A stretch of 64,000 bases of DNA from Cryoendolithus antarcticus (Eukaryota; Ascomycota; Dothideomycetes; Cladosporiales; Cladosporiaceae). The stretch is taken from positions 372,001-436,000 of the forward strand of contig NAJO01000015.1 of the NCBI GenBank assembly GCA_002077065.1, written 5' to 3'. The translations under genes and the position numbers were made by a program. The notes beneath the pieces are model-generated. The model was not told where the DNA came from, did not search any database, and saw only the letters and a list, made by a program, of their open reading frames with translations. Every line of letters starts with the position of its first letter. Position 1 is the stretch's first letter. Below, one piece after another: positions 1 through 64,000 of the stretch.

Positions 1-1175
1 TTGCGCATGCTCGGGCTCTGCTGCAGTGGCTGTGGCGAACGTGGAGGACGAGGTGGGCATGGCTTCCTTACCACCGGCGTAGTATGCTGTGGTTTGCCAC
101 TCCTGGATGGACCTTCAATCACATGTTCGACGTTCGCTGCTGCGCTTTCCGCAGCAGCAGCGTCTTCGCGAGCTGCTCGCAGCAGGCTCGTCGTACTGGC
201 GAAGCGCTGCATGTGCATGCTGAGCGACTTCTTCAGCCCTCGCTTGGGCAGTATACGCTTATGCTCTACCTTGGAAGTCGTTTTCGCTTCAGTAACTGCC
301 TTCCGCTCCTCACGCTCTCGAGCCTGCTTCTCCGCGAAACGTATCGACTGCAGGCTCAAAATCCTCTTCATGCGACTTGGCTCGGCCCCATCATCAGCAT
401 GCCAGGCGGCCTTGACATCGATGGCGAGTTGCTCTACTGGCAGATGGTCCTCGTACCTCACGGGCAACACACCGAGCGAACTCCCGGGAAGGTCTGTAGC
501 TGGCTCCTTGGGAAAGGGATACTTCTCCGCAGCCACAGGGAAACCATCCAGAATTACACTTTCACGTGCCTCCAGAACAGTGGACAAGCACTTTTTCCTC
601 TTCTCCGCTTCTCGATCCTTTGATGAGGCACCCTTGGGAGCGTTTTGCTCGGGAGGGTCTTTCTCGAGAACAGCTTCGTCATGCACTACAATAGTTGGAG
701 CCACGCCTGTAGCAACGAGAGTCTTCTGATCGGCACCAAGCACACTCTCCCAGTCTTGGCAGCCCAAAGTGGCTCTCGCAAAACTCTCATCTCTTGGGCT
801 CGTGAGATCGACCGTCTTTCCGCCTGGTCCCTGCACAGTCTCCCATCCCATCTCACCCCTGGCAAACCTCTCGACATTGCTCTGCACGAGATAAGCGTCT
901 CGTGCTTGCCTTTCCGCATCCGTGAGACCTTTATCTGGCTTCGGATGATTTAGGAGGCGACGAGCAAGCTTCAGCGCAAGCTGGCTTGCACGCTTCGAGA
1001 GTCCAGCGGGACGCTTGAGTGGCGGAGGAAAGTCGTACGTCGAAATGCGTGGCCCGCCCTGCAGAAGAGTGAACCGCGGATGTGCTGGGGGAAGATGTGC
1101 TGGCTCCTTCGTAGGCAAGACATCTACAGTGACACGATCTCGAACAGGCGTGAAGTCGATGGTACTATCAGCCAT
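1..1175 (-). CDS. Hypothetical protein, 3' end cut by window edge
   Basis: An open frame on the minus strand runs without a stop from an ATG at 1175 to the window edge, giving at least 391 residues. The chosen start has a strong GCCATGG context; another in-frame ATG lies three codons upstream at 1184. It begins MADSTIDFTPVRDRVTVDVL and contains a basic segment (LSKRASQLALKLARRLLNHP), a WETVQGPGGKTVDLTSPRD stretch, a Lys/Glu-rich region (KEREAEKRKK-like), and an Ala/Glu-rich helix-like region near the edge. I recognise no domain. Continuous coding over 1.1 kb with no intron supports a real gene. The long plus-strand frame over 1-729 is its antisense shadow. Confidence 0.75.
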   Translation of the reverse strand, partial: MADSTIDFTPVRDRVTVDVLPTKEPAHLPPAHPRFTLLQGGPRISTYDFPPPLKRPAGLSKRASQLALKLARRLLNHPKPDKGLTDAERQARDAYLVQSNVERFARGEMGWETVQGPGGKTVDLTSPRDESFARATLGCQDWESVLGADQKTLVATGVAPTIVVHDEAVLEKDPPEQNAPKGASSKDREAEKRKKCLSTVLEARESVILDGFPVAAEKYPFPKEPATDLPGSSLGVLPVRYEDHLPVEQLAIDVKAAWHADDGAEPSRMKRILSLQSIRFAEKQAREREERKAVTEAKTTSKVEHKRILPKRGLKKSLSMHMQRFASTTSLLRAAREDAAAAESAAANVEHVIEGPSRSGKPQHTTPVVRKPCPPRPPRSPQPLQQSPSMR

Positions 1176-1924
1176 GGCGAGCATGACAGATCCTAGCCAA
1201 GGGACTAGACCTAGGAAAGGGATATTACAACCGAAGTCGGAAGTGGTGATGTATAGAGTGGTGGAAAGAGACGACCAACAACAGCGAGCCCACATGCCCC
1301 AACAACCATGAGGAGATCGCCATGTCTGCTTCTATGGGATCACGGATCTTACAGGATGTGTGTGCTAGTAGGGGAAGTGAGCTATCAGTTGTAGCTCGTG
1401 GAAGCGAACATGACGAGATAAAGGCGACTTTCCTTACAACTAGTGACGGACCAGTGGCTTTCATGCTATCATAGACAAGCCATGAACGCCCATGCTAGCG
1501 CATTGTTCGTCCGCGACAGTGGTGTAGCAAGCACTGAAGCTTGTGCATCGCCTCCTGACCAACCGCATCGTCGGCTCCAAGGCATGCCAGCCATAGCACT
1601 GGTACACTCGCAGGCGTGTGCGGGCTTTCAGGTGTTCGAGAGCGCATGCAACTCGTGCCGTCTCTCGTGCTAGCCAGCGAGTCTCCCATGGTCACGGAGC
1701 AAGTCGAAGTCGTGCCCATGGTACGATTCCGATCGCTTGCCGTTGAAGCGTGCGGTTTGGCCGCAAATGCAGGATCAGCACCATGGCCGCGCTGTGCTCT
1801 GCGCAGTCTGGTAGTCGAAATCTCAGCGAACGGCCACTCATGTCTGGCCAGGGCATCCATGGTCCGTCAATTCCTTTGCGAGCAAAAAGCGTTGCCTCGT
1901 CACGGACAACACTCTGGTACGATT
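1176..1924. other. Intergenic, no supportable gene
   Basis: Short overlapping frames exist on both strands, but none shows a recognisable domain or convincing exon structure. This stretch would hold the 5' region of the minus-strand gene ending the window's left side and the 3' flank of Spf27. Confidence 0.5.
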
Positions 1925-2548
1925 TCAAGTTGCACCCGCCCTCCTCTTCTCCAATATGTCCCCTCTCACACCCTCTGCAGCAGCCATCACTTCGATGAGC
2001 TTTCCGACACCCTCCCTCCACGCATCATCCAGTCCTCTGACCTCTGCCTCGCTTTCCCCTTGCCGTTGCCTCCTCTCTTGCTCCAGCGCCTCAACTTCCG
2101 CCCTAGACGCCTCAATCTCCTTCTCCAAGCCCTTCAGCAGATCTTCTAGTCCTGCATTGCCGACCAACCAGGCGTTCCTGCCGTAAGTCTCCAGAAGTGC
2201 GAGATTTGTCTCACGTGATCGAAGGTACTCTAGGCTGGTGAATGCTTGACTGAGTGCGGCTTCGTAGGTCTCTTTCGGATCCATCGAGGAGGGGGCTGTA
2301 ATGGCCTCGTAGCGGGAAAGATCGATCCCCTTTTGGCGTTCGGCACCGGACACTAGGACACCGTGTTAGGCTTCAATCAGAGGCGAGAACTTCGTAGGGC
2401 GAAGGGCAGGTATGGCCTCGTGGACATCAGATGTTGGGTACATGGACATTTCAGCGCGGATCAGAGCTTCTGCAGCAGGGAGGGCGCCGGCGGCGGGCTC
2501 GGCGTCGATATACGGGAGATGAGCGGTCTGAGGCTGGAAGAGAGGCAT
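1925..2548 (-). CDS. cwf7: Pre-mRNA-splicing factor Spf27/Cwf7 (BCAS2 family), interrupted by in-frame TAA
   Basis: BCAS2/Spf27 proteins are core members of the Prp19 (NTC) spliceosome complex in the nucleus. The N-terminus MPLFQPQTAHLPYIDAEP, then KFSPLIEA, IDLSRYEA, NLALLETYGRNAWLVGN, and a C-terminal charged coiled coil are the family's conserved blocks in the right order. Total length (207 codons) fits the family. The two halves, 2548-2369 and 2365-1925, lie in the same frame and are separated by a single TAA codon (2368-2366), directly after SPLIEA. A short-intron explanation would delete the conserved KFSPLIE block: the only plausible donor just upstream gives about 38 nt. So I read this as a nonsense change or sequence error in an otherwise full-length gene. 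No other damage is seen. Confidence 0.85.
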
Positions 2549-2910
2549 CGCGGTAATGCGTGGTGGAGTTGTGCGTGTCTACACGCTCAGCAGCGAAGTT
2601 CGCGAGGTGAGGTCTTCGCCAAGACGGCCGTTGGCTGTACAGAAGAGCAGTCGATGTCGAGGACACTCCAGATATGACAGCACGATAGACAAATCATAGA
2701 CAGAACGCTTCACGAAGCAGGAAGGCTCAAAGAAGTTCGTTCCATGCCATCGACAAGTACACCAGCTACTGTGCGCCGTCCTTTCGTCTTCATGTAAGCT
2801 CGCGAGCCAGATACTTCACTTACAGCAACGCACTGACCAGCGCAAGATCTGCTCTGTTCCTTGGACTTACTCTGGTATACTGGCTCCTGAGCCTGCGAGA
2901 GTCGCCAACG
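2549..2910. other. Divergent intergenic promoter region
   Basis: This spacer separates the divergently transcribed Spf27 and histidine-phosphatase genes. Small frames on both strands look like chance openings. I see no RNA gene or repeat. Confidence 0.5.
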
Positions 2911-3947
2911 ATGGGTAGTCACCCGGAACAATCGTGGAAGTTTGAAATTGTGCCAGACCTCTTCATGCAAGATGATCCAGCGACGGACGATAAGACTTTC
3001 GACTATGTACGTTCTCTGCAATCGCGCGCATCTCCTTACGTCTCAATATCAAGTTCCTCCTCTACCTTACCTACTGTCAAAGTCTTTATTCAAATCTCTT
3101 CTCCGCGCGATTCTCAAGTCCATCTCCTCACTCTGTTCCGCCATCTCGAACGTCATGTTTTCAGCCTTCCCGTCTAACAATCTTCCTCAAGACAAAGTCC
3201 AACCTCGGACTCGCTCCCTCCCTCACCTGGCCGTCCTTCAAATCCCACCTCGACTCCCTAATCTCCTCCGCCGGCCCACACACAACCTACAAGTTCTTCC
3301 TCCTCGCCCGCCACGGCCAAGGCACCCACAACGTCGCCGAGTCCTTCTACGGCACCCAAGCCTGGGATGCCCACTGGTCGAAACTCGAAGGCAACGGGAC
3401 CGTAATCTGGGCCGATGCAGAATTGACTGATATAGGTGAGGGGCAAGCGAGGGAGGCGGGGAAGTTTATCAGCAAGCTGCTGGACGAGGGGATGCCAGTG
3501 CCGAAGAGATGGGAGGTCAGTCCATTGAGGCGGTGTTGTCATACTTCCGCTCTTACCTGGGCGAATATGGCATTACCTGACGGGGAGGTGTGGCGACCGG
3601 TGATCAGGGAGATGTTGAGGGAGGTTATGGGGGAGCATACTTGTGACAGACGCTCGTCGAGGAGTGTGATTCATGAGCTTTATCCGAAGTTCGAGATTGA
3701 GAAGGGCTTCGTGGAGGAGGACGTGCTGTGGCAGGCTGAGCATCGCGAGACGAACGATGAGCATGATGTGCGGAGTAGAGCTTATTTAGAGGATGTGTTT
3801 GAGAGGGAGAAGGACGTCAGTGTTGTGAGCACGACAAGCCATTCGGGGAGTATTGCCAGCTTCTTGCGAGTAATCGGGCATAGGCCGTTCGTCGTACCGA
3901 CGGGTGGATTGATACCGGTTGTAGTGAAGGGGACGAGAAAGAGCTGA
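2911..3947 (+). CDS. Histidine phosphatase (phosphoglycerate mutase-like) family protein
   Basis: Two exons, 2911-3006 and 3192-3947, give 283 residues. The 185-nt intron starts GTACGT, has a CTAAC branch site at 3174 and ends CAAG; phase 0 at both ends. The hallmark LARHGQGTHN (phosphohistidine motif RHG) sits near residue 62. LTDIGEGQA follows, then SPLRRCCHTS, and near the C-terminus STTSHSGSIASFLRVIG carries the second catalytic His. This is the branch 1 layout, close to the fungal PMU1-like group that acts on small phosphorylated molecules. The substrate cannot be told from sequence. No signal peptide, so probably cytosolic. Confidence 0.88.
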
Positions 3948-4195
3948 TCGTGCGGCTGATAGATCGGAGGTGAAATGCATGCATGGTCTGCACGTAGAGC
4001 AGTAACACAATAGGTGGTAGAAACGCGTGTCCAGATCGAGCGCCAGGCATTATCCACGTTCGCCATCGGGGCGTCCAGCGACACAGTCATACTCACAGCC
4101 CAGACCCAAGCTCCCTTTCCCTCCTCGCAACCTGAACGCCGTCTTGAACCCACTAAAACCCAACACGCAACATTCTAACCCACCACTTCCCCCAG

Positions 4196-5749
4196 TTACA
4201 CAGTCTCCCTCCCCTTCTCCGCCCTAACCTCCTCCGCCCTCCGTTCCGCCTTCTCCTCACTTACCTCATCCTGCCCCGGATTCGCCATCTCATACTCTAG
4301 AATCTTGATAAACTTATAGAACCCCACTGCCACGACGGCCCCAATAGCAGGCCCTAACCAGTAAATCCAGTGCTCCTTGTCCCAGATCCCCGTGATAACG
4401 CAGGGGCCGAAGGAGCGCGCGGGGTTCAGGGAGCCACCGGTGTAGAAGACGCCGACGAGTTCTGCGATGAATAAGGCGAGGCCGATGCCGATGGGGGCGA
4501 TGAAGGTGGCGCGGTGTTTTTCCTAGGTGGAGGTCAGCTGTGGAGACAATGTTGTATTTTACTTTGTTACGGACCTTTGCCAACATAAATATAGCGAAGA
4601 CTAGTTCGGCGGTGAGGATGGCTTCGATGAAGATGCCGCGCGCTATGCTTGTGTCTGCCGACAAGGTCGTCCGCACATTGAAGGTAGTCGGGAACAGCAC
4701 CTTCACGATGATACTCGCAAACATGCTCCCACTCAGCTGCGCTCCTAGCAGCAGCATACCCCGCGTGTAGGAGAGAGATTGTACCATCACCATCGCAAGC
4801 GTGACAGCGGGGTTGAACAGCCCGCCGGAGATGCGGAAGAAAATCCAGACGTTGACCATAAGCGAGAAGCCAAAGGAGAGGGAGATATAGGTCAGGACTA
4901 TTGGGCTGAAGCCCGTGGCGGCGCCGGTTGTGGAGGAGGCAGAGGAGTCATTCGCGCCGATGTTGGCTACTTGCGTGCCGGCGAAGGCGAAGAAGAGGAA
5001 CATGGTCGTGCCTACGAACTCGCCGACTGCGGCGACGAAATCTATCATTGATGTGAGTAAGGTTCTTCCATAACCGAATTACAATCCGCTTGTGGATACT
5101 CACGATTTTTCAGGTTGCTGTTCATCCAATTCGTGAAGGGGAGACGCATGATGACTTCGGGCGGCACAGGGGAACCGGGATCACTGTCTGCTGTTCCTGC
5201 TCGTCGTCTTCTTCTCCGTACTGGCTGTGGTGCTTCGCTTTCACTTCCGCTTGAGCCTTCAAAGTGCTGCGTCTTCCGAGCAGAATTTGAGGGCTGGCGT
5301 CGGCCACTTCTCGAGTCCATGCGAGATGGTGTGTTATTATGAACAACAGACGGACGTCGTCGATGCGGCTTGTTATATGCCGGATCCTCCCAAGAGTCCC
5401 CAGGTGTCGTTCTACCACCTTGTCTTGGGTAGTCGTACGACTGGCGAGGTCCGTAGTATCGTCGGTCGTCGCGCTCGTCATAGTCCCAATCATTCCGTGA
5501 AGGTCCATATCGCATCATGGTCGCGCGTGCAGGATGCAGTGGGGGGGGCTCCTGGGCTTGTTGGTACTGAGATGGCTCAAAATCCAGCCGAGGGATGTGC
5601 GATTCTCGGCCCTCTTCCTGATTACCTTTGGGCTCCGCTGATCGCGCTGCACCGTGGCGAAGCATTGGGTGCATGCTGTCGTGTGAAGGTCGATCTCCGC
5701 CAGCCGGCGATAATGTCTGTAGACTTCTGCTTGGCATATCTAGAGACAT
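4196..5749 (-). CDS. Aquaporin (MIP family) with long N-terminal extension
   Basis: Major intrinsic proteins form water or small-solute channels in membranes. Three exons are inferred: 5749-5104, 5041-4575 and 4522-4196, for 479 residues. Intron 1 (5103-5042, GTGAGT..TAG) joins NLKN to HFVAAVGEFVGTTMFLFF, the usual fungal entry to helix 1. Intron 2 is 52 nt with an unusual GTCCGT donor (4574-4523); a 48-nt alternative from GTAACA at 4570 would give MLAKVRKHR instead of MLAKEKHR. Both pore motifs are present: FNPAVTLAM and SLNPARSFGP. Six helices are present. The first about 215 residues are Arg/Ser/Pro/Tyr-rich and look disordered, with an RRRRRR run. The downstream ATG at 5048 lies in the intron and is not the start. 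Confidence 0.88.
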
Positions 5750-6815
5750 GGCTGACTAGAACAGCAGAGCCTCACTCTAGTTGACGTATAAGGGAAAGAG
5801 ACAAGGTAGCGCAAGGTACGAGTTGGGTAGCGAGTCCCAAGCAGATGGAAATAAATGAAATCTTAGTACCACCTCGACGATCCCTCAGATCATATACGCG
5901 GACGACATCCTCAACCTTTAGCGAGGAGATGCAGTAGGAACCACCAACCCGCTGGGACCCTACGAGACCTAAGCACTGCAATCAAACCTCGCGTCGCCTA
6001 TGACGCTCTCATCGTCAAAGCATGCAGTACCAACACCTTCACGATGCAGAAGAAACACCGCGAACGCAGGCCTCCCATGGCCATCCAAGATCTCAGGAAC
6101 AGAACAGAAACCATACAGACCCTTGCCCTCCGTCCTGCAGCCAGGTGCAGCGCTGCTCAGGGCGTCTGGAAACCTCACAGCCATGCACCACATCGAAGCG
6201 AGGTTCCGATGCACGAGCTGGACAGCTGTCCGAGCTGCTCGTATGGCGAGACGCGGTGCCGAAGCTGACGCAGGGCTGAGGGAGATGACGACAGTAGCGG
6301 CGTGTATGCGCCAGCGCTGGGAGTGGACGGAGGAAAGTCTTGCAGGACGTGCAGAAGGGAAGACGGGAGGGTATATGAGTCGTTGGTGGTGCGGCAGAGG
6401 GAGGGTCATGCCTGCGCGGACAGCGCGTCGAGACGTGCGTGGTGTTTCAGATGCTTTTGGAGTTTGCGATGTGCGAGCGCTTCCGCGGAGGCAGGTTGTG
6501 TCGATGTCGCTTGGATGGAGGTGTACGGTATACATAGAATGCGATGCTATGAGTTCCATCCTTCGCTTGTCGACTCAGATAAAGATTCCTATTGAGACGA
6601 GAGAAACGAGCACGGAGTACATAGACGAGATCAGAAGGTCACGTGCGGCTTCTCTTCCGATCGGCTTGGCACGATCGTGACGTCGATCGGCAAGAGCTTC
6701 CATCGAGCTTCGAGAACATTTGAGTGGTGACAGCTTCAATGACTGCGTGAACATGCTGCACAGCACCGTCTATTACACCCAGCGATCTCAGTATCACCTC
6801 ACCACATAGACCAAC
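5750..6815. other. Intergenic region with two overlapping weak ORFs
   Basis: A minus-strand frame (6559-5969, 196 codons) and a plus-strand frame (6000-6680, 226 codons) overlap almost fully. Neither shows a recognisable domain. The minus frame has a fairly hydrophobic tail but no clear family features. At most one could be real. The rest is promoter space for the aquaporin and Coq11 genes, which are divergent here. Confidence 0.35.
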
Positions 6816-7756
6816 ATGGCCACCACTACAGCGAAACGGAAACTCGTAGTCTGCGGCGGCAATGGCTTCCTGGGTAGCCGCATCTGCAAAGCAGCCGTAG
6901 CACGCGACTGGGAGGTCGTGTCGATCAGGTAGGTAAGCAATACCTCCCACTTGCTGTACAACGCCAGTAGCAAAGGCCTGATTGATTCCCTCACAGCCGT
7001 TCCGGCGAGCCCAACTGGCCCTCAGTCTCCTCCCACACCTCCGCCCCCGCGTGGTCCAAATCCGTAACCTGGACCTCAGCCAATATCCTGCACCCCTCCA
7101 CCTACCGCTCCTCTCTCGAGAACGCCACAGCTGTAGTCCACAGCATGGGCATCCTGCTAGAAGCAGACTACAAAGGCGTCGTCTCTGGCCAAGAGTCCCC
7201 GATCTCCGGGCTTCGGCGGGCGTTCTCAGCGACGAAGAAGGGTTCCAGTACGAATCCGCTAGAGAGCGACGAGATCGAGCCAGGGGAGAGCGATGGGCAG
7301 ATCACGTACGAGTTGATGAATCGGGACTCGGCGATTATATTGGCGAAAGCGGCGAGTGATGCGGGGGCGAAGACGTTTGCTTATATTTCCGCGGCCGCCG
7401 GGGCGCCGATATTGCCGGCGCGGTATATCAAGACGAAGCGCGAGGCGGAGGAGACGATAAGCAGCCAATTCCCAAGTATGAGGAGTCTCTTCCTCCGGCC
7501 CGGCTTCCTGTACGACAGCAGTAGAGGTTTCACGATGCCGATGGCAGCAGTGACGTACGGTGGGTTTGTGGTGAATAGTCTGACGGGCGGGAACTTGACG
7601 TGGTTGATGGGCGCTGGTGGCTCGAAGCCCTTGAAAGCAGATCTGGTGGCTGAGGCGGTAGTCGAGGGGATTGCTGATGAAGGCGTAAAAGGGCCAGTGG
7701 AGGTGCAGGAGATTGAGAGCCTGGCGAATAGAGCGTGGAGGAGGGGGATGCTGTAA
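6816..7756 (+). CDS. coq11: NAD(P)-binding epimerase-like protein, Coq11/YLR290C type
   Basis: Two exons, 6816-6928 and 6997-7756, encode 290 residues. The 68-nt intron (GTAGGT..CAG, phase 2) sits inside the ISRSGEPNW motif. A Rossmann dinucleotide motif VCGGNGFLGSR lies at residues 12-22. VVHSMGIL and YISAAAGAPILPARYIKTKREAE follow, an atypical short-chain dehydrogenase/reductase active site with Y-x3-K. In yeast this family is a mitochondrial inner-membrane partner of the coenzyme Q synthome. The role here is inferred from that similarity. The gene converges on the CDK gene, with 231 nt between stops. Confidence 0.82.
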
Positions 7757-7987
7757 GTATGAATGGGACATAGTGTACAACAGGCAGACAGACCTTTTCA
7801 ATGTCACTTCATCTTGCAAGAGATGAGGCGCGTCTAGTGTGACTACGGTGGAGATGCGATGCTTGCCAGTGTAGGAAACGTCTGCTGCTGATAGACTGCC
7901 TGCATGCCTGCGCTTTTCGGTGTTGTCACTCCATATGCTATGCATTGCCCGCTCCTTAAACAGCTCATCGTTGGTCATCATCCGCGC

Positions 7988-9026
7988 TCAGTACCCTCTC
8001 CCCTGGCTTTGCTGCGCCTGCCCCAACCCAGCGTACCCGGCCTGCTGCTCCCTCTGCGCTTGCCGCGCATTCAGCTCGGCGAACCAGGGATGACCCAGAG
8101 CCTGCTGCGCACTACAACGCATCTCTGGCCGTACCTGAAGCATCTGCCCCAGCAACTGCAGCCCCGCCGCATCCACACTCGGCAATATCGCCCGCAGCTC
8201 CTGCGTCGCGTAAACAGGCCAGTTGGGCTTGTACTCTGGGAACTGAGAGATACCAGGCCAACTGCGCTCGCTCGGCGTGCCCATGAGCCGGAAGATCTTG
8301 AGCAGCTGGTCCTCATTCGTGGTACCAGGGAAGAGTGGACGGCCGGTGAACATCTCCGCCATAATGCAGCCGGCAGACCAGATGTCTATGCTCGTGTTGT
8401 AAGTTCTGCTGCCGAGCAGGACGTCCGGAGCGCGATACCAGAGGGTCACGACTTCGTTCGAGAAGGTATTGACTGGTATCCCGAAGGCGCGCGCAAGGCC
8501 GAAGTCAGCGAGCTTCAGCACGCCGGTCGTGGAGATGAGGAGGTTCTGCGGTTTTAGGTCGCGATGTAGCACGCGATTCTCGTGGCAGAAGGCTATGCCT
8601 CGGAGGAGCTGCCACATGAAGGATTTTATTATGCCTGCATCCAAGGCGCCGCGCTGGCCGTTGACGGGGTTGGGGTAGGTGTCCATGTACTTTTTGAGGT
8701 CCTTGTCCATGTACTCGAAGACTAGCATGAGTTTGTTCTCGGTGTGGATGACATCGTAGAGGCCGACGATGTTCTCATGTTTGAGCTCTTTCATGAGGGA
8801 GATCTCGCGGATTGCTGTGGAGGGTGTGCCTTCTTCGCTGTCGAGGTGGATCTCTTTGAGGGCCACGAAGGCACCGGTTGCGCCATTGCGGCCTTTGAAG
8901 ACCTGTACGCAGCTGTCAGTGGTCTGTCCGCTGCGTTGCAGAGGTCTGGCCAGCACCCACAGTAGCATACGTTCCCTCTCCCAACTTCTCCAGCTGCTGG
9001 AAGCTACTCGGATGCCGCTTGTCCAT
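7988..9026 (-). CDS. phoA: Cyclin-dependent kinase, PHO85/PhoA type
   Basis: Two exons, 9026-8961 and 8902-7988, encode 326 residues. The 57-nt intron (GTGGGT..CAG) splits GEGTYAT from VFKGRN. The kinase is complete: glycine loop [14 protein letters not shown] lysine, a PSTAIRE cyclin-binding helix, HRDLKPQN catalytic loop, [12 protein letters not shown], and [33 protein letters not shown] is diagnostic of the Pho85 branch, which acts with cyclins in phosphate sensing and the cell cycle. The Gln/Gly/Ala-rich tail after HPWF is variable in the family. I chose [16 protein letters not shown] as the start because homologues begin there; the frame stays open upstream to an ATG at 9221, so a 65-residue extension is possible. 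Confidence 0.93.
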
Positions 9027-9753
9027 GACTTCGATCCTCTGCCCTCCCCCAAGCGATCTGACGCTGATGTTGCTGTCTGTCCGGTGCTCGGCGTTCAGTG
9101 ATCCAACGGCTAGAGTGCCAACATGCGTAGGCTGCAGGTGGATGTCCGGCGGTTCCTTGCGAGTGAATTTCGGATCCCAGAGGAAGTCACGAGAAGTCGT
9201 GAGCTGTGATGCGATAGTCAAGGGCGAGGAAGGCGTGGGTGATCTAGTGGTGTCGGAGCTGCGGTGGTGGGGGAGGGTGTTTGCTCGGTGGTTGTAAGGT
9301 CTGTTGTGGTGGGAGGACGCCGTTGTGGTGGTGGTGGAAGGGGAATGGGCGCGTAGACAGGGTAGAGGATGAAGGTGAGATGGTGTTTGTTCGATGTTCG
9401 GGCGGCAGCATTAGGTCCAATGAGGTGTGTGGAGCAGACATGTGAAAGGTCTCCCAATCTAAAACTGATCGGCACTCCACCGCTCGGCGCCTACCTTAGC
9501 GAGGAAGTGATGGAGGGGGGTGACTCAGCAGGAGGACACCGCCACAGGGCAGTGGCTGTGAGGACGGCTTGGCCCGCGCCCGCCCCCACCACGCACATGC
9601 AGTCATAACAGACGGCGACCCTTCAACGTCGGAATTAGCAGCAATCAGTGCAGAACACACACTGCGCTTCTGTAACACATTCGCCGCTCCACAAAGTACC
9701 AATATCAGGCAACGAAGCCGCACTGAACACCAGAACACCCACATACCGCCACC
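9027..9753. other. Divergent promoter region, G/T-rich on plus strand
   Basis: This spacer separates the CDK and eIF1A genes. The plus strand at about 9240-9350 is strongly G/T-rich, with runs of GTGGTGG, which could form G-rich structures. No gene is supported apart from the possible N-terminal extension of the CDK up to 9221. Confidence 0.45.
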
Positions 9754-10326
9754 ATGCCCAAGAACAAGGGAAAAGTACGACTCTCGCCCCTCCATCGCAG
9801 ACACTATTAGAGACTGACATGCGCTTCCTAGGGAGGTAAAAACAGGCGTCGTGGAAAGAACGAGAACGACAACGAGAAGCGCGAGTTGACCTTCAAGGAG
9901 GAGGGACAAGGTACGACTTGCCACGATGTCCCCCATTGCGAAAACCGACGCAACTAACACTCTCAATCAGAATACGCACAAGTCCTGAAAATGCTCGGCA
10001 ACGGCCGCCTCGAAGCCCTCTGCTTCGACGGCTCCAAGCGCCTCGCCCACATTCGCGGCAAGCTGCGCAAAAAGGTCTGGATCAACCAGGGAGACATCAT
10101 CCTGCTCTCGCTGCGAGACTACCAGGATGAGAAGGGCGATGTGATTCTGAAGTACAGCGCCGACGAGGCACGGTCACTGAAGGCTTATGGCGAGTTACCC
10201 GAGAGCGCGAAGATCAACGAGACGGACACTTATGGCGGCGAGGAGGAAGGTGGGATTGGGTTTGATTTCGGCGAGGATGATAGCGAGAGTGGGAGTGGTG
10301 GGGAGTTGGATGTGGACAATATCTGA
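9754..10326 (+). CDS. tif11: Translation initiation factor eIF1A
   Basis: eIF1A promotes scanning and start-codon recognition on the 40S ribosome. Three exons, 9754-9774, 9832-9910 and 9971-10326, give 151 residues, usual for the family. Exon 1 is only seven codons (MPKNKGK). Both introns (57 and 60 nt) start GTACGA and end AG, and the frame is maintained. The basic N-terminal [10 protein letters not shown], the OB-fold block [40 protein letters not shown], and the acidic tail ending ELDVDNI are all typical. Confidence 0.96.
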
Positions 10327-10724
10327 GGGGTTCTTCGGGGTACTTGTGAGGAGGACAGAGTGGTGGTGTGGGGTAGAGGCGAGCTACAAGACGCTTTGGC
10401 CTGGCTTACCACTGTCGACAGGCGGATCAACATATCGCCCGGAAGATACGAGGATAGAAATATGCCATCGGACATGCATGTGCAGGGTGTCACGAGGATG
10501 TTCTGCGAGGTTTGGGTCTACGCAGTATACGAAATGCCAACGATCCCTTTTATACACGTATTCGCAGCTCGTCTGGCAAGTCTAGTCGATCACTTCATAC
10601 AGTGTCAGGGCGTGCGGTCTATGTGAACATGGTCGGGGATTTGCTTGTAGACTCGGCGCGCGAGATGTGAGATAAAGCTCATCGTGACGATGCAGGTGAA
10701 CAGGATGAGATCTCCAGGTGCTAT
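10327..10724. other. Convergent 3' intergenic spacer
   Basis: This lies between the stops of eIF1A (plus) and the MDR oxidoreductase (minus). It should hold both 3' UTRs. Frames running through it are shadows or chance openings. Confidence 0.5.
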
Positions 10725-11906
10725 CTACTGCACAAGACTATAAACCAACTTCTCCCCACTAATCGGCCTCATCCACTCCTCCTTCCTCCCCTCAGCCTGC
10801 TTCACCGCATCCCCTTCTCCAATAAGCATGAACCCATCTCCCACCACCTTCTCCAATCCTCCCGGCATACGTCGCACAGGGTTCGCTTGCAGCCTCACGC
10901 CATCCTTACTCGACAGCCAGCCAAAGAAGTCCCTCGAAAATTGCCGCATCTCTGCATTCGCCTCGAGTATCATACTATGATACTGCACCCGCTCCCCTAG
11001 ACCGCGCCACACCGCATCATAGAGTGGGTCAATGTGTGCTGGCACCAAGCTGGCGTCCCAGGCTCCTGCGGCGCGGGAACGCAGGACTGCTAGTTTGCCG
11101 CCATCTCGTAGGGTGCTGCTGACTTGGCCCACTGTGGAGTTCTGCGAGATACAGTCCAATGCTATATCCACGCCTCGGCTGTCGAGGGTGAGGCGGCGGA
11201 TCTGAGATGGCCAATCTGCGTCTCGGTATGAGATGACGTGCTCGTAGCTGTATGGCGCCGCGCGGAGGAGGTCAAAGCGCGCGGGACTGGCGGTGCCGAG
11301 GAGGTGAACCGTGGTGTTTGAGTGTTTGGCTGAGAGATGCAGGAGTTGGGCGGCGTAGAGACCGACGGATGTGGAGGCGCCGTAGATGAGGGCGTAGATC
11401 TCCCGAGCTTGAGAAGTGGGTTTAGTGATAGAGTCCCATGGGGCGACCAGGCCGAGGCGTTGGAAGAGTGCTTGCGCGGCTGTGAGGCCGCAGAGACTGA
11501 TCGTACTGGCTTCCTCGAAACTCATCGAGTCTGGGACACACCAGACTAGGTCCGCGGGGCAGACAAGGTAGTCTGCAAATGCTCCTGGGCGATCATTGAC
11601 GGAGCAGGCGCCTTGGAGGAAGCCAGAAACGCGGTCTCCTGGCGAGAATGCCGATTCGGACGACGCTACGTTCGAGGACGGTGAAGACGAAACAACGGTG
11701 CCGGCAAAGTCACTGCCGACCACTCGGCCGGACGATCCGAGAGGCTTGAAGCTGTAGAGGGCGTCGACGGGATTCAGCGCGACGGCGTGGACGCGGATGA
11801 GGAGCTCGCCGGGGCCTGGAGTGGGTATTGGGGTGGTCTGCACTGTTGCGGTATGCTTCGAAGTGTCGAGGAGGAGTGCGGACATGGTCAGAGCGGGAGA
11901 TGCCAT
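10725..11906 (-). CDS. Zinc-free MDR oxidoreductase (ToxD/enoyl-reductase-like)
   Basis: A single-exon gene of 393 residues. The GroES-like N-terminal half has PGPGELLIRVHAVALNPVD and a GSDFAGTVV block. The nucleotide-binding half has YALIYGASTSVGLYAAQLLH and GVDIALDCIS. These are medium-chain dehydrogenase/reductase features. The catalytic zinc ligands of classical alcohol dehydrogenases are not evident, so it resembles quinone reductases and the trans-enoyl reductases (ToxD, LovC). It is a lone gene with no polyketide synthase nearby in the window, so a secondary-metabolism role is not supported by context. NADPH use is inferred from the family. Confidence 0.85.
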   Translation of the reverse strand: MASPALTMSALLLDTSKHTATVQTTPIPTPGPGELLIRVHAVALNPVDALYSFKPLGSSGRVVGSDFAGTVVSSSPSSNVASSESAFSPGDRVSGFLQGACSVNDRPGAFADYLVCPADLVWCVPDSMSFEEASTISLCGLTAAQALFQRLGLVAPWDSITKPTSQAREIYALIYGASTSVGLYAAQLLHLSAKHSNTTVHLLGTASPARFDLLRAAPYSYEHVISYRDADWPSQIRRLTLDSRGVDIALDCISQNSTVGQVSSTLRDGGKLAVLRSRAAGAWDASLVPAHIDPLYDAVWRGLGERVQYHSMILEANAEMRQFSRDFFGWLSSKDGVRLQANPVRRMPGGLEKVVGDGFMLIGEGDAVKQAEGRKEEWMRPISGEKLVYSLVQ

Positions 11907-13136
11907 GCTAGCTAGCTTTCGGGATGAAGCAGCGGTGCAGGTGGATTCAACGGTGGTGGAGTCTGATCGACGCTATGTTCTGTGTGGTGAGTGAGCATTC
12001 AGCAGAGCGATTCGCTTTATATACGTCTGTCAGCTCTGCAGAGCGTCTCGTTGTACCTCATGTCGTGCGATTGATGCCTACCCTATGCATTACCTCCATC
12101 CGGCGTTGGTAAGCCTGGCTACCTTGGCAATTGCGGCAGTCTCACTACAGGTCTACTGCTACTGCTACTGCTAGCAATGCGTCACTGCTCATGCCACATA
12201 GGGTGGCACGCTGCTTTGTAGTGTCATGCATGTGGTGCAACCGCAGATATTTCGGAGGTGACGCGAGCTGCTGCTTATCCATCATAGTAATGCGTGCTCT
12301 ACGCGATCTAGATAGACGACGCTGTCATCATGCAGCGGCAGGTGAGATTGGTAAATCCGCAAGAGGTATCGGCTGAGAGAGCAGAGCCATGTGAAAAGAC
12401 CGATGCCCACCAAGTCGGCACATAAAGCAAGGGGCGAGTTGAACTCGGGCGAGCTTCTTGGGTAAGTGCTTGGCGCTGATTACTAACCCGCTCCTGGCTC
12501 CTCACGCGCGATCATCCTCACCATCGTCGCGCCCTGAGCTCCTTTGATCGACACACGGATTCACGAGGAGCGTCTCCTTCGTCTTTGCTGCTTGCTGGCT
12601 AGCAAGACAGCTGGGCAAGAGATGCGCGAGCGGTGCATGTCCCTGAGAGTTGCACCAAACGTCAGAGACCGACCAGGAACCCATCCCATTTATGCAAATG
12701 TGCTATTCCATGATTGTTCTTGCAAGGCAGTCTGTCACTTCACGTATAGTACGGTCGTGAAGGTCGACCTTGTAGCTCGTGACTACATGTACATGTGTCT
12801 ATATTGACAACTGCAGAAATCTTCATTTCGTCTTCGATCTCTCAACAAGGACAGTTCAACACCGTCCTGCTGATTGATCTACACTAGTAGAACAAAGACG
12901 GCGACCAGCTCCGCATCGTATCCATCGAGATCACGCCTCCAAGTCGCACAGTTTCAGCGTCCACCGGCACGCCTTCGCCACAAGGCTTGCTCCACCCTGT
13001 ACGACCCTACCCTAGCCTTCATCGTCAGCGGCAACCGGGTACCTGCACCGACCGAGATTTGACACAAAACGTTGTTGAAGGAACGTGGACTCCACGCAGG
13101 AGCCTCAGGTGGTATCCTCGACCGCTTTCCTACTTT
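11907..13136. other. Intergenic, 1.2 kb, divergent promoters
   Basis: The stretch separates the MDR gene (minus) from the chitin synthase (plus). A short CTACTG-type tandem repeat occurs at about 12153-12171. No frame shows a recognisable domain. The last part contains the leader of the chitin synthase; the open frame upstream of 13137 has no better start. Confidence 0.5.
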
Positions 13137-15859
13137 ATGTCTTACCCGGTCGCCACTCTCTTCAACAGAGCTGTCGATGTTTCATCATGGCCGGTCAGAG
13201 ACATCATCTATGTCGCCATCGTGGGCAGCGTCATGCTAGCTGCATTGGTAGAATGGTTCCTTTGGCTGCTCGCGTTCACGTACTGTCTGATGAAGGTGTT
13301 CCAGAAAGCTGAGGGGAAGGGCAAGTGGGGAATCAGGACGCTCGCGCTGGCAAATATGATCTTCTTCGTGGTCATGAGGGTGATCTTCTTGCCAATCATG
13401 GTGGTCACCTTGCCTATGCCTGCAGAGGTGACGAAGCAGTTTCCAGAGAGTTCGGTCGCAGCATTGCAATGGGTAGGTCGCCGCCGGTGGGTGGCAGATG
13501 GTGAACGATATCAATTGCTGACGAAATCGTAGTTTGTTCGAGATTGCCCATGCCTCGACCCGTAACGATATGACGCTGATGTAAGATATTTAGGATTGCT
13601 TTCTGGTCCTTTGCTGGACTCCTCGTCATACCATGGCTGTTCTGCGTCTTTCAACTGGTCACCCACAACATTGGGCGATCAAGGCGGATCAAGTATGTTC
13701 TGGACGAGCATACCGCACCGAAGATGGTCATTGTTATGCCGTGCTACCACGAACCCCCAGATATCCTGCTCAGGACCGTCGACTCGATCGTCGACTGCGA
13801 GTACCCACCCAGCTGTCTGCACGTCTTCCTCTCCTTTGATGGAGAGCAGGAGGATGAGCTCTATCTCACTACTCTCGCCGAGCTTGGTGTACCAATGGGA
13901 CTCGACACTTATCCCAAGAGCATCGATGTCGTCTACCGTAGCTGTAGGATCACAGTGTCCCGTTTCCCGCACGGCGGCAAGCGATGCTGTCAAAAGAAGA
14001 CCTTCAAGCTGATCGATCGGGTCTACGAGGACTATCTACGAAGGCACGACAACATGTTCATTCTGTTCATCGACAGCGACTGCATCCTGGACAAGCACTG
14101 CATCCAGAACTTCATGTACGAGATGGAGCTCAAGCCCGGCAGCAGTCGGAAGATACTAGCTCAAACTGGCATCATCACGAGTACGACACCAAAGAATAAT
14201 CTGCTTACTATCCTGCAAGACATGGAGTACATCCATGGCCAGCTCTTCGAGCGCACGGTCGAGAGCGGCTGCGGTGCAGTGACTTGTCTTCCCGGGGCGC
14301 TCACCGTGCTCCGCTTTAGTGCCTTCCGCAAAGTGGCCAAGTTCTACTTCGCGGACAAAGCCGAGCAGTGCGAAGACATGTTTGATTACGGTAAAAGCCA
14401 TCTGGGCGAAGACCGATGGCTCACGCACCTGTTCATGATAGCTTGCAAAAAGCGATATCAGATCCAGATCAATACTGGTGCTTTCTGTAAGACCGATGCC
14501 GTGCAAACATTCACAACCTTGCTGAAGCAGCGCCGTCGCTGGTTCCTTGGCTTCATCACGAACGAGGCATGCATGCTGACCGACATTCGCCTATGGAAGC
14601 GGTATCCTCTGCTGCTCCTGCTGCGATTGGGTCAGAATACGATCCGCACGACCGCCTTGCTATTCTTCATCATGGTGATCTCCCTCGTCACGACATCACA
14701 GAAGGTCTCCAACCTCCCCGTTGGGTTCGTCGCTGTCTCGCTCGGTCTTAACTGGCTTCTGATGCTGTATTTCGGGGCCCGACTAGGAAGATACAAGATC
14801 ATGCTCTATCCGCTCATGTTTATCGTAAATCCGTTTTTCAACTGGCTCTATATGGTATACGGGATCTGCACGGCCGGACAGCGGACTTGGGGCGGGCCAC
14901 GAGCAGATGCCGGAAAAGCAGATGAGAAGACCCCGGCGGAGCTCGTAGTCGCTGAGGCGAAAGCAGCTGGTGATGATCTCAATGTTGTGCCCGAGACCTT
15001 CAAGTCTGCTCTCGCCGAGGGGCTCCGGCGTGAGACGCATACGCCGTTACTCCCACCTGATAGACTGGAGGGTCGCTTCGCACCTGCCGAAGAGATGCCA
15101 GGAGGCTGGTACAGACAAAGCAATGATTCCGGCCGAGTGCGAGCGAACCTGACTCTACGCGATCACACTCCGCCAGGCTCGCGAAGTGGTAGCTGGGACT
15201 CCTTCTACGATCCAGCATCAGCCAGATCCTCGATGCGGCCAAGACGAGTCGAGAGCATCGTTGGCTTCGATGCTATGGCTGCTTACAGACAACAGCAGCT
15301 TTCTCAGCGGCCCGCGGGAGGCGCGTACTTCGAAGCTGCAAGACCACCCTTTGGCCCGGTCAATGGCCCGTACGGAAGAGACGACTTCGCCCAACCGCGC
15401 GATCACTCAAGGGAATCACTGGCAAGTAATGACAGCGTACCGATGCATTTCGGCGTCCCCGGTCGCCTGCCTTCGCCAGCTCCACGCACGTACTCACCTA
15501 CACCCCAAGGCTACTCAGCCACCGGTCTTCATCCGCCGCCACCAGCAGCTTACATCCCAGGCTCGTCGATCATGCAGAACGGCCGCAGTCCATTAGCGAG
15601 GAAGAGCTTCACGCGCCTCGCCACGCTATCCCCTGAGCTCGGTGGCGGTGAGGTGGAAGTTGAGCTCGAGGTGAGAGTTCCTAGTCGTGGCGACATGCAC
15701 AGGGATAGAGACGGATACGGGAGCAGCGGCGAGGAAAGGGGCAGGAGAGTGGAGAGAAGGGGCCGACGGGGCAGGAGAAGCGTCAGTGTCGATGGCGATG
15801 GGCAAAGGCGACTGAGTAAAGCCCGGAAGGGGAGCAATGAGAGCAAGGACAGGGATTGA
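13137..15859 (+). CDS. Chitin synthase, class VII
   Basis: A GT2 membrane enzyme that makes chitin from UDP-GlcNAc. Exon 1 is 13137-13472 (112 codons) and ends AALQW; it has two N-terminal membrane segments. The last exon runs to 15859. Catalytic motifs are intact: IDSD (about D275 and D277), GEDRW (about E387) and QRRRW (about Q427), then C-terminal membrane helices and YMVYGICTAGQRTWGGPRADA. A long basic, disordered tail follows. The intron is problematic. Homologues read W-[FI]-A-F-W, which needs TG|G-ATT, but the donor region has GGG (13471-13473), so GTAGGT..TTTAG (13593) leaves one extra base. Acceptor 13585 restores the frame with three added residues (IFR), giving 869 residues. Start MSYPVATLFNRAVD is by analogy to the family. 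Confidence 0.88.
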
Positions 15860-16060
15860 CTCGAGATCTGGCGCAGGGCGTCCACTAGACGTCTTCGCAC
15901 AGCATCGAGTCCTCGCTGTCGCCGTGAGTAGAAGTATACATATTTGTACTCCCGCAATGGGCTTTTATAGCGCCATGGGGCCATCACTAGCAGCCAGAAG
16001 TCTAAGAATGTCCGTGCACCAGCATTTACTTGTCACATCATCTCCTCCCTCAGTACTGAA

Positions 16061-17104
16061 ATGCCTCCACTCTCCAATGACTTCGAGATCCGCGACATCC
16101 CTGGCGCTGGCCGCGGCGTCATCGCCCGCAGACATGTCCCTACTGGCACTGCTATCCTCTCAACATCGACCCTCGCCGCTCACGTAGTCTTCCGCGAGTA
16201 CCGCAAAGAAGTCTGCGCGCAATGTTTCTACTATAACCGCGGCCGGACACTACCTGTAAGAGGTCTCGAGACTGGGAAAGTGTTCTGCTCGGACGAGTGT
16301 CAGGAACAATGGGCTGAGGATCAAGGGGAGGGTGGAGTGGAGGCATGGAAGGCACTGGAGGCTTGGGTGAAGACACGGAGTGGGGCGGTGTGGTGTACGG
16401 CTACGTCTCAGACGACTGGTGAGAGGCCGAGTGTTGAAGAGATTGAGGCGGCATGGAAGGAGGTAGATGAGGGAAGGGGCGTGAGGGGCGTGAGGGAGGA
16501 TAAGAGTAAAGCGCAAGCTAAACAGCGACGGAGGGCGTTGCAGAGCAGCATCTCTGGTCCCGTTGATCCGGATATCCTGTCCTACCTTCTCTCCGGTATT
16601 CTCTTCGTCTCAAAGCATCCTGCCTTGTATTCCTCGGATGTGCTAGCTCTGGCTTTGGACCCTGAGCCCTATCGCACGCCTTCGGATCTCCAGTCTCACA
16701 CCAACAGCTTCGTCCAACTCGCCTCTTTGCTTGCTCCTTCTCTCCGTCCCCACTGCACAACCTCAATCGTGCAGACGCTCATCGCAGCAGCCTCACACAA
16801 TTCCTTTGGCATACGCGCCGGCTCCGAAGAGGACATGGAGGAGTACATGGGCTATGCTTTGTACCCAGATGCGAGCTACTTCAATCATTCGTGCGAGCCG
16901 AACGTGGCGAAGAAGCGGAGGGGTAGGATGTGGGAGTTCTGGTCTTGTAGAGATGTGAGGGAAGGGGAAGAACTGTGTATCAGCTATTTGGGTGGCGATG
17001 AAAGGGGGTTGGACGTGCAAGGGAGGCGCGAGAGATTGAAGGGAACGTGGGGTTTCGAGTGTGGTTGTGGAAGATGCGTGAAGGAGAGTAGAGAGGTGGA
17101 TTGA
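16061..17104 (+). CDS. SET-domain protein (SET6/SMYD-like)
   Basis: A single-exon gene of 347 residues. The split SET domain begins EIRDIPGAGRGVIARRHVPTGT. A cysteine-rich insert follows (CAQCFYYNRGRTLPV..GKVFCSDECQ), like a partial MYND zinc finger. The core NHSCEPN starts at about residue 275, followed by EGEELCISYLG. A C-terminal CGCGRC post-SET cluster completes the fold. These are the S-adenosylmethionine- and substrate-binding features of protein lysine methyltransferases in the SMYD/SET6 group. The target is unknown. An ATG in another frame lies upstream at 15957, but the conserved start fits 16061. Confidence 0.88.
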   Translation: MPPLSNDFEIRDIPGAGRGVIARRHVPTGTAILSTSTLAAHVVFREYRKEVCAQCFYYNRGRTLPVRGLETGKVFCSDECQEQWAEDQGEGGVEAWKALEAWVKTRSGAVWCTATSQTTGERPSVEEIEAAWKEVDEGRGVRGVREDKSKAQAKQRRRALQSSISGPVDPDILSYLLSGILFVSKHPALYSSDVLALALDPEPYRTPSDLQSHTNSFVQLASLLAPSLRPHCTTSIVQTLIAAASHNSFGIRAGSEEDMEEYMGYALYPDASYFNHSCEPNVAKKRRGRMWEFWSCRDVREGEELCISYLGGDERGLDVQGRRERLKGTWGFECGCGRCVKESREVD

Positions 17105-17320
17105 ATGAGGGAGTGAGATCAAGATAGGGTGCCGTGGTCTGAGGAGGGCGCGAGGGGAGCAACGTGATAAGAGCGGTCGGAGAGTGGCGAAAACATCACA
17201 TCCAACATCTCTTCAACCTCACCTGCTCGCCACCTCAAGTTCTCTACCGCTTGAATCCACAGTACTCACTCAACCAAGCTCCGACTACTCACAACCACTG
17301 CACCCCACCACACCACAATC

Positions 17321-17563
17321 ATGTCCTCCATCACCTTCCGAATCGCCACTCGGCACTGGACATGAGTGAAAGACGGCTGGGCGTGGCAAGAACATCTGCC
17401 GGGTCCCATCTCTTCTCACGAGTACCAAAATGATGTTGACGCTGCGGTGGCGGAGTTCAACCGCCTTACTGCCTTGGTCCCTGGCCCAGACCCGGTGGTG
17501 ACCATCACGCCAGAGCAGTTGATGATGTCCTACAAGCCGAAGCCAAAGTTTAGTGCTTCGTGA
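17321..17563 (+). CDS. Small conserved-looking protein, interrupted by in-frame TGA
   Basis: An ATG at 17321 opens MSSITFRIATRHWT, then a TGA at 17363-17365 and the same frame continues as VKDGWAWQEHLPGPISSHEY, ..VAEFNRLTALVPGPDPVVTITPEQ, ending KPKFSAS at 17563. Read through, it would be about 80 residues. The downstream part has strong coding character. The stop sits inside what looks like a W-rich continuous motif (HWT-x-VKDGW). I do not recognise the family. It may be a real small gene with one nonsense base or sequence error, or a chance frame. Confidence 0.45.
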
Positions 17564-18241
17564 CACGTTTCAACGGAGGATTTGGCTGACTAGGTGTAGT
17601 TGTGAGGGACAAGTAATTCAAGGGTCAATAGCACAGGCTGTCACAGGGAGCAATGACCGGCCAAATTTACCTCGACAAGTTGCACCGAAAATGTTCGCCG
17701 CTGCTCCAGACCTGGGGTGTGTTAGAGCCTTGTGCACATGCTGGTTAAACCATTCAGGATGGTGGCGTAACGGCGAGATGGTAATAGCTTGGCCGCAGTG
17801 CTTGTTGGGCGCTGACGGAATAGTCACGAGCATTGCTTGATGCTCGGAGATTCACGTACCACACTACATGGCTCTCTCCGCATTGCCTTCCTCACATGTT
17901 CCTACCAGTCCAGTGCGCCTTGCCACCACCCTCGGCCAAGCCTCATAAGGCTCGGCCTGCCCCAGAGATTTCGTCACCGTACCCAACCCCAGCTTACCAC
18001 CACGCGCCGTTGCTTCTGGTATCCTATCGTGGCCTGCTCAGCCAGCCTGCTAATGATGTCAATGATCCCCGATGAAGCCCATAATCCAAAGTAGGCCGCT
18101 TCATTTGTAAATCAACCTTGAACGCCGTGTAACACCCGCTTGCGCCGCGCTTGTAGTCAGAGAAGTCGGACTTGGGATCTCGAGCAGATTTGTCGTGTCC
18201 CATGATGTTGCACGTATCAGGAACTCGAAACGCAGATGGGA
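17564..18241. other. Convergent intergenic region
   Basis: No independent gene is supported. The minus-strand frame 18245-18024 is what translation of the frameshifted G-alpha last exon would run into (see that gene). If the frameshift is an error, this is simply 3' UTR and spacer. Confidence 0.5.
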
Positions 18242-19550
18242 TCATAATATTCCCGAATCTTTGAGCGCATTCTGCAATATCGTTTCTTTGACCGCCGCAA
18301 AGACCAGCCGGATGTTCGATGTATCGGTTGCTTGCGTCAGACTATATCTATGTCAGCAAAGCACCCTCACCCTGCACGCACCCGGTCTCCTGGTCTCATA
18401 GAGGAACTTACTGCGGATACAAGTTCAAATGTGCCCGATTCACCTGGTTGAATCGCCACAACAGGTACTTCGCCGCGCGATTGACATCGTCGCCACCGCT
18501 GTAATCAGGGAAGTAGTTTTGCAGTGGCGACTTTTTCAATTTCTGCCGGAAGAGATCGACCTTGTTAAGGAAGAGGATGATCGATGTCCGCATGAACCAT
18601 CGTGAGTTGACGACGGAGTCGAAGAGGACGAGAGATTCCATCATGCGGTTCTGCAGGTGATCAGCATGCGAGTCAATGGTGAAACCGACGTTATGGACGT
18701 ACCTGCGAGCTTTCCTCAAGCAGCACTTGATCATATTCGCTCAGCGCTACGCAGAAGATGATAGATGTGACGTTCTCGAAGCAGTGTATCCACTTCTTGC
18801 GCTCACTTCGTTGGCCACCGACGTCGAACATGCTAGAGTGAATGTCAGCCAATGCTTCGTCCGACATGACTTTCAGGATGTCCGCACTGTATGCTCAACT
18901 GGCCCATCTGGAATCTCGTCTCGTATATACCAGTCGTTTTCGTTCGTGCTCGTAACACGTCGGCCTCTGTGGGTATATAGTCGGCTGCCGATATTCTGTC
19001 TACCTCGTCGAAGAAGCTTTAGTCACCATGTCAGTCTTCGTTTCGACTCTCGCTTTCCAACTACAACGAGTACTCACTACGGCGCCGAGTCCATCAAATA
19101 AAACTCATTGGCATGCTCAAACACTTTACCCACACAAGGATCCTTCCACACCATCTTGACTGCCTCTCCTGCTCTCGGATCCAAGGCCGAGTGTGGATCG
19201 GGATCGACCGAGTACTCCAGCAAGAAGTCGCAGTACTGTTGATTCGCCGGGTTCTCGACATCGATCTCAAATTGCTGCATAGCGCCTATCAGCGCTTTTG
19301 CACAGTCTACCAGGTTCTTGTAGATTGTGTGGCGGTAAAGGGCGAGCTCGTCCACGCTGTAGCCATTCTGGTGGATGATCTTCATCTGCTTGACGATTGT
19401 GCTTTTCCCACTTTCGCCGGAGCCAAGCAACAGGATCTTGCATTCCCTCCGCAGCTTCTTCGAATCCTCCTCCAGTCCTCTGTCAATGGCCTGACTTCGC
19501 TTCTTCTGGTCTCCCTCCCCCGTCTCGCCGCTCGACATGCACGCGCCCAT
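18242..19550 (-). CDS. ganB: G-protein alpha subunit, group III (GanB/GNA-3 type), +1 frameshift in last exon
   Basis: Five exons: 19550-19078, 19016-18888, 18832-18703, 18650-18412 and 18342-18242; introns of 52-69 nt. The protein begins MGACMSS (myristoylation Gly2, palmitoylation Cys4). It has the P-loop GSGESGKST (43-51), switch block [38 protein letters not shown] (273-276) and [10 protein letters not shown]. This group signals from nutrient-sensing GPCRs towards cAMP. In exon 5 the plus strand has four A (18299-18302) where the family needs three, so after NIRLVF (residue 338) the frame shifts. The true C-terminus [18 protein letters not shown] is still encoded in the +1 frame and ends at TGA 18244-18242. 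Unshifted length would be 356. As given, translation would run to 18024 with an unrelated tail. Confidence 0.93.
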
Positions 19551-21201
19551 GTTGGCTGTTGCAGTGGCGGCGAACTCAGCGATCTGAGGCGCTCAGCGCG
19601 GCTGACAAACCCGGAGCGTAGGAAGCCAAAATGCCAGAGTGACGCAGCTGGTTGTATGATGAGCGCGGGTGAGTGTGGCGTTAGGTATCTATAAGCGGAT
19701 ATATGAAGCCGTGAAGTCGGGAAGTGTTGCAGAGAGAGAAAGCGCGAGGTTATACGTCGGTCCGAGTTGGGAAGCTGTAGAGCACGAGGTTGTATGTTAT
19801 TGCGATCCCTCTCTTGGGGCGGGGCGGAGCAGTGAAGTCTACAAGTGACGGCAACGGAGCGCGACTGTGTTACTCCAGCTTCGATACGTGTACGTGAGTG
19901 CGCACGGCAGTAATGGCGGATGAGCAAGGCGTAGAGCGCTGTCAAGTGGGCAAAGCATAAGAAGCACAGCCGCGTATGATGTAGGAAGCTTGGGCGTTCT
20001 CGTTGTCTCCTCAAGCTTGGCTAAACCTTCTGCAAGCGACTACAACATCACGACGCACATTCCGGAGCCTTCCTGTGATCTCTCCGTCGCAACCGATATT
20101 TCGGCGCGTGCTTGACACTTCACCACAGCTTCTGTGATCAAGACTTGCATTGTGTTAAGTATGGATTACACGTGTCTCAGGTAGTTGCATGCTACCTAGA
20201 CCCGGCGGCGTCCGACCGCTGACATGCGCCAATAATAACGTCGGGTCTACTCTATCGATGAGCCACATGGCAGATCCTGGGCAGATAGCGCTAGCGGTCC
20301 CCGTTGGATTTGATTAATCCGATCTGACCTGGTCCCTGTTCCGATTCCTACTCTGTCTCACTTGGTTTGCGACTCTTCTTTCACAACTTGTTCCGACTGA
20401 CGAGCTGTTCTGACACTCGGCCAAACGGACAAAGCAATACTGATCACAATGATCGACACGATGTCCATAGTATTCGGAGCGATGTGACCCGGCTACCGGC
20501 TCCGTCCACATTTCTCCAATGTGCTTCCCCGCGCTTTGACGATGGAGGCGGAGTTTGACAGCTGCCATAGCCCAGTCCACCAGCAAACCCTGCGTCCAAT
20601 GAATCGTAAACAGACGCATTCTGGTTCTCTTCCCATTTCAAGTGATTACAGCAGCCTTCGATTCGGAGCACGCAACAAACCACCCTCTCTCAGGCTGTTC
20701 TTTCTGCCGCTGCACAACCCCACGCTCGCTAGACATCTACTGTACCTACGCGAACAGATTGAGGACCACCGCGAGGGCACTCAATGGATCTGCCAATATT
20801 GCATGAAGGACGCAGCCAATAAGGGCACGGTGTCCAGCACGACGTGTCGCGTATCACTTGTTCGGAATCTGCGACTAGGTCAATGAGGAAGACTGCGAAT
20901 AAAGTGATATAAGCTACTGGCAGGGTCCGCGCAGCGGGACGTTTATCGGCCCGTGGTCCTGCGTCACTAGCCGTCAGCACGCTTTTCTCGATGAGGCATA
21001 TCGGACTGCTTGGAGAATGTAGATTGAACGTTGCTGTACATATCTACCTTATGCTAAGCTGCATCAAATCACTTTTCCTGTCGTCCAAACCGGTCGCCTG
21101 TCAATCTTCCCCAGCACTTGCACAAAGATTTGTTTAGAATTTCATTGGAGAAGGAGCGATCTGAGTGCTAAAGAAGTACTACTGGATCTGGGCTCTCAGA
21201 C
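19551..21201. other. Divergent intergenic region, 1.65 kb
   Basis: The stretch holds the upstream regions of G-alpha (minus) and the MFS transporter (plus). Several short frames on both strands lack any recognisable feature. No repeat or RNA gene was noticed. Confidence 0.45.
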
Positions 21202-23028
21202 ATGTCTGATGGCGCCAACGAGCGCGACGAGACGACGAGACCTCTCCTAGGTCAATCACGCTCCTCAGCCCGCCCACTACCCTTCCGAAAACCTACCCTC
21301 CGCCAACGTCAATCCTCCACCTTCCGCTATCACACCTTCCCAACTGCGCCGCCTCGACATCCCAGTAAGCGGACATCGAAAGAGCCACTCAATTCCGAGT
21401 CGTCGGCATCTTCATCCCCGCCTCCTGAACCCCGACATCGCAGGAATGAGTCTGGGCAGTCGGGACGGCAGGAGACACCTCTGCCTAAGCGGCAGCTGGC
21501 GATACTGGCCGTGATAGCGCTTTGTGAGCAGACGGCGTTGAACAGCATAAGTCCGTACTTGCCTGAAATGGCTAGCACGTTTCCGGAAGTACGAGAGGGA
21601 CAGGTGGGTGTGTATGTCGGACTCATTGCGAGCAGCTTTGCGGCAGCGCAGTTCGCAACAAACTTCGCTTGGGGTTGGCTCTCAGATCGGATAGGCAGGA
21701 AGCCGGTGGTGCTTTGTGGGACGATACTCACAGCGGCGTGTTTCGTCGCTTTCGGGTTCTGTCGGACGCTGTGGCAGGCGATCATGGTGCAGGTGATGAT
21801 GGGGCTGGTGAACGGCAATCAGGGTGTGATCAGTACGTGTCTTGGTGAGATCACGGATCGATCGAATCAGAGTAAGGCATTTACATACCTGCCCGTCATC
21901 TACGGTCTGGGAGGCATTACCGGACCGATCGTCGGCGGACTGCTGGTCATGAAGGAGAATCCCTTTCGCCCAGGCCACGCAAATCCCTACCCCTACCTCC
22001 TACCTAACCTCCTCTCAGCCGGCGTGCTCCTCTTAGACTTCATCCTCACTACAATCTTCCTTGAAGAATCCCTCCAAGAAGCTCGCGACCTGCAACCCCT
22101 GGGCAAACGCGTCGGCAATCTTTTCACCTGGCTCTGGCAATTCACGTCCTCTCACCGCCCAACTTACACACGCGAACAGCAGAAGCCCTCCAACCCCCGC
22201 GCAGGTTCCACACGCGATGCCAACGGCGTCCAACATACATCCGACTCCCTCCCCTCAGACTCCGAATCAACGAGTTCAAACGCCTGGCTCACGCAGCCGA
22301 AAGAAAATAACGACACCGAGTTCAAATCTAGCGATGTCTTCAACAGAGATACCATACTCCTCCTGCTCACCTTCCTGATCTTCCAACTCTGCAACATATC
22401 CTTCAACAGCTTGTACCCGATCTTTGCGCAAGGCGACCCGCCCACCGGACGGGACTTAAATCCGAAGGAGATCGGTATCTCGCTCGCGTTCGCAGGATTG
22501 ATCACGATCCTGTTCCAGATTGGCATCTTTGGCCGGCTGAGAGAGAGCGTCGGTAATAAAGCGACGTACCGCACTGGACTTGCTGGGTTCATCATAGCGT
22601 TCATTCTCGTGCCCTTTGTAGGCTATAAGAGCGACTCGAAAGTCTGGCTCTGGGTCGAGCTTGGTGGGATCTTGGTCATCAAGACTATCGCCGCTGTTGG
22701 AGGGCTGACTTCCGCGCTTTTGCTGATCACGAACTCGGCACCCTCGCACGCTGTGTTGGGCCGACTGAATGGGTTGGCGCAAACGCTGAGTGCGGCTGGG
22801 AGGGGTGTGGGACCGTTTATATCGGGCGGTCTATTCACTGCGGCGACGAGACTAGGTGGTAAAGGAGAGCTTCTGCCGTTTGGGACGTTTGCTGGGGTTG
22901 CGGCTGTGGGGTTTGCGCTGAGTTGGGGAATTAGAGGGAAAGGGCTGGAGGGCGATGGATGGGAAGATGAAGATGAGGATGGAGATGAGGAGGAGGGCGA
23001 GGCTAGCGATGACAATCGGACCCGGTAG
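21202..23028 (+). CDS. MFS transporter, DHA1-like
   Basis: A single-exon gene of 608 residues with about twelve membrane helices. The N-terminal 90 residues are hydrophilic and Ser/Arg-rich. Transport starts at KRQLAILAVIALCEQTALNS. Motif A is seen as GWLSDRIGRKPV and motif C as YGLGGITGPIVGG, placing it with H+-antiporters of the DHA1/ZIFL type. A long central loop with Ser/Thr-rich sequence splits the two six-helix halves. The tail is strongly acidic (Glu/Asp runs). The substrate cannot be inferred from neighbours. Confidence 0.85.
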   Translation: MSDGANERDETTRPLLGQSRSSARPLPFRKPTLRQRQSSTFRYHTFPTAPPRHPSKRTSKEPLNSESSASSSPPPEPRHRRNESGQSGRQETPLPKRQLAILAVIALCEQTALNSISPYLPEMASTFPEVREGQVGVYVGLIASSFAAAQFATNFAWGWLSDRIGRKPVVLCGTILTAACFVAFGFCRTLWQAIMVQVMMGLVNGNQGVISTCLGEITDRSNQSKAFTYLPVIYGLGGITGPIVGGLLVMKENPFRPGHANPYPYLLPNLLSAGVLLLDFILTTIFLEESLQEARDLQPLGKRVGNLFTWLWQFTSSHRPTYTREQQKPSNPRAGSTRDANGVQHTSDSLPSDSESTSSNAWLTQPKENNDTEFKSSDVFNRDTILLLLTFLIFQLCNISFNSLYPIFAQGDPPTGRDLNPKEIGISLAFAGLITILFQIGIFGRLRESVGNKATYRTGLAGFIIAFILVPFVGYKSDSKVWLWVELGGILVIKTIAAVGGLTSALLLITNSAPSHAVLGRLNGLAQTLSAAGRGVGPFISGGLFTAATRLGGKGELLPFGTFAGVAAVGFALSWGIRGKGLEGDGWEDEDEDGDEEEGEASDDNRTR

Positions 23029-23279
23029 GGTGTTTCGACCCACTGCGATGCAGTCTTGCCTTGCTTCTCTCATTGCTCCGCTCTCACTATCTCATGTCTC
23101 CTCATCGCTTCATGTGCAATCAAGGACAGAGCTGTAGCGCGTTCGAGCGCACTCGTGGCAAGCTGTCTGCCACGGATCGTCAATTGACTGCAGCGATCTC
23201 CCCCAGTCAGTTCGACCGCTTCGTCCTTTCGGCCACACCGCTGTGATCCGAGACCAGACTTGCACCCTGCCATCTCATC

Positions 23280-23702
23280 ATGGATTTTGCCGCGTACGAC
23301 CGCCAGTACCGAGCTACCCGGGACCCCCAGCTCTTCCACCTCACGCGGACCACGCCTCGACTATCCTCAACGAAGTACAGCCACTGCCTCAAGCGCGATG
23401 ACACAGCCGACTGCATCATCAATCACATCATCTCTAGCCCCGAGCAGAACACTTTTCTCCTCGAAACCGACGTCGCCTACTTCGGACCTTTTCCAACTAT
23501 CACTTGCCTACGGTTGTCGTATTTCGTGCTACTGGGCATGATCGTTTTGGCTGTGAGTGGATTTCGTTGCTGTTCGTGAGGTAGGGACGTTGGATTGCTG
23601 ACTGCGACGAAATAGATGTGCCACGCTGAGGCGTACAGGTTTCCGGAGTATAGGAGAGTGGGTCGTGATGACGAAGAGATCGGGCGTGTAAAGGGCGGGT
23701 AA
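23280..23702 (+). CDS. Small hypothetical membrane protein
   Basis: Two exons, 23280-23552 and 23616-23702, encode 119 residues. The 63-nt intron has a GTGAGT donor, a CTGAC branch and a TAG acceptor, in phase 0. The product starts MDFAAYDRQYRATRDPQLFH, has one hydrophobic segment (LSYFVLLGMIVLA) at about 79-91 and ends RVGRDDEEIGRVKGG. The clean intron and in-frame junction support a real gene. The family is not recognised. Confidence 0.6.
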
Positions 23703-23762
23703 GCGGCGATATAGGGGGCGCCTGCTTGACAAGTAATCGTAGGGGCGGCATATACTAGGCCA

Positions 23763-24283
23763 CAGTCGTGACGGTGCGGCTTGGACTGTCGCGGTGGCTG
23801 CGATGCCATCAATGGAGACTGGATCGGGAGTATCTTCGTACCAAGCTTGGTCGGAAGGAAGAACGATGTGAGAGGTGAGTGTGATACCTGTGTGCTTAGC
23901 TTTGTGATTGTCAAAGCTACCATTGCCACTTGGTCATCTTATCAGTTGCGCTCTTCACTTACTGTCGCTACGCAGTTTACAGCATTATCCCAATCGCTTG
24001 TTGTCTACGTCCATACTTACAGATCCAATTCAAGATCGCCCTCCATGCCATGGACGACCTCATCTTCACGCCTAACCCTAGCCCTGGTCCTAAGCATAAA
24101 CAGAACCCAATCAAGCGTACAGTCTGGGATGAGCTGGAGACAGTGCCTACGATTATTGTCTAATACATCAAGAAGAACCCCCAGCAGACGCTCTTCATCA
24201 TCAAGGACAACGTGGTGTTCTTCACGCCATACTCTGGGCTATGGTACATGCCTCACTTTGCTGTGCCAGTAGAGGAGAGGTAG
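23763..24283 (+). pseudogene. Possible broken gene remnant
   Basis: Two stretches look coding but do not join cleanly. The first (about 23770-23875) reads RLDREYLRTKLGRKEERCER before a GTGAGT donor. The second (24020-24283) starts after a TACAG acceptor and reads IQFKIALHAMDDLIFTPNPS.., then TVPTIIV, a TAA at 24161-24163, then YIKKNPQQTLFIIKDNVVFF to a TAG at 24283. The phase at the apparent intron does not match (2 against 0) and the stop is internal. I recognise no family. It may be a decayed gene or two unrelated fragments. Confidence 0.35.
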
Positions 24284-26430
24284 TGATGGTGCGCGTTGTA
24301 GGTCTTCAGTCATTCACTCGAACCTGGTACATTGTCGACAGTCGTAGAGCGGAGTAAGAATACTAAAGCTCAAGCAGGCGAGGCTCCGTGCGGAGAGACT
24401 GGCGACGGGAAATACTCTGGTGATGGCGAGAAAGGCGGATTCCGAAGGCTCGATAAGGTCTTGCGGCGACAGCGCAAGGGTGCCATCTTAGCGATGCTTG
24501 CTTGAACGCAGTAGATGCACCAGCATGACGATAGTAGAAGAGCTTCGCCTGCAATGATCGGCCACTCTGGCTTTGTGTGCTGCGAGAGCATGTTTTGCCA
24601 CCCAGCTCGTCCCTCCTCCGCTCCCACTTGTACACTTCCACTGCACCGCCCCGCCCCGCCTAATCTCCGCCTCGCCGCACCCGGTCGATCCCGCAGCAAA
24701 ACAAACATCTTCCCTCTCCTTTCCTCGTCTCCTCTGTCCCAACTTCAACCACACAACGCGATAGAGTCAAGCGTCGGTACATTACCTTCATCGTTCGCGG
24801 TGTATGATCGAGACCTTCGCCCGCTTTTGTCGCGCAGGTCTTTGTCGCTCCTGACGATCACCTGCTCCACCATCCTGCTTTCGTGTCGATTCGGGAATGG
24901 CGGTGCAAACGGGAGTCTTGAGTTGCTTTGTCCGTTGTGGGGTTTTCATTCGCTCGTGGGCTTGAGTGGTATGGCGTGGGAGTTTCGCGCGCGTGGCGGG
25001 TTCTCAGAACTGGGTGAGTAGATGGCGGCGTCCGCTGCGGACAGCTCGCTGCTCTTGAACGAAGACTTTGCTGACAAGAGACAGACGAAATTGGGTTAAC
25101 GAAGCTTGGCCTTCTGCGGCTGGGTTGATACTATGGAAGCGGGTCACTCCTAGAAACCCCTAGTACCAAGGAAGGGTAGTGGACAGTCCCTCAGCTGCAC
25201 AAGACGAAATACGAGACTGACACCTACCTCGTAGGGATGAGACCTAGAAGTCGATATCGATGCCACAACTTTCCGACACTGCGTGAGCTTGACCGATGAC
25301 CTCCAGCTTCATCGGAGGGAGGAAAGGACTGCGCCGCCTCTACTTCCCCGATCCCGTACCAAACTGTTCACAGCCACGGTGTCACTGGCTGCGGTCGGTG
25401 GCATCGTCGGTTGCGTCCAGCGAGGCAAAGCTGGCATGAAGTATCCGACCTGGTTTACATGGCTACGGGAGCCTCCAGCGGTCCAGCGTCAAGGGCTCCG
25501 AACTATCATGCACGCACACCCATCACGCAAGTGGTGGCTGCTTGCTCGCCCTGCAGGTACACCGCGCAAGCGTGTGAGCCAGTGGTGCGATGCCGACAGC
25601 AGTGATTACTTGAGGAGGGAGCTCCCGTTACAGGCAGAACAATGGATTGTCATGATCTTCCAGGAAGCAAGCGAAGAGGTTTCGGCCGCGAGATTGAGAA
25701 CACAGCCCTGTTTGTTGACCGTGCTTCGAGCTGGTGGAGTGTTCGCGACGCACCATCGGCAGACGAGTGTGAGACCTTGCAGCCGGCTTGAGTGGTTTGA
25801 CGAGGCATCTGGCAGGCAGGACTGCTAGCAGCGGAGGTGCAGCTGAATGAACAGAGGGCTTTTTGGGACCAGGGGCATTTGTCCGAAACGATGACATCTC
25901 AGGCATTACTCGACAGTGGATGCGTTGGGCGCAAGCCTGATGGATCGGCATGTGATGATGCAGCCAATATACAAAGTCTGATCGGATCACAACCACTTTT
26001 CATCACTGTCCTCGATCAAGTCGTCGAGGGCGTGGAGAAGAGGTGCCAGAATAGGAGGATTCGCATGTTTCTGCCGAACCTGTCTTATCGGCAGTCCACA
26101 ACGCTGCTCCATGACTCTCCGCCAGCTGCGCGTTCACTGGGAAGGGCGTTCATGCATGACCAGATCGACTGCAAAGATGAATGATGCACACGAGAGAGTA
26201 GACGCAGTCGAGACAAAGTTTCTACGGCCCCGTTCGGCGCGCCTTGGCAGGACGACGCTTCATGGAAGTGAAGCATTGGACTCCTTTGCCCCGCCATGCC
26301 CCGCCATCGATGATGCCAAATCACTGATGGCAATTGACAAAAGCCGAGGGGTCTGTAACTTCATACACCTAGATAGCTCCATGTTGATCCCCCTCGGGAG
26401 AGTGGGACGAGCGACTGATATGCAAACGAC
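24284..26430. other. Gene-poor stretch, 2.1 kb
   Basis: Frames of 110-180 codons occur on both strands (for example plus 25283-25828), but none has a recognisable domain, good start context and intron structure together. I make no gene call here. Confidence 0.4.
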
Positions 26431-26562
26431 ATGATCCATCGAGTTACTACTACAATCCCTCAACTTGCCAGGTCACTTGCTCAGACCACCCTGACACTTC
26501 GTCTTATCCACGTTCACCCCAAGATCAACTTCCCATCCACTAAACACCGCCAGCTTGCCACA

Positions 26563-27477
26563 ATGGCTTCAACCCAGTCGAAAGCATGCTGCACCGTCCC
26601 TCCGGTCGTGAGCGAGGGCTACAAGGAGAAGGGCGAGTGGATCACCATCAATGGCATGAAGACCTATGCAACTGGTCCCAAGGACGCGAAGTCTGCTCTG
26701 CTGGTCATCTACGACATCTTCGGCTTCTTCCCGCAGACGATTCAAGGCGCAGATATTTTGGCGCACTCGGACAAGGAGCACCAGTATGCTGTCTTCATGC
26801 CCGACTTCTTCGATGGCAAGCCAGTGCCCATCGAGTGGTATCCTCCAGACACGGAGGAGAAAGGCAAGAAGCTCGGCGAGTTCTTCAGCACATCTGCTGC
26901 ACCGCCCAAGACACTGGAGCGCATTCCGAAGGTGCTGAAGGAGATTGAGGGGCAGCGCTCGAGCATCAAGGAATGGGGCGTCGTCGGCTATTGCTGGGGT
27001 GGGAAGATCGTCAACTTGTCGTCGCAGGAGGGGACGCTTTTCAAGGCTGCAGCTGCATGCCATCCGGCTATGGTTGACGCCAATGATGCCCCGGGTGTCA
27101 CGATCCCGTACGCTATGCTGCCTTCCAAGGATGAGCCGAAAGAGGACATCGAGAAGTGGCAGAAGGGCATCAAGACCAAGGTGAGTGCCCGCCGTTTGGG
27201 TGGTCCAGTGCTCAAGTGCTGTGGCTGACAAGAGTCCGCAGAACATCGTCCAGTGGTGGCCCAACCAGATTCACGGCTTTATGGCAGCTAGAGGCGATCT
27301 GAAGGATCAGGCGGTGAAGAAGGACTACGAGAAGGCGTATCAGCTCTTGCTCGAGTTCTTCCACGAGCACATGTAAGTGCCGCCGCTCCTCCCTCAATCG
27401 AGACAACATCTGACGAGCGTCTAGGTGAGTATGCTAATGAGGCCGTCAGGCACGACAAGACCCAGTCTAAGATGTAG
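26563..27477 (+). CDS. Dienelactone hydrolase family protein
   Basis: An alpha/beta hydrolase of the DLH family, acting on lactone or ester bonds. MASTQSKACCTVPPVVSEGY is the usual start; the frame is open upstream to 26431, which could add a 44-residue leader. Exon 1 ends at 27180; a 61-nt intron (GTGAGT..CAG) joins to exon 2 at 27242. The nucleophile motif GYCWGG has Cys144, and IHGF carries the catalytic His. Two 3' ends are possible: unspliced, stop TAA at 27376 (..EFFHEHM, 250 residues); or a third intron from GTAAGT at 27373 to CAG at 27449 (CTAAT branch), adding HDKTQSKM and a TAG at 27477 (258 residues). Splice signals favour the second. Confidence 0.87.
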
Positions 27478-30408
27478 CCTACCACTGTAGTGCACATAGT
27501 ACCGAGTACATATTCCACACATGTGACTGATGGTCCCTGTATCGGCGTTATCGCTCCATGCCAACACCTGCATCGATGCATCTTCATGGGACTCGTCTAG
27601 TGGAAGGCTGCTTCCCGAATCGAAGTAGCATCGCGCTTTGTAGACGGCTCAGGAGTCTGAAGAGTGCCTCAAGGCAATTCGTCCTTGCATGCTGTACGCG
27701 CCGGCAGGAACCGAGTAGATTTGATGAACACGTGCTCAACTGCTGCTTACCGTTACCGCTATCTCTTCATCATGCAGGTCATATCAGACGCCGTACCTAA
27801 CGGTCGGTGCGCAATCTTCTCCACGATTGCACGATTGCGGAGGCGGAGAAATGCGACCAGCCATTGCCCTGCGTTCGCGCAAGATTGCGTGCTTGGGCAC
27901 TATCGTGATAGAAGTCGATAAACCACGTGGTCTACGATAAAGGAATCGTCTGAATGGGAAGGCCAAGGAGCGTCGCCTGACCGTGCTCGGGCACTCTGCG
28001 GCCTGCTTGCGCCATCTTTGTGAATGTCGATTCGCCAGACTGTTCTTGCGTCTTATCGCAGTGCATTGTCGTGCGAGATACGTAGAGATACGCGGGCGAA
28101 AGGAGAGCGATTGGGACTTGCGTATAAACGATATGATATCTGCACTTTATCTCTTTCTGCTCTCATTCCTCAATGACTTGGACAGCACTCTCACTGGAGG
28201 TCGAGATCACCGCTCCCAGGTCTTGGCATTCGAGTCTGTCGGAACATCTCAAGTCCGGTCACCCACGCAACATGGATCTACTCAACCAAGCACCTGATTG
28301 TTGGCACGCCCGATCGCATCTCAAGGACCACTGCCCGTCAGCCAGCTTGAAGTAAAAAGCAGTTTGGCCTCCGCCTCATCACCACAAACCTTCTCCCGGC
28401 TTTCAGCACCGCCATCCGTAACCGAGCCCGGGGAAGTGCCACCCACAGCCGATGATGAACCTAGCCGTTGCACAGATCAACAAGGCACGCGACACCTGTG
28501 GTCGATCGACGTGGGATGTTTCCACAGCCATCGTCTGCACAGCGGAGACTGGTTCGTTTCCAGACGGCTTACACAGGTGTTCGGATAATGCCAAAGCTGA
28601 CGCCGCCTGTTCACGCATGCTGAGTGGATCGAGAACACCCCACACCTTTTTGCTTGCTCTGGCCGAGGTGATATTTGCCGGTCCTCGACTTTACCCACTT
28701 CGTTCGGTGGATCCGATTTACCTTTTGAGGTCCGTTGTGGACGTTGCCGTTGACATTTGAATAGGGCTGTGGTCGCGACTCGCGCCCAACGGGTTCTACA
28801 TATGAACACTCGGAGAAGTGTTTTGGTCGCCGCCTCGTCCACATTGATGGCACAAGTTGCAGGCCAGCTTCAGATACCGGCGTGCTAGCACGAACCGCAA
28901 GGCAGCGGCAAGCAAGCTGGCTAGGAGACCCAGATTCAACATCTCGACCGTCTCCAGATGCGGAGCCCAGGGTCAATCAACTTACGCTCTATGCGCCCCG
29001 CACAGGCCCACCTCACCGCCAGCTCGACATCCATCGCACTCACGCCGCTCATCTGAGCCGTGCCTTAGATGTGCTCTCACCTACAGCACCGCATGGTCGC
29101 AAGTACCATGTCTGGTGCAATCCGTAGGTCGTGGCGCCGCCGAAGCAAAGATACGTCGTTCCGGCACCACCACGGAAGCGCTTTGTAGATGGGCTTCTGC
29201 ACCAAGCCTTGGTGAGGTGAGGTCGACGCTGAGAGCCAGCAGTGATTTGCACTGGCGATCTTGGGCCATATGATCACTTCTGAGGCGACCCCGGCCGTTT
29301 CAAACCCAGATTGCAGGTCTGAAGCTGGCGGCATTCTTCGGCGACTGGAGAATCGAGCTTCCTGACGAGCCTAGCACGAATGGCATGTAGATGTGTATCA
29401 CGTACACAACAATGAGCATGGCGGTCACGCATTGCGGTGTACTCAACGCGAAGCCCCACGCTTTCAATATTGTGCCACATTAAGTGAGCAGCTGTCTCAC
29501 GCATGAGTGCGTCATTCGAGTAATGTTCTGGTGCCTTACGGACAGTATTGCTCCCGAAGTCTGCACGACATCGACGCTTGGGCACGGTCTGGGGTACTCT
29601 CACCTTCGTGTTCGAACTCGGATCTCACGCGAGCGATGCAGCACAGGAGAAAGTCTATTGCCCATCGACCGGCCTCGACTCCGTTCTGAGGTATGGCACC
29701 ACTGAGGTTTGACAGCGCTATCCGCCCATCGCCTCTCAGTAATTTGTTGCATACTCCATTCGGTGAAATTGCCCCTCAAGCTGCAACGACTGCAATTGTC
29801 CCAAGCGGAGCATTGATGTGCGCCGAGCTCACTCCAAACGCAAATCAGAAGCATGTGATTGGTTTCCTCTCACGACGTCGCCCCACACCATCCCACGCGG
29901 TTTGCGGCAGAGAGCTCGTGCCATGCAGCAGGCAAGGGTCAGGGCTGGCGATGGGCTGCGGAGCGCACAGAAGACATGGACGCCGACATATTGCCTTGCG
30001 CTAGGTGGGAGCATATAGCGTCGGGTAAAAGACAAAGCTCGAAAGATCGCTGCAGCTCTGCAGCGTTGACAGGCTTGAGATGGGCCAGGATCGAATGAGA
30101 TGTGGAGCGTAGGTTATGAGGTTGTGCGCCTCCAGAGCTCTAGCGCGAAGGCAGTTGGTCGAGCGGGCATAGCGCGGCGGTAGTAAGCAGAAAGTGCCCA
30201 CCATCCGCGTACTCTGGTACCGGTTGCGCCCGCGAAACGACAAGCCGAGCGATTCGGTCCAAATTCGCCCACCACTACCCTACGCTTGGCCCACCGCGCC
30301 AGTGATTCACTTCTCAATGCCTTCCACGTACAATATTGTTACACTCTACATTCGGGACTGTTCCCTCACTTCGCTACTAAGCCTGTAGGAGCGGCTCATT
30401 GTCGACGC
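27478..30408. other. Gene-poor stretch, 2.9 kb, upstream of areA
   Basis: Many short frames on both strands overlap with no conserved motif. It probably includes the long 5' region and leader of the areA gene. No repeat, RNA gene or transposon hallmark was noticed. Confidence 0.4.
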
Positions 30409-33377
30409 ATGGACGAGGCCATGTCGCAGACCGCCGCCCAGAGTCTGGCGCAGGAGGCTAAACGGAGGTATGGGGAGAGGCGTGGGGGCACGCTGCGAAC
30501 ACCCGATGCGCAAACCGACGACTTCATGGACGCCGTTGTCGAGAATGCGCCCGACAGCACTGGCCCCTCTGGCACTCTTACCTGCCCGTCCTCACCGAGG
30601 CATGTGCGCATTCCGCCAGCACGACACCGCGACACCACGTCCGGCTCTTCGTCGGCCATACAATCGCTCACATCAGCCAGCACGCTGAGCACCCTCGAGT
30701 CTAAACTGGATCTGTCCCCTGCGGACTCGACGCTACCTCAGGTTATGCTCAGAGACTCATTCTTCGATCAATGGAAGGACGACACAGTGGGCGTGGAGAT
30801 TGAGACGCCGGAAGAGATGCAGAAGAACGATCCATTGGGCACTCAGATATGGAAACTGTATCACAAGACGAAGGGTCAGCTTCCGAACGGCGAACGTCTG
30901 GAGAACCTCACGTGGCGCATGATGTCAATGAACTTGCGTCGCAAGGAGCTTGAGAGACAGCAAGGGTATGGACATGACTTTGCAGGGCAGTATTGCTGAA
31001 TGGTGTCGTTGACTGTTCCGTTGCAGATTTGCCTCACAGCCTCTAGCTCCACAACAGAACGCGCCCAGTGGAATCGCACAACTCCGCCAATCTTCCGACC
31101 ATACACTTCGATCGGCTACTGATGATCATATGAACATTGACGACTTCATCGTACCCACATCGATTGGAACACCCGCTGGAGTTTCGCCGGGTCCCACCAC
31201 CACAGCAGAGGCTGAGCGGCCGACGTCCACAGCGCCTGGTTCGATACCTATCAACAAGCGCCAACAGCAGATCCAAGCCGATGAGCTACATCTGTCGAGA
31301 GCTTCAGCGCCGTCTGGTGGTCCTTTCGAGCAGAGCAAAAGCGGCGCCGAATTCGACTACGTACCACGGCACGTGCGCAAGACGAGCATAGACGAGCGGA
31401 GGGTATGTTGTCAGGTGATTGCAGACTGACGACTACGGGACTGACAGCGTCTAGCCACCCAAACGAAGAGCAGACGCCTCACCTCAGGTGCCGCCAGTTT
31501 CCAACAGTACGATGGCCTCTCATGACGCCGCCAGCGACGCTGCGCTGCATGAATACAGCCTGGAATCTTCAGGCTCCGCCCATACGCTACAACCTTACAT
31601 GCCGCATCCGCAGATACCGTTCAATATTGACACGTTCAACCTCGACAATGATCCTATTATCAACTCCGCCGGACCGATGCAAAATCACTTCACTTTCTCC
31701 CCTGTAGGCTCACCGATGATGAACACTGGCCCTTACGGTAACATGTACGGGATGCCGCCACCTATTGGAATGCAAGGCTCAAGTACTTTCCACTCACCGG
31801 CAGGGTCGCAATTTCCTTCGACGGTGTCAACACCACAACCTATGCCAGACAACGAGCAGGTGTTCTTTGCGCCACACCACGCCATGCACCACGGCTCGAT
31901 GCCAGACTTTTCTCAACATCATCAGCAACAGCAGGCAACACTTGCCTCGTCGTTGCCACCGCATCAGCAGCAGTTCATCTTCAACCCCAACGGAGAGTCC
32001 ATGTTCAGTGCAGTGCCTTCTGCAAGTCAGTCGAGCTCGTATACGCAGCCTGCATTCCAGATGCCGGGTCCTCTCGACCACTCGCAATTCCTGAACCCTG
32101 ACTTCAATCAGCACGGCATGCCAACCCATCGCAACATGTTTACGTTTGGCGGAGATTCTGATGGCGAAGATGAGGACATGGTGGCGATGGGAGAGAACGG
32201 CATGATGTCCAGTGGAAACGGGTATATGGATGACGGCATGGCGGACATGGCCAACGGCTATCAGTGGGAGCAGTCACTCCCCAACCATTACAACCCGGCA
32301 CATGCGCGATATCCTGGAGGTCCTCCTCCGCGTAAGGGCGTGACGATTGGACCGACTGAGATGATACCTTCGCCACAAGGTTGGGACCAAGCCATGCTAG
32401 CCAGAGGACACGGTTCGGCGGTGTCGGTAAGTGATATGCGCAACCGCAGTGGCGATCCTCGGACACGCAAGATTCCTCGCACGACTTCGACACCGAATAC
32501 TGCGGGTATGGCGACTGGCATGTTCTCGATTATGAACACGTCATCTCCTGCCTCGCCGAATGAGTCTGGATTCAATTCATGTGTGCCCTCGCGACCGGGC
32601 AGCCCACCACCTGGAACCGATGCAAATGGCGTGCCGACAACATGCACGAACTGCTTCACCCAGACAACGCCTCTGTGGCGTCGAAATCCAGAGGGCCATC
32701 CGTTGTGTAATGCGTGCGGTCTGTTCCTCAAGCTACATGGTGTAGTGCGACCTTTGAGCCTCAAAACGGACGTGATCAAGAAGCGCAATCGTGGTAGCGG
32801 CAATACGATGCCCGGCAACTCGACTCGTTCGGCGAAGAAGTCTGCGAGTCGCAAGAACTCGGTGGTACAAATCGAGAGCACTCCTTCCAAGACCTCGGCC
32901 AACGAATCAGAATCCCCTCGGTCAACAGCTGGGTCGACTGGAACTGGAACTGCTGCGACGACACCCACAAGCGCCACGAACGAGAAGCCCGCGCTCAAGC
33001 CTGTGGCAATTGCACCTGGCCCACCGAAGCCGACTACAGTCCCTACGCCCTCAGCACCGACTCGGATCATGGCGCCGAAGCGCACGCGACGACAAAGCCG
33101 CGCTGCCAACGCTCTGGCTCAAGATGCGGAGATGACGGACCGGAACGACGCGAAGTCCACGGACACAGGAAACAAAGAATCTATGGGTGGGTTGCAGCCG
33201 ATGCAGAACACATTCCTGGCGCAGCCGAACGCCATGCCTATGCAAGCAGCAATGGGACCCCAAGGTGGAACGACGATGCAGGGAGGACCGCAGATGCAGA
33301 TGATGGTACCCGGACAACGGCCAGATGGCAGTGTGCCGGGACCTGCGGAGTGGGAGTGGTTGACTATGAGTTTGTGA
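30409..33377 (+). CDS. areA: GATA-type nitrogen regulator AreA/NIT2
   Basis: AreA activates genes for secondary nitrogen sources when ammonium or glutamine is short. Exons 30409-30965, 31027-31402 and 31455-33377 encode 951 residues; introns of 61 and 52 nt (GTATGG..CAG, GTATGT..TAG) keep frame. Key blocks are [20 protein letters not shown] and [15 protein letters not shown] (AreA N-terminal domain), DDFIVPTS, and one GATA zinc finger from Cys708 ([20 protein letters not shown], then CNACG), followed by the basic KKRNRG. The C-terminus EWEWLTMSL is the NmrA-interacting tail of this family. Gln/His- and Ser/Thr/Pro-rich activation regions lie between. The start [11 protein letters not shown] is preferred; the frame is open upstream to 30286. 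Confidence 0.96.
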
Positions 33378-33899
33378 GCTGAGAGGCGAGCGAGGGAATA
33401 TCGTTGAGCTATTTGGACGCAGAAGCAGGCATAGTGATGAAAATAAGGACGCAACCGACGTCGAAGATGAAGACGAAGAGATGGAGACTTTTTGATACCC
33501 GAGGGCTTTGGCTATGAGGCCGAGCTGCTCACATGTCTTGTGCTTTGTTGGACGCGTTATAGACTGGTGAGCAAGGCTCTCACCTCTGTACATAGACCGT
33601 TGCGCGTATTGGCTATTCTCATGGGCTGGCTTCCTGATCGAGCGCTGGCGTTGAGGGATGGAGGGTAGAGATCTGAACCAGAACGCTCTTAGTGCAGAGA
33701 AGCTATTGATGAATGATCTGGCGTGTATAGAGCAATGTCTACTCTCGATACCCTAACAGTTCGATCCCTAGTCTCAATATTCTCACACCCAGTCCCGATG
33801 CAAGATATGAAACACTGACGGCGCTGCAACTGTCGAGCTCGACAAGCAAGGCAACTTCATCTGCCGGTGGCTTGCATCACCTCTGTCCCGATACTTACC
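33378..33899. other. Convergent 3' spacer
   Basis: 3' flanks of areA (plus) and of the first IFI6-like gene (minus). No further gene is supported. Confidence 0.5.
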
Positions 33900-34407
33900 T
33901 TACCGCCACCACCATAAGCTCGTCTCGCGCTCCGTCTCCTTTCTCATACCGACTGCCTTCTGAGCAGTCACCATCAGCCATGTCCGCAGATCCGCCAGTC
34001 CCGTGACCCTGAGAAGCTTGCCAATACTCTGAGCGCAGTATCCACCCACATCAGCACGCTGTAAGGTCGCAAGGACCTCGCCTGCTGATGGAAGTACAAA
34101 GAGCGACTGCGAGTTGGCAGATGAAATCACTGGAATGAACGTCAGCTGAAGTCTCGGAGCATCGAAACAATGCGTATGCCTTACTAGCCGTGATCCCGTC
34201 GTAGAAACCCAGAAAGTAGATGATCGGCCCCAGGTAGAATCCTCCAGAGTACACCACTACACCCTTGATGAGCTCCACGATCACGATCTCGGGATTCGCC
34301 TTAATCCACTGGTAAGCCTCCCCGGACAGCTGCGTGAGTTCGGACGTGGCGACGGCAGACTCGCGATGGCTGTGGCCCACGACCATGTCGCCGAATGTAG
34401 TTGACAT
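33900..34407 (-). CDS. IFI6/ISG12-like small membrane protein (divergent)
   Basis: Exons 34407-34185 and 34129-33900 encode 150 residues; the 55-nt intron (GTAAGG, CTGAC branch, CAG) is in phase 1. The product aligns by eye with the neighbouring gene: WIKANPEIVIVELIKGVVVY matches FIKDNPEITGLVIVGGLVLL, and AGEVLATLQRADVGGY matches AGAFATAQSAAMSGY. Both introns also fall at the same place and phase. It lacks some Gly/Ala-rich sequence of the other copy and has a basic Trp-rich end (SLWWWR). A possible 5' UTR intron is seen at 34618-34535 (GTGAGT..CACAG). Function is unknown in fungi; animal relatives act at mitochondria or the nuclear envelope. Confidence 0.62.
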
Positions 34408-34940
34408 GGTCTTGACGTAGTCTACAACATTCTGAGGAGAGCTCTTTGGCGCGGGCGTGGGGTTATACAGACCAGGCAGGTTGAAGGCGGCAGTGGTCGA
34501 GAAGCAGTCTGAAGACCTGCATCATGACTCTGGACTGTGAGTGCTTAGCGGTCAGCCGTGAGGGTGCCGCTGCTGGTTTTAAGACGACTGAGGGGAACTT
34601 ATACTCACCCATGCAATTGTGCGTGAACGAGGCGCTGCAGGTGACTGGTGAAGTGAGGTGTTTGAACATCACGTCAGGTCTGGTGCTGCATAGGTCCAGA
34701 CTGCGGAGAAGGCTCCAAAGGACATGGCGAAGGTCGTGAAGCAACGAGTGAGGTTGAGTAGGCGTTTGAGCAGATGTAGCACAAGTAAGGAAGTTACGAG
34801 CACTTGTGAAGAGAGTGTAAAACCCAGACCTTCGGCTGATGTGCGATCGCGTCGCCAAATACTGTGAAATGCGACCCGCCGGTAGATGCAATATGCTCTC
34901 ATACATCCCCTACGCCTGCAGCTTCGATCACAACTCAACC
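34408..34940. other. Spacer between tandem paralogues
   Basis: It contains frames on the minus strand (for example 34906-34463) without recognisable features. The likely 5' UTR intron of the downstream gene (34618-34535) falls here. Confidence 0.4.
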
Positions 34941-35419
34941 TCACAGCTTGCTCTTCAACGGCTCTTGCTGCCTATCGCCGAGTAGACCTTTTCCAAGCAC
35001 CAACATCATCAGATCACCCATCGCGATACCCTGGACGACTCCGTTGACGGCCGAAAGTCCATACCCACTCATAGCAGCGCTCTGAGCTGTTGCAAACGCG
35101 CCCGCAGCAGGCACTACACCGACGACGGCCTGCCACTCTGCAGCCAGAGACCCTAGACAAGTCATTAGCACAATACCGCTTGACCTTGGCTTAGCGCACG
35201 CTCACCCGCTGCAGGTCCTGTAGCCGTGAACCCGAACATCTCCAGTGCAGGAGCAGTTGCCAGCTGAGGGCATAAGAGTACGAGACCACCGACGATGACA
35301 AGACCGGTGATCTCGGGGTTGTCCTTGATGAACTGCAGCATATCGCTGGCTAAATTTTCCAGCTTTGTTGCGTAGAGGGAGAGTTTGGTCATTGCTGATG
35401 AGGCCCAGAGTATGGTCAT
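34941..35419 (-). CDS. IFI6/ISG12-like small membrane protein
   Basis: Exons 35419-35206 and 35152-34941 encode 141 residues. The 53-nt intron (GTGAGC, GCTAAT branch, TAG; phase 1) lies inside the conserved block, giving FGFTATGPAAGSLAAEWQAV. The Gly/Ala-rich hydrophobic region, with FATAQSAAMSGYG and GLVIVGGLVLLCPQL, is the interferon-inducible 6-16 (IFI6/IFI27) domain, a short two- to three-helix membrane module. The start MTILWASSAMTKLS is the first ATG; another lies at 35392. The tandem copy next to it has the same intron position, so the pair arose by duplication. Confidence 0.7.
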
Positions 35420-35796
35420 GAGGATGCGGGTGGCGTCCAAGTGTAGTGCGCGATCAAGTCTTCGTTGGGAGCCAAATTCGTCGCGCTCGGTTGATGCAAG
35501 CTATCGACGGCAGGGACGGTCGACCTCAGCGTACTTGTATACCCCACAGCACTAGAGGCGTACACTCAGTAAAGTCGCCTTGAGTGAATCTCGATGAGGG
35601 CTCAGCCTTGCAGAAACTGCGCAAGCATACGCCGCATATGCATCCGCAGCGAATCATTGGTCCAGAATCGTCCCCAGTGATAGGAGGCGCTTCGATGCAT
35701 GATCTGTGCTGTGCCGTAGTGCAGCCTCAGGCCATCACAGTCACATCAGAGCATCTTGTATTTGCCGTGACTGTGATATCAGCATGTTCATACATC
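35420..35796. other. Intergenic spacer
   Basis: A short promoter-sized gap between two minus-strand genes. The plus-strand frame 35584-36180 overlaps the beta-glucosidase end and is a shadow. Confidence 0.5.
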
Positions 35797-38745
35797 TCAT
35801 CCTACCAATTCGAAAGTACTGCAATGCCCCTCATCTCTGCTACTGAACCCCAAGCACACCGTAAACTCGCCCTTTGGCACAACCCAGTTCTGCACCTCTA
35901 CGTCCCAGTAGCTGCAGTCCTTCCTCGTCAGCTCCAGCTTCACCGGCTGCCGTTTCTCCTCATTGCTCGTCCCAACGAATATCTTGTCCCACTGACGCAG
36001 CACCCTGACAGGGAAGTCTATGGGCTTGCCGGAAGGAGACATAACGTTGGGAGGGAAGGAGAGATAGGCTTGCACGACTGCTTGGCCGGGAACGGAACCC
36101 GTGTTCGTCAGGGTGGCTTGGACTTTGAGGGCCGTGGTGTAAAGATCGGGATTGCCGCCTTCCGCTCCGCCAGCGGGTGAGAGGGGATTCGGGGTTGCGT
36201 ATCCGACTGGGTAGGGATATGCCCCTACTTTGATGGTAGACAGAGAGGCGATGTAGGGGTATACGTATTTCTTCAGATTTTTCATGCCCTTTGGCCAGAG
36301 CGCTTCAGCGGCATCTGGGACCTCGGTCGAGAGTTGCGGTGCTACTAGGGCGTCTGGACGGGGTGCAGGAGTAGCTCCGGAGAGGCCTTGAGGGTTGAGG
36401 AACATGGAGGAGAGCTTGAATATTGTGTAGGAGAGGCCGAAGCCGAATTCGTAGCGGGGTGCAATGGACTGTTTGTCGAAGTAGCGGTAGTCGATGTAGA
36501 GCCCTTCGGTGAAATCTTGTTGAGGGACGATGGCATTGGGTAGGTACATTATGCCAGACGTGGGACCGTAGTCTTTCTCATCTTTGGCAATGGTGTATGG
36601 CAGAGCACCAGAGGGATTGACGTCGCCGAAGAGAACGTCGGCTAGTGCGTTGCCCGCTTCCTCTCCAGGAAGGTGGGCGATCAGAACGGCTTTGACGCCG
36701 GGCAGGTCGATCCACTTCTCCAGGATGACGGGACCGACAGTATTGAGCATGACGATTGTGTCGCCACCACAGTTCTCTGCGACGCTCTTCACGAGCTTGT
36801 CACCGCCTTTCTGAGCGTACAGATCATTCCTGTCGCCTTTTACGCCGTTCCAGCTGACGAAGCCTTCGCCTGCATCAGCCGAGATGAATGCGATGCACAA
36901 GTCTTGCTCTTTCGCGAGCTTAGCCACCTTCTTGCCAGAATTGTCAGCAAGGCCAGAGAAGTCGACCCTGTCACCATCGAAGTTATGGTGCAAGGCGTCG
37001 ACTGGGGTACTCAGATACGGCAGCTCGACAGCACCAGATCCCCAGCCCATCGCGAGAGTTCCAGTGTTGCAGGCACGATCTTTGCAAGCATTGTTACCAG
37101 CCGGGTTCGGAAATGCGCCATCGCCGAAGACAGCGATCTTGACTTTCTCGTTTGTGGTCTCGATGCCGCTGCCATCACGCTTCAGCGGCAGGACATCGCC
37201 CTCGTTCTTGACCATGACGATGCCCTCAGCGGCGATCTGCCTTGCTAGATTATCGTGATCACCACCTTCAGTCGTGTTCTGGGTTTGCACAAACTTATTG
37301 ATCACACCCTTCTCCTTCGCGTCGGGCGATCCAGGGTGCAGCAGGCCCTCCTCGTCGTCCGTCCAGCTACTGAAGTTTGGTCCTCCACCATCCTTCTCAG
37401 CAGGCCATGCAGTCGCATTATCCTGCTCCAGCTGATACCAAGCAGCCACGATCCTCATCGTCATGTCGTTGAGTCGATCCATAGGTACGCTGGAGTTCAG
37501 CACTGCCTTCGTAAGCTCCGAACCCCACAATGACTTCCCGTCAGCCCAACTCAATCCATCACCAGGCATGTTCATGTCCAGCCCAGCAAGCGCCGAAGCC
37601 ACGCCGGATCTCTGGGCGAGCCAATCCGATTGCACAAAGCCCTGGAAGCCCAGCTCATCCTTCAAGATCCCGTTCAGCAGCGCAGAGTTTTGGCAAGCGT
37701 ACGAGTTGTTGACCTGGTTGTAGCTACACATCACGCTCGCTACACCAGCCCTGACGCTCTCGGCAAAGGGCCAAGCGTACATCTCTCTCATGGTCCGATC
37801 ATCGATGTTCGACGAGATCGCATTCGGTGTGCCCCACTCCCAACTCTGCCGGAAGTGCTCCTGCTCGTTAGCCACGTAGTGCTTCGCTGTGGCAATGACA
37901 CCTGAGTCCTGGATCCCCTTGATGGTCTGTGCTGCCGCATAGCTTTGCAGCACCGGATCCGCGCCGAAGCCCTCCCAATTCCTGCCTCCAGCTGGGAGTC
38001 TGCCGAGCGGTCCCATCGATGGCCCGAGCAGCACATTAATGCCCTTCTTTTTTGCCTGAAAGCCATGCGCCTTACCTCGCTCGTACATCAAATTCTTGTT
38101 CCACGTCGCGCCTACAGTGACACCAGCTGGGAATGCAGTAGCATTATCCGCGAAACGCAACCCCAGAGGCCCATCCTGCAGACAAAGACTGGGGAAGCCC
38201 AATCTCTCCACGGGTCCAGTATTGCCTACGCACATCCCCATACTCCACCCAATGCCGGTCGTAACATTCACCTTCTCCACCAGTGTCATCTGCCCTACAA
38301 GCTTCGCCGCTTTCTCATAGCTCTCGGACCAGGCTTTCACAGACCCACCTGCCGGACTAGGGTACCAGGGTGGTGACTGCCCATCTAGAGGCACTGACTT
38401 TGAGTACGCCCAGAACCCTCCAACGCCCAGAAGTAGGGACAGCGCAACGACGAAGAGGAGTATGAGACTGCAGAGGAATCGGGAGGGAATGAGATATCGT
38501 GTCCAGCCTGTCCTGGTGCGCTTTGGATCGAGCCATGCTAGGGATTGCTTCCCTGCGGTCTCTTTGCTGTAGGATCCAGGTTGCAGTGGCTGCGAGGCAT
38601 CGTCTTGGTAGGCGCGTTGCGAGGAGAGTGGCGTATCTTGGCCGTCTTCGGAGTCCGAGGAGTAGCGATACGGCTGGTCGTAGGGACCACGTGAGGGAGA
38701 GTCCGAGCGGTCTAGCTCGTAGACTTGGGGGTCCTTGGGGGACAT
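35797..38745 (-). CDS. GH3 beta-glucosidase, membrane-anchored (BglE-like)
   Basis: An intronless gene of 982 residues. A hydrophilic cytosolic N-terminus of about 90 residues is followed by one membrane helix (FLCSLILLFVVALSLLLGVG, about 90-110), so it is type II. The GH3 barrel starts AWSESYEKAAKLVGQMTLVEK. KHYVANEQEHFR is the conserved KH block, and the nucleophile is Asp374 in FVQSDW. The second GH3 domain (VKIAVFGDGAFPNPAG..) and a C-terminal fibronectin III-like domain follow. The enzyme should release glucose from beta-glucosides at the cell surface. This architecture matches the aspergillus BglE type. It is followed (about 3.7 kb away) by the CBM20 giant gene on the other strand, with RSC8 between. 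Confidence 0.93.
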   Translation of the reverse strand: MSPKDPQVYELDRSDSPSRGPYDQPYRYSSDSEDGQDTPLSSQRAYQDDASQPLQPGSYSKETAGKQSLAWLDPKRTRTGWTRYLIPSRFLCSLILLFVVALSLLLGVGGFWAYSKSVPLDGQSPPWYPSPAGGSVKAWSESYEKAAKLVGQMTLVEKVNVTTGIGWSMGMCVGNTGPVERLGFPSLCLQDGPLGLRFADNATAFPAGVTVGATWNKNLMYERGKAHGFQAKKKGINVLLGPSMGPLGRLPAGGRNWEGFGADPVLQSYAAAQTIKGIQDSGVIATAKHYVANEQEHFRQSWEWGTPNAISSNIDDRTMREMYAWPFAESVRAGVASVMCSYNQVNNSYACQNSALLNGILKDELGFQGFVQSDWLAQRSGVASALAGLDMNMPGDGLSWADGKSLWGSELTKAVLNSSVPMDRLNDMTMRIVAAWYQLEQDNATAWPAEKDGGGPNFSSWTDDEEGLLHPGSPDAKEKGVINKFVQTQNTTEGGDHDNLARQIAAEGIVMVKNEGDVLPLKRDGSGIETTNEKVKIAVFGDGAFPNPAGNNACKDRACNTGTLAMGWGSGAVELPYLSTPVDALHHNFDGDRVDFSGLADNSGKKVAKLAKEQDLCIAFISADAGEGFVSWNGVKGDRNDLYAQKGGDKLVKSVAENCGGDTIVMLNTVGPVILEKWIDLPGVKAVLIAHLPGEEAGNALADVLFGDVNPSGALPYTIAKDEKDYGPTSGIMYLPNAIVPQQDFTEGLYIDYRYFDKQSIAPRYEFGFGLSYTIFKLSSMFLNPQGLSGATPAPRPDALVAPQLSTEVPDAAEALWPKGMKNLKKYVYPYIASLSTIKVGAYPYPVGYATPNPLSPAGGAEGGNPDLYTTALKVQATLTNTGSVPGQAVVQAYLSFPPNVMSPSGKPIDFPVRVLRQWDKIFVGTSNEEKRQPVKLELTRKDCSYWDVEVQNWVVPKGEFTVCLGFSSRDEGHCSTFELVG

Positions 38746-39220
38746 GTCGACGGCGATGACTTTTGATTGCTAGCGCATATTGGATGTGGAGGAAGAGACG
38801 CTTGGCTGTAGCGACTGCAGCGCTTGTTCGCTTCAGCAGTTTCAAGTTCGAGAAGAGCTGCAATGTGCATCGAGTGTGAATTGGATTGGGCTCGTGAATC
38901 GTTTAGAGGTTCCCCTGCAGCGGAACTGCGTCCCGAATCTCCGCCAGGGCACGTGGAGATTGACGCTAGTGAAGGTAGATTCTGGGATGAAGTGAACATT
39001 GGGCACATACAGCTTATGCTTGTGCATTGGCCAGCCCACTTCGTAATGGGCAGACAGTGACGCCTGTGCAACATGAGCTTGACTCTCTCTCTCTCTCTCT
39101 CAAAGACCATATTGATACACAATTCTACTCGTGCCCGTGCCCTGCCCGTGCACCTTCGATTTCATGTAAACCCCATCCTTTCCCCGGACGCCAAAAGAAA
39201 ATCCTGCTCCTTTTCAATAC
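38746..39220. other. Spacer with CT microsatellite
   Basis: A (CT)n run of about 20 nt occurs at 39081-39101. The rest is the promoter side of the beta-glucosidase and the 3' flank of RSC8. Confidence 0.55.
39082..39101. repeat. CT dinucleotide microsatellite
   Basis: About ten tandem CT units read directly in the sequence. They are in non-coding DNA. Confidence 0.9.
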
Positions 39221-41364
39221 TCAGATCTCCAGCCTCACATACCCCTCCCCATCCCCCAACGGCTCAACAGCATCATTCCCATTCCCCTGCACGCCCACGA
39301 ACCCCTCCTCCATCCCACCAGCTCCTAGACCCACGCGTCCAAGTCTACCCTCAACCTCCCTGACCCTCTTGCGGAAGTTCAGTCTATCCAAGAACAGCCT
39401 CTGCCGCATCCTCTCGACTTCCCGCCGCTCAGCGAGTAACAGCGCCTCCATCTCCGAGAATTGCTGCATTTTCAGCTCGAGCTTCTGGATCTGCAGGTTC
39501 ACGGCTGCGGAGACTTGAGCCGTGAGCTGGCGCTCTGTGTGAGAGGCGAGAGCGGCCGAGCGGGCGGCTGTGAGAGCGAGGGCTTGTGTGGGAAGAGGGA
39601 GGGAGGATGATGAGGTATCGCGGGTGGCGACGGCGGTGGAGTCGATGTCCATGGACGTCGAATCTGACTCGGGCTTCACGGCTGCATCTGTAGCGCCAGG
39701 GTGCGAGTCGGCTTCTATGCGCGAGCGGAGCTGTTTGCGCATCTGCTCGACGGACTGCCCGGCTGCTTTGGCGGTCGTGGCTGGGTCTGCCAAGCCGGCT
39801 AGGAAGCCCATGACAGAAAGCACTGGATTGTCGTACTGGCTGAACGGCAAGCGGCCACCGCTGAGATAGCCGAGGTCTGTGTTGCCATTGCTGTTGGCAT
39901 TGTCGCCACCCTCGAGGTACTTGTCCTCGATCTCGAGCTGCAAGAAGCGCAGCACGCACTCCTCGCGAGTACGAGTACCAACGTGATCGGCAACCGACTC
40001 CCAGTTGTCGTCGAACATCTCCAGGCCTTCGAGGAGAAGAAGAAGCTCGGCATCAGACCATGGCTTTTCCTGCGTGCCGACTCCGCGGTAGCCTTCCTCT
40101 TCGAGCTTGACGTAGTCTGCTGCTGATGTCGATGAAGGGAAGCGTGCTTCTTGGTAGCATAAGCTGCAGAGATCGTATCGCTGGTCCTTGCTCGGCTTGG
40201 GCGTTGCAGCGTTCGCGAGCGGGTTCTTCGAATTGTGATATCGAAGACGAGTGCAGTTCTTACCGCAAGAATGACAGAAATGCTCCTTCGTCTCCTTCTT
40301 GACGAGTGAGGCGTCACTACGACCAGAAAGGTCTTTGCCCTTGTCATCGTAGATATTCCTGCGGACCTCGAGGTTGAGATCCGAAGACTGTGCTGTGGAC
40401 GTGGCAAGAGCTTCCGTTTTTGGGTAGGGCTTGCCAGCTGTGATTGAGCTGTTGGGCGCGGGCTGGTGTTGTTGCAGGCCGCGCGGTGTATCGGCTGTGA
40501 TGCGGAAATGACCTGTGAATGGAGGACCAATACTGGATGGTCGTGTGTCTGGGTCAACCTGGACTGGACGTCAGCTTGTGTCTCGCGTCGCCACGTACTC
40601 ATGCCAAGACATACCTGGTAGTTCACGAGTCCCCACTGCTCCAAGAACTGATGCACCCTCATGATCGCACACACATCTCCGGCCAAGTTTCTCCGGCACG
40701 CCGTGACTGTCAGGTACTCCGCAGGGTTCAGCCTATACGTGTTCACCATAAAGTCTCGATAGTCCTTGTAGACTGCCGGCGTCTTGCTGCGGTTGCGGTT
40801 GTTGAAGAACTCGGGCAATGCCTTCCTCTCGATAGAGTGAATGGCATGCATATCGAACCAAGCACTATACGACGGCATAATGATTGCGTGGGCCTGCTCA
40901 ATGAGGTGTGTACGCGCTGACTGCTCGGCATGAGCCTTCAGCATAGCTGGTGTGGTTGTAGGTGCGTCAGAAGTCACTGGAGGTTCAGCGTCAGGGATCT
41001 CATCGCCCTCAACCTCGTCAGCCCCACTACCCTCCTTCGTATCATCTAGCATCTCCTCATCGTCTCGGTCTTCCTCATCATCCTCGTCGTTCTCGGCTTG
41101 CTCCGCCTGGGGTGCGTCCGGCGCATCAAGAGGGTTGTCCGAGATCGCGCCTGCCGCTCCTGATGGGGCTGACTGGGCTTCAGCACTGTCTGTTGGGAGT
41201 GCGCTGTCCGTGTTGCCAGCCTCATCATCCATCTGTATGTCCTCCACCGTAGCTTCCTGGTCCGCGGTCCGCTCCGCCTCAATCGCCTCGTTCTCTGCCG
41301 CAATCAGCTGATCCGAGCCCTCTCCAGGCGCGAGACCATCTTCATCCGCAAAGCCGATCTCCAT
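39221..41364 (-). CDS. rsc8: SWI/SNF-RSC chromatin remodelling subunit SWI3/RSC8
   Basis: Exons 41364-40615 and 40558-39221 encode 695 residues. The 56-nt intron (GTATGT, CTGAC branch, CAG) is in phase 0. An acidic N-terminus (long Glu/Asp runs) precedes the SWIRM domain ([20 protein letters not shown] through [11 protein letters not shown]). A ZZ-like zinc cluster follows ([31 protein letters not shown], about 336-390). The SANT domain is at about 416-465 ([20 protein letters not shown]). The C-terminus is a coiled coil ([20 protein letters not shown]). This domain order is diagnostic. The protein is a scaffold dimer of SWI/SNF and RSC in the nucleus. All conserved blocks are intact. Confidence 0.95.
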
Positions 41365-42488
41365 GGCGTGCGATGGAGGAAGGGGTCAATGGATGATCAA
41401 GTCTCCCCGTCGCAAACCAGATATCGCATGCGCCGTGGGTTCGACCTCGACGATTCCTTGGCAGGGTTTGACGTCGTACGCGACAGTCACGAAACTTTTA
41501 TTTTGATGTTACGGCGACAGATGATGGGGTGGTATTCGAAGTTGCGTGTCGGATCGCGGTTTCGAGGGGACGTGTTGCTGGAGTTCTCGCGTTTGGATGG
41601 CACACGGAGCCGGCGAAACGTCTCACCGAGCGACGACCTCCGCCAAGGCGCATTCGTAGGGGATGGACGAGGGGGAGTACCTGAGAGGGCAGACCTGCTC
41701 GGAATGCGTGTACGGTCGAGAGTGCTCATATATACCGCGCTGCAACTGCGTGATTCCGGGAGTGCTGTTAACGAGAGACGGACGCAATTGTCAGATCACG
41801 GTCAAAGCTCAGGAACGCGCTTCCCTACACGCCACACACAAAACCTAGTGCTATGCTACGCGGCTTCAAGACCAACACCACGAACGTGTCGGCAACGATG
41901 AAGCACTATCGTCAATGAGAGCGTCATGTATCGCTTCATCGCGGTCCCGCAAGTTCGCGACCATCTGGTGCTGACTCCGCTATGGCTGAGGTGGCTGGGA
42001 TGTCACGAAGCCAGAAGGATCTCGCGAAAACACATACAGGAAGATGCAACACGCGTCTCTATGCAATTGAGCTGGTACCAGGTGAGCAACCGAGAGGTCA
42101 CTGGCTCCTCAAGTCGACATTTGAACCGCTCAAGGCGACTCTCGGAATTGTGTTCCTCGCGGCTAAGACTTGCCCCTTGCGTCGTTGACGAGCGCACTGC
42201 AGCAAATCAACCCTCGACGAGCACACGGCGAGAGGCTATGTAGAGAGATGGAATAGATCCAATGGCCGGGGCGGCTATTGGAACGGGCCTGCGTACCGTC
42301 CAGACCACAGTGCTGCTGGTCCGGTATGCTGGTTGTGGAGAGAGATTGCCTGGAATGCAGCTCGCGATGTCAACACGCGACCCCTGGGAACACGCAGGTA
42401 GGTCGGCTCTCTTGTCTCGCATGTTCGTGTTGCTGCACCATACTTGCATAGTTTGCAATACATACACTCTTTCCAAGGCTACGCCGCG
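41365..42488. other. Divergent intergenic region, 1.1 kb
   Basis: It lies between RSC8 (minus) and the giant CBM20 gene (plus). A plus frame at 41368-41901 (177 codons) has no recognisable domain and sits in the promoter of RSC8; I treat it as chance. No repeat was noticed. Confidence 0.45.
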
Positions 42489-45400
42489 ATGCGGTCCTCA
42501 TCATTCGTTCTGAGGGCAGCGCTCGCCGCGTTGTCCATACCTGGCGACACTCGAGTCGCTCTAGCCCAATCGCCGACGCCTGCGCAATCGTGGGCCCCTG
42601 CGGCAACTTGCAGCAATGGTGGTCCGAACCCGACTGGAGGCGCGTACACTGATCACTTCGGGGCGAACTACAGCGTTTCGTGCGGGCAGGATCTCGACGG
42701 CTATGTGTACGCTTCGGCCGGTGTCTCGGGTCAAGGCATTTGTGAGTGTGATCGAGTCCTTAGTCCCGCGATGACGATGCTAATTTCTTGTAGACGGCTG
42801 TTTCAAGGGTTGCGATAATCGCCCAACGTGTTCTGCGTTCGGCTACAACGGAACTGTCACCGGCCCAACGAGCGGAACGGGCACATGCTATTACAGAGCT
42901 GTCGCGGGGAACTATATATCTGCCAACATCTACGCAGCCGCAAACCTGATCAGCAACGGCACACCCCAGCTACCTTGTCCATACTACAATCAGACAGTCT
43001 ACACAGATGCCAGCAATGTGAAGTGGCAGGTCTAGTAAGTGCAATGCACTCCCTGGCGCCAAACCTCGCTAACGATGTGTGCAAGCTGTGGATTTGACCA
43101 GAACGCCAATGGTGCGGCCACTCCCGTGAGCTATGGCTACAACATGGCAGACTGTATAGCTCAGTGTGGAGCAGCCTCCGACTGCGGTTCGGTGTCTTAC
43201 GTCTACTCGGGCGACGAACAGACTGATGCTAGCACAAACAAGCAAGGCCAATGTTTCTTCAAGAAGGGCGCCTATCAAGCCAATGGTGGCGGTACTGCCA
43301 CAGTGAACTTCGCTGCCCTGGTGACTCCAAGGACCACAAGTGCCGCGGCTGGAGGAGCTACCATCACGACCACAACCGGCACATACTCTTCTGTGCCGTC
43401 GCCCACTGCTACGTGGACTCCTGCTGCGGCTTGCACGGCTGGTGGCCCGGCTGCTACTGGTGGTGCTTATACTGACGCGAATAGTGCTGTGTGGAACGTT
43501 GTTTGTGGTGCTGACAACAATAACGGGCAGTATTTTGAGAGCGCGAAGACCAACGGGCAGGGTATTTACTGTAAGTCAACTCACATGAACAGCTACAGTT
43601 CAATTCCTTGAACTAACTCCGAACAGCTTGTGCGAAGGGATGCGACGCCAGGCCATCTTGCACCGGCTACTCGTTCATCGGCAGCGTGACCGGACCGACC
43701 GGCGGCAGTGGTATATGCTACTATAAGAGTGCCGCTGCCAATGCATACTACTACAACTCGACTGTTTACGCAGCTGCGAACCTGATTTCCGGCACTCGCA
43801 GCCAGCCTTGCCCTGCATACAACGGCCAAAACTTGACCGCGAGCAACGGGGCCGTCTACTCGATCTACTGCGGTCAAGACTCCTCGACCACCAGCTCCTC
43901 GAACTCCGCGGTCCAGAACATGGCCCAGTGCGTGAATCTGTGCGAGACGACTGCAGGCTGTACAGGCGCATCCTACATCTACAGCACCTCGACCACGCAG
44001 ACTCCGCAGGGTGTGGATACCAAGGACGGCGAGGCGACCACTTATGGAACTTGCTACTTCCGCAACACTGCGCCGGTCACTCCTGGAGTTTCGACATATC
44101 GCAACTTTGCGCTTCGGATTGCGAACGCAGGGAGTAGTCCGCCTTCGGGCGCTACTACGAGCTTGTCGAGTACTTCGGCTGCGGCCGCGGCGACATCATC
44201 TGCTGCGGCTGCTTGCAACGGCACGCCCAGTCCCGGACTGTCTACACTGTCATGTAATGGGGCTAACGCTGGGGCTGGGAACGTTGGCCAGTATACAGAC
44301 GCTTGCGGATCATTGTACACTGTCTAGTAAGTTTCCCCTTTGATAGTACCAATGACATGGTGCTGACGTGATGTAGCTGCGGCAACGACACAGACGCCGG
44401 TGGCATCGGAGTGACAGCCAATCCTGCTACCATTCAAGGTTGCATGCAAGCATGCGACCAGTATACAGCGGCGACTTGCGTCGCGGCGACATTCAACGGA
44501 GGTTGCTAGTAAGTTGGCGGCACCCCATTGATGGTCGCTAACTGCTGACATCATGCACAGCCTCAAAACCTCATTCCGGACCTTGACGGCTGGTAATCCA
44601 AATCTTGCTGCCCTCGTGCGATATGTACCACCAAACCCGAACTACGCTGCTCCAGTCACATCCACAGCAGGTGGTTGTGGCTCTGCACTACCGTACGGCC
44701 TTGTTGCTGATGGCGCATCGGTGCTGGTCAATTTTACGAGTCCGACGGATGGCCTAGCACGGAATGCTCTCATACACGTTCCAAAGTTCTACTCCATAAC
44801 AAAGGCTTCGCCGGTCATTTTCGGGTTTCACGGCCAAAATGCTGATGCACCGACAATCGAATCCCAGACGGGCTTCAGCAACGGTAATCTCAACCCATAT
44901 GGCATTGCTGTGTACGTCAACGGGTATGGAAAGGGGTACCAGTCCAATCCAGCATGGGCGCCAGGTGGACAGTACGCGAATGTGGACGATATCGGGTTCA
45001 TCAACTACCTGATCGCCAACATTACCGCTACCTTCTGCGTCGACACCACTCGCATCTTCGCTGTCGGTCACAGTAACGGCGGTGGCTTCACTGGTGTCAT
45101 TGCTTGCGACCCTGGGCTTAGTAGCAAATTCGCCGCCATTGCTGGCAACTCCGCTGCACTGTACACCAACGTATCGAACAATGCGGTGCCGCTTCCCGAT
45201 CCGAATACCATCGACCCTGTTAACACTCCTGTCCAGCCTGTGTGCAGGATCAGCAAGCAGCTGCCAATCTTCGAATCGCATGGTACTGGCGACACGCAGA
45301 TCCAATATGCGGGTGCCACTGATCACAATGGCTTGGTCCTTCCCTCTCTCCCGCACTGGGCTACGAACAGAGCTCAGTTGGAGGGCTTCAGCACCACGAA

Positions 45401-48400
45401 CTACACCACGTACCCCAGCAGTGGCGTCACGATGTACCAGTTTGGTGGTGCTGTGGGTCAGCTAGGTATCATCACGCACTATCGTCTGGAGAACTGGCCT
45501 CACGCCTGGCCGTCTGTTGCTGGAGGCGCACCAATCGATATCGCGCCGAAGATGATGGACTTCTACTATCGCTTCTCTGATCCCAATCGGCCGTTGGTAT
45601 ACTCTCCGACTGTCAGCTCCAGCAGCAGTTCCTCAATGACAATGTCTTCTACCAGCAGCAGCTCCAGCGCGGCTTGCACTGCTCAGGCTGTCAGCTTCTC
45701 AGATCTGCGCACCACGGCCTTTGGTGAGAGTCTGGCACTTGTAGGATCGGTCCCACAGCTCGGAACTTGGGATACGTCAAAAGCTATCGCAATGACCTCC
45801 TCCAACTACAGTACCGACTACCCGCAATGGCAGACGATTGTCACGTTTCCACTGGGCACTTCTATGGAGTTCAAGTTCCTGTGGTTGCACAATGGGTCCA
45901 TAGATTACGAGGATGGCGTCAATCACGCCTATACAGTACCAGCAGCTTGTACGACGCCGGCGCCTACTCTCCGGTACTCGTGGCAGTATTCGACAACATC
46001 GACTTCCAGTACCAGCACAGCGACTTCTACTAGCAGCTCCTTGAGCACGAGTTCGAGCAGTAGCGTTCCGACATCGAGTAGCAGCTCCGTGGGCTCGAGC
46101 AGTAGCTTAAGCACCTCCAGCAGCACTCCCATGAGCACAAGCAGCACCGCAATCACTTCGAGCAGCAGCAGCAGTCTCGCGACAACCAGTAGCAGCTCCG
46201 CAACAACCAGCTCGTCCTCGACTTTGACATCTTCGAGCTCATCGAGTACCTCAGCCGCCTGCTCTGCGGTGTCAATCATGTTCAAGGAGCTGAGAACGAC
46301 GGTGGTGGGCGAGAGTGTCTACCTGGTGGGCTCTGTTCCGCAGCTCGGTTCATGGAATACGAGTAACGCTATACTGCTAAGCGCTAGCAACTACACCAAC
46401 GCATACCCGCAGTGGACCACTACAGTGACCTTCCTGGTTTCGACCTATTTCGAATACAAGTATTTGTTGCAACATGCCGACGGAACCCGAGAATTTGAGG
46501 CAGACCCCAATCATGTATACACTGTGGCCGCTACTTGTCCAAGCACACCGCAGTCCTGCAACGATTCTTGGCAGTACCAGGTCACTTCAACTTCGTCTAC
46601 ATCTACGGCCAGTCGCACCACAAGCTCAAGCTCCAGCTCGACCTCGACAAGCGCTACTGCTACCTGCACCGCCGTTACAATCGCCTTTTCGGAATTGCGA
46701 CGTACAGTATTCGGAGAGGCCGTGTATCTCCTGGGCTCCGTTCCGCAGCTGGGTGCCTGGAATACCTCCAACGAGATCCTCATGTCGAGCAGAAATTACA
46801 GTGATATGTATCCGCAGTGGACAACAAGTGTCAGCTTCCCACTGGGGACCTATTTCGAATACAAATACCGCGTCGGTCACACTGACGGCAGCCAAGAGTT
46901 TGAGAGCGGCGCGAATCACATGTATACCGTTTCATCCACCTGCCCGAACACGCCGCAATCCTGCAACGACTCATGGCAGTATATGACGACTTCGAGCTCC
47001 TCGATGAGCAGTACAAGCACAAGGTCGTCAAGTACAACATCATCGATCACGACATCATCCAGCTCGTCGAGTGCATCCGCTTCGGCTACCACATGTCCAG
47101 TCATGTTCTCCGAGCTACGTCAGACACAGTTCGGCGAGAGTATATCCCTTGTGGGTGCGATCCCTGAACTCGGAAGTTGGAATACATCTTCAGCGGCATA
47201 CATGCTTGGCGATAACTACACTCAAGCGTACCCGCAGTGGCAGAGGACCTTGAACATTGCTCCGGGAACCTCTTTCCAGTACAAGCATATATTATTCGCT
47301 ACGGACGGAACTATAACGTACGAGAGCGATCCAAATTTGAGCTACACTGTGCCTCTCACCTGCAGCAGTGCCAACCCAGCGATGAGATACGACTCTTGGC
47401 AGTACCCTCCCGCGAGTACGACCTCAACCTCCTCCACGTCGACTACCTCTTTTTCCTCGTCTGCAAGCGCTTCCTGCACTCAAAGCATCACGTTCAACCT
47501 ACTCAGAGGCACCGCCTTCGGGGAGAGCATATCCATCATCGGATCGGCGCCTGAACTCGGATCCTGGGCAGTCAACGCCTCCGTGTACATGACGGCGACC
47601 AATTACTCCGAATCTTACCCTCACTGGCAACGCACAGTCACGTTTCCCAGGGCTGGCGCAGGCTTCCAATACGCGTATATTCTCTACCGGGCAAATGGAG
47701 ACGTCGTCAGTGAAGAACCGCCGAACCGATCGTACTATTTTTCGAACGTCTGCGGCTTTGCAGCGACGGTCTCGGATTCCTGGCAATACCCTGCTTCTAC
47801 CTCGAGCTCGTCCTCATCTATGCTCGCGACGTCGTCCTCTTCTTCATCGTCGCTCGCGACTTTGTCGTCATCGACTGTCGCCTCATCGAGTTCCCGCTCC
47901 TCAATTGTTAGCTCATCGTCCGCCAGTGCGTCGTGCACTCAGAGCTTGACATTTAGCGTGTTACGCAGCACTCGTTTTGGAGAGAGCATCTCCGTGATTG
48001 GGTCGGCTCCAGAATTGGGCACTTGGAACGTTTCGAACGCCGTCTATCTAACAGCCAACAACTACTCGAGCGCTTACCCGCAGTGGCAGCGGACAGTGAC
48101 CTTCTTGACTGCTGGATCTGGCACCCAGTACAAGTATATTCTCTTCCAGGCCAACGGTACTATCCTCTATGAAGATCCTCCGAATCGATCATACTACTTC
48201 AACAATGACTGCGGTTTCGCTGGCTCAGTCTCGGACTCTTGGCAGTATCCCATCACCACAACAATGTCGTCTACAAGTACGTCTACAGCGACTACTGGCT
48301 CTGCTACTAGTACCTCCACTTCCACGGCGTGTGCACAGGTGCCTGTGCAGTTCAATGTCCTTGAGGCGACCGGCTTCGGTGAAAGCATCTCGATAGTAGG

Positions 48401-51400
48401 GTCCATCTCTCAGCTGGGATCGTTCAACACGTCGAATTCCGTCTACATGGTTGCGACCAATTACTCTGATAGCTATCCCAACTGGCAGAGAACCGTCAAC
48501 CTCCCGCCATCGACGTCACTATATTTTAAGTACATAAAGTACCACGTTGATGGCTCCTTGGAATACGAAGGCGGGAACGACAGGCCCTACACAGTCCCTG
48601 CGAACTGTGACTACCCAGCGGTGCTCAACAATGTCTGGCAGCCTGTGCCCACTACGAGTTCATCAAGCAGCTCTTCGACCCGGACAAGCGCGTCTACAAC
48701 TTCATCTGCTTCGACAGCATCATTTTCCGCGGTATGCTCAGCTGTTGCGGTCCAGTATAATGTCCTGAGAATGACCAGCTTCGGTGAGAGTATCTCACTC
48801 GTGGGATCCGCTCCTGAACTCGGATCGTGGAACACCTCCAACGCGAAGTACATGTTAGCCACGAACTACACAGACAGCTACCCGAACTGGCAGACAACTA
48901 TCAACCTTCCACCTGGTCTCTCCACTACTTTCAAGTATCTGATCTATCACACAGACGGTAGCTTTGTTTACGAGGCTGGCGCTGATCGATCCTACGTCGT
49001 CCCCCCGAATTGCGACTATCCAGCCGTGCTGCAGAACTCCTGGCAGTACGCATCGACCTCGACCTCATCTGCTACTTCTTCGACCTCAGCAGCTCCAAGT
49101 CCCACCTGCACGCAAGTCACCATAAGTCTGAACGAGTACCGGGCAACCGCATTCGGAGAGAGCATCTCGATAGTAGGCTCTGTACCCGAGCTCGGCTCCT
49201 GGAACGTTTCTCAGGCGGCTTACCTAGTCGCTGCATCGGACTATAGCGATAGCAATCCGCACTGGACACGGACACTCAACTTCACGCCTCCTGGCGTATC
49301 GTTTCAGTACAAAGCTATAATCTACCATGTCGATGGATCTTATGATTATGAGGCTGGAGCAAATCACTTCTACGTCGCCCCATCCTCATGTTCAACGACT
49401 GCGCAGATTTCGAACTCGTGGCAATATGCGTCCACTGCTACTGCAAGTGCGACGACCACCTCCAGCTCGAGCAGCTCCGCTTCAGCCACATGCACAAGCG
49501 TCGCTGTCACCATGAGCGTCCTCAAGGCAACCCAATTTGGGGAGAGCATATCAGTGGTCGGGTCGGATCCAGCCATTGGTTCTTGGAACGTGTCAAACGC
49601 TGCGTATCTGCTGGCGGCTTCCGACTACAGCTCTAGCAATCCGCGATGGACTCGAACGCTGTACTTCACTCCGGGAGCAGCATTCGAGTTCAAGTTCGTC
49701 CAGTACTTCAACGACGGCACGTTCGAGTACGAGTATGGGGCCAACCGTTACTATGTAGCACCGACATCTTGCTCGGCGAACGCTCAGATCTCGGCTACAT
49801 GGCAAGAACAGCCATCGACGACCTCAGGTGCATCGTCGACCAGCTCCTACGTCTCCGCAACGCCGACATGCACGAGCGTGTCCATCGCATTCACCGAGTA
49901 TAAGGCTACCGCCTTCGGGGAGAGTATCTCCATCGTGGGATCTATACCAGCCTTGGGATCATGGGACACCTCACGAGCCGCCTATCTTCTGGCGACCAAC
50001 TATTCACCAGACAATCCTCAGTGGTCAAGGACGCTCGACATCGGACCGCTTGGAACAGGATTCTCATACAAGGCGATCTTGTTTAGAAGCGATGGCACCG
50101 TCGTGTACGAGGAGGGCGATGATCATTACTTCGTCGTGCCCAACACCTGCACGAATATTTCGATTACCAACACCTGGCAAACCGCAACTTCGACTTCATC
50201 TTCTACCTCGTCAACGCTCTCGAGCACCACCTCAAGTGCTACTTCGACATGCACCGCCATCCCGGTGAGATTCTCAGTCTATGAGCAGACTAGCTTCGGC
50301 GAGAGTATCTCGGTCGTCGGTTCGGTGCCGCAATTGGGCAGCTGGAATACCACGAAGTCCGTTTACATGACGGCCAGTGCGAACTACAGCGCAAGCTATC
50401 CCGAATGGAGCAGCGGAGTGGTGTACTTCGCCCCAGGAAGCCAATTCAGTTATAAGTACATTCGTTACTCTACCGATGGCACCTTGACCTATGAAGGCGG
50501 TAGTGACCGTTTCTTCATCGTACCGAGTACTTGTCCGTCTAGCACAGTCAGTCTTCAAGATACTTGGCAGGATCTGCCCGCGACTTCGACCCCTTCACCT
50601 CTCCCAACAGCCTCCAGCACGAGCACTTCGACGTCAGCGTCCGCAACACCCAGTGGGCCTCCTCTCGACTGCCCCAGGGATGCTGGTAAGTACTACACCG
50701 ACCAGTACAGCAATCAATTCACTGTGCTGTGCTATCGTGATATTTACGAAACGGGCTCGGTAGATCGTAGAGTGGCTACCGACTTGGCCAACTGCATCGA
50801 GCAATGCGACTATGACCTGGATGGCGCTTGCACTAGCGTTTCATGGCTCGTATCCGGCCAAGACGAGCAATGGTGCTACTATCACTCAGCCAACTCGACA
50901 ATCATTCAAGATCCTGACGGCGCTGTTGCATACTCAGCTAGGCTGACATCTCTTGTCAACGGCACACAGAGTTCGAGCTCAAGCAGCATCATGGGTACAA
51001 CCACCAGCTCTCTTAGTACATCCATGAGTTCGGCCATCAATACCATGAGCACGTCGTCTTCTAGCACTGCATCGTCTTCGATGTTGCCATCGCCATCCCC
51101 GGTGTTTAGTCCAGGGCCCTGTCCAGCAAGTAATGGTACGAGCTACACCGACGCCATGGGTATGACTTACACTCTCTACTGCGACTCTGACAGCAGTCCG
51201 GGATCCTACAACGCCGCACCCGCGTCTTCTTTCGGGTCCTGTATCAACCAGTGTGACCAGGCTACTGAATGCGCTGCTGTTGTTTTCAACGGTAACGATC
51301 TGAGCGGAGGCTTCTGTTACTTCAAGCGATCCGTGGAGCAGATCGTGCCCTCCACTGGTATACGACTTGCTGTCCGTGTCACACCGGGTGGCTACCCGTC

Positions 51401-54116
51401 TGCCTCGAGCTCTTCGTCCGCATCCACGAGTACGATGATGATGGCGAGTACGACCGCCTCTTCAACATCCACGAGCTCATCGTCTGCGACAGCAACTGCC
51501 ACCCTTGCTCCACTCTGCCCAGGCTCAAACGGAACCACTTACACTGATCAGGCTGGAGCATCGTACATGATCGTATGTGACACTGACTGCGCACCTGGAG
51601 CGTTCGGTTCCATTCCTTCGCCAAACTTTCGTGCTTGTATCGACGCCTGCGACGCGCAGGCCGACCCTGCATGTGGTGCTGCAGTCTTCGTAGGCTCTGA
51701 GATCACCGGAGGCAACTGCTACTTCAAGTCTCCACCTACGGGCTACACATCATCACCTGGCGTCAACCTAGCTGTCCGTGTTATACCAAGCTACGGAACG
51801 TCGACCACAGCTTCGTCCACCACTTCTTCCCGTTCGACGAGCTCCGGCGCAAGCTCCACCAGTTCCTTAATACCGCCACCATACTCATCTCCAGGGGCGA
51901 CGACGAGCAGCACCACTTCTATGGCGATGAGCACATCGAGCGTAGCGATGAGCACATCAAGCGTAGCGATGAGCACATCAAGCGTAGCGACAAGCTCAAG
52001 CTCGAGATCCGGCAGCTCGAGCTCTACTCCCAGCACATCCAGTCTCTCATCGACAGGTGCTGCGACTCCGCCCGGATACAGCGTTCCATCTAGTAGCAGT
52101 AGCACCGTCATGAGTACAAGCAGTGCCAGTAGCTCGACAACATCCTCCTCCGCGATGATGAACTTTTCCTCGACGTGGAGCCGGTCGTCGTCATCAGTGG
52201 TCTCCAGCAGCAGCGGTAGCTCCGCAGGACCCCCAGCGTACGGTTCACCAGCTGGTGCCTCGACCACATCGACATCTTCAACAAGCTCCTCGATGACGAC
52301 TTCATCGCCGTCTAGCTCGAAGTCTTCATCCACCTCCTCCGTATCCACGAGCTCGTCGGCTTTACTCGGTGCTTCGCCATCATCCAGCCCGACATCCTCC
52401 ATCATCGCTTCAACGAGCTCATCTCGACTATCGGCCAGCTCGACAACTTCGGCTGCTTCATCGACCGCCACTTCGACTTCTTCCGGTGCGGGTATGACCA
52501 CTAGTATGCCATTGAGCACGTCTGTGGCTGTGTCGCCGCCGGCATACACGCCACCATCCTCGGCTGCGTCTTCCTCGTCCTCTGCGCAATCTTCAAGCAC
52601 ATCATCAGGCGTGGCGGCTTCACCGAGCTCCTCTCCCGCTGCTGCATCAACCAGCCAGAATGCTCCTCCACCTTACTCGGGCCCACAACAGCTGGCAACT
52701 TCATCTTCGCCCTTTTACATGAGCATCAGCTCGTCGTCGTACACCTCGATGACGCCTTTGCCGAGCTGTGGCGCCGGCACTATGTCCGGCGGATCAACCA
52801 GCATGGTAGGCAATGGCTCCGCTTGTGCAGACTCCTACGGCAACTCCTACAATGTTACTTACGGCTCGACTCAGTACACGGGTAAAGTCACAAAGAGAGC
52901 GAGTACCACTACCGTCGACGCCTGTCTCACACTGTGTGACCAGACTGCCGACTGTAAGGGAGCTAATTACGTTGGTACTGAGTGCACGCTTTTCTCGGAG
53001 ATCACTGGCACGACGGTGGTTACTACTGGACCCCCTGCTGTTGCTGCAAGTCGTCCACCTGATGTCAGCACTGTGTACACTGCGCCTCCTACGTCCACGC
53101 CGCCCGTTTCTACGACACCTGGACAGCCGCCTGCATATGATGTCACCACCAGCTCATCAGCGACAACGACGAGCGTCAGCAGTGGACCGGGCTCGACACC
53201 AGCCTTGACTACTGCACCAATGACCACTGCGTCGGCTTCGAACTCGGTGGCATCTCCGCCAGTCTATGGCGGTAGTGCTACTCCGAGCTCGTCTGCAGTT
53301 GTCAGTCCAACATCATCCGCCATCTCTTCTGGTATGAGCGGTGCCTCGAGCAAGACGTCTGCTAGCACCAGCGGGCCTGCATCACCAGCAGGCAGTAGTG
53401 CGTCCGCGTACGGTTCATCGTCGGTAGTCTCCGCGTCAATGTCTGGCAGTATGCCTGGCTACAGATCCATGTCCAGCGGCCCATCCGCATCATCTGCTAC
53501 AAGCATCCCCGCCGGGTACGGCTCGTCGTTGCCTACCTCTGGCGCAGCCTCGACGCCCCTGTCGTCGTACGGCCAGATCCCAACGCCTACCGGCAGCGTC
53601 AGCGGATCTACTGCAGCTTCATCAGGCACTCCCTCTTCGCCAAGCTCACCCTCAGGCTACATCACCAATTCACCTACCACGTCGTCGTCTTCTACAAGCA
53701 CGCCTACGCTTTGTCCTGCCTACGACAACAAGAACTACACCGAGTCCAACGGCGCGAGCTACACAGTCACCTGCAACAAAGTCTACACTGGCCGTATCTA
53801 CATGCGCTACACAACACCCCAGTCCCTTGCATCTTGTCTGGCATTTTGCGATCAGTACGCTGCTTGCGTAGCGGTGTCAAACGATGACTCCGGCTGCACG
53901 CTGTACAGCTCTACGACTGGGACGACAATAAGTCAAGGTGGTAGCGGTGCATCGAAGGTGAACGGTCCGACGAGCAATGTGGTGACAGTGACAGTGTGTG
54001 GAGTCAGGCCAACGACGACAGTATTCGCCACTGCGACGAGCACGATGTGCCCGGCTGACGTAATGTGCACTGCTGCGCAGAGGTACCCGCAGGGCTTCAT
54101 TGGGAATGGGAGATGA
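42489..54116 (+). CDS. Giant secreted protein: CE1 esterase-like domain, 12 CBM20 modules, 10 cysteine-rich PAN/Apple-like modules
   Basis: Six exons: 42489-42741, 42794-43034, 43086-43570, 43627-44326, 44377-44508 and 44561-54116, in frame throughout, give 3,788 residues. A signal-peptide-like start (MRSSSFVLRAALAALSIPG) is followed by five Cys-rich modules of the CP..YTD..G..Y.V.C type, with internal DC..C. Residues about 640-945 form an esterase resembling feruloyl esterases/PHB depolymerases (FGFHGQNADAPT, nucleophile Ser775 in GHSNGGG, GTGDT, HAW). Twelve CBM20 modules follow (about 975-2608), each about 100 residues with GES, LGSW, P.W and C..W blocks, divided by Ser/Thr linkers. Five more Cys-rich modules and Ser/Thr/Pro regions with PPxY motifs make the rest. 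No GPI-like tail. Likely extracellular or wall-associated, binding starch-like glucans; the esterase substrate is not known. Confidence 0.9.
51927..51989 (+). repeat. Three 21-bp tandem repeats encoding MSTSSVA
   Basis: The unit ATGAGCACATCNAGCGTAGC(G) occurs three times in a row, with one base difference between the first and the other two. It lies in a Ser/Thr linker of the giant CBM20 gene and keeps the reading frame, so it looks like recent slippage expansion. Confidence 0.9.
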
Positions 54117-57100
54117 TGTAAAGGGAGATCATGAAGGTGTAGAGGGTAGAACGTGATTGCATTCGCTTCGGAAGGTTTCTGTTCGCAAGGTTTCATAAGT
54201 CACGGCCTCAAGCTGTACTTGATGGATTATATCGATTTCGCCAGATAATTTGGCAAGTAGGTAGTAATGGTAGTGTTTACAAGCGCCATTTGCCCTGTGT
54301 CAATCTCATGATGCTCACCGCGGCCATAAATGACGCCTCAGCGTTCAATGAAAGGCATGGCTTCCGAACTAATGTCCAGGCTCCGACGACTCGCTGAATT
54401 GTTCTGGTTACATCGACGAAGCCTTCTGTCAGACATGCCTCCTGCTTGACACGTGTCGACGGCGGACACATGGGAAGCGATCAGAAACTTGGCTGCGGAA
54501 GATCTTACGCCTCGGAATATATCCGCTTCTTTGGAGACTGTGAACCACACCGAACGACGCTCCTCTCTCAAGCCTTCTTTGACTTCACCGTACCCATGGA
54601 TTGTCTAGCAGAGCACTGTCGAGAGCATAACGCGAGATACACATCGTCAGGTAGACTGCCTCCCGCCAACGTAGTAGACGCTATATGAGAATTTCAATGA
54701 GCATTGTAGTGCCACAAGCCTTTTTTGACTTTGAAGAGACCATGGGTATGAAGTTCGCAGCCGATATACTGCGAATTGTCACAACGTTGAGCGTCACTTC
54801 GACGATAAATTTGCTCTTTGCCCGCGGGTCTGCCAGATCTCACCGGCATCACCAATCCACGGAATAGCCTCCCGCCATGATATAGCCAAAGTCAGCAAGT
54901 CCACAACCGAAGCGATCATCTGGCATTCTTCTGCTTTCGTCGTATTTCCAAGAGAAGGCTCAGTAGACATACGAGCGACCTCGGCGACGCGTCGGCAACG
55001 CAAACGCCTTTGTGCCTACCATAGGACACCTCCGATCGCCTTTGAAGTGGCACGTTCCGGAATTGTGTTGGCACCCGATGATGCGTGGTCGATGATGAGC
55101 AACTGCTGCTCATCAGCAACTCGCTACGACCAACCCCGAACCGGCAGGAGTTCTCTGCTTTACTCGCAGGAAGCACGCCGCACGGGCACCTCTTTGCCAA
55201 GGCAAAGTAATCTATCTGGGCTGATGATGCGTGGCAGGGAGCCTGGAAGCTGCAGAAGATCACGATCGACACGCGTTGCCTTGAAACAGGCCGCATGTCA
55301 GGCATCAGAGTAGTATGCTATGGTTTTAAGGCCCTCCGGAATTCTTCCGCCAGTGTGCGGACTGCCTGAGATTGCCGATGTACTGGGATGTACGGGCTAG
55401 GTCGCAAACATGGTATTGCCGTTACAACCTCAGCCGTTGGAGAGCGGGATGTCTTACCGGGGCCCTTGTCGCGCATCCTTTGGCCTGAGCAGGTGGTGCC
55501 GTGAACGACCTCGCTTACAAGCACTCGTCTGTTAGTAGATCGAAGATCATGTTGATGGTGATCCGGTGTCGGCTAGACGACGGTAGTCTTTCATTACGAG
55601 TCCGCCAACAGCAATCGAGGGTGGCATGTTGGCGCTGTCAGGTCCCTTCTTTACCGGAATGGCTCGTTTCGGCAGCACTCGTTGCAGTGTTGTAGCACTT
55701 TAAACGTGAAGCCACTGGCGTTGTCGGAACGGTAGAGTTGTGCGTTCGCCGTACTGCAAGCCGACGAGTCAGCGACTGCATTATTGTCTCATTTGCAACA
55801 CTCGATTTAGCTTTCGAGGATCGATTGATGGAGGAGATATCTTCCATTCCTTTTGATATCATGTTGCTTGGCTGCGGCGATCCGTCCGTCTGACAAGGGA
55901 CTTCCTGAGTCCCTTTCATAAGTGGAATGAGTGCCAGGCTCCGCAATGCTCACTCAGACATCGCAATCAAAGGAGTCCTTGTCATGGAGAGCTCGTATGT
56001 GCTCACAGTCTTGATCGATGAACGACGACAACTCTCTGCGCTTCCGCGTGCAAGGTCTCTGCAGGCATTGTGGTAACATGGTAATATCGAGACATCTTTG
56101 CAACATTTTACTGCCTGGGACATCCTAGAATTCCGATCCTGGCCGCGGTCCATCAGCAATTTCGGCTGCTCGAAATAAACGTGCCTCGGGTCCATTGTCG
56201 CTGAAGCTGTCAACGGGCATGATCTTGCCTACCGTGCCTACGGCGTCGAGAACTTCGTAGACGTAGTCATGGGATAGTCTACACTCAGCGAAAAGACACA
56301 TGTCACACACATTATACAAAATCGGACGCTCATGTGGACTTGCCGACCAAAAGACCCTGACTATCACACGGCACCTCCCATGTCTCAGAAGATCAAAACT
56401 CACGTGCTGCCGATCTCCACGCCATCGCCACGAGACACTCCCGCTGTTGCCGGACGATGTAACGCATTGATCAACGTGCCTAAGCGAAGCACGCGACAGG
56501 CAGATCTTGGGTCACGGACCAAGGGCAGAACTTGATGAAACATCGTCTCATCTCTGTGGCGTGTTGCTGTCGGGCATCGAGTGGTAGCGATGCGGGAGTG
56601 TTGAGGAGAGGCGCTGGAGTTCACGCGAGATACGGGTAGCGAAATATGCGGAGATGGCCTCCGAGCCCTGTCGATGCGGAGAATGTCCTGTACCTGTACA
56701 AATGCCGCTGATCAATAAATCCAATAGGATGGTGGAGATGGTAGTCCATCTTCTTGCGTTGCACGGTAATATGACCCAGGTCATCGAACGGTACCGACCA
56801 CCTGATGATGCATGTGGAGGCTGCACCATTGCATGCATCAGATTGAAGCGGCTCGCTTGTGTGCTACTATCCCAGGCAGTGGGAATTGGCCAGTCCAATG
56901 GCCCAGATTGCTGGTAAGCCACTACTGCTGTATTCTTGACTGTGCATTGGCCTGAAAGAGGTAGGAGATTGTCCCTCATGCGATGCACATTGCGACATGG
57001 AAAGCATTGCACTTTCACACAGGGAACAGCTTGTTTCTCAAGCCTCAACGTCATTTGATCGACATGACAACCGTCCACCTTGTACATCATGCCGGGTGAA

Positions 57101-59112
57101 GGAGCGCAAGTTGGGTCGATTGACTTGAAATGCGGTAACGGAGGATGTCGGCAAAGCATTGATGTCCCTTCAAGAATACTGCCACACATCCAGGAGGGTT
57201 GCACATGAGGGTGCTCACCGACAGCAGCCGTTGGAAGATCTGCTACCTTTCGCGTGGCTTCTGCGTGGCTTTTGTCGATCTCCACGCTGCCACACGCGTA
57301 GCTTTCCGTCCTTGACCCTGTCAGCCACGCCGCGCTTGCAGCGATCTGCACAGCCGAACCAACGACATCATGAAGTAGAGTTTTGGGAGTATAGTACTTG
57401 CGACATTACATGAACCGCGCCGCGAAGTCTAGCCTGCACGATGCGATGCAATTGGACACGTCGTTCCTGGGCAGTCTGTGACTACCACCCGGCTCAATCG
57501 CGCCGCTGTACATTACCAATGAGATAGATGAAGCGACCGTTACAGGGCAAGCGCCGTTGCTTCGGGAAAGACGCCGCCTGTGAGATCCTCGTATCGCACT
57601 AGCCATGGCGTAGGCGAGATGACGGCACAGCGCCCAAAAGCCATCAAACCTGCAATTCTGTTCAAAACCATGGCAATGTGTGATGATCTGTTGTGGTACA
57701 GGCCGATGCGATCAACGGCATCTTGCGCCTTCGAATCATCGCGCGGCATCACGGTCCTACAGCCCTGGCAGTGCCGTTCTTCGGGTCAGTGATCAATGCC
57801 ATTGTGATGCCCAACAGCCGGATCGCCCCCTCACGTCGACTAGGATATCTCATCAACAGATGTCTCTAACAAGCATAGTCGAAGCGACATGATGATCTGC
57901 TCTAGCCTAGTCCGTGAAGTTTTCCCGCGCCGGTATTTCTTTTACTTGCAGCATGATCTGCACTCGAACAGGGCCTATCCTGCCATCACATCCGTCAAAC
58001 ACGCTGCTCCACATGGCGCGGCGGGCTAACCCTGTCCATCCACTACTGGCTAGTACTCCAATGACAGCACGTCCACTGTCACCCTACAACACTCCACCGC
58101 ATGCAGGGCGAGGGCTGAACAAAAGCTGCCGAATCACCCATCCTAACAACGGCCGGTCTGCCTCCAGCCCTGCATGCTTCCTAAGCACCTTTGTTGGAGC
58201 CGGCGCCGCAAAGTCTGAACTCTGAGGGTGGCGTGCATATCCCCGGTAGGCGCTTCGGGCTCACAAACCAACTTTACGCTCGCTGCACTCCAAACGCAAT
58301 CAAGGCCACGATCTGCGTTGCAACCCTATCGGCACTCAAGCTTACGACATCTTCGCAGCGCTGAATGTAACCGAACACGCTCACGGTCCACCAAGATCGT
58401 CGCTCTCGCACGTGGTGTACCTGAGAAAACGCAATACCTCGTGGCCATCCGACTTTCTTCTCTCTGATCACCACGGATCAACCTGCCTGAGCTGCCACGC
58501 GACCGGTCGATCATCTTCCAATCCGGAAGACACTCCTTGTTGCGCATCTCATCCAGCCCCCTCGGATCCTCGCTCTCATCACTCGGCGACCGGGGCACTT
58601 GCCTAGATTAACAGCCAGGATCACTCAATCAATCCCACCAACCCCGGCCCGTAGCAAATCATCGCCAGGCGTTCGTGCGTTAACTCCTGCACTTGCGCAT
58701 GCAACGTCCGTAGCCGTTGTCCGTTAGCGATCACTGCCGTTCGAAACCAGGACCTGGGTGCATGGGCATCTTTCTTTGCCCGTCCCGCTTTTCTTGATCC
58801 GAGCGTCGACTAGCAGTAGTGAGCTTCCATTCGACTTCTACTACCCGAGTCGCATCGCCAGCAGGACCAAGCTGTCGATATTGCTGTTCATCTATCGAAG
58901 AAGTGCACGACTCCTCTCGCTTTGTTGTGCATTTGGCAGGCGTTGCCTTGATCGACATCGATCTTGGAGGATCGCGACTTCCTCTTCTGGTCCACCTTTG
59001 ACTTCCTGGACTTCACTTCCTTGTCCATCACCATCACTTGACGAAGCGCGACACCCCACTTCTCCTGCCTCAATCTTGAATCGGTCTCTACATCACACCA
59101 CTGGTGAATCGA
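54117..59112. other. Long gene-poor stretch, about 5 kb
   Basis: No frame has a recognisable domain. The longest is a minus frame at 57351-56548 (267 codons), overlapped on the plus strand by 56654-56917. The plus frame is Cys-rich (CRCGECPVPV, DDACGGC) but has no match I can name. A 16-nt near-repeat (AAGCCTTNTTTGACTT) occurs at about 54573 and 54717. The final kb probably holds the leader of the C2H2 gene. Confidence 0.4.
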
Positions 59113-60318
59113 ATGGCAGTCGTTGGCACGATGGCATATCTACCACGAGATAGCTACCCTGGCCAAGTGCAACAATATCCTCTGTACAACGATCGGGTGC
59201 CGCAGGGCCAGGCAGAAGTGATCACGTCAATACCCACGAGTCAATACAATGGCTATAACCAGTTGCAGAGTGCTACAGCATACCCTGCATCGACAAGACC
59301 ACAACAATCAACATCACAGATCGTGTCCGATGATGGGCACAAGATGTCGTTACCGTCAATATCGAATCTGTTGGGCATAGCAGATGGTGACCGGACAGTA
59401 CAGGACGGTCGAGCGCATGAGCAACAGGCAGCCCACACGTCGCAACCTGAGCACAGCTACGCAGCAACGCATGCGATGCCCATCAATGCGTCGCAGCAGC
59501 AAGCCCCCTCACATCCTCCTCAATCGCAGTACGCCACGAACACAGCAGAAGGCGACGCGAAAGGTCGCGCATCGCATCCTCCACAAGACCAGCGGAATAA
59601 CTATCGATCCATGAATCCTCCTCCACCACTCATACGGTCAGACTCCATAGCAGACACCACCGACTCGCCCTCAACAATCTCAACAGCCTCCTCCTCAATC
59701 CCTGCTCAATCGTACTATCTCGGCTCAGCACTGAATAACGTTGAAGCCGATCATCAACAACGCACAGTCGTAGCGCAGATGGTGAAGCGCGCCTCCGTGC
59801 CTTCGCAACCCAACACGTCACCCTACGACACCTCGCCCTTCGGCCACCCTTCGTCGAGCTACTCTGCAAGTCCAGGAACACTCCACTCAAACGGCCCACC
59901 GAATTACTACTCCCCTCAAGTCATTCCCGATCCGAATGCAGCCAATTACCCACTCTCAGGCCTGTACACGCAACGGCCACTGCCGCAACAGTTTCCGCCT
60001 ACTTACCCGCCTCAACCGCCACCTGCTCACCTGGCTTCCAGCGAGCAAGCGTACTACACGCAGCATCACCACTATATTTCGCAGTCTTCAGCAGCCACTT
60101 ATCCGCAGTCTCAGGACCGGTATATCTGTCCTACTTGTAGCAAGGCTTTCAGCCGGCCGAGTAGTCTCAAGATCCATTCTCACTCACATACAGGCGAGAA
60201 GCCCTTCAAGTGCCCGCACGGAGGCTGCGGGAAGGCGTTTAGTGTGAGGAGTAACATGAAGAGGCATGAGCGGGGTTGTCATACGGGGCTTGGTGGTGGA
60301 GGAGGAGGTAGTGAGTGA
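59113..60318 (+). CDS. mtfA: C2H2 zinc-finger transcription factor, MtfA/RsrA-like
   Basis: A single-exon gene of 401 residues. MtfA-type factors regulate secondary metabolism, stress and development in aspergilli. A short motif [17 protein letters not shown] lies near residue 77. A long Gln/Pro/Ser/Tyr-rich disordered region follows, then two C-terminal C2H2 fingers: [20 protein letters not shown] and [20 protein letters not shown], with the HTGEKPF linker. The SLPSIS motif plus these fingers are the MtfA signature. The protein ends in a Gly-rich tail. I chose the ATG at 59113 because the frame's upstream start at 59104 is GTG. Confidence 0.82.
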
Positions 60319-60928
60319 GAGTTTCGGTTTGCCCTTGGGCAAGACGTTGGAGTGAGGTGGAAGTGTCACTGAAGGCTCATGGCGAAGGTGGAATTCATAC
60401 TTGGCGTGGCGTTCGGAAGATGGACGAGAAGCATGTGACCTGGCATGGCACACTGGGCTGGACGGTGTTTGGCGTTTGGAATGGTGAGATACCATGATGG
60501 AGATCTTGGTCCTGGTGAGATGACACTTTTCTGCGGCCAAAGGGTCCCATTGGCGTTTCGAGGATGTGCATGCTGCATCGGATGAGAGGAGAGCATGTCA
60601 TACAAGTCTTGCATGGCTACTATGCCTTGAAAAGTGTAAAGCATGATGTCGATAAATGTACGAGCAGCAATGTTCACGCCGCAGTGTCTACTCTCCAATA
60701 TTAGCGACATTCCACAGTGAGTCGTTGCTCGGAGTGAAGGGGAGCATTTCGGCTGGAAGTGCAGTCTACCGTATCTCTAAGGTTGGTACCATCAAGCCAG
60801 CGTGCCTGGTCAATGCCGTGAACAGGTACTCGCTCTACGGGTCATCAAATCGTACAGAATATACACACATGAACTCTATGCCATCTGTCAAAGCTCCTTG
60901 TCAAGATCCCTCTCTCCCTCTGGCTCAC
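60319..60928. other. Convergent 3' spacer
   Basis: This lies between the MtfA-like gene and the CREG-like gene stops. Frames here are short and unremarkable. Confidence 0.5.
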
Positions 60929-61675
60929 CTACTTCTCTCCCGGTAGCCGCATCCTGTCAATCTCCCCCTTCGTCACCCTCCGCCAATCCTCCATAGGCAA
61001 CCACCCAATCCTTGCTCGGTCGCCGAAACCACCGAACCAGTACACGTGCTCCACAACCAGCCTCACGTACTTGCTCGTATGCACATCGTTACCCGGCTGC
61101 CAAAGCACGCTATCTGGATGCTTCGCTAAGAAGCAAGCTGGTACCCGATAATTCCTGTAGTCCCTGAAATCCACATCCTCAAGATAGCCGTGCAGACTAA
61201 AGCGCGGCAACGCGGCGGGCGTGTGCGGCGTGGGAACATTCTCATCCTCCGTGGCGGAGTAGATATGCGTTTGGCTCGGCCACCACCTTACACTCAATGA
61301 TATATTGGAGCCCGCCACGTAGTTCCGGAAGGGCGTCGCGATCCCAATGGCTAGGATGGTGGGGTTTCCGGTGCTATCGCAGTCGGCGAAGTATTCCATC
61401 AGACCTATCGGGCTGCCTGCCATGCCTTTGGGGCGGTTTTCGGTTGTTGATAGATCGTCACTCTCGGTTTCTGAGGGGAAGACGGTGACGAGAGTGCCTT
61501 CCGAGGATTGGGAGAGGATGCGGCGGGCCATTATGGTGGATTCGTAGACTGTGGGCATCGTATCTTCGGCCGGTGCTGGCGATGCGGCGGGGATGAGGTG
61601 TTGTTGGGCATTATCGGGGATGGTGAGGGCGGTGGCGACACTCAACAGCGCGGCAAAGAGCCAGGAGGAGATCAT
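60929..61675 (-). CDS. CREG-like secreted protein (PNPOx-type split barrel)
   Basis: An intronless gene of 248 residues. A signal peptide (MISSWLFAALLSVATALT) is followed by the FMN-binding split-barrel fold of the pyridoxamine-phosphate-oxidase-like family: ARRILSQSSEGTLVTVFPS, GMAGSPIGLMEYFADCDSTG, NYVAGSNISLSVRW, and VEHVYWFGGFGDRARIGWLP. This matches the CREG/PNPOx secreted group. In animals CREG1 is a lysosomal glycoprotein; the fungal role is unknown. One N-glycosylation sequon (NIS) is present. No break. Confidence 0.82.
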   Translation of the reverse strand: MISSWLFAALLSVATALTIPDNAQQHLIPAASPAPAEDTMPTVYESTIMARRILSQSSEGTLVTVFPSETESDDLSTTENRPKGMAGSPIGLMEYFADCDSTGNPTILAIGIATPFRNYVAGSNISLSVRWWPSQTHIYSATEDENVPTPHTPAALPRFSLHGYLEDVDFRDYRNYRVPACFLAKHPDSVLWQPGNDVHTSKYVRLVVEHVYWFGGFGDRARIGWLPMEDWRRVTKGEIDRMRLPGEK

Positions 61676-62044
61676 GATGGGGATGCGAGTCGACGCCAGT
61701 GGGCTATGTATGCTATCGCTGCCTCTCCCACAGATGCATTATCTACTGTGTAACAAGTCAATGATGCGAAGTCAAGCCGCACGTGACGCCAAGCATCTCG
61801 AAGTCGCGGGCGGGTGGGCACCTCGAATTTGACGTCCAGTCATCGACAGCAGCACCTCCCTTTGCACAGCGACAGCGACAACACCACCGGCCATCTCGTG
61901 AGTCATCGTCCATCCCATCATTACGCCGCCGTCACTACCGGAGCTTCCAGCGCTCGAGCACGGCCGTCAGGAGAGCACACACTGATTGAATTTGCCACCT
62001 TCACAGAAACCAGCCGATAACCTCACAATCACACAACCGCAATC
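61676..62044. other. Divergent promoter region
   Basis: It separates the CREG-like gene (minus) and eS30 (plus). No further feature is supported. Confidence 0.5.
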
Positions 62045-62373
62045 ATGGGAAAAGTCCACGGATCCCTCGCGCGTGCCGGAAAGGTCAAGTCGCAGACACC
62101 AAAGGTACGATGAACCCGCTACACGAACGAATGCCGCCCAAATTTCAACAAGTCCCTACAATCCCCTGCCGATCAGATTCCGATATCACGCAGCAGCAGC
62201 GGCGAACGCCAGGAAATCAGTACTAACACAGAACACAACAGGTCGAGCCCCAAGAGAAGAAGAAGACACCCAAGGGACGCGCGAAGAAGCGCATCACTTA
62301 TACCCGCCGCTTCGTGAACGTCACCATGACCGGCGGCAAGAGGAAGATGAACCCCAACCCGGGAGCTGCATAA
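62045..62373 (+). CDS. rps30: Ribosomal protein eS30
   Basis: Two exons, 62045-62104 and 62242-62373, encode 63 residues of a 40S subunit protein. The 137-nt intron has donor GTACGA, a perfect TACTAAC branch at 62221 and a CAG acceptor, in phase 0. The product [20 protein letters not shown], then [17 protein letters not shown].., YTRRFVNV and [10 protein letters not shown] is a textbook eS30. There is no ubiquitin-like fusion, as in other fungi. Confidence 0.97.
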
Positions 62374-62847
62374 GCGGCTTGCTTCGACCGATCTCTGCGC
62401 AATACCAAGACATGAAGAAACGGGGAGGTGGATGGAGAGCAGTGGAGGGCGAGGAGCTGGAGTCGGGAGGATGTGCATACTAGGCGAAGTCTTTAGAGCG
62501 TCTACAAAGAAAGGATGCTTGAAGATGAGACTGCTACAAATGCATGAATGAGGTTCAGTGGTGTGGAAGCGGCTGATCTGCTGGGTTAGTATACACCTGC
62601 TATCTCGTTGCAACCTGTTCAATGTCCACCTTGATTCCCACTTTTCTTTTCCCAGCTTTCTCTACGATTGGAGACCTGTGTAAGTCATCTGCGATTCGTA
62701 CCATCAGTAAGCTGATCTCTTCACATCTCCTTTGGTCTGCTTACCATGCCTTCATGAGTCGAAGACATACGTCATCAGGTCCGCTCAGAGCTTACTCTCT
62801 ACACCCCCATCATTAGCACTACTCCTGCGACCTCCTCCCCAGCATCC
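62374..62847. other. Convergent spacer
   Basis: 3' flank of eS30 and of the small minus-strand ORF. Nothing further is supported. Confidence 0.5.
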
Positions 62848-63078
62848 TCAGAGCATACCAGTCTTCTCCCTCCCCATTTCAACAGGAGCCAACCTATGAT
62901 CCCGCCACTTGATATCCGGCTCCCCGGCTGCCTTCAAGTCAGCCTCTTCGCGCAGGGAGCGCTCGTAGTGGTAGTCCACAGTCGGCTCGACATGGACGCC
63001 AACCGGATGTGCGAGCTGAGGTAACTTTCCGAAGGTGCCGTCGGCGAGGATGCCGTAGTCTTCCATTGGGAAGGACAT
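62848..63078 (-). CDS. Small hypothetical protein
   Basis: A 76-codon frame starts with MSFPMEDYGILADGTFGKLP and continues HPVGVHVEPTVDYHYERSLR, ending MGREKTGML. It has good codon character and no low complexity. It is hydrophilic, with no signal peptide or membrane helix. The family is not recognised, but the composition looks coding. Confidence 0.5.
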   Translation of the reverse strand: MSFPMEDYGILADGTFGKLPQLAHPVGVHVEPTVDYHYERSLREEADLKAAGEPDIKWRDHRLAPVEMGREKTGML

Positions 63079-63499
63079 TGTGGCGGTGTGGTGAAGTTTT
63101 GAGGGATAGCAGTGACGTGGTGAGCACGGGGATCTGTGACGAGTTGCAAATGTCGAAAGGAGGAGGGAAGGTACGACTCGAAGCTGAAAGCTGAACGAAG
63201 AAGCAGGATCTTATTGCCTGCTCTGTCACAGATGTGGACTCCTGGCTGTCTCAAGGTGGTCTGCACAGAAGGTACAGATGTCACTCAAGCTGGTAAATGT
63301 TTGAGTCGATAGACAGCACACGAGGTAGCTTCTCATTGCCAGTGTAATCCCGATAGCAACATCCTGCAGGGTATATGCTGGAGGCTCAGGCAACGAGACG
63401 ACAACCCTTGAGACCCCCGAGTCTGTATGTACATCGCGCGGGTGGCCTTTATATGGGCGTCACTCTCCCTGGCACTATCTGCAAGCGATCAAATGTCCA
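63079..63499. other. Intergenic
   Basis: No gene is supported. Frames here are antisense to the small ORF or short. Confidence 0.45.
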
Positions 63500-63880
63500 T
63501 CAGTCCTGCCGATGAGACCAAACGAACGAGGCCATTGCCACTGGATTTCCCAGCAGTCTCTCGCCGCAGCTGTGAGCCAGGAGTCCACTCGAGCCCTCGC
63601 TCCAGAGATCATCACAACCGACAACCACTTCCTCGATCTCCTTGAGTACGCCAGTACAGTTCGTGACACCCTGCTGAACCTCGATCGTGGCGATGATCTG
63701 GATGTTCTTGCCATCCTCGCCGAGCACTTAGCGGATGGCCGTAATGTCCCCTGCGCGAGCGGCGAAGGACGCGAAGACCATGTCGACGCTGGTCTTGACG
63801 CCGATGAGGAGATCGGCCTTGTCTTTCTCGGACAGAGCAGACAGATCGATATCGTCAATGCTCAAGCAAGTGTGAGTTCA
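63500..63880 (-). pseudogene. Decayed pyruvate kinase fragment
   Basis: The minus strand reads [20 protein letters not shown], then [20 protein letters not shown].., TAIR, a TAA at 63730-63728, then VLGEDGKNIQIIATIEVQQG and VTNC. This is the pyruvate kinase barrel around the [22 protein letters not shown] block. After that, similarity fades but can be followed: VVV-x3-DL stands where family members read VMVARGDLGIEIP, and GNPVAMA where they read GKPVICA. The catalytic-lid residues are lost, and the frame ends at TGA 63500. No upstream N-terminal third and no downstream C-terminal domain are present. So this is a truncated relic, not the working gene. Confidence 0.75.
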
Positions 63881-64000
63881 TCTCGACAGTCACTACTTCA
63901 TCCAGACGCCACCATGTCATAGTCCGAAGAAATGCAAATGCCTTGCTCACTCTCGTATCGTAACGAGAGCTTGACGGACGCAGTGTGCATGACAGAAGCG
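63881..64000. other. Window end, nothing recognised
   Basis: The 120 bases upstream of the pyruvate kinase relic contain stops in its frame and no further similarity that I can see. Confidence 0.4.

Follow-up and report, generated by a model that had tools for sequence, protein, structure and literature searches.

Organisation of the locus

The window, that is, the whole 64-kb stretch of DNA analysed here, carries a very large gene on its plus strand. The six-exon model proposed in the first-pass annotation translates into 3,788 aa with one terminal stop, and its introns, of 50–56 nt, have GT..AG ends in 5/5 cases, so that this part of the annotation is borne out. Before any glycosylation the protein has a mass of 389 kDa; Ser and Thr make up 33% of its residues, and its linkers are S/T-rich. 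Rfam and tRNA scans of the 64-kb window gave no matches. The features of the gene are as follows.

42489..54116 (+), whole gene, six exons: 42489-42741, 42794-43034, 43086-43570, 43627-44326, 44377-44508, 44561-54116
42489..42566 (+), signal-peptide-like N-terminus, aa 1-26, judged by eye from sequence and hydropathy
42624..44615 (+), five N-terminal PAN/apple-like repeats, aa 46-133, 146-242, 286-378, 388-484 and 544-622, interrupted by introns
44670..45584 (+), CE1 feruloyl-esterase-like alpha/beta hydrolase, aa 641-945 (PDB 9j07 and NCBIfam matches)
45072..45074 (+), predicted catalytic Ser775 (GHSNG); Ser in 25/25 aligned sequences
45291..45293 (+), predicted catalytic Asp848; Asp in 24/25 aligned sequences, Glu in 1/25
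45501..45503 (+), predicted catalytic His918; His in 24/25 aligned sequences, gap in 1/25
45678..45983 (+), CBM20 module 1 (Pfam CBM_20)
46266..46571 (+), CBM20 module 2 (Pfam CBM_20)
46668..46976 (+), CBM20 module 3 (Pfam CBM_20)
47088..47390 (+), CBM20 module 4 (Pfam CBM_20)
47475..47783 (+), CBM20 module 5, with the most changed site 1 (Lys578 to Ala, Trp590 to Ser)
47934..48242 (+), CBM20 module 6 (Pfam CBM_20)
48336..48638 (+), CBM20 module 7, with Phe at the Trp543 position
48741..49043 (+), CBM20 module 8 (Pfam CBM_20)
49110..49421 (+), CBM20 module 9 (Pfam CBM_20)
49494..49802 (+), CBM20 module 10 (Pfam CBM_20)
49872..50177 (+), CBM20 module 11 (Pfam CBM_20)
50253..50567 (+), CBM20 module 12 (Pfam CBM_20)
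50670..51776 (+), three PAN-like repeats downstream of the array, aa 2641-2730, 2791-2871 and 2923-3009 (local HMM)
51777..52808 (+), long Ser/Thr-rich stretch, aa 3010-3353
52809..53951 (+), last two PAN-like repeats, aa 3354-3432 and 3655-3734, separated by a Ser/Thr/Pro-rich stretch
53952..54113 (+), C-terminal tail, aa 3735-3788, of the type VTVC..RTTTV.TTAT.TTCP, without a hydrophobic anchor

The first-pass annotation called the protein secreted, and by eye the N-terminus is indeed of secretion type, although its best 19-residue hydropathy window is a modest 1.11. A Cladosporium fusiforme protein (P0024) has a near-identical start. Over the whole protein the 19-residue maximum is 1.31, and over the last 60 windows 1.23; no C-terminal hydrophobic anchor of GPI or membrane type was found by hydropathy. 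The tail type was recognised by eye in two homologues as well (P0004 and P0005). In the last exon and the first 630 aa there was no match at E ≤ 1 to an amylase, a glucoamylase or any other GH domain, and hence to no starch-hydrolase catalytic domain (GH13, GH14, GH15 or GH31), in agreement with the amylase-free reading of the first-pass annotation; nor was there one to a cohesin or dockerin, as a scaffoldin would have.

Twelve CBM20 modules with an altered site 1

The Pfam CBM_20 model finds 12 stretches in the last exon (E 6.4e-293, 946 bits), and all of the modules match it at E ≤ 0.01 when cut out singly (12/12). The twelvefold array had been predicted, with module starts that fall within ~14 nt of the HMM starts. 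In a whole-genome scan the window modules score 77.6–99.9 bits each against a CBM_20 cut-off of 23.3, which places them in the family. A further Pfam match, to AvrRpt-cleavage (E 0.0016, 18.2 bits, cut-off 20.3), falls within one of the CBM20 modules and was regarded as a chance hit. The nearest solved relative is the CBM20 of A. niger glucoamylase (1ac0/1acz; E 2e-31), a module of the same family that likewise has Cys at both ends. That enzyme, however, combines one CBM20 with a GH15 domain, whereas the window protein has twelve, without GH15 and with Trp590 replaced in all. According to the portion of PMC7410926 consulted, CBM20 is generally single-copy.

The changes concern site 1. In the alignment, Trp590 is found in 0/12 window modules, being replaced by Tyr in nine, Phe in two and Ser in one, while Trp543 and Lys578 are each present in 11/12; the set Trp543/Lys578/Trp590 is thus incomplete throughout the array. 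Indeed, Trp590 is absent from all 53 modules over the window gene, its second copy on contig C71, P0002, P0003 and P0047. At predicted site 2, both Tyr556 and Trp563 are kept in 12/12 modules, and position 527 is Phe (11/12) or Val (1/12) rather than Tyr. The loss of Trp590 weakens the view that the array binds as the glucoamylase CBM20 does, but leaves membership of the CBM20 family intact. An altered site 1 beside a kept site 2 is the reverse of the description in the excerpted text of PMC9920598, where site 1 is well conserved and site 2 variable. The same excerpt reports that a potato CBM20 without Trp590 still had good granule affinity in a fusion, so that loss of this residue need not weaken starch binding.

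A CE1 esterase domain flanked by PAN-like repeats

Two elements, the CE1 esterase domain and the PAN repeats, were missed in the first-pass annotation. The former precedes and adjoins the array. This region scores 172 bits against the feruloyl esterase PDB 9j07 (E 2e-49), as against 12.6 bits for an LpqC PHB-depolymerase-like chain. The NCBIfam model for extracellular short-chain PHA depolymerase type 1 matches at E 6.7e-20 with 71.7 bits, under its cut-off of 150, and at E ≤ 1 Pfam lists no Esterase_PHB for the last exon of the window gene. Pfam gives just a weak Peptidase_S9 match here (E 0.14), which may explain why the domain is easily overlooked. With an alpha/beta hydrolase and a Ser-Asp-His triad, the region is assigned on its sequence to CE1, which rules out a reading of the protein as having no catalytic domain. 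It shares catalytic domain and triad with the fungal CE1 feruloyl esterases (9j07; SF5/SF6 in the consulted part of PMC5084320), to which the window protein adds PAN repeats and twelve CBM20; the terms 'CBM' and 'carbohydrate-binding module' occur nowhere in the main text of PMC5084320.

Ten PAN-like repeats, five on each side, flank the esterase and the array. Pfam PAN_1 finds the N-terminal five (9.6e-14, 5 stretches), in agreement with a local iterative HMM, and matches the last exon at 1.5e-11. Among the three that follow the array, Pfam by itself places two under its cut-offs (PAN_4, E 5.8e-4 and 0.012), and the repeat at aa 2641-2730, with no Pfam match at E ≤ 1, comes from the local HMM only. 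The last two are over Pfam cut-offs (PAN_1 1.3e-5, PAN_3 6.1e-5). Four Cys are invariant in six aligned repeats, as expected of PAN/apple domains.

A second copy, and the age of the array

Contig C71 carries a second intact copy, an open frame of 3,787 aa with twelve CBM20 modules. Its exon ends were carried over from the window gene by alignment; GT..AG is found at 5/5 introns, one donor reads GTCAAT and one intron is 110 nt long. Between the two copies overall dS is 0.55 and dN/dS 0.13. For single CBM20 modules dN/dS ranges from 0.024 to 0.255, indicating that each is under purifying selection. The esterase, at 0.055, lies below the whole protein, some modules being lower still, and the highest value among the regions measured (0.47) belongs to aa 2990-3330.

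In a quick module tree each window module groups with the module of the same number in C71, and most also with P0003 or P0047. Expansion of the array in this strain only is rejected by this module-by-module grouping, and the array must predate the split of the window, C71 and P0003/P0047 copies. P0003, from another strain, is predicted as a single protein of 3,650 aa with 11 modules, from which we infer a loss or fusion within the stretch 9–11; it bears the name 'glycoside hydrolase 15 protein' without GH15 among its listed Pfam domains. In a related strain, the P0002 model stops short after 2,740 aa, its tail being unrelated; P0047 spans six CBM20 modules only. The best tree places two PAN-CBM20 frames (C84 and C24) among the array modules, but monophyly of the array is not rejected (AU p 0.377).

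Homologues share the esterase but seldom the array

The esterase domain, whole or in part, is matched by all 44 of the proteins P0002–P0045, a figure that is partly by construction because the queries contained the esterase; both queries included CBM20 modules too, and CBM20 was found in 2/44. Unlike the window protein, the homologues from Elasticomyces (P0005–P0009), Hortaea (P0010–P0017) and Aureobasidium (P0018/P0019), together with P0004, have CBM20 in 0/16. PAN repeats before and after the esterase, as in the window, were seen in 6/6 mapped proteins (P0004, P0005, P0006, P0010, P0014 and P0018), and the esterases of P0004, P0005, P0006, P0010 and P0018 are 41–65% identical to that of the window protein. 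In the esterase tree the window gene is nested among these homologues. The window protein is a CBM20-loaded form of a PAN-CE1-PAN family mostly in Dothideomycetes, the class to which the Elasticomyces, Hortaea and Aureobasidium homologues belong. The chitin-binding PF00187 is listed for 7/8 Hortaea proteins, scoring 25.5 in a rescan of P0014, under the cut-off of 27.8; in Aureobasidium P0018, Esterase_PHB (28.1) is over its cut-off of 23.

The first two protein searches were confined to the 7,999 and 8,000 candidates with the most words in common, sets that Ser-rich proteins may crowd; the third used words of module 8 only (122 candidates, proteins of ~789–2,511 aa), with P0047 as its sole listing. 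CBM20 arrays can therefore be said to be confined to this lineage only within the limits of these restricted candidate sets. No such CBM20-array esterase appeared in the titles and abstract openings listed among the matches of our literature searches.

CBM20 elsewhere in the genome

By our count, with the two arrays included, 8/11 CBM20 genes of the genome have CBM20 on non-starch partners: the array esterase, a GH18 chitinase with an intact DGFDFDIE, apparently a laccase, and PAN proteins. Seven other CBM20 rows were aligned at Trp590, the GH31 pair being left out. Five keep the tryptophan, namely glucoamylase (C58), chitinase (C78, C112) and laccase (C59, C65), and the PAN-CBM20 rows C84 and C24 have Tyr, like the array. 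The genome also carries a GH15-CBM20 and a GH31-CBM20 pair, which indicates that the fungus handles starch-type substrates, and alpha-glucan-synthase-like frames, 2431 and 2432 aa long, that match amylase and GT5. The multicopper-oxidase locus with CBM20 (C59/C65) resembles ZtrLac1A of the related fungus Zymoseptoria tritici, where CBM20 again accompanies an enzyme of phenol chemistry; ZtrLac1A is, however, an oxidase with a single CBM20, and the window protein an esterase. The Zymoseptoria laccase binds beta-cyclodextrin with a Kd of ~33 uM, which its authors read as starch-targeted (PMC6700816, in the excerpt consulted).

A proposed function and its alternatives

The fungus is probably an Antarctic rock dweller. 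Twelve CBM20 modules, of a kind usually single, lie beside an esterase, and the giant protein therefore probably tethers a feruloyl-esterase-like enzyme to a polymer resembling starch, perhaps slime of the fungus itself. Thus the multivalent glucan binding suggested in the first-pass annotation is probable, given the twelve modules, the lack of an amylase, the secretion-type N-terminus and the S/T-rich linkers. The bare scaffold or adhesin suggested alongside it is not supported in that form, since the CE1 esterase adjoins the array and neither a cohesin/dockerin match at E ≤ 1 nor, by hydropathy, a C-terminal anchor was found.

We tentatively favour a model in which many weak contacts with alpha-glucan keep the esterase in the fungus's own matrix, with foreign starch as the main rival. 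A signal-like N-terminus would export a ~390-kDa modular esterase, probably heavily O-glycosylated. The CE1 domain, its triad present, would be a working serine esterase of the feruloyl-esterase type. The CBM20 modules, on flexible S/T-rich linkers, would attach to alpha-1,4-linked glucose chains, chiefly via the kept site-2 aromatics; without Trp590 in site 1 each module would, as we propose, do so weakly, but all together strongly through avidity; the flanking PAN repeats may add sugar or protein contacts. The likeliest ligand would be the fungus's own wall or slime alpha-glucan, pullulan-like or a wall alpha-glucan from its own alpha-glucan synthase, in which case the esterase, and the protein itself, would be kept within that matrix. 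R. bromii Sas20, a starch binder that is built of several domains, flexible and equipped with a T-rich linker, shows how the window protein could work, although it is bacterial, has other modules and belongs to a cohesin–dockerin system, of which the window protein has no match at E ≤ 1 (PMC9112005, in part).

The own-matrix model is supported by the array itself, the CE1 triad and two open copies under low dN/dS, by the loss of Trp590 with site 2 kept, by CBM20 on non-starch partners and by the alpha-glucan-synthase-like frames. It also draws on Knufia petricola, which belongs to another class than the window fungus. The slime of that rock-inhabiting species is ~80% pullulan and tightly cell-bound, according to the excerpt of PMC5847175. 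Against the model, the best-known CBM20 ligands are starch and maltooligosaccharides, and CBM20 binding to pullulan or wall alpha-glucan was not found in the literature examined. The GH15-CBM20 gene and the GH31-CBM20 pair point to starch-type substrates, and Aureobasidium, a pullulan maker, has PAN-CE1-PAN without CBM20 (P0018, P0019). The potato module (PMC9920598, excerpt) tells against it too, as do the absence of avidity between the domains of an R. bromii two-domain starch binder (PMC9112005, excerpt) and, for the export step, the modest N-terminal hydropathy.

If instead the array anchors the esterase to starch from algal partners or plant debris, the enzyme would strip ester-linked phenolics or acetyl groups and ease the access of amylases to the polymer. 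CBM20 is the classical starch module, and the GH15-CBM20 gene, the GH31-CBM20 pair and the reading of the Zymoseptoria laccase (PMC6700816, excerpt) accord with this. However, Trp590 is gone from 12/12 modules while the five glucoamylase, chitinase and laccase rows keep it, and CBM20 sits on a chitinase too. Moreover, to our knowledge no ester substrate has been established for starch granules; we regard binding to foreign starch as possible, if on balance doubtful. An adhesin or matrix cross-linker, whose PAN and CBM20 units link cells to alpha-glucan, or rock to biofilm, would suit the great length, S/T-richness, multivalency and ten PAN-like repeats. It would make the esterase incidental, which fits poorly with the triad, with a dN/dS of 0.055 against 0.13 for the whole protein and with an esterase, not CBM20, common to the homologues; a hydrophobic anchor is also lacking, and we consider this role quite unlikely. 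Less probable still is a hydrolase of polyesters or other esters, be it a short-chain PHA depolymerase or an esterase for acetyl groups or lichen phenolics, with CBM20s for localisation only: the NCBIfam match and the Esterase_PHB score of P0018 speak for it, but the former is far below its cut-off, Esterase_PHB gives the window protein no listed match at E ≤ 1, and 9j07 greatly outscores the LpqC chain. Finally, separate genes or a mis-joined frame are highly improbable: the gene model is drawn from sequence, and P0002 and P0047 are shorter, but exon 6 is one open frame in two copies at dS 0.55 and dN/dS 0.13, on which grounds we reject split genes, and P0003 is predicted as one protein.

Returning to the own-matrix model, a broader form of it, which we think rather unlikely, is that CBM20 has been turned into a weak site-2 alpha-glucan grip, used twelvefold on a secreted esterase, and generally labels the fungus's own wall or slime (chitinase, laccase, PAN proteins), placing phenolic or ester chemistry, for example melanin- or phenol-linked, inside the matrix. 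Twelve CBM20 modules with a common loss of a main site-1 tryptophan, each under purifying selection, constitute a natural experiment in which avidity and affinity of starch-binding modules can be set against each other. As P0003 shows, a name assigned automatically from CBM20 can be misleading. Should the array bind alpha-glucan of the fungus itself, CBM20 on a laccase, chitinase or esterase would be an address label for wall or slime, and not a sign of starch feeding.

An array of twelve CBM20 modules beside an esterase domain

The first-pass annotation had described a gene with twelve CBM20 modules, and both its coordinates and the module count are borne out. The gene has a second copy on another contig:

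42489-54116, + strand: array gene of the window, six exons, 3,788 codons plus stop
C71, 402523-390835, - strand: second array gene, six exons, twelve modules, 3,787 residues

The introns of the window gene are 50-56 nt long and all five run GT..AG, as do all five in the C71 copy, whose exon ends were transferred by alignment from the window gene. The last exon lies within a single open frame of 3,194 codons from stop to stop and matches Pfam CBM_20 in 12 stretches (E 6.4e-293); cut out singly, the modules match in 12 of 12 cases. Mean identity among the modules is 46% (range 36-69%), and the linkers between them, ∼18-89 residues long, consist to 60-90% of Ser and Thr. Each module has a Cys at its start (judged by eye) and a Cys at position 604 in A. 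niger glucoamylase numbering.

What the annotation had overlooked is an alpha/beta hydrolase domain immediately N-terminal to module 1. The alignment of this domain with the feruloyl esterase structure 9j07 spans 288 residues (E 2e-49), and the catalytic triad is retained among 25 aligned sequences, the window included (Ser775 in 25, Asp848 and His918 in 24 each). Since the NCBIfam short-chain PHA depolymerase model scores 71.7 bits on it, below the cut-off of 150, we file it as a putative CE1 feruloyl-esterase-like domain. PAN repeats lie on both flanks of the esterase and array, five N-terminal to the esterase (five stretches of Pfam PAN_1, 9.6e-14) and five C-terminal to the array, the latter from a local iterative HMM. 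Two of these C-terminal repeats exceed a Pfam cut-off (aa 3354-3432 and 3655-3734), two fall below the cut-offs and the first has no Pfam match. Four invariant Cys are common to six aligned PAN repeats.

Divergence of the two copies

The window and C71 copies were compared by Nei-Gojobori counting (our own script) over 3,757 aligned codons, giving an overall dS of 0.55, a dN of 0.071 and a ratio of 0.13. By part, the ratio is 0.055 for the esterase, 0.087 for all CBM20 and 0.19 for the linkers; single modules range from 0.024 to 0.255, and the ratio is 0.47 at aa 2990-3330. From these figures all modules are under constraint, and the frame is very likely translated.

The dS is uneven along the gene, at 0.12-0.20 in modules 9, 10 and 12 (lowest in module 10, 0.12) and 1.2-2.2 in modules 4-6 (2.2 in module 6), where it is close to saturation. 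These jumps suggest that the gene is of mosaic ancestry or subject to gene conversion, in which the partner would be the other copy or a third lineage.

The genome searched comprises 149 contigs totalling 46.97 Mb. The esterase genes, most genes with CBM20 and the alpha-glucan-synthase-like frames (2431 and 2432 aa, matching amylase and GT5) are paired on different contigs, and contigs C57 and C71 each hold a GH15 gene as well as an array gene. The glucoamylase with CBM20 on C58 is unpaired. Because most searched families are paired in this way, the genome looks duplicated or hybrid. Two more esterase-like stretches lie close together on C24 (L021-L023, C24:632644-635871), one with two internal stops and the other split in two pieces, perhaps one decayed and one spliced feruloyl esterase. 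C84 has one esterase-like stretch without stops.

Neighbours in the window were assigned by Pfam from the best 10 of 30 frames of at least 230 aa, among which no amylase was found:

7991-9094, - strand: kinase
10728-11972, - strand: ADH
13580-15856, + strand: chitin-synthase-like GT2
15971-17101, + strand: SET
21172-23025, + strand: MFS
31455-33374, + strand: GATA
35800-38769, - strand: GH3
39802-41385, - strand: SWIRM
59080-60315, + strand: C2H2

Other CBM20 genes of the genome

By our count, 35 CBM20 matches in the genome make up eleven genes, with 24 of the matches in the two arrays. The remainder are the GH15 gene on C58, a GH31 pair and three further pairs (local coordinates of the excised stretches):

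L011:1989-3632 (C78) and L012:2193-3839 (C112): GH18-type chitinase with C-terminal CBM20, DGFDFDIE intact in both
L016:800-3131, - strand (C59) and L017:2391-4781, + strand (C65): laccase type, two CBM20 pieces each, directly before a multicopper-oxidase frame
L014:3374-4375, - strand (C84) and L015:2450-3490, + strand (C24): PAN-CBM20, PAN matches just below Pfam cut-offs

Thus in 8 of the 11 genes, arrays included, CBM20 is joined to a partner other than a starch hydrolase. The chitinase, as tested on L011, is of the fungal/plant type, class III, and among solved structures A. fumigatus ChiA1 comes closest to it (E 2e-74). On the opposite strand, ∼2.3 kb away, is a GH31 frame that also carries CBM20. 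The laccase pair, read as unspliced frames with the multicopper-oxidase match tested on L016, is probably a CBM20 laccase of the ZtrLac1A kind known in Zymoseptoria.

Binding-site residues

Site positions follow the A. niger numbering of PMC10180094 and PMC9920598. At site 1, Trp543 is present in 11 of the 12 window modules (Phe in module 7), as is Lys578 (Ala in module 5), and Trp590 is in none, being replaced by Tyr in nine, Phe in two and Ser in one. At site 2, Tyr556 and Trp563 are invariant, and position 527 is Phe except in module 2 (Val). CBM20 modules generally are described in PMC9920598 as well conserved at site 1 and variable at site 2, whereas the array is reversed, with Tyr556 and Trp563 of site 2 kept and Trp590 of site 1 gone. 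Trp590 is absent from all 53 modules of the window gene, the C71 copy and the database proteins P0002, P0003 and P0047. It is kept in five of seven other CBM20 rows of the genome (GH15, two chitinase and two laccase copies; the GH31 pair was left out). The PAN-CBM20 frames have Tyr at 590, as in the array, and their CBM20 modules cluster with those of the array in a tree (43 rows on one side of the branch, support 95). Loss of Trp590 is no proof of weak binding, since a potato DPE2 CBM20 without it is reported to have still conferred granule affinity in a fusion (PMC9920598).

Homologues and origin of the array

Among the matches listed, the closest protein relatives are from Rachicladosporium sp. 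CCFEE 5018 (P0002) and Oleoguttula sp. CCFEE 5521 (P0003 and P0047). RNAi has been applied to a Rachicladosporium strain (PMC12560822). Identity to P0002 is 98.7% over 2,667 residues for the C71 copy and 89.8% for the window copy. Of the 44 proteins P0002-P0045, each matches the whole or a part of the esterase domain, partly by construction as the queries included the esterase, and two carry CBM20, with 12 modules in P0002 and 11 in P0003. The esterase is missing from P0047, a fragment of six modules, and P0046 is an amylase bearing a single CBM20. The long homologues P0004-P0019 have the esterase in 16 of 16 and CBM20 in none, and PAN repeats flank the esterase on both sides in all six that were mapped (P0004, P0005, P0006, P0010, P0014, P0018). 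Chitin-binding PF00187 is listed for seven of eight Hortaea proteins; in one Hortaea protein, P0014, it fell below cut-off on rescanning. A quick esterase tree (43 rows) places the CBM20-bearing proteins beside a Cladosporium group (support 84), then Elasticomyces (support 95); the Cladosporium gene model (P0024) stops shortly after the esterase and so cannot show absence of CBM20 there. From this placement, and the near absence of CBM20 among the esterase relatives, the array looks like an add-on to a pre-existing esterase family.

Some public names differ from these contents. P0003, a CBM20 esterase, is misleadingly named 'glycoside hydrolase 15 protein', and Elasticomyces P0006, P0007 and P0009 are named 'Histone-lysine N-methyltransferase set-6'. 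In P0006 the usual tail is followed by other sequence, and a SET domain is listed for P0009; the misnamed Elasticomyces homologues are probably fused gene models.

A possible role for the array

According to PMC7410926, CBM20 generally occurs as a single copy, and SAGA2 of Chlamydomonas is reported with two (PMC13167743), compared with twelve in the array gene. Literature titles and abstract openings among the matches listed gave no CBM20 esterase and no CBM20 array so large. Modules, triad residues, constraint on all modules, two copies and a gene family are seen in the sequence; secretion, glycosylation, activity, avidity and ligand are what we infer for the protein.

As the ligand, we consider the fungus's own matrix somewhat more likely than foreign starch. 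The rock fungus Knufia petricola belongs to another fungal class. Its slime is reported to be ∼80% pullulan and tightly cell-bound (PMC5847175), and pullulan in Aureobasidium is reported to depend crucially on an alpha-glucan synthase (PMC11449735). The homologue in pullulan-making Aureobasidium, however, is without CBM20, which counts against the own-matrix reading. Foreign starch, the somewhat less likely target, would fit CBM20, classically a starch module, and ZtrLac1A, a related laccase, is reported to bind beta-cyclodextrin with a Kd of ∼33 μM (PMC6700816). A two-domain R. bromii starch binder, reported to show no avidity (PMC9112005), counts against the preferred reading. On the preferred own-matrix reading, the array protein would be a secreted esterase retained in an alpha-glucan matrix by multiple weak CBM20 grips.
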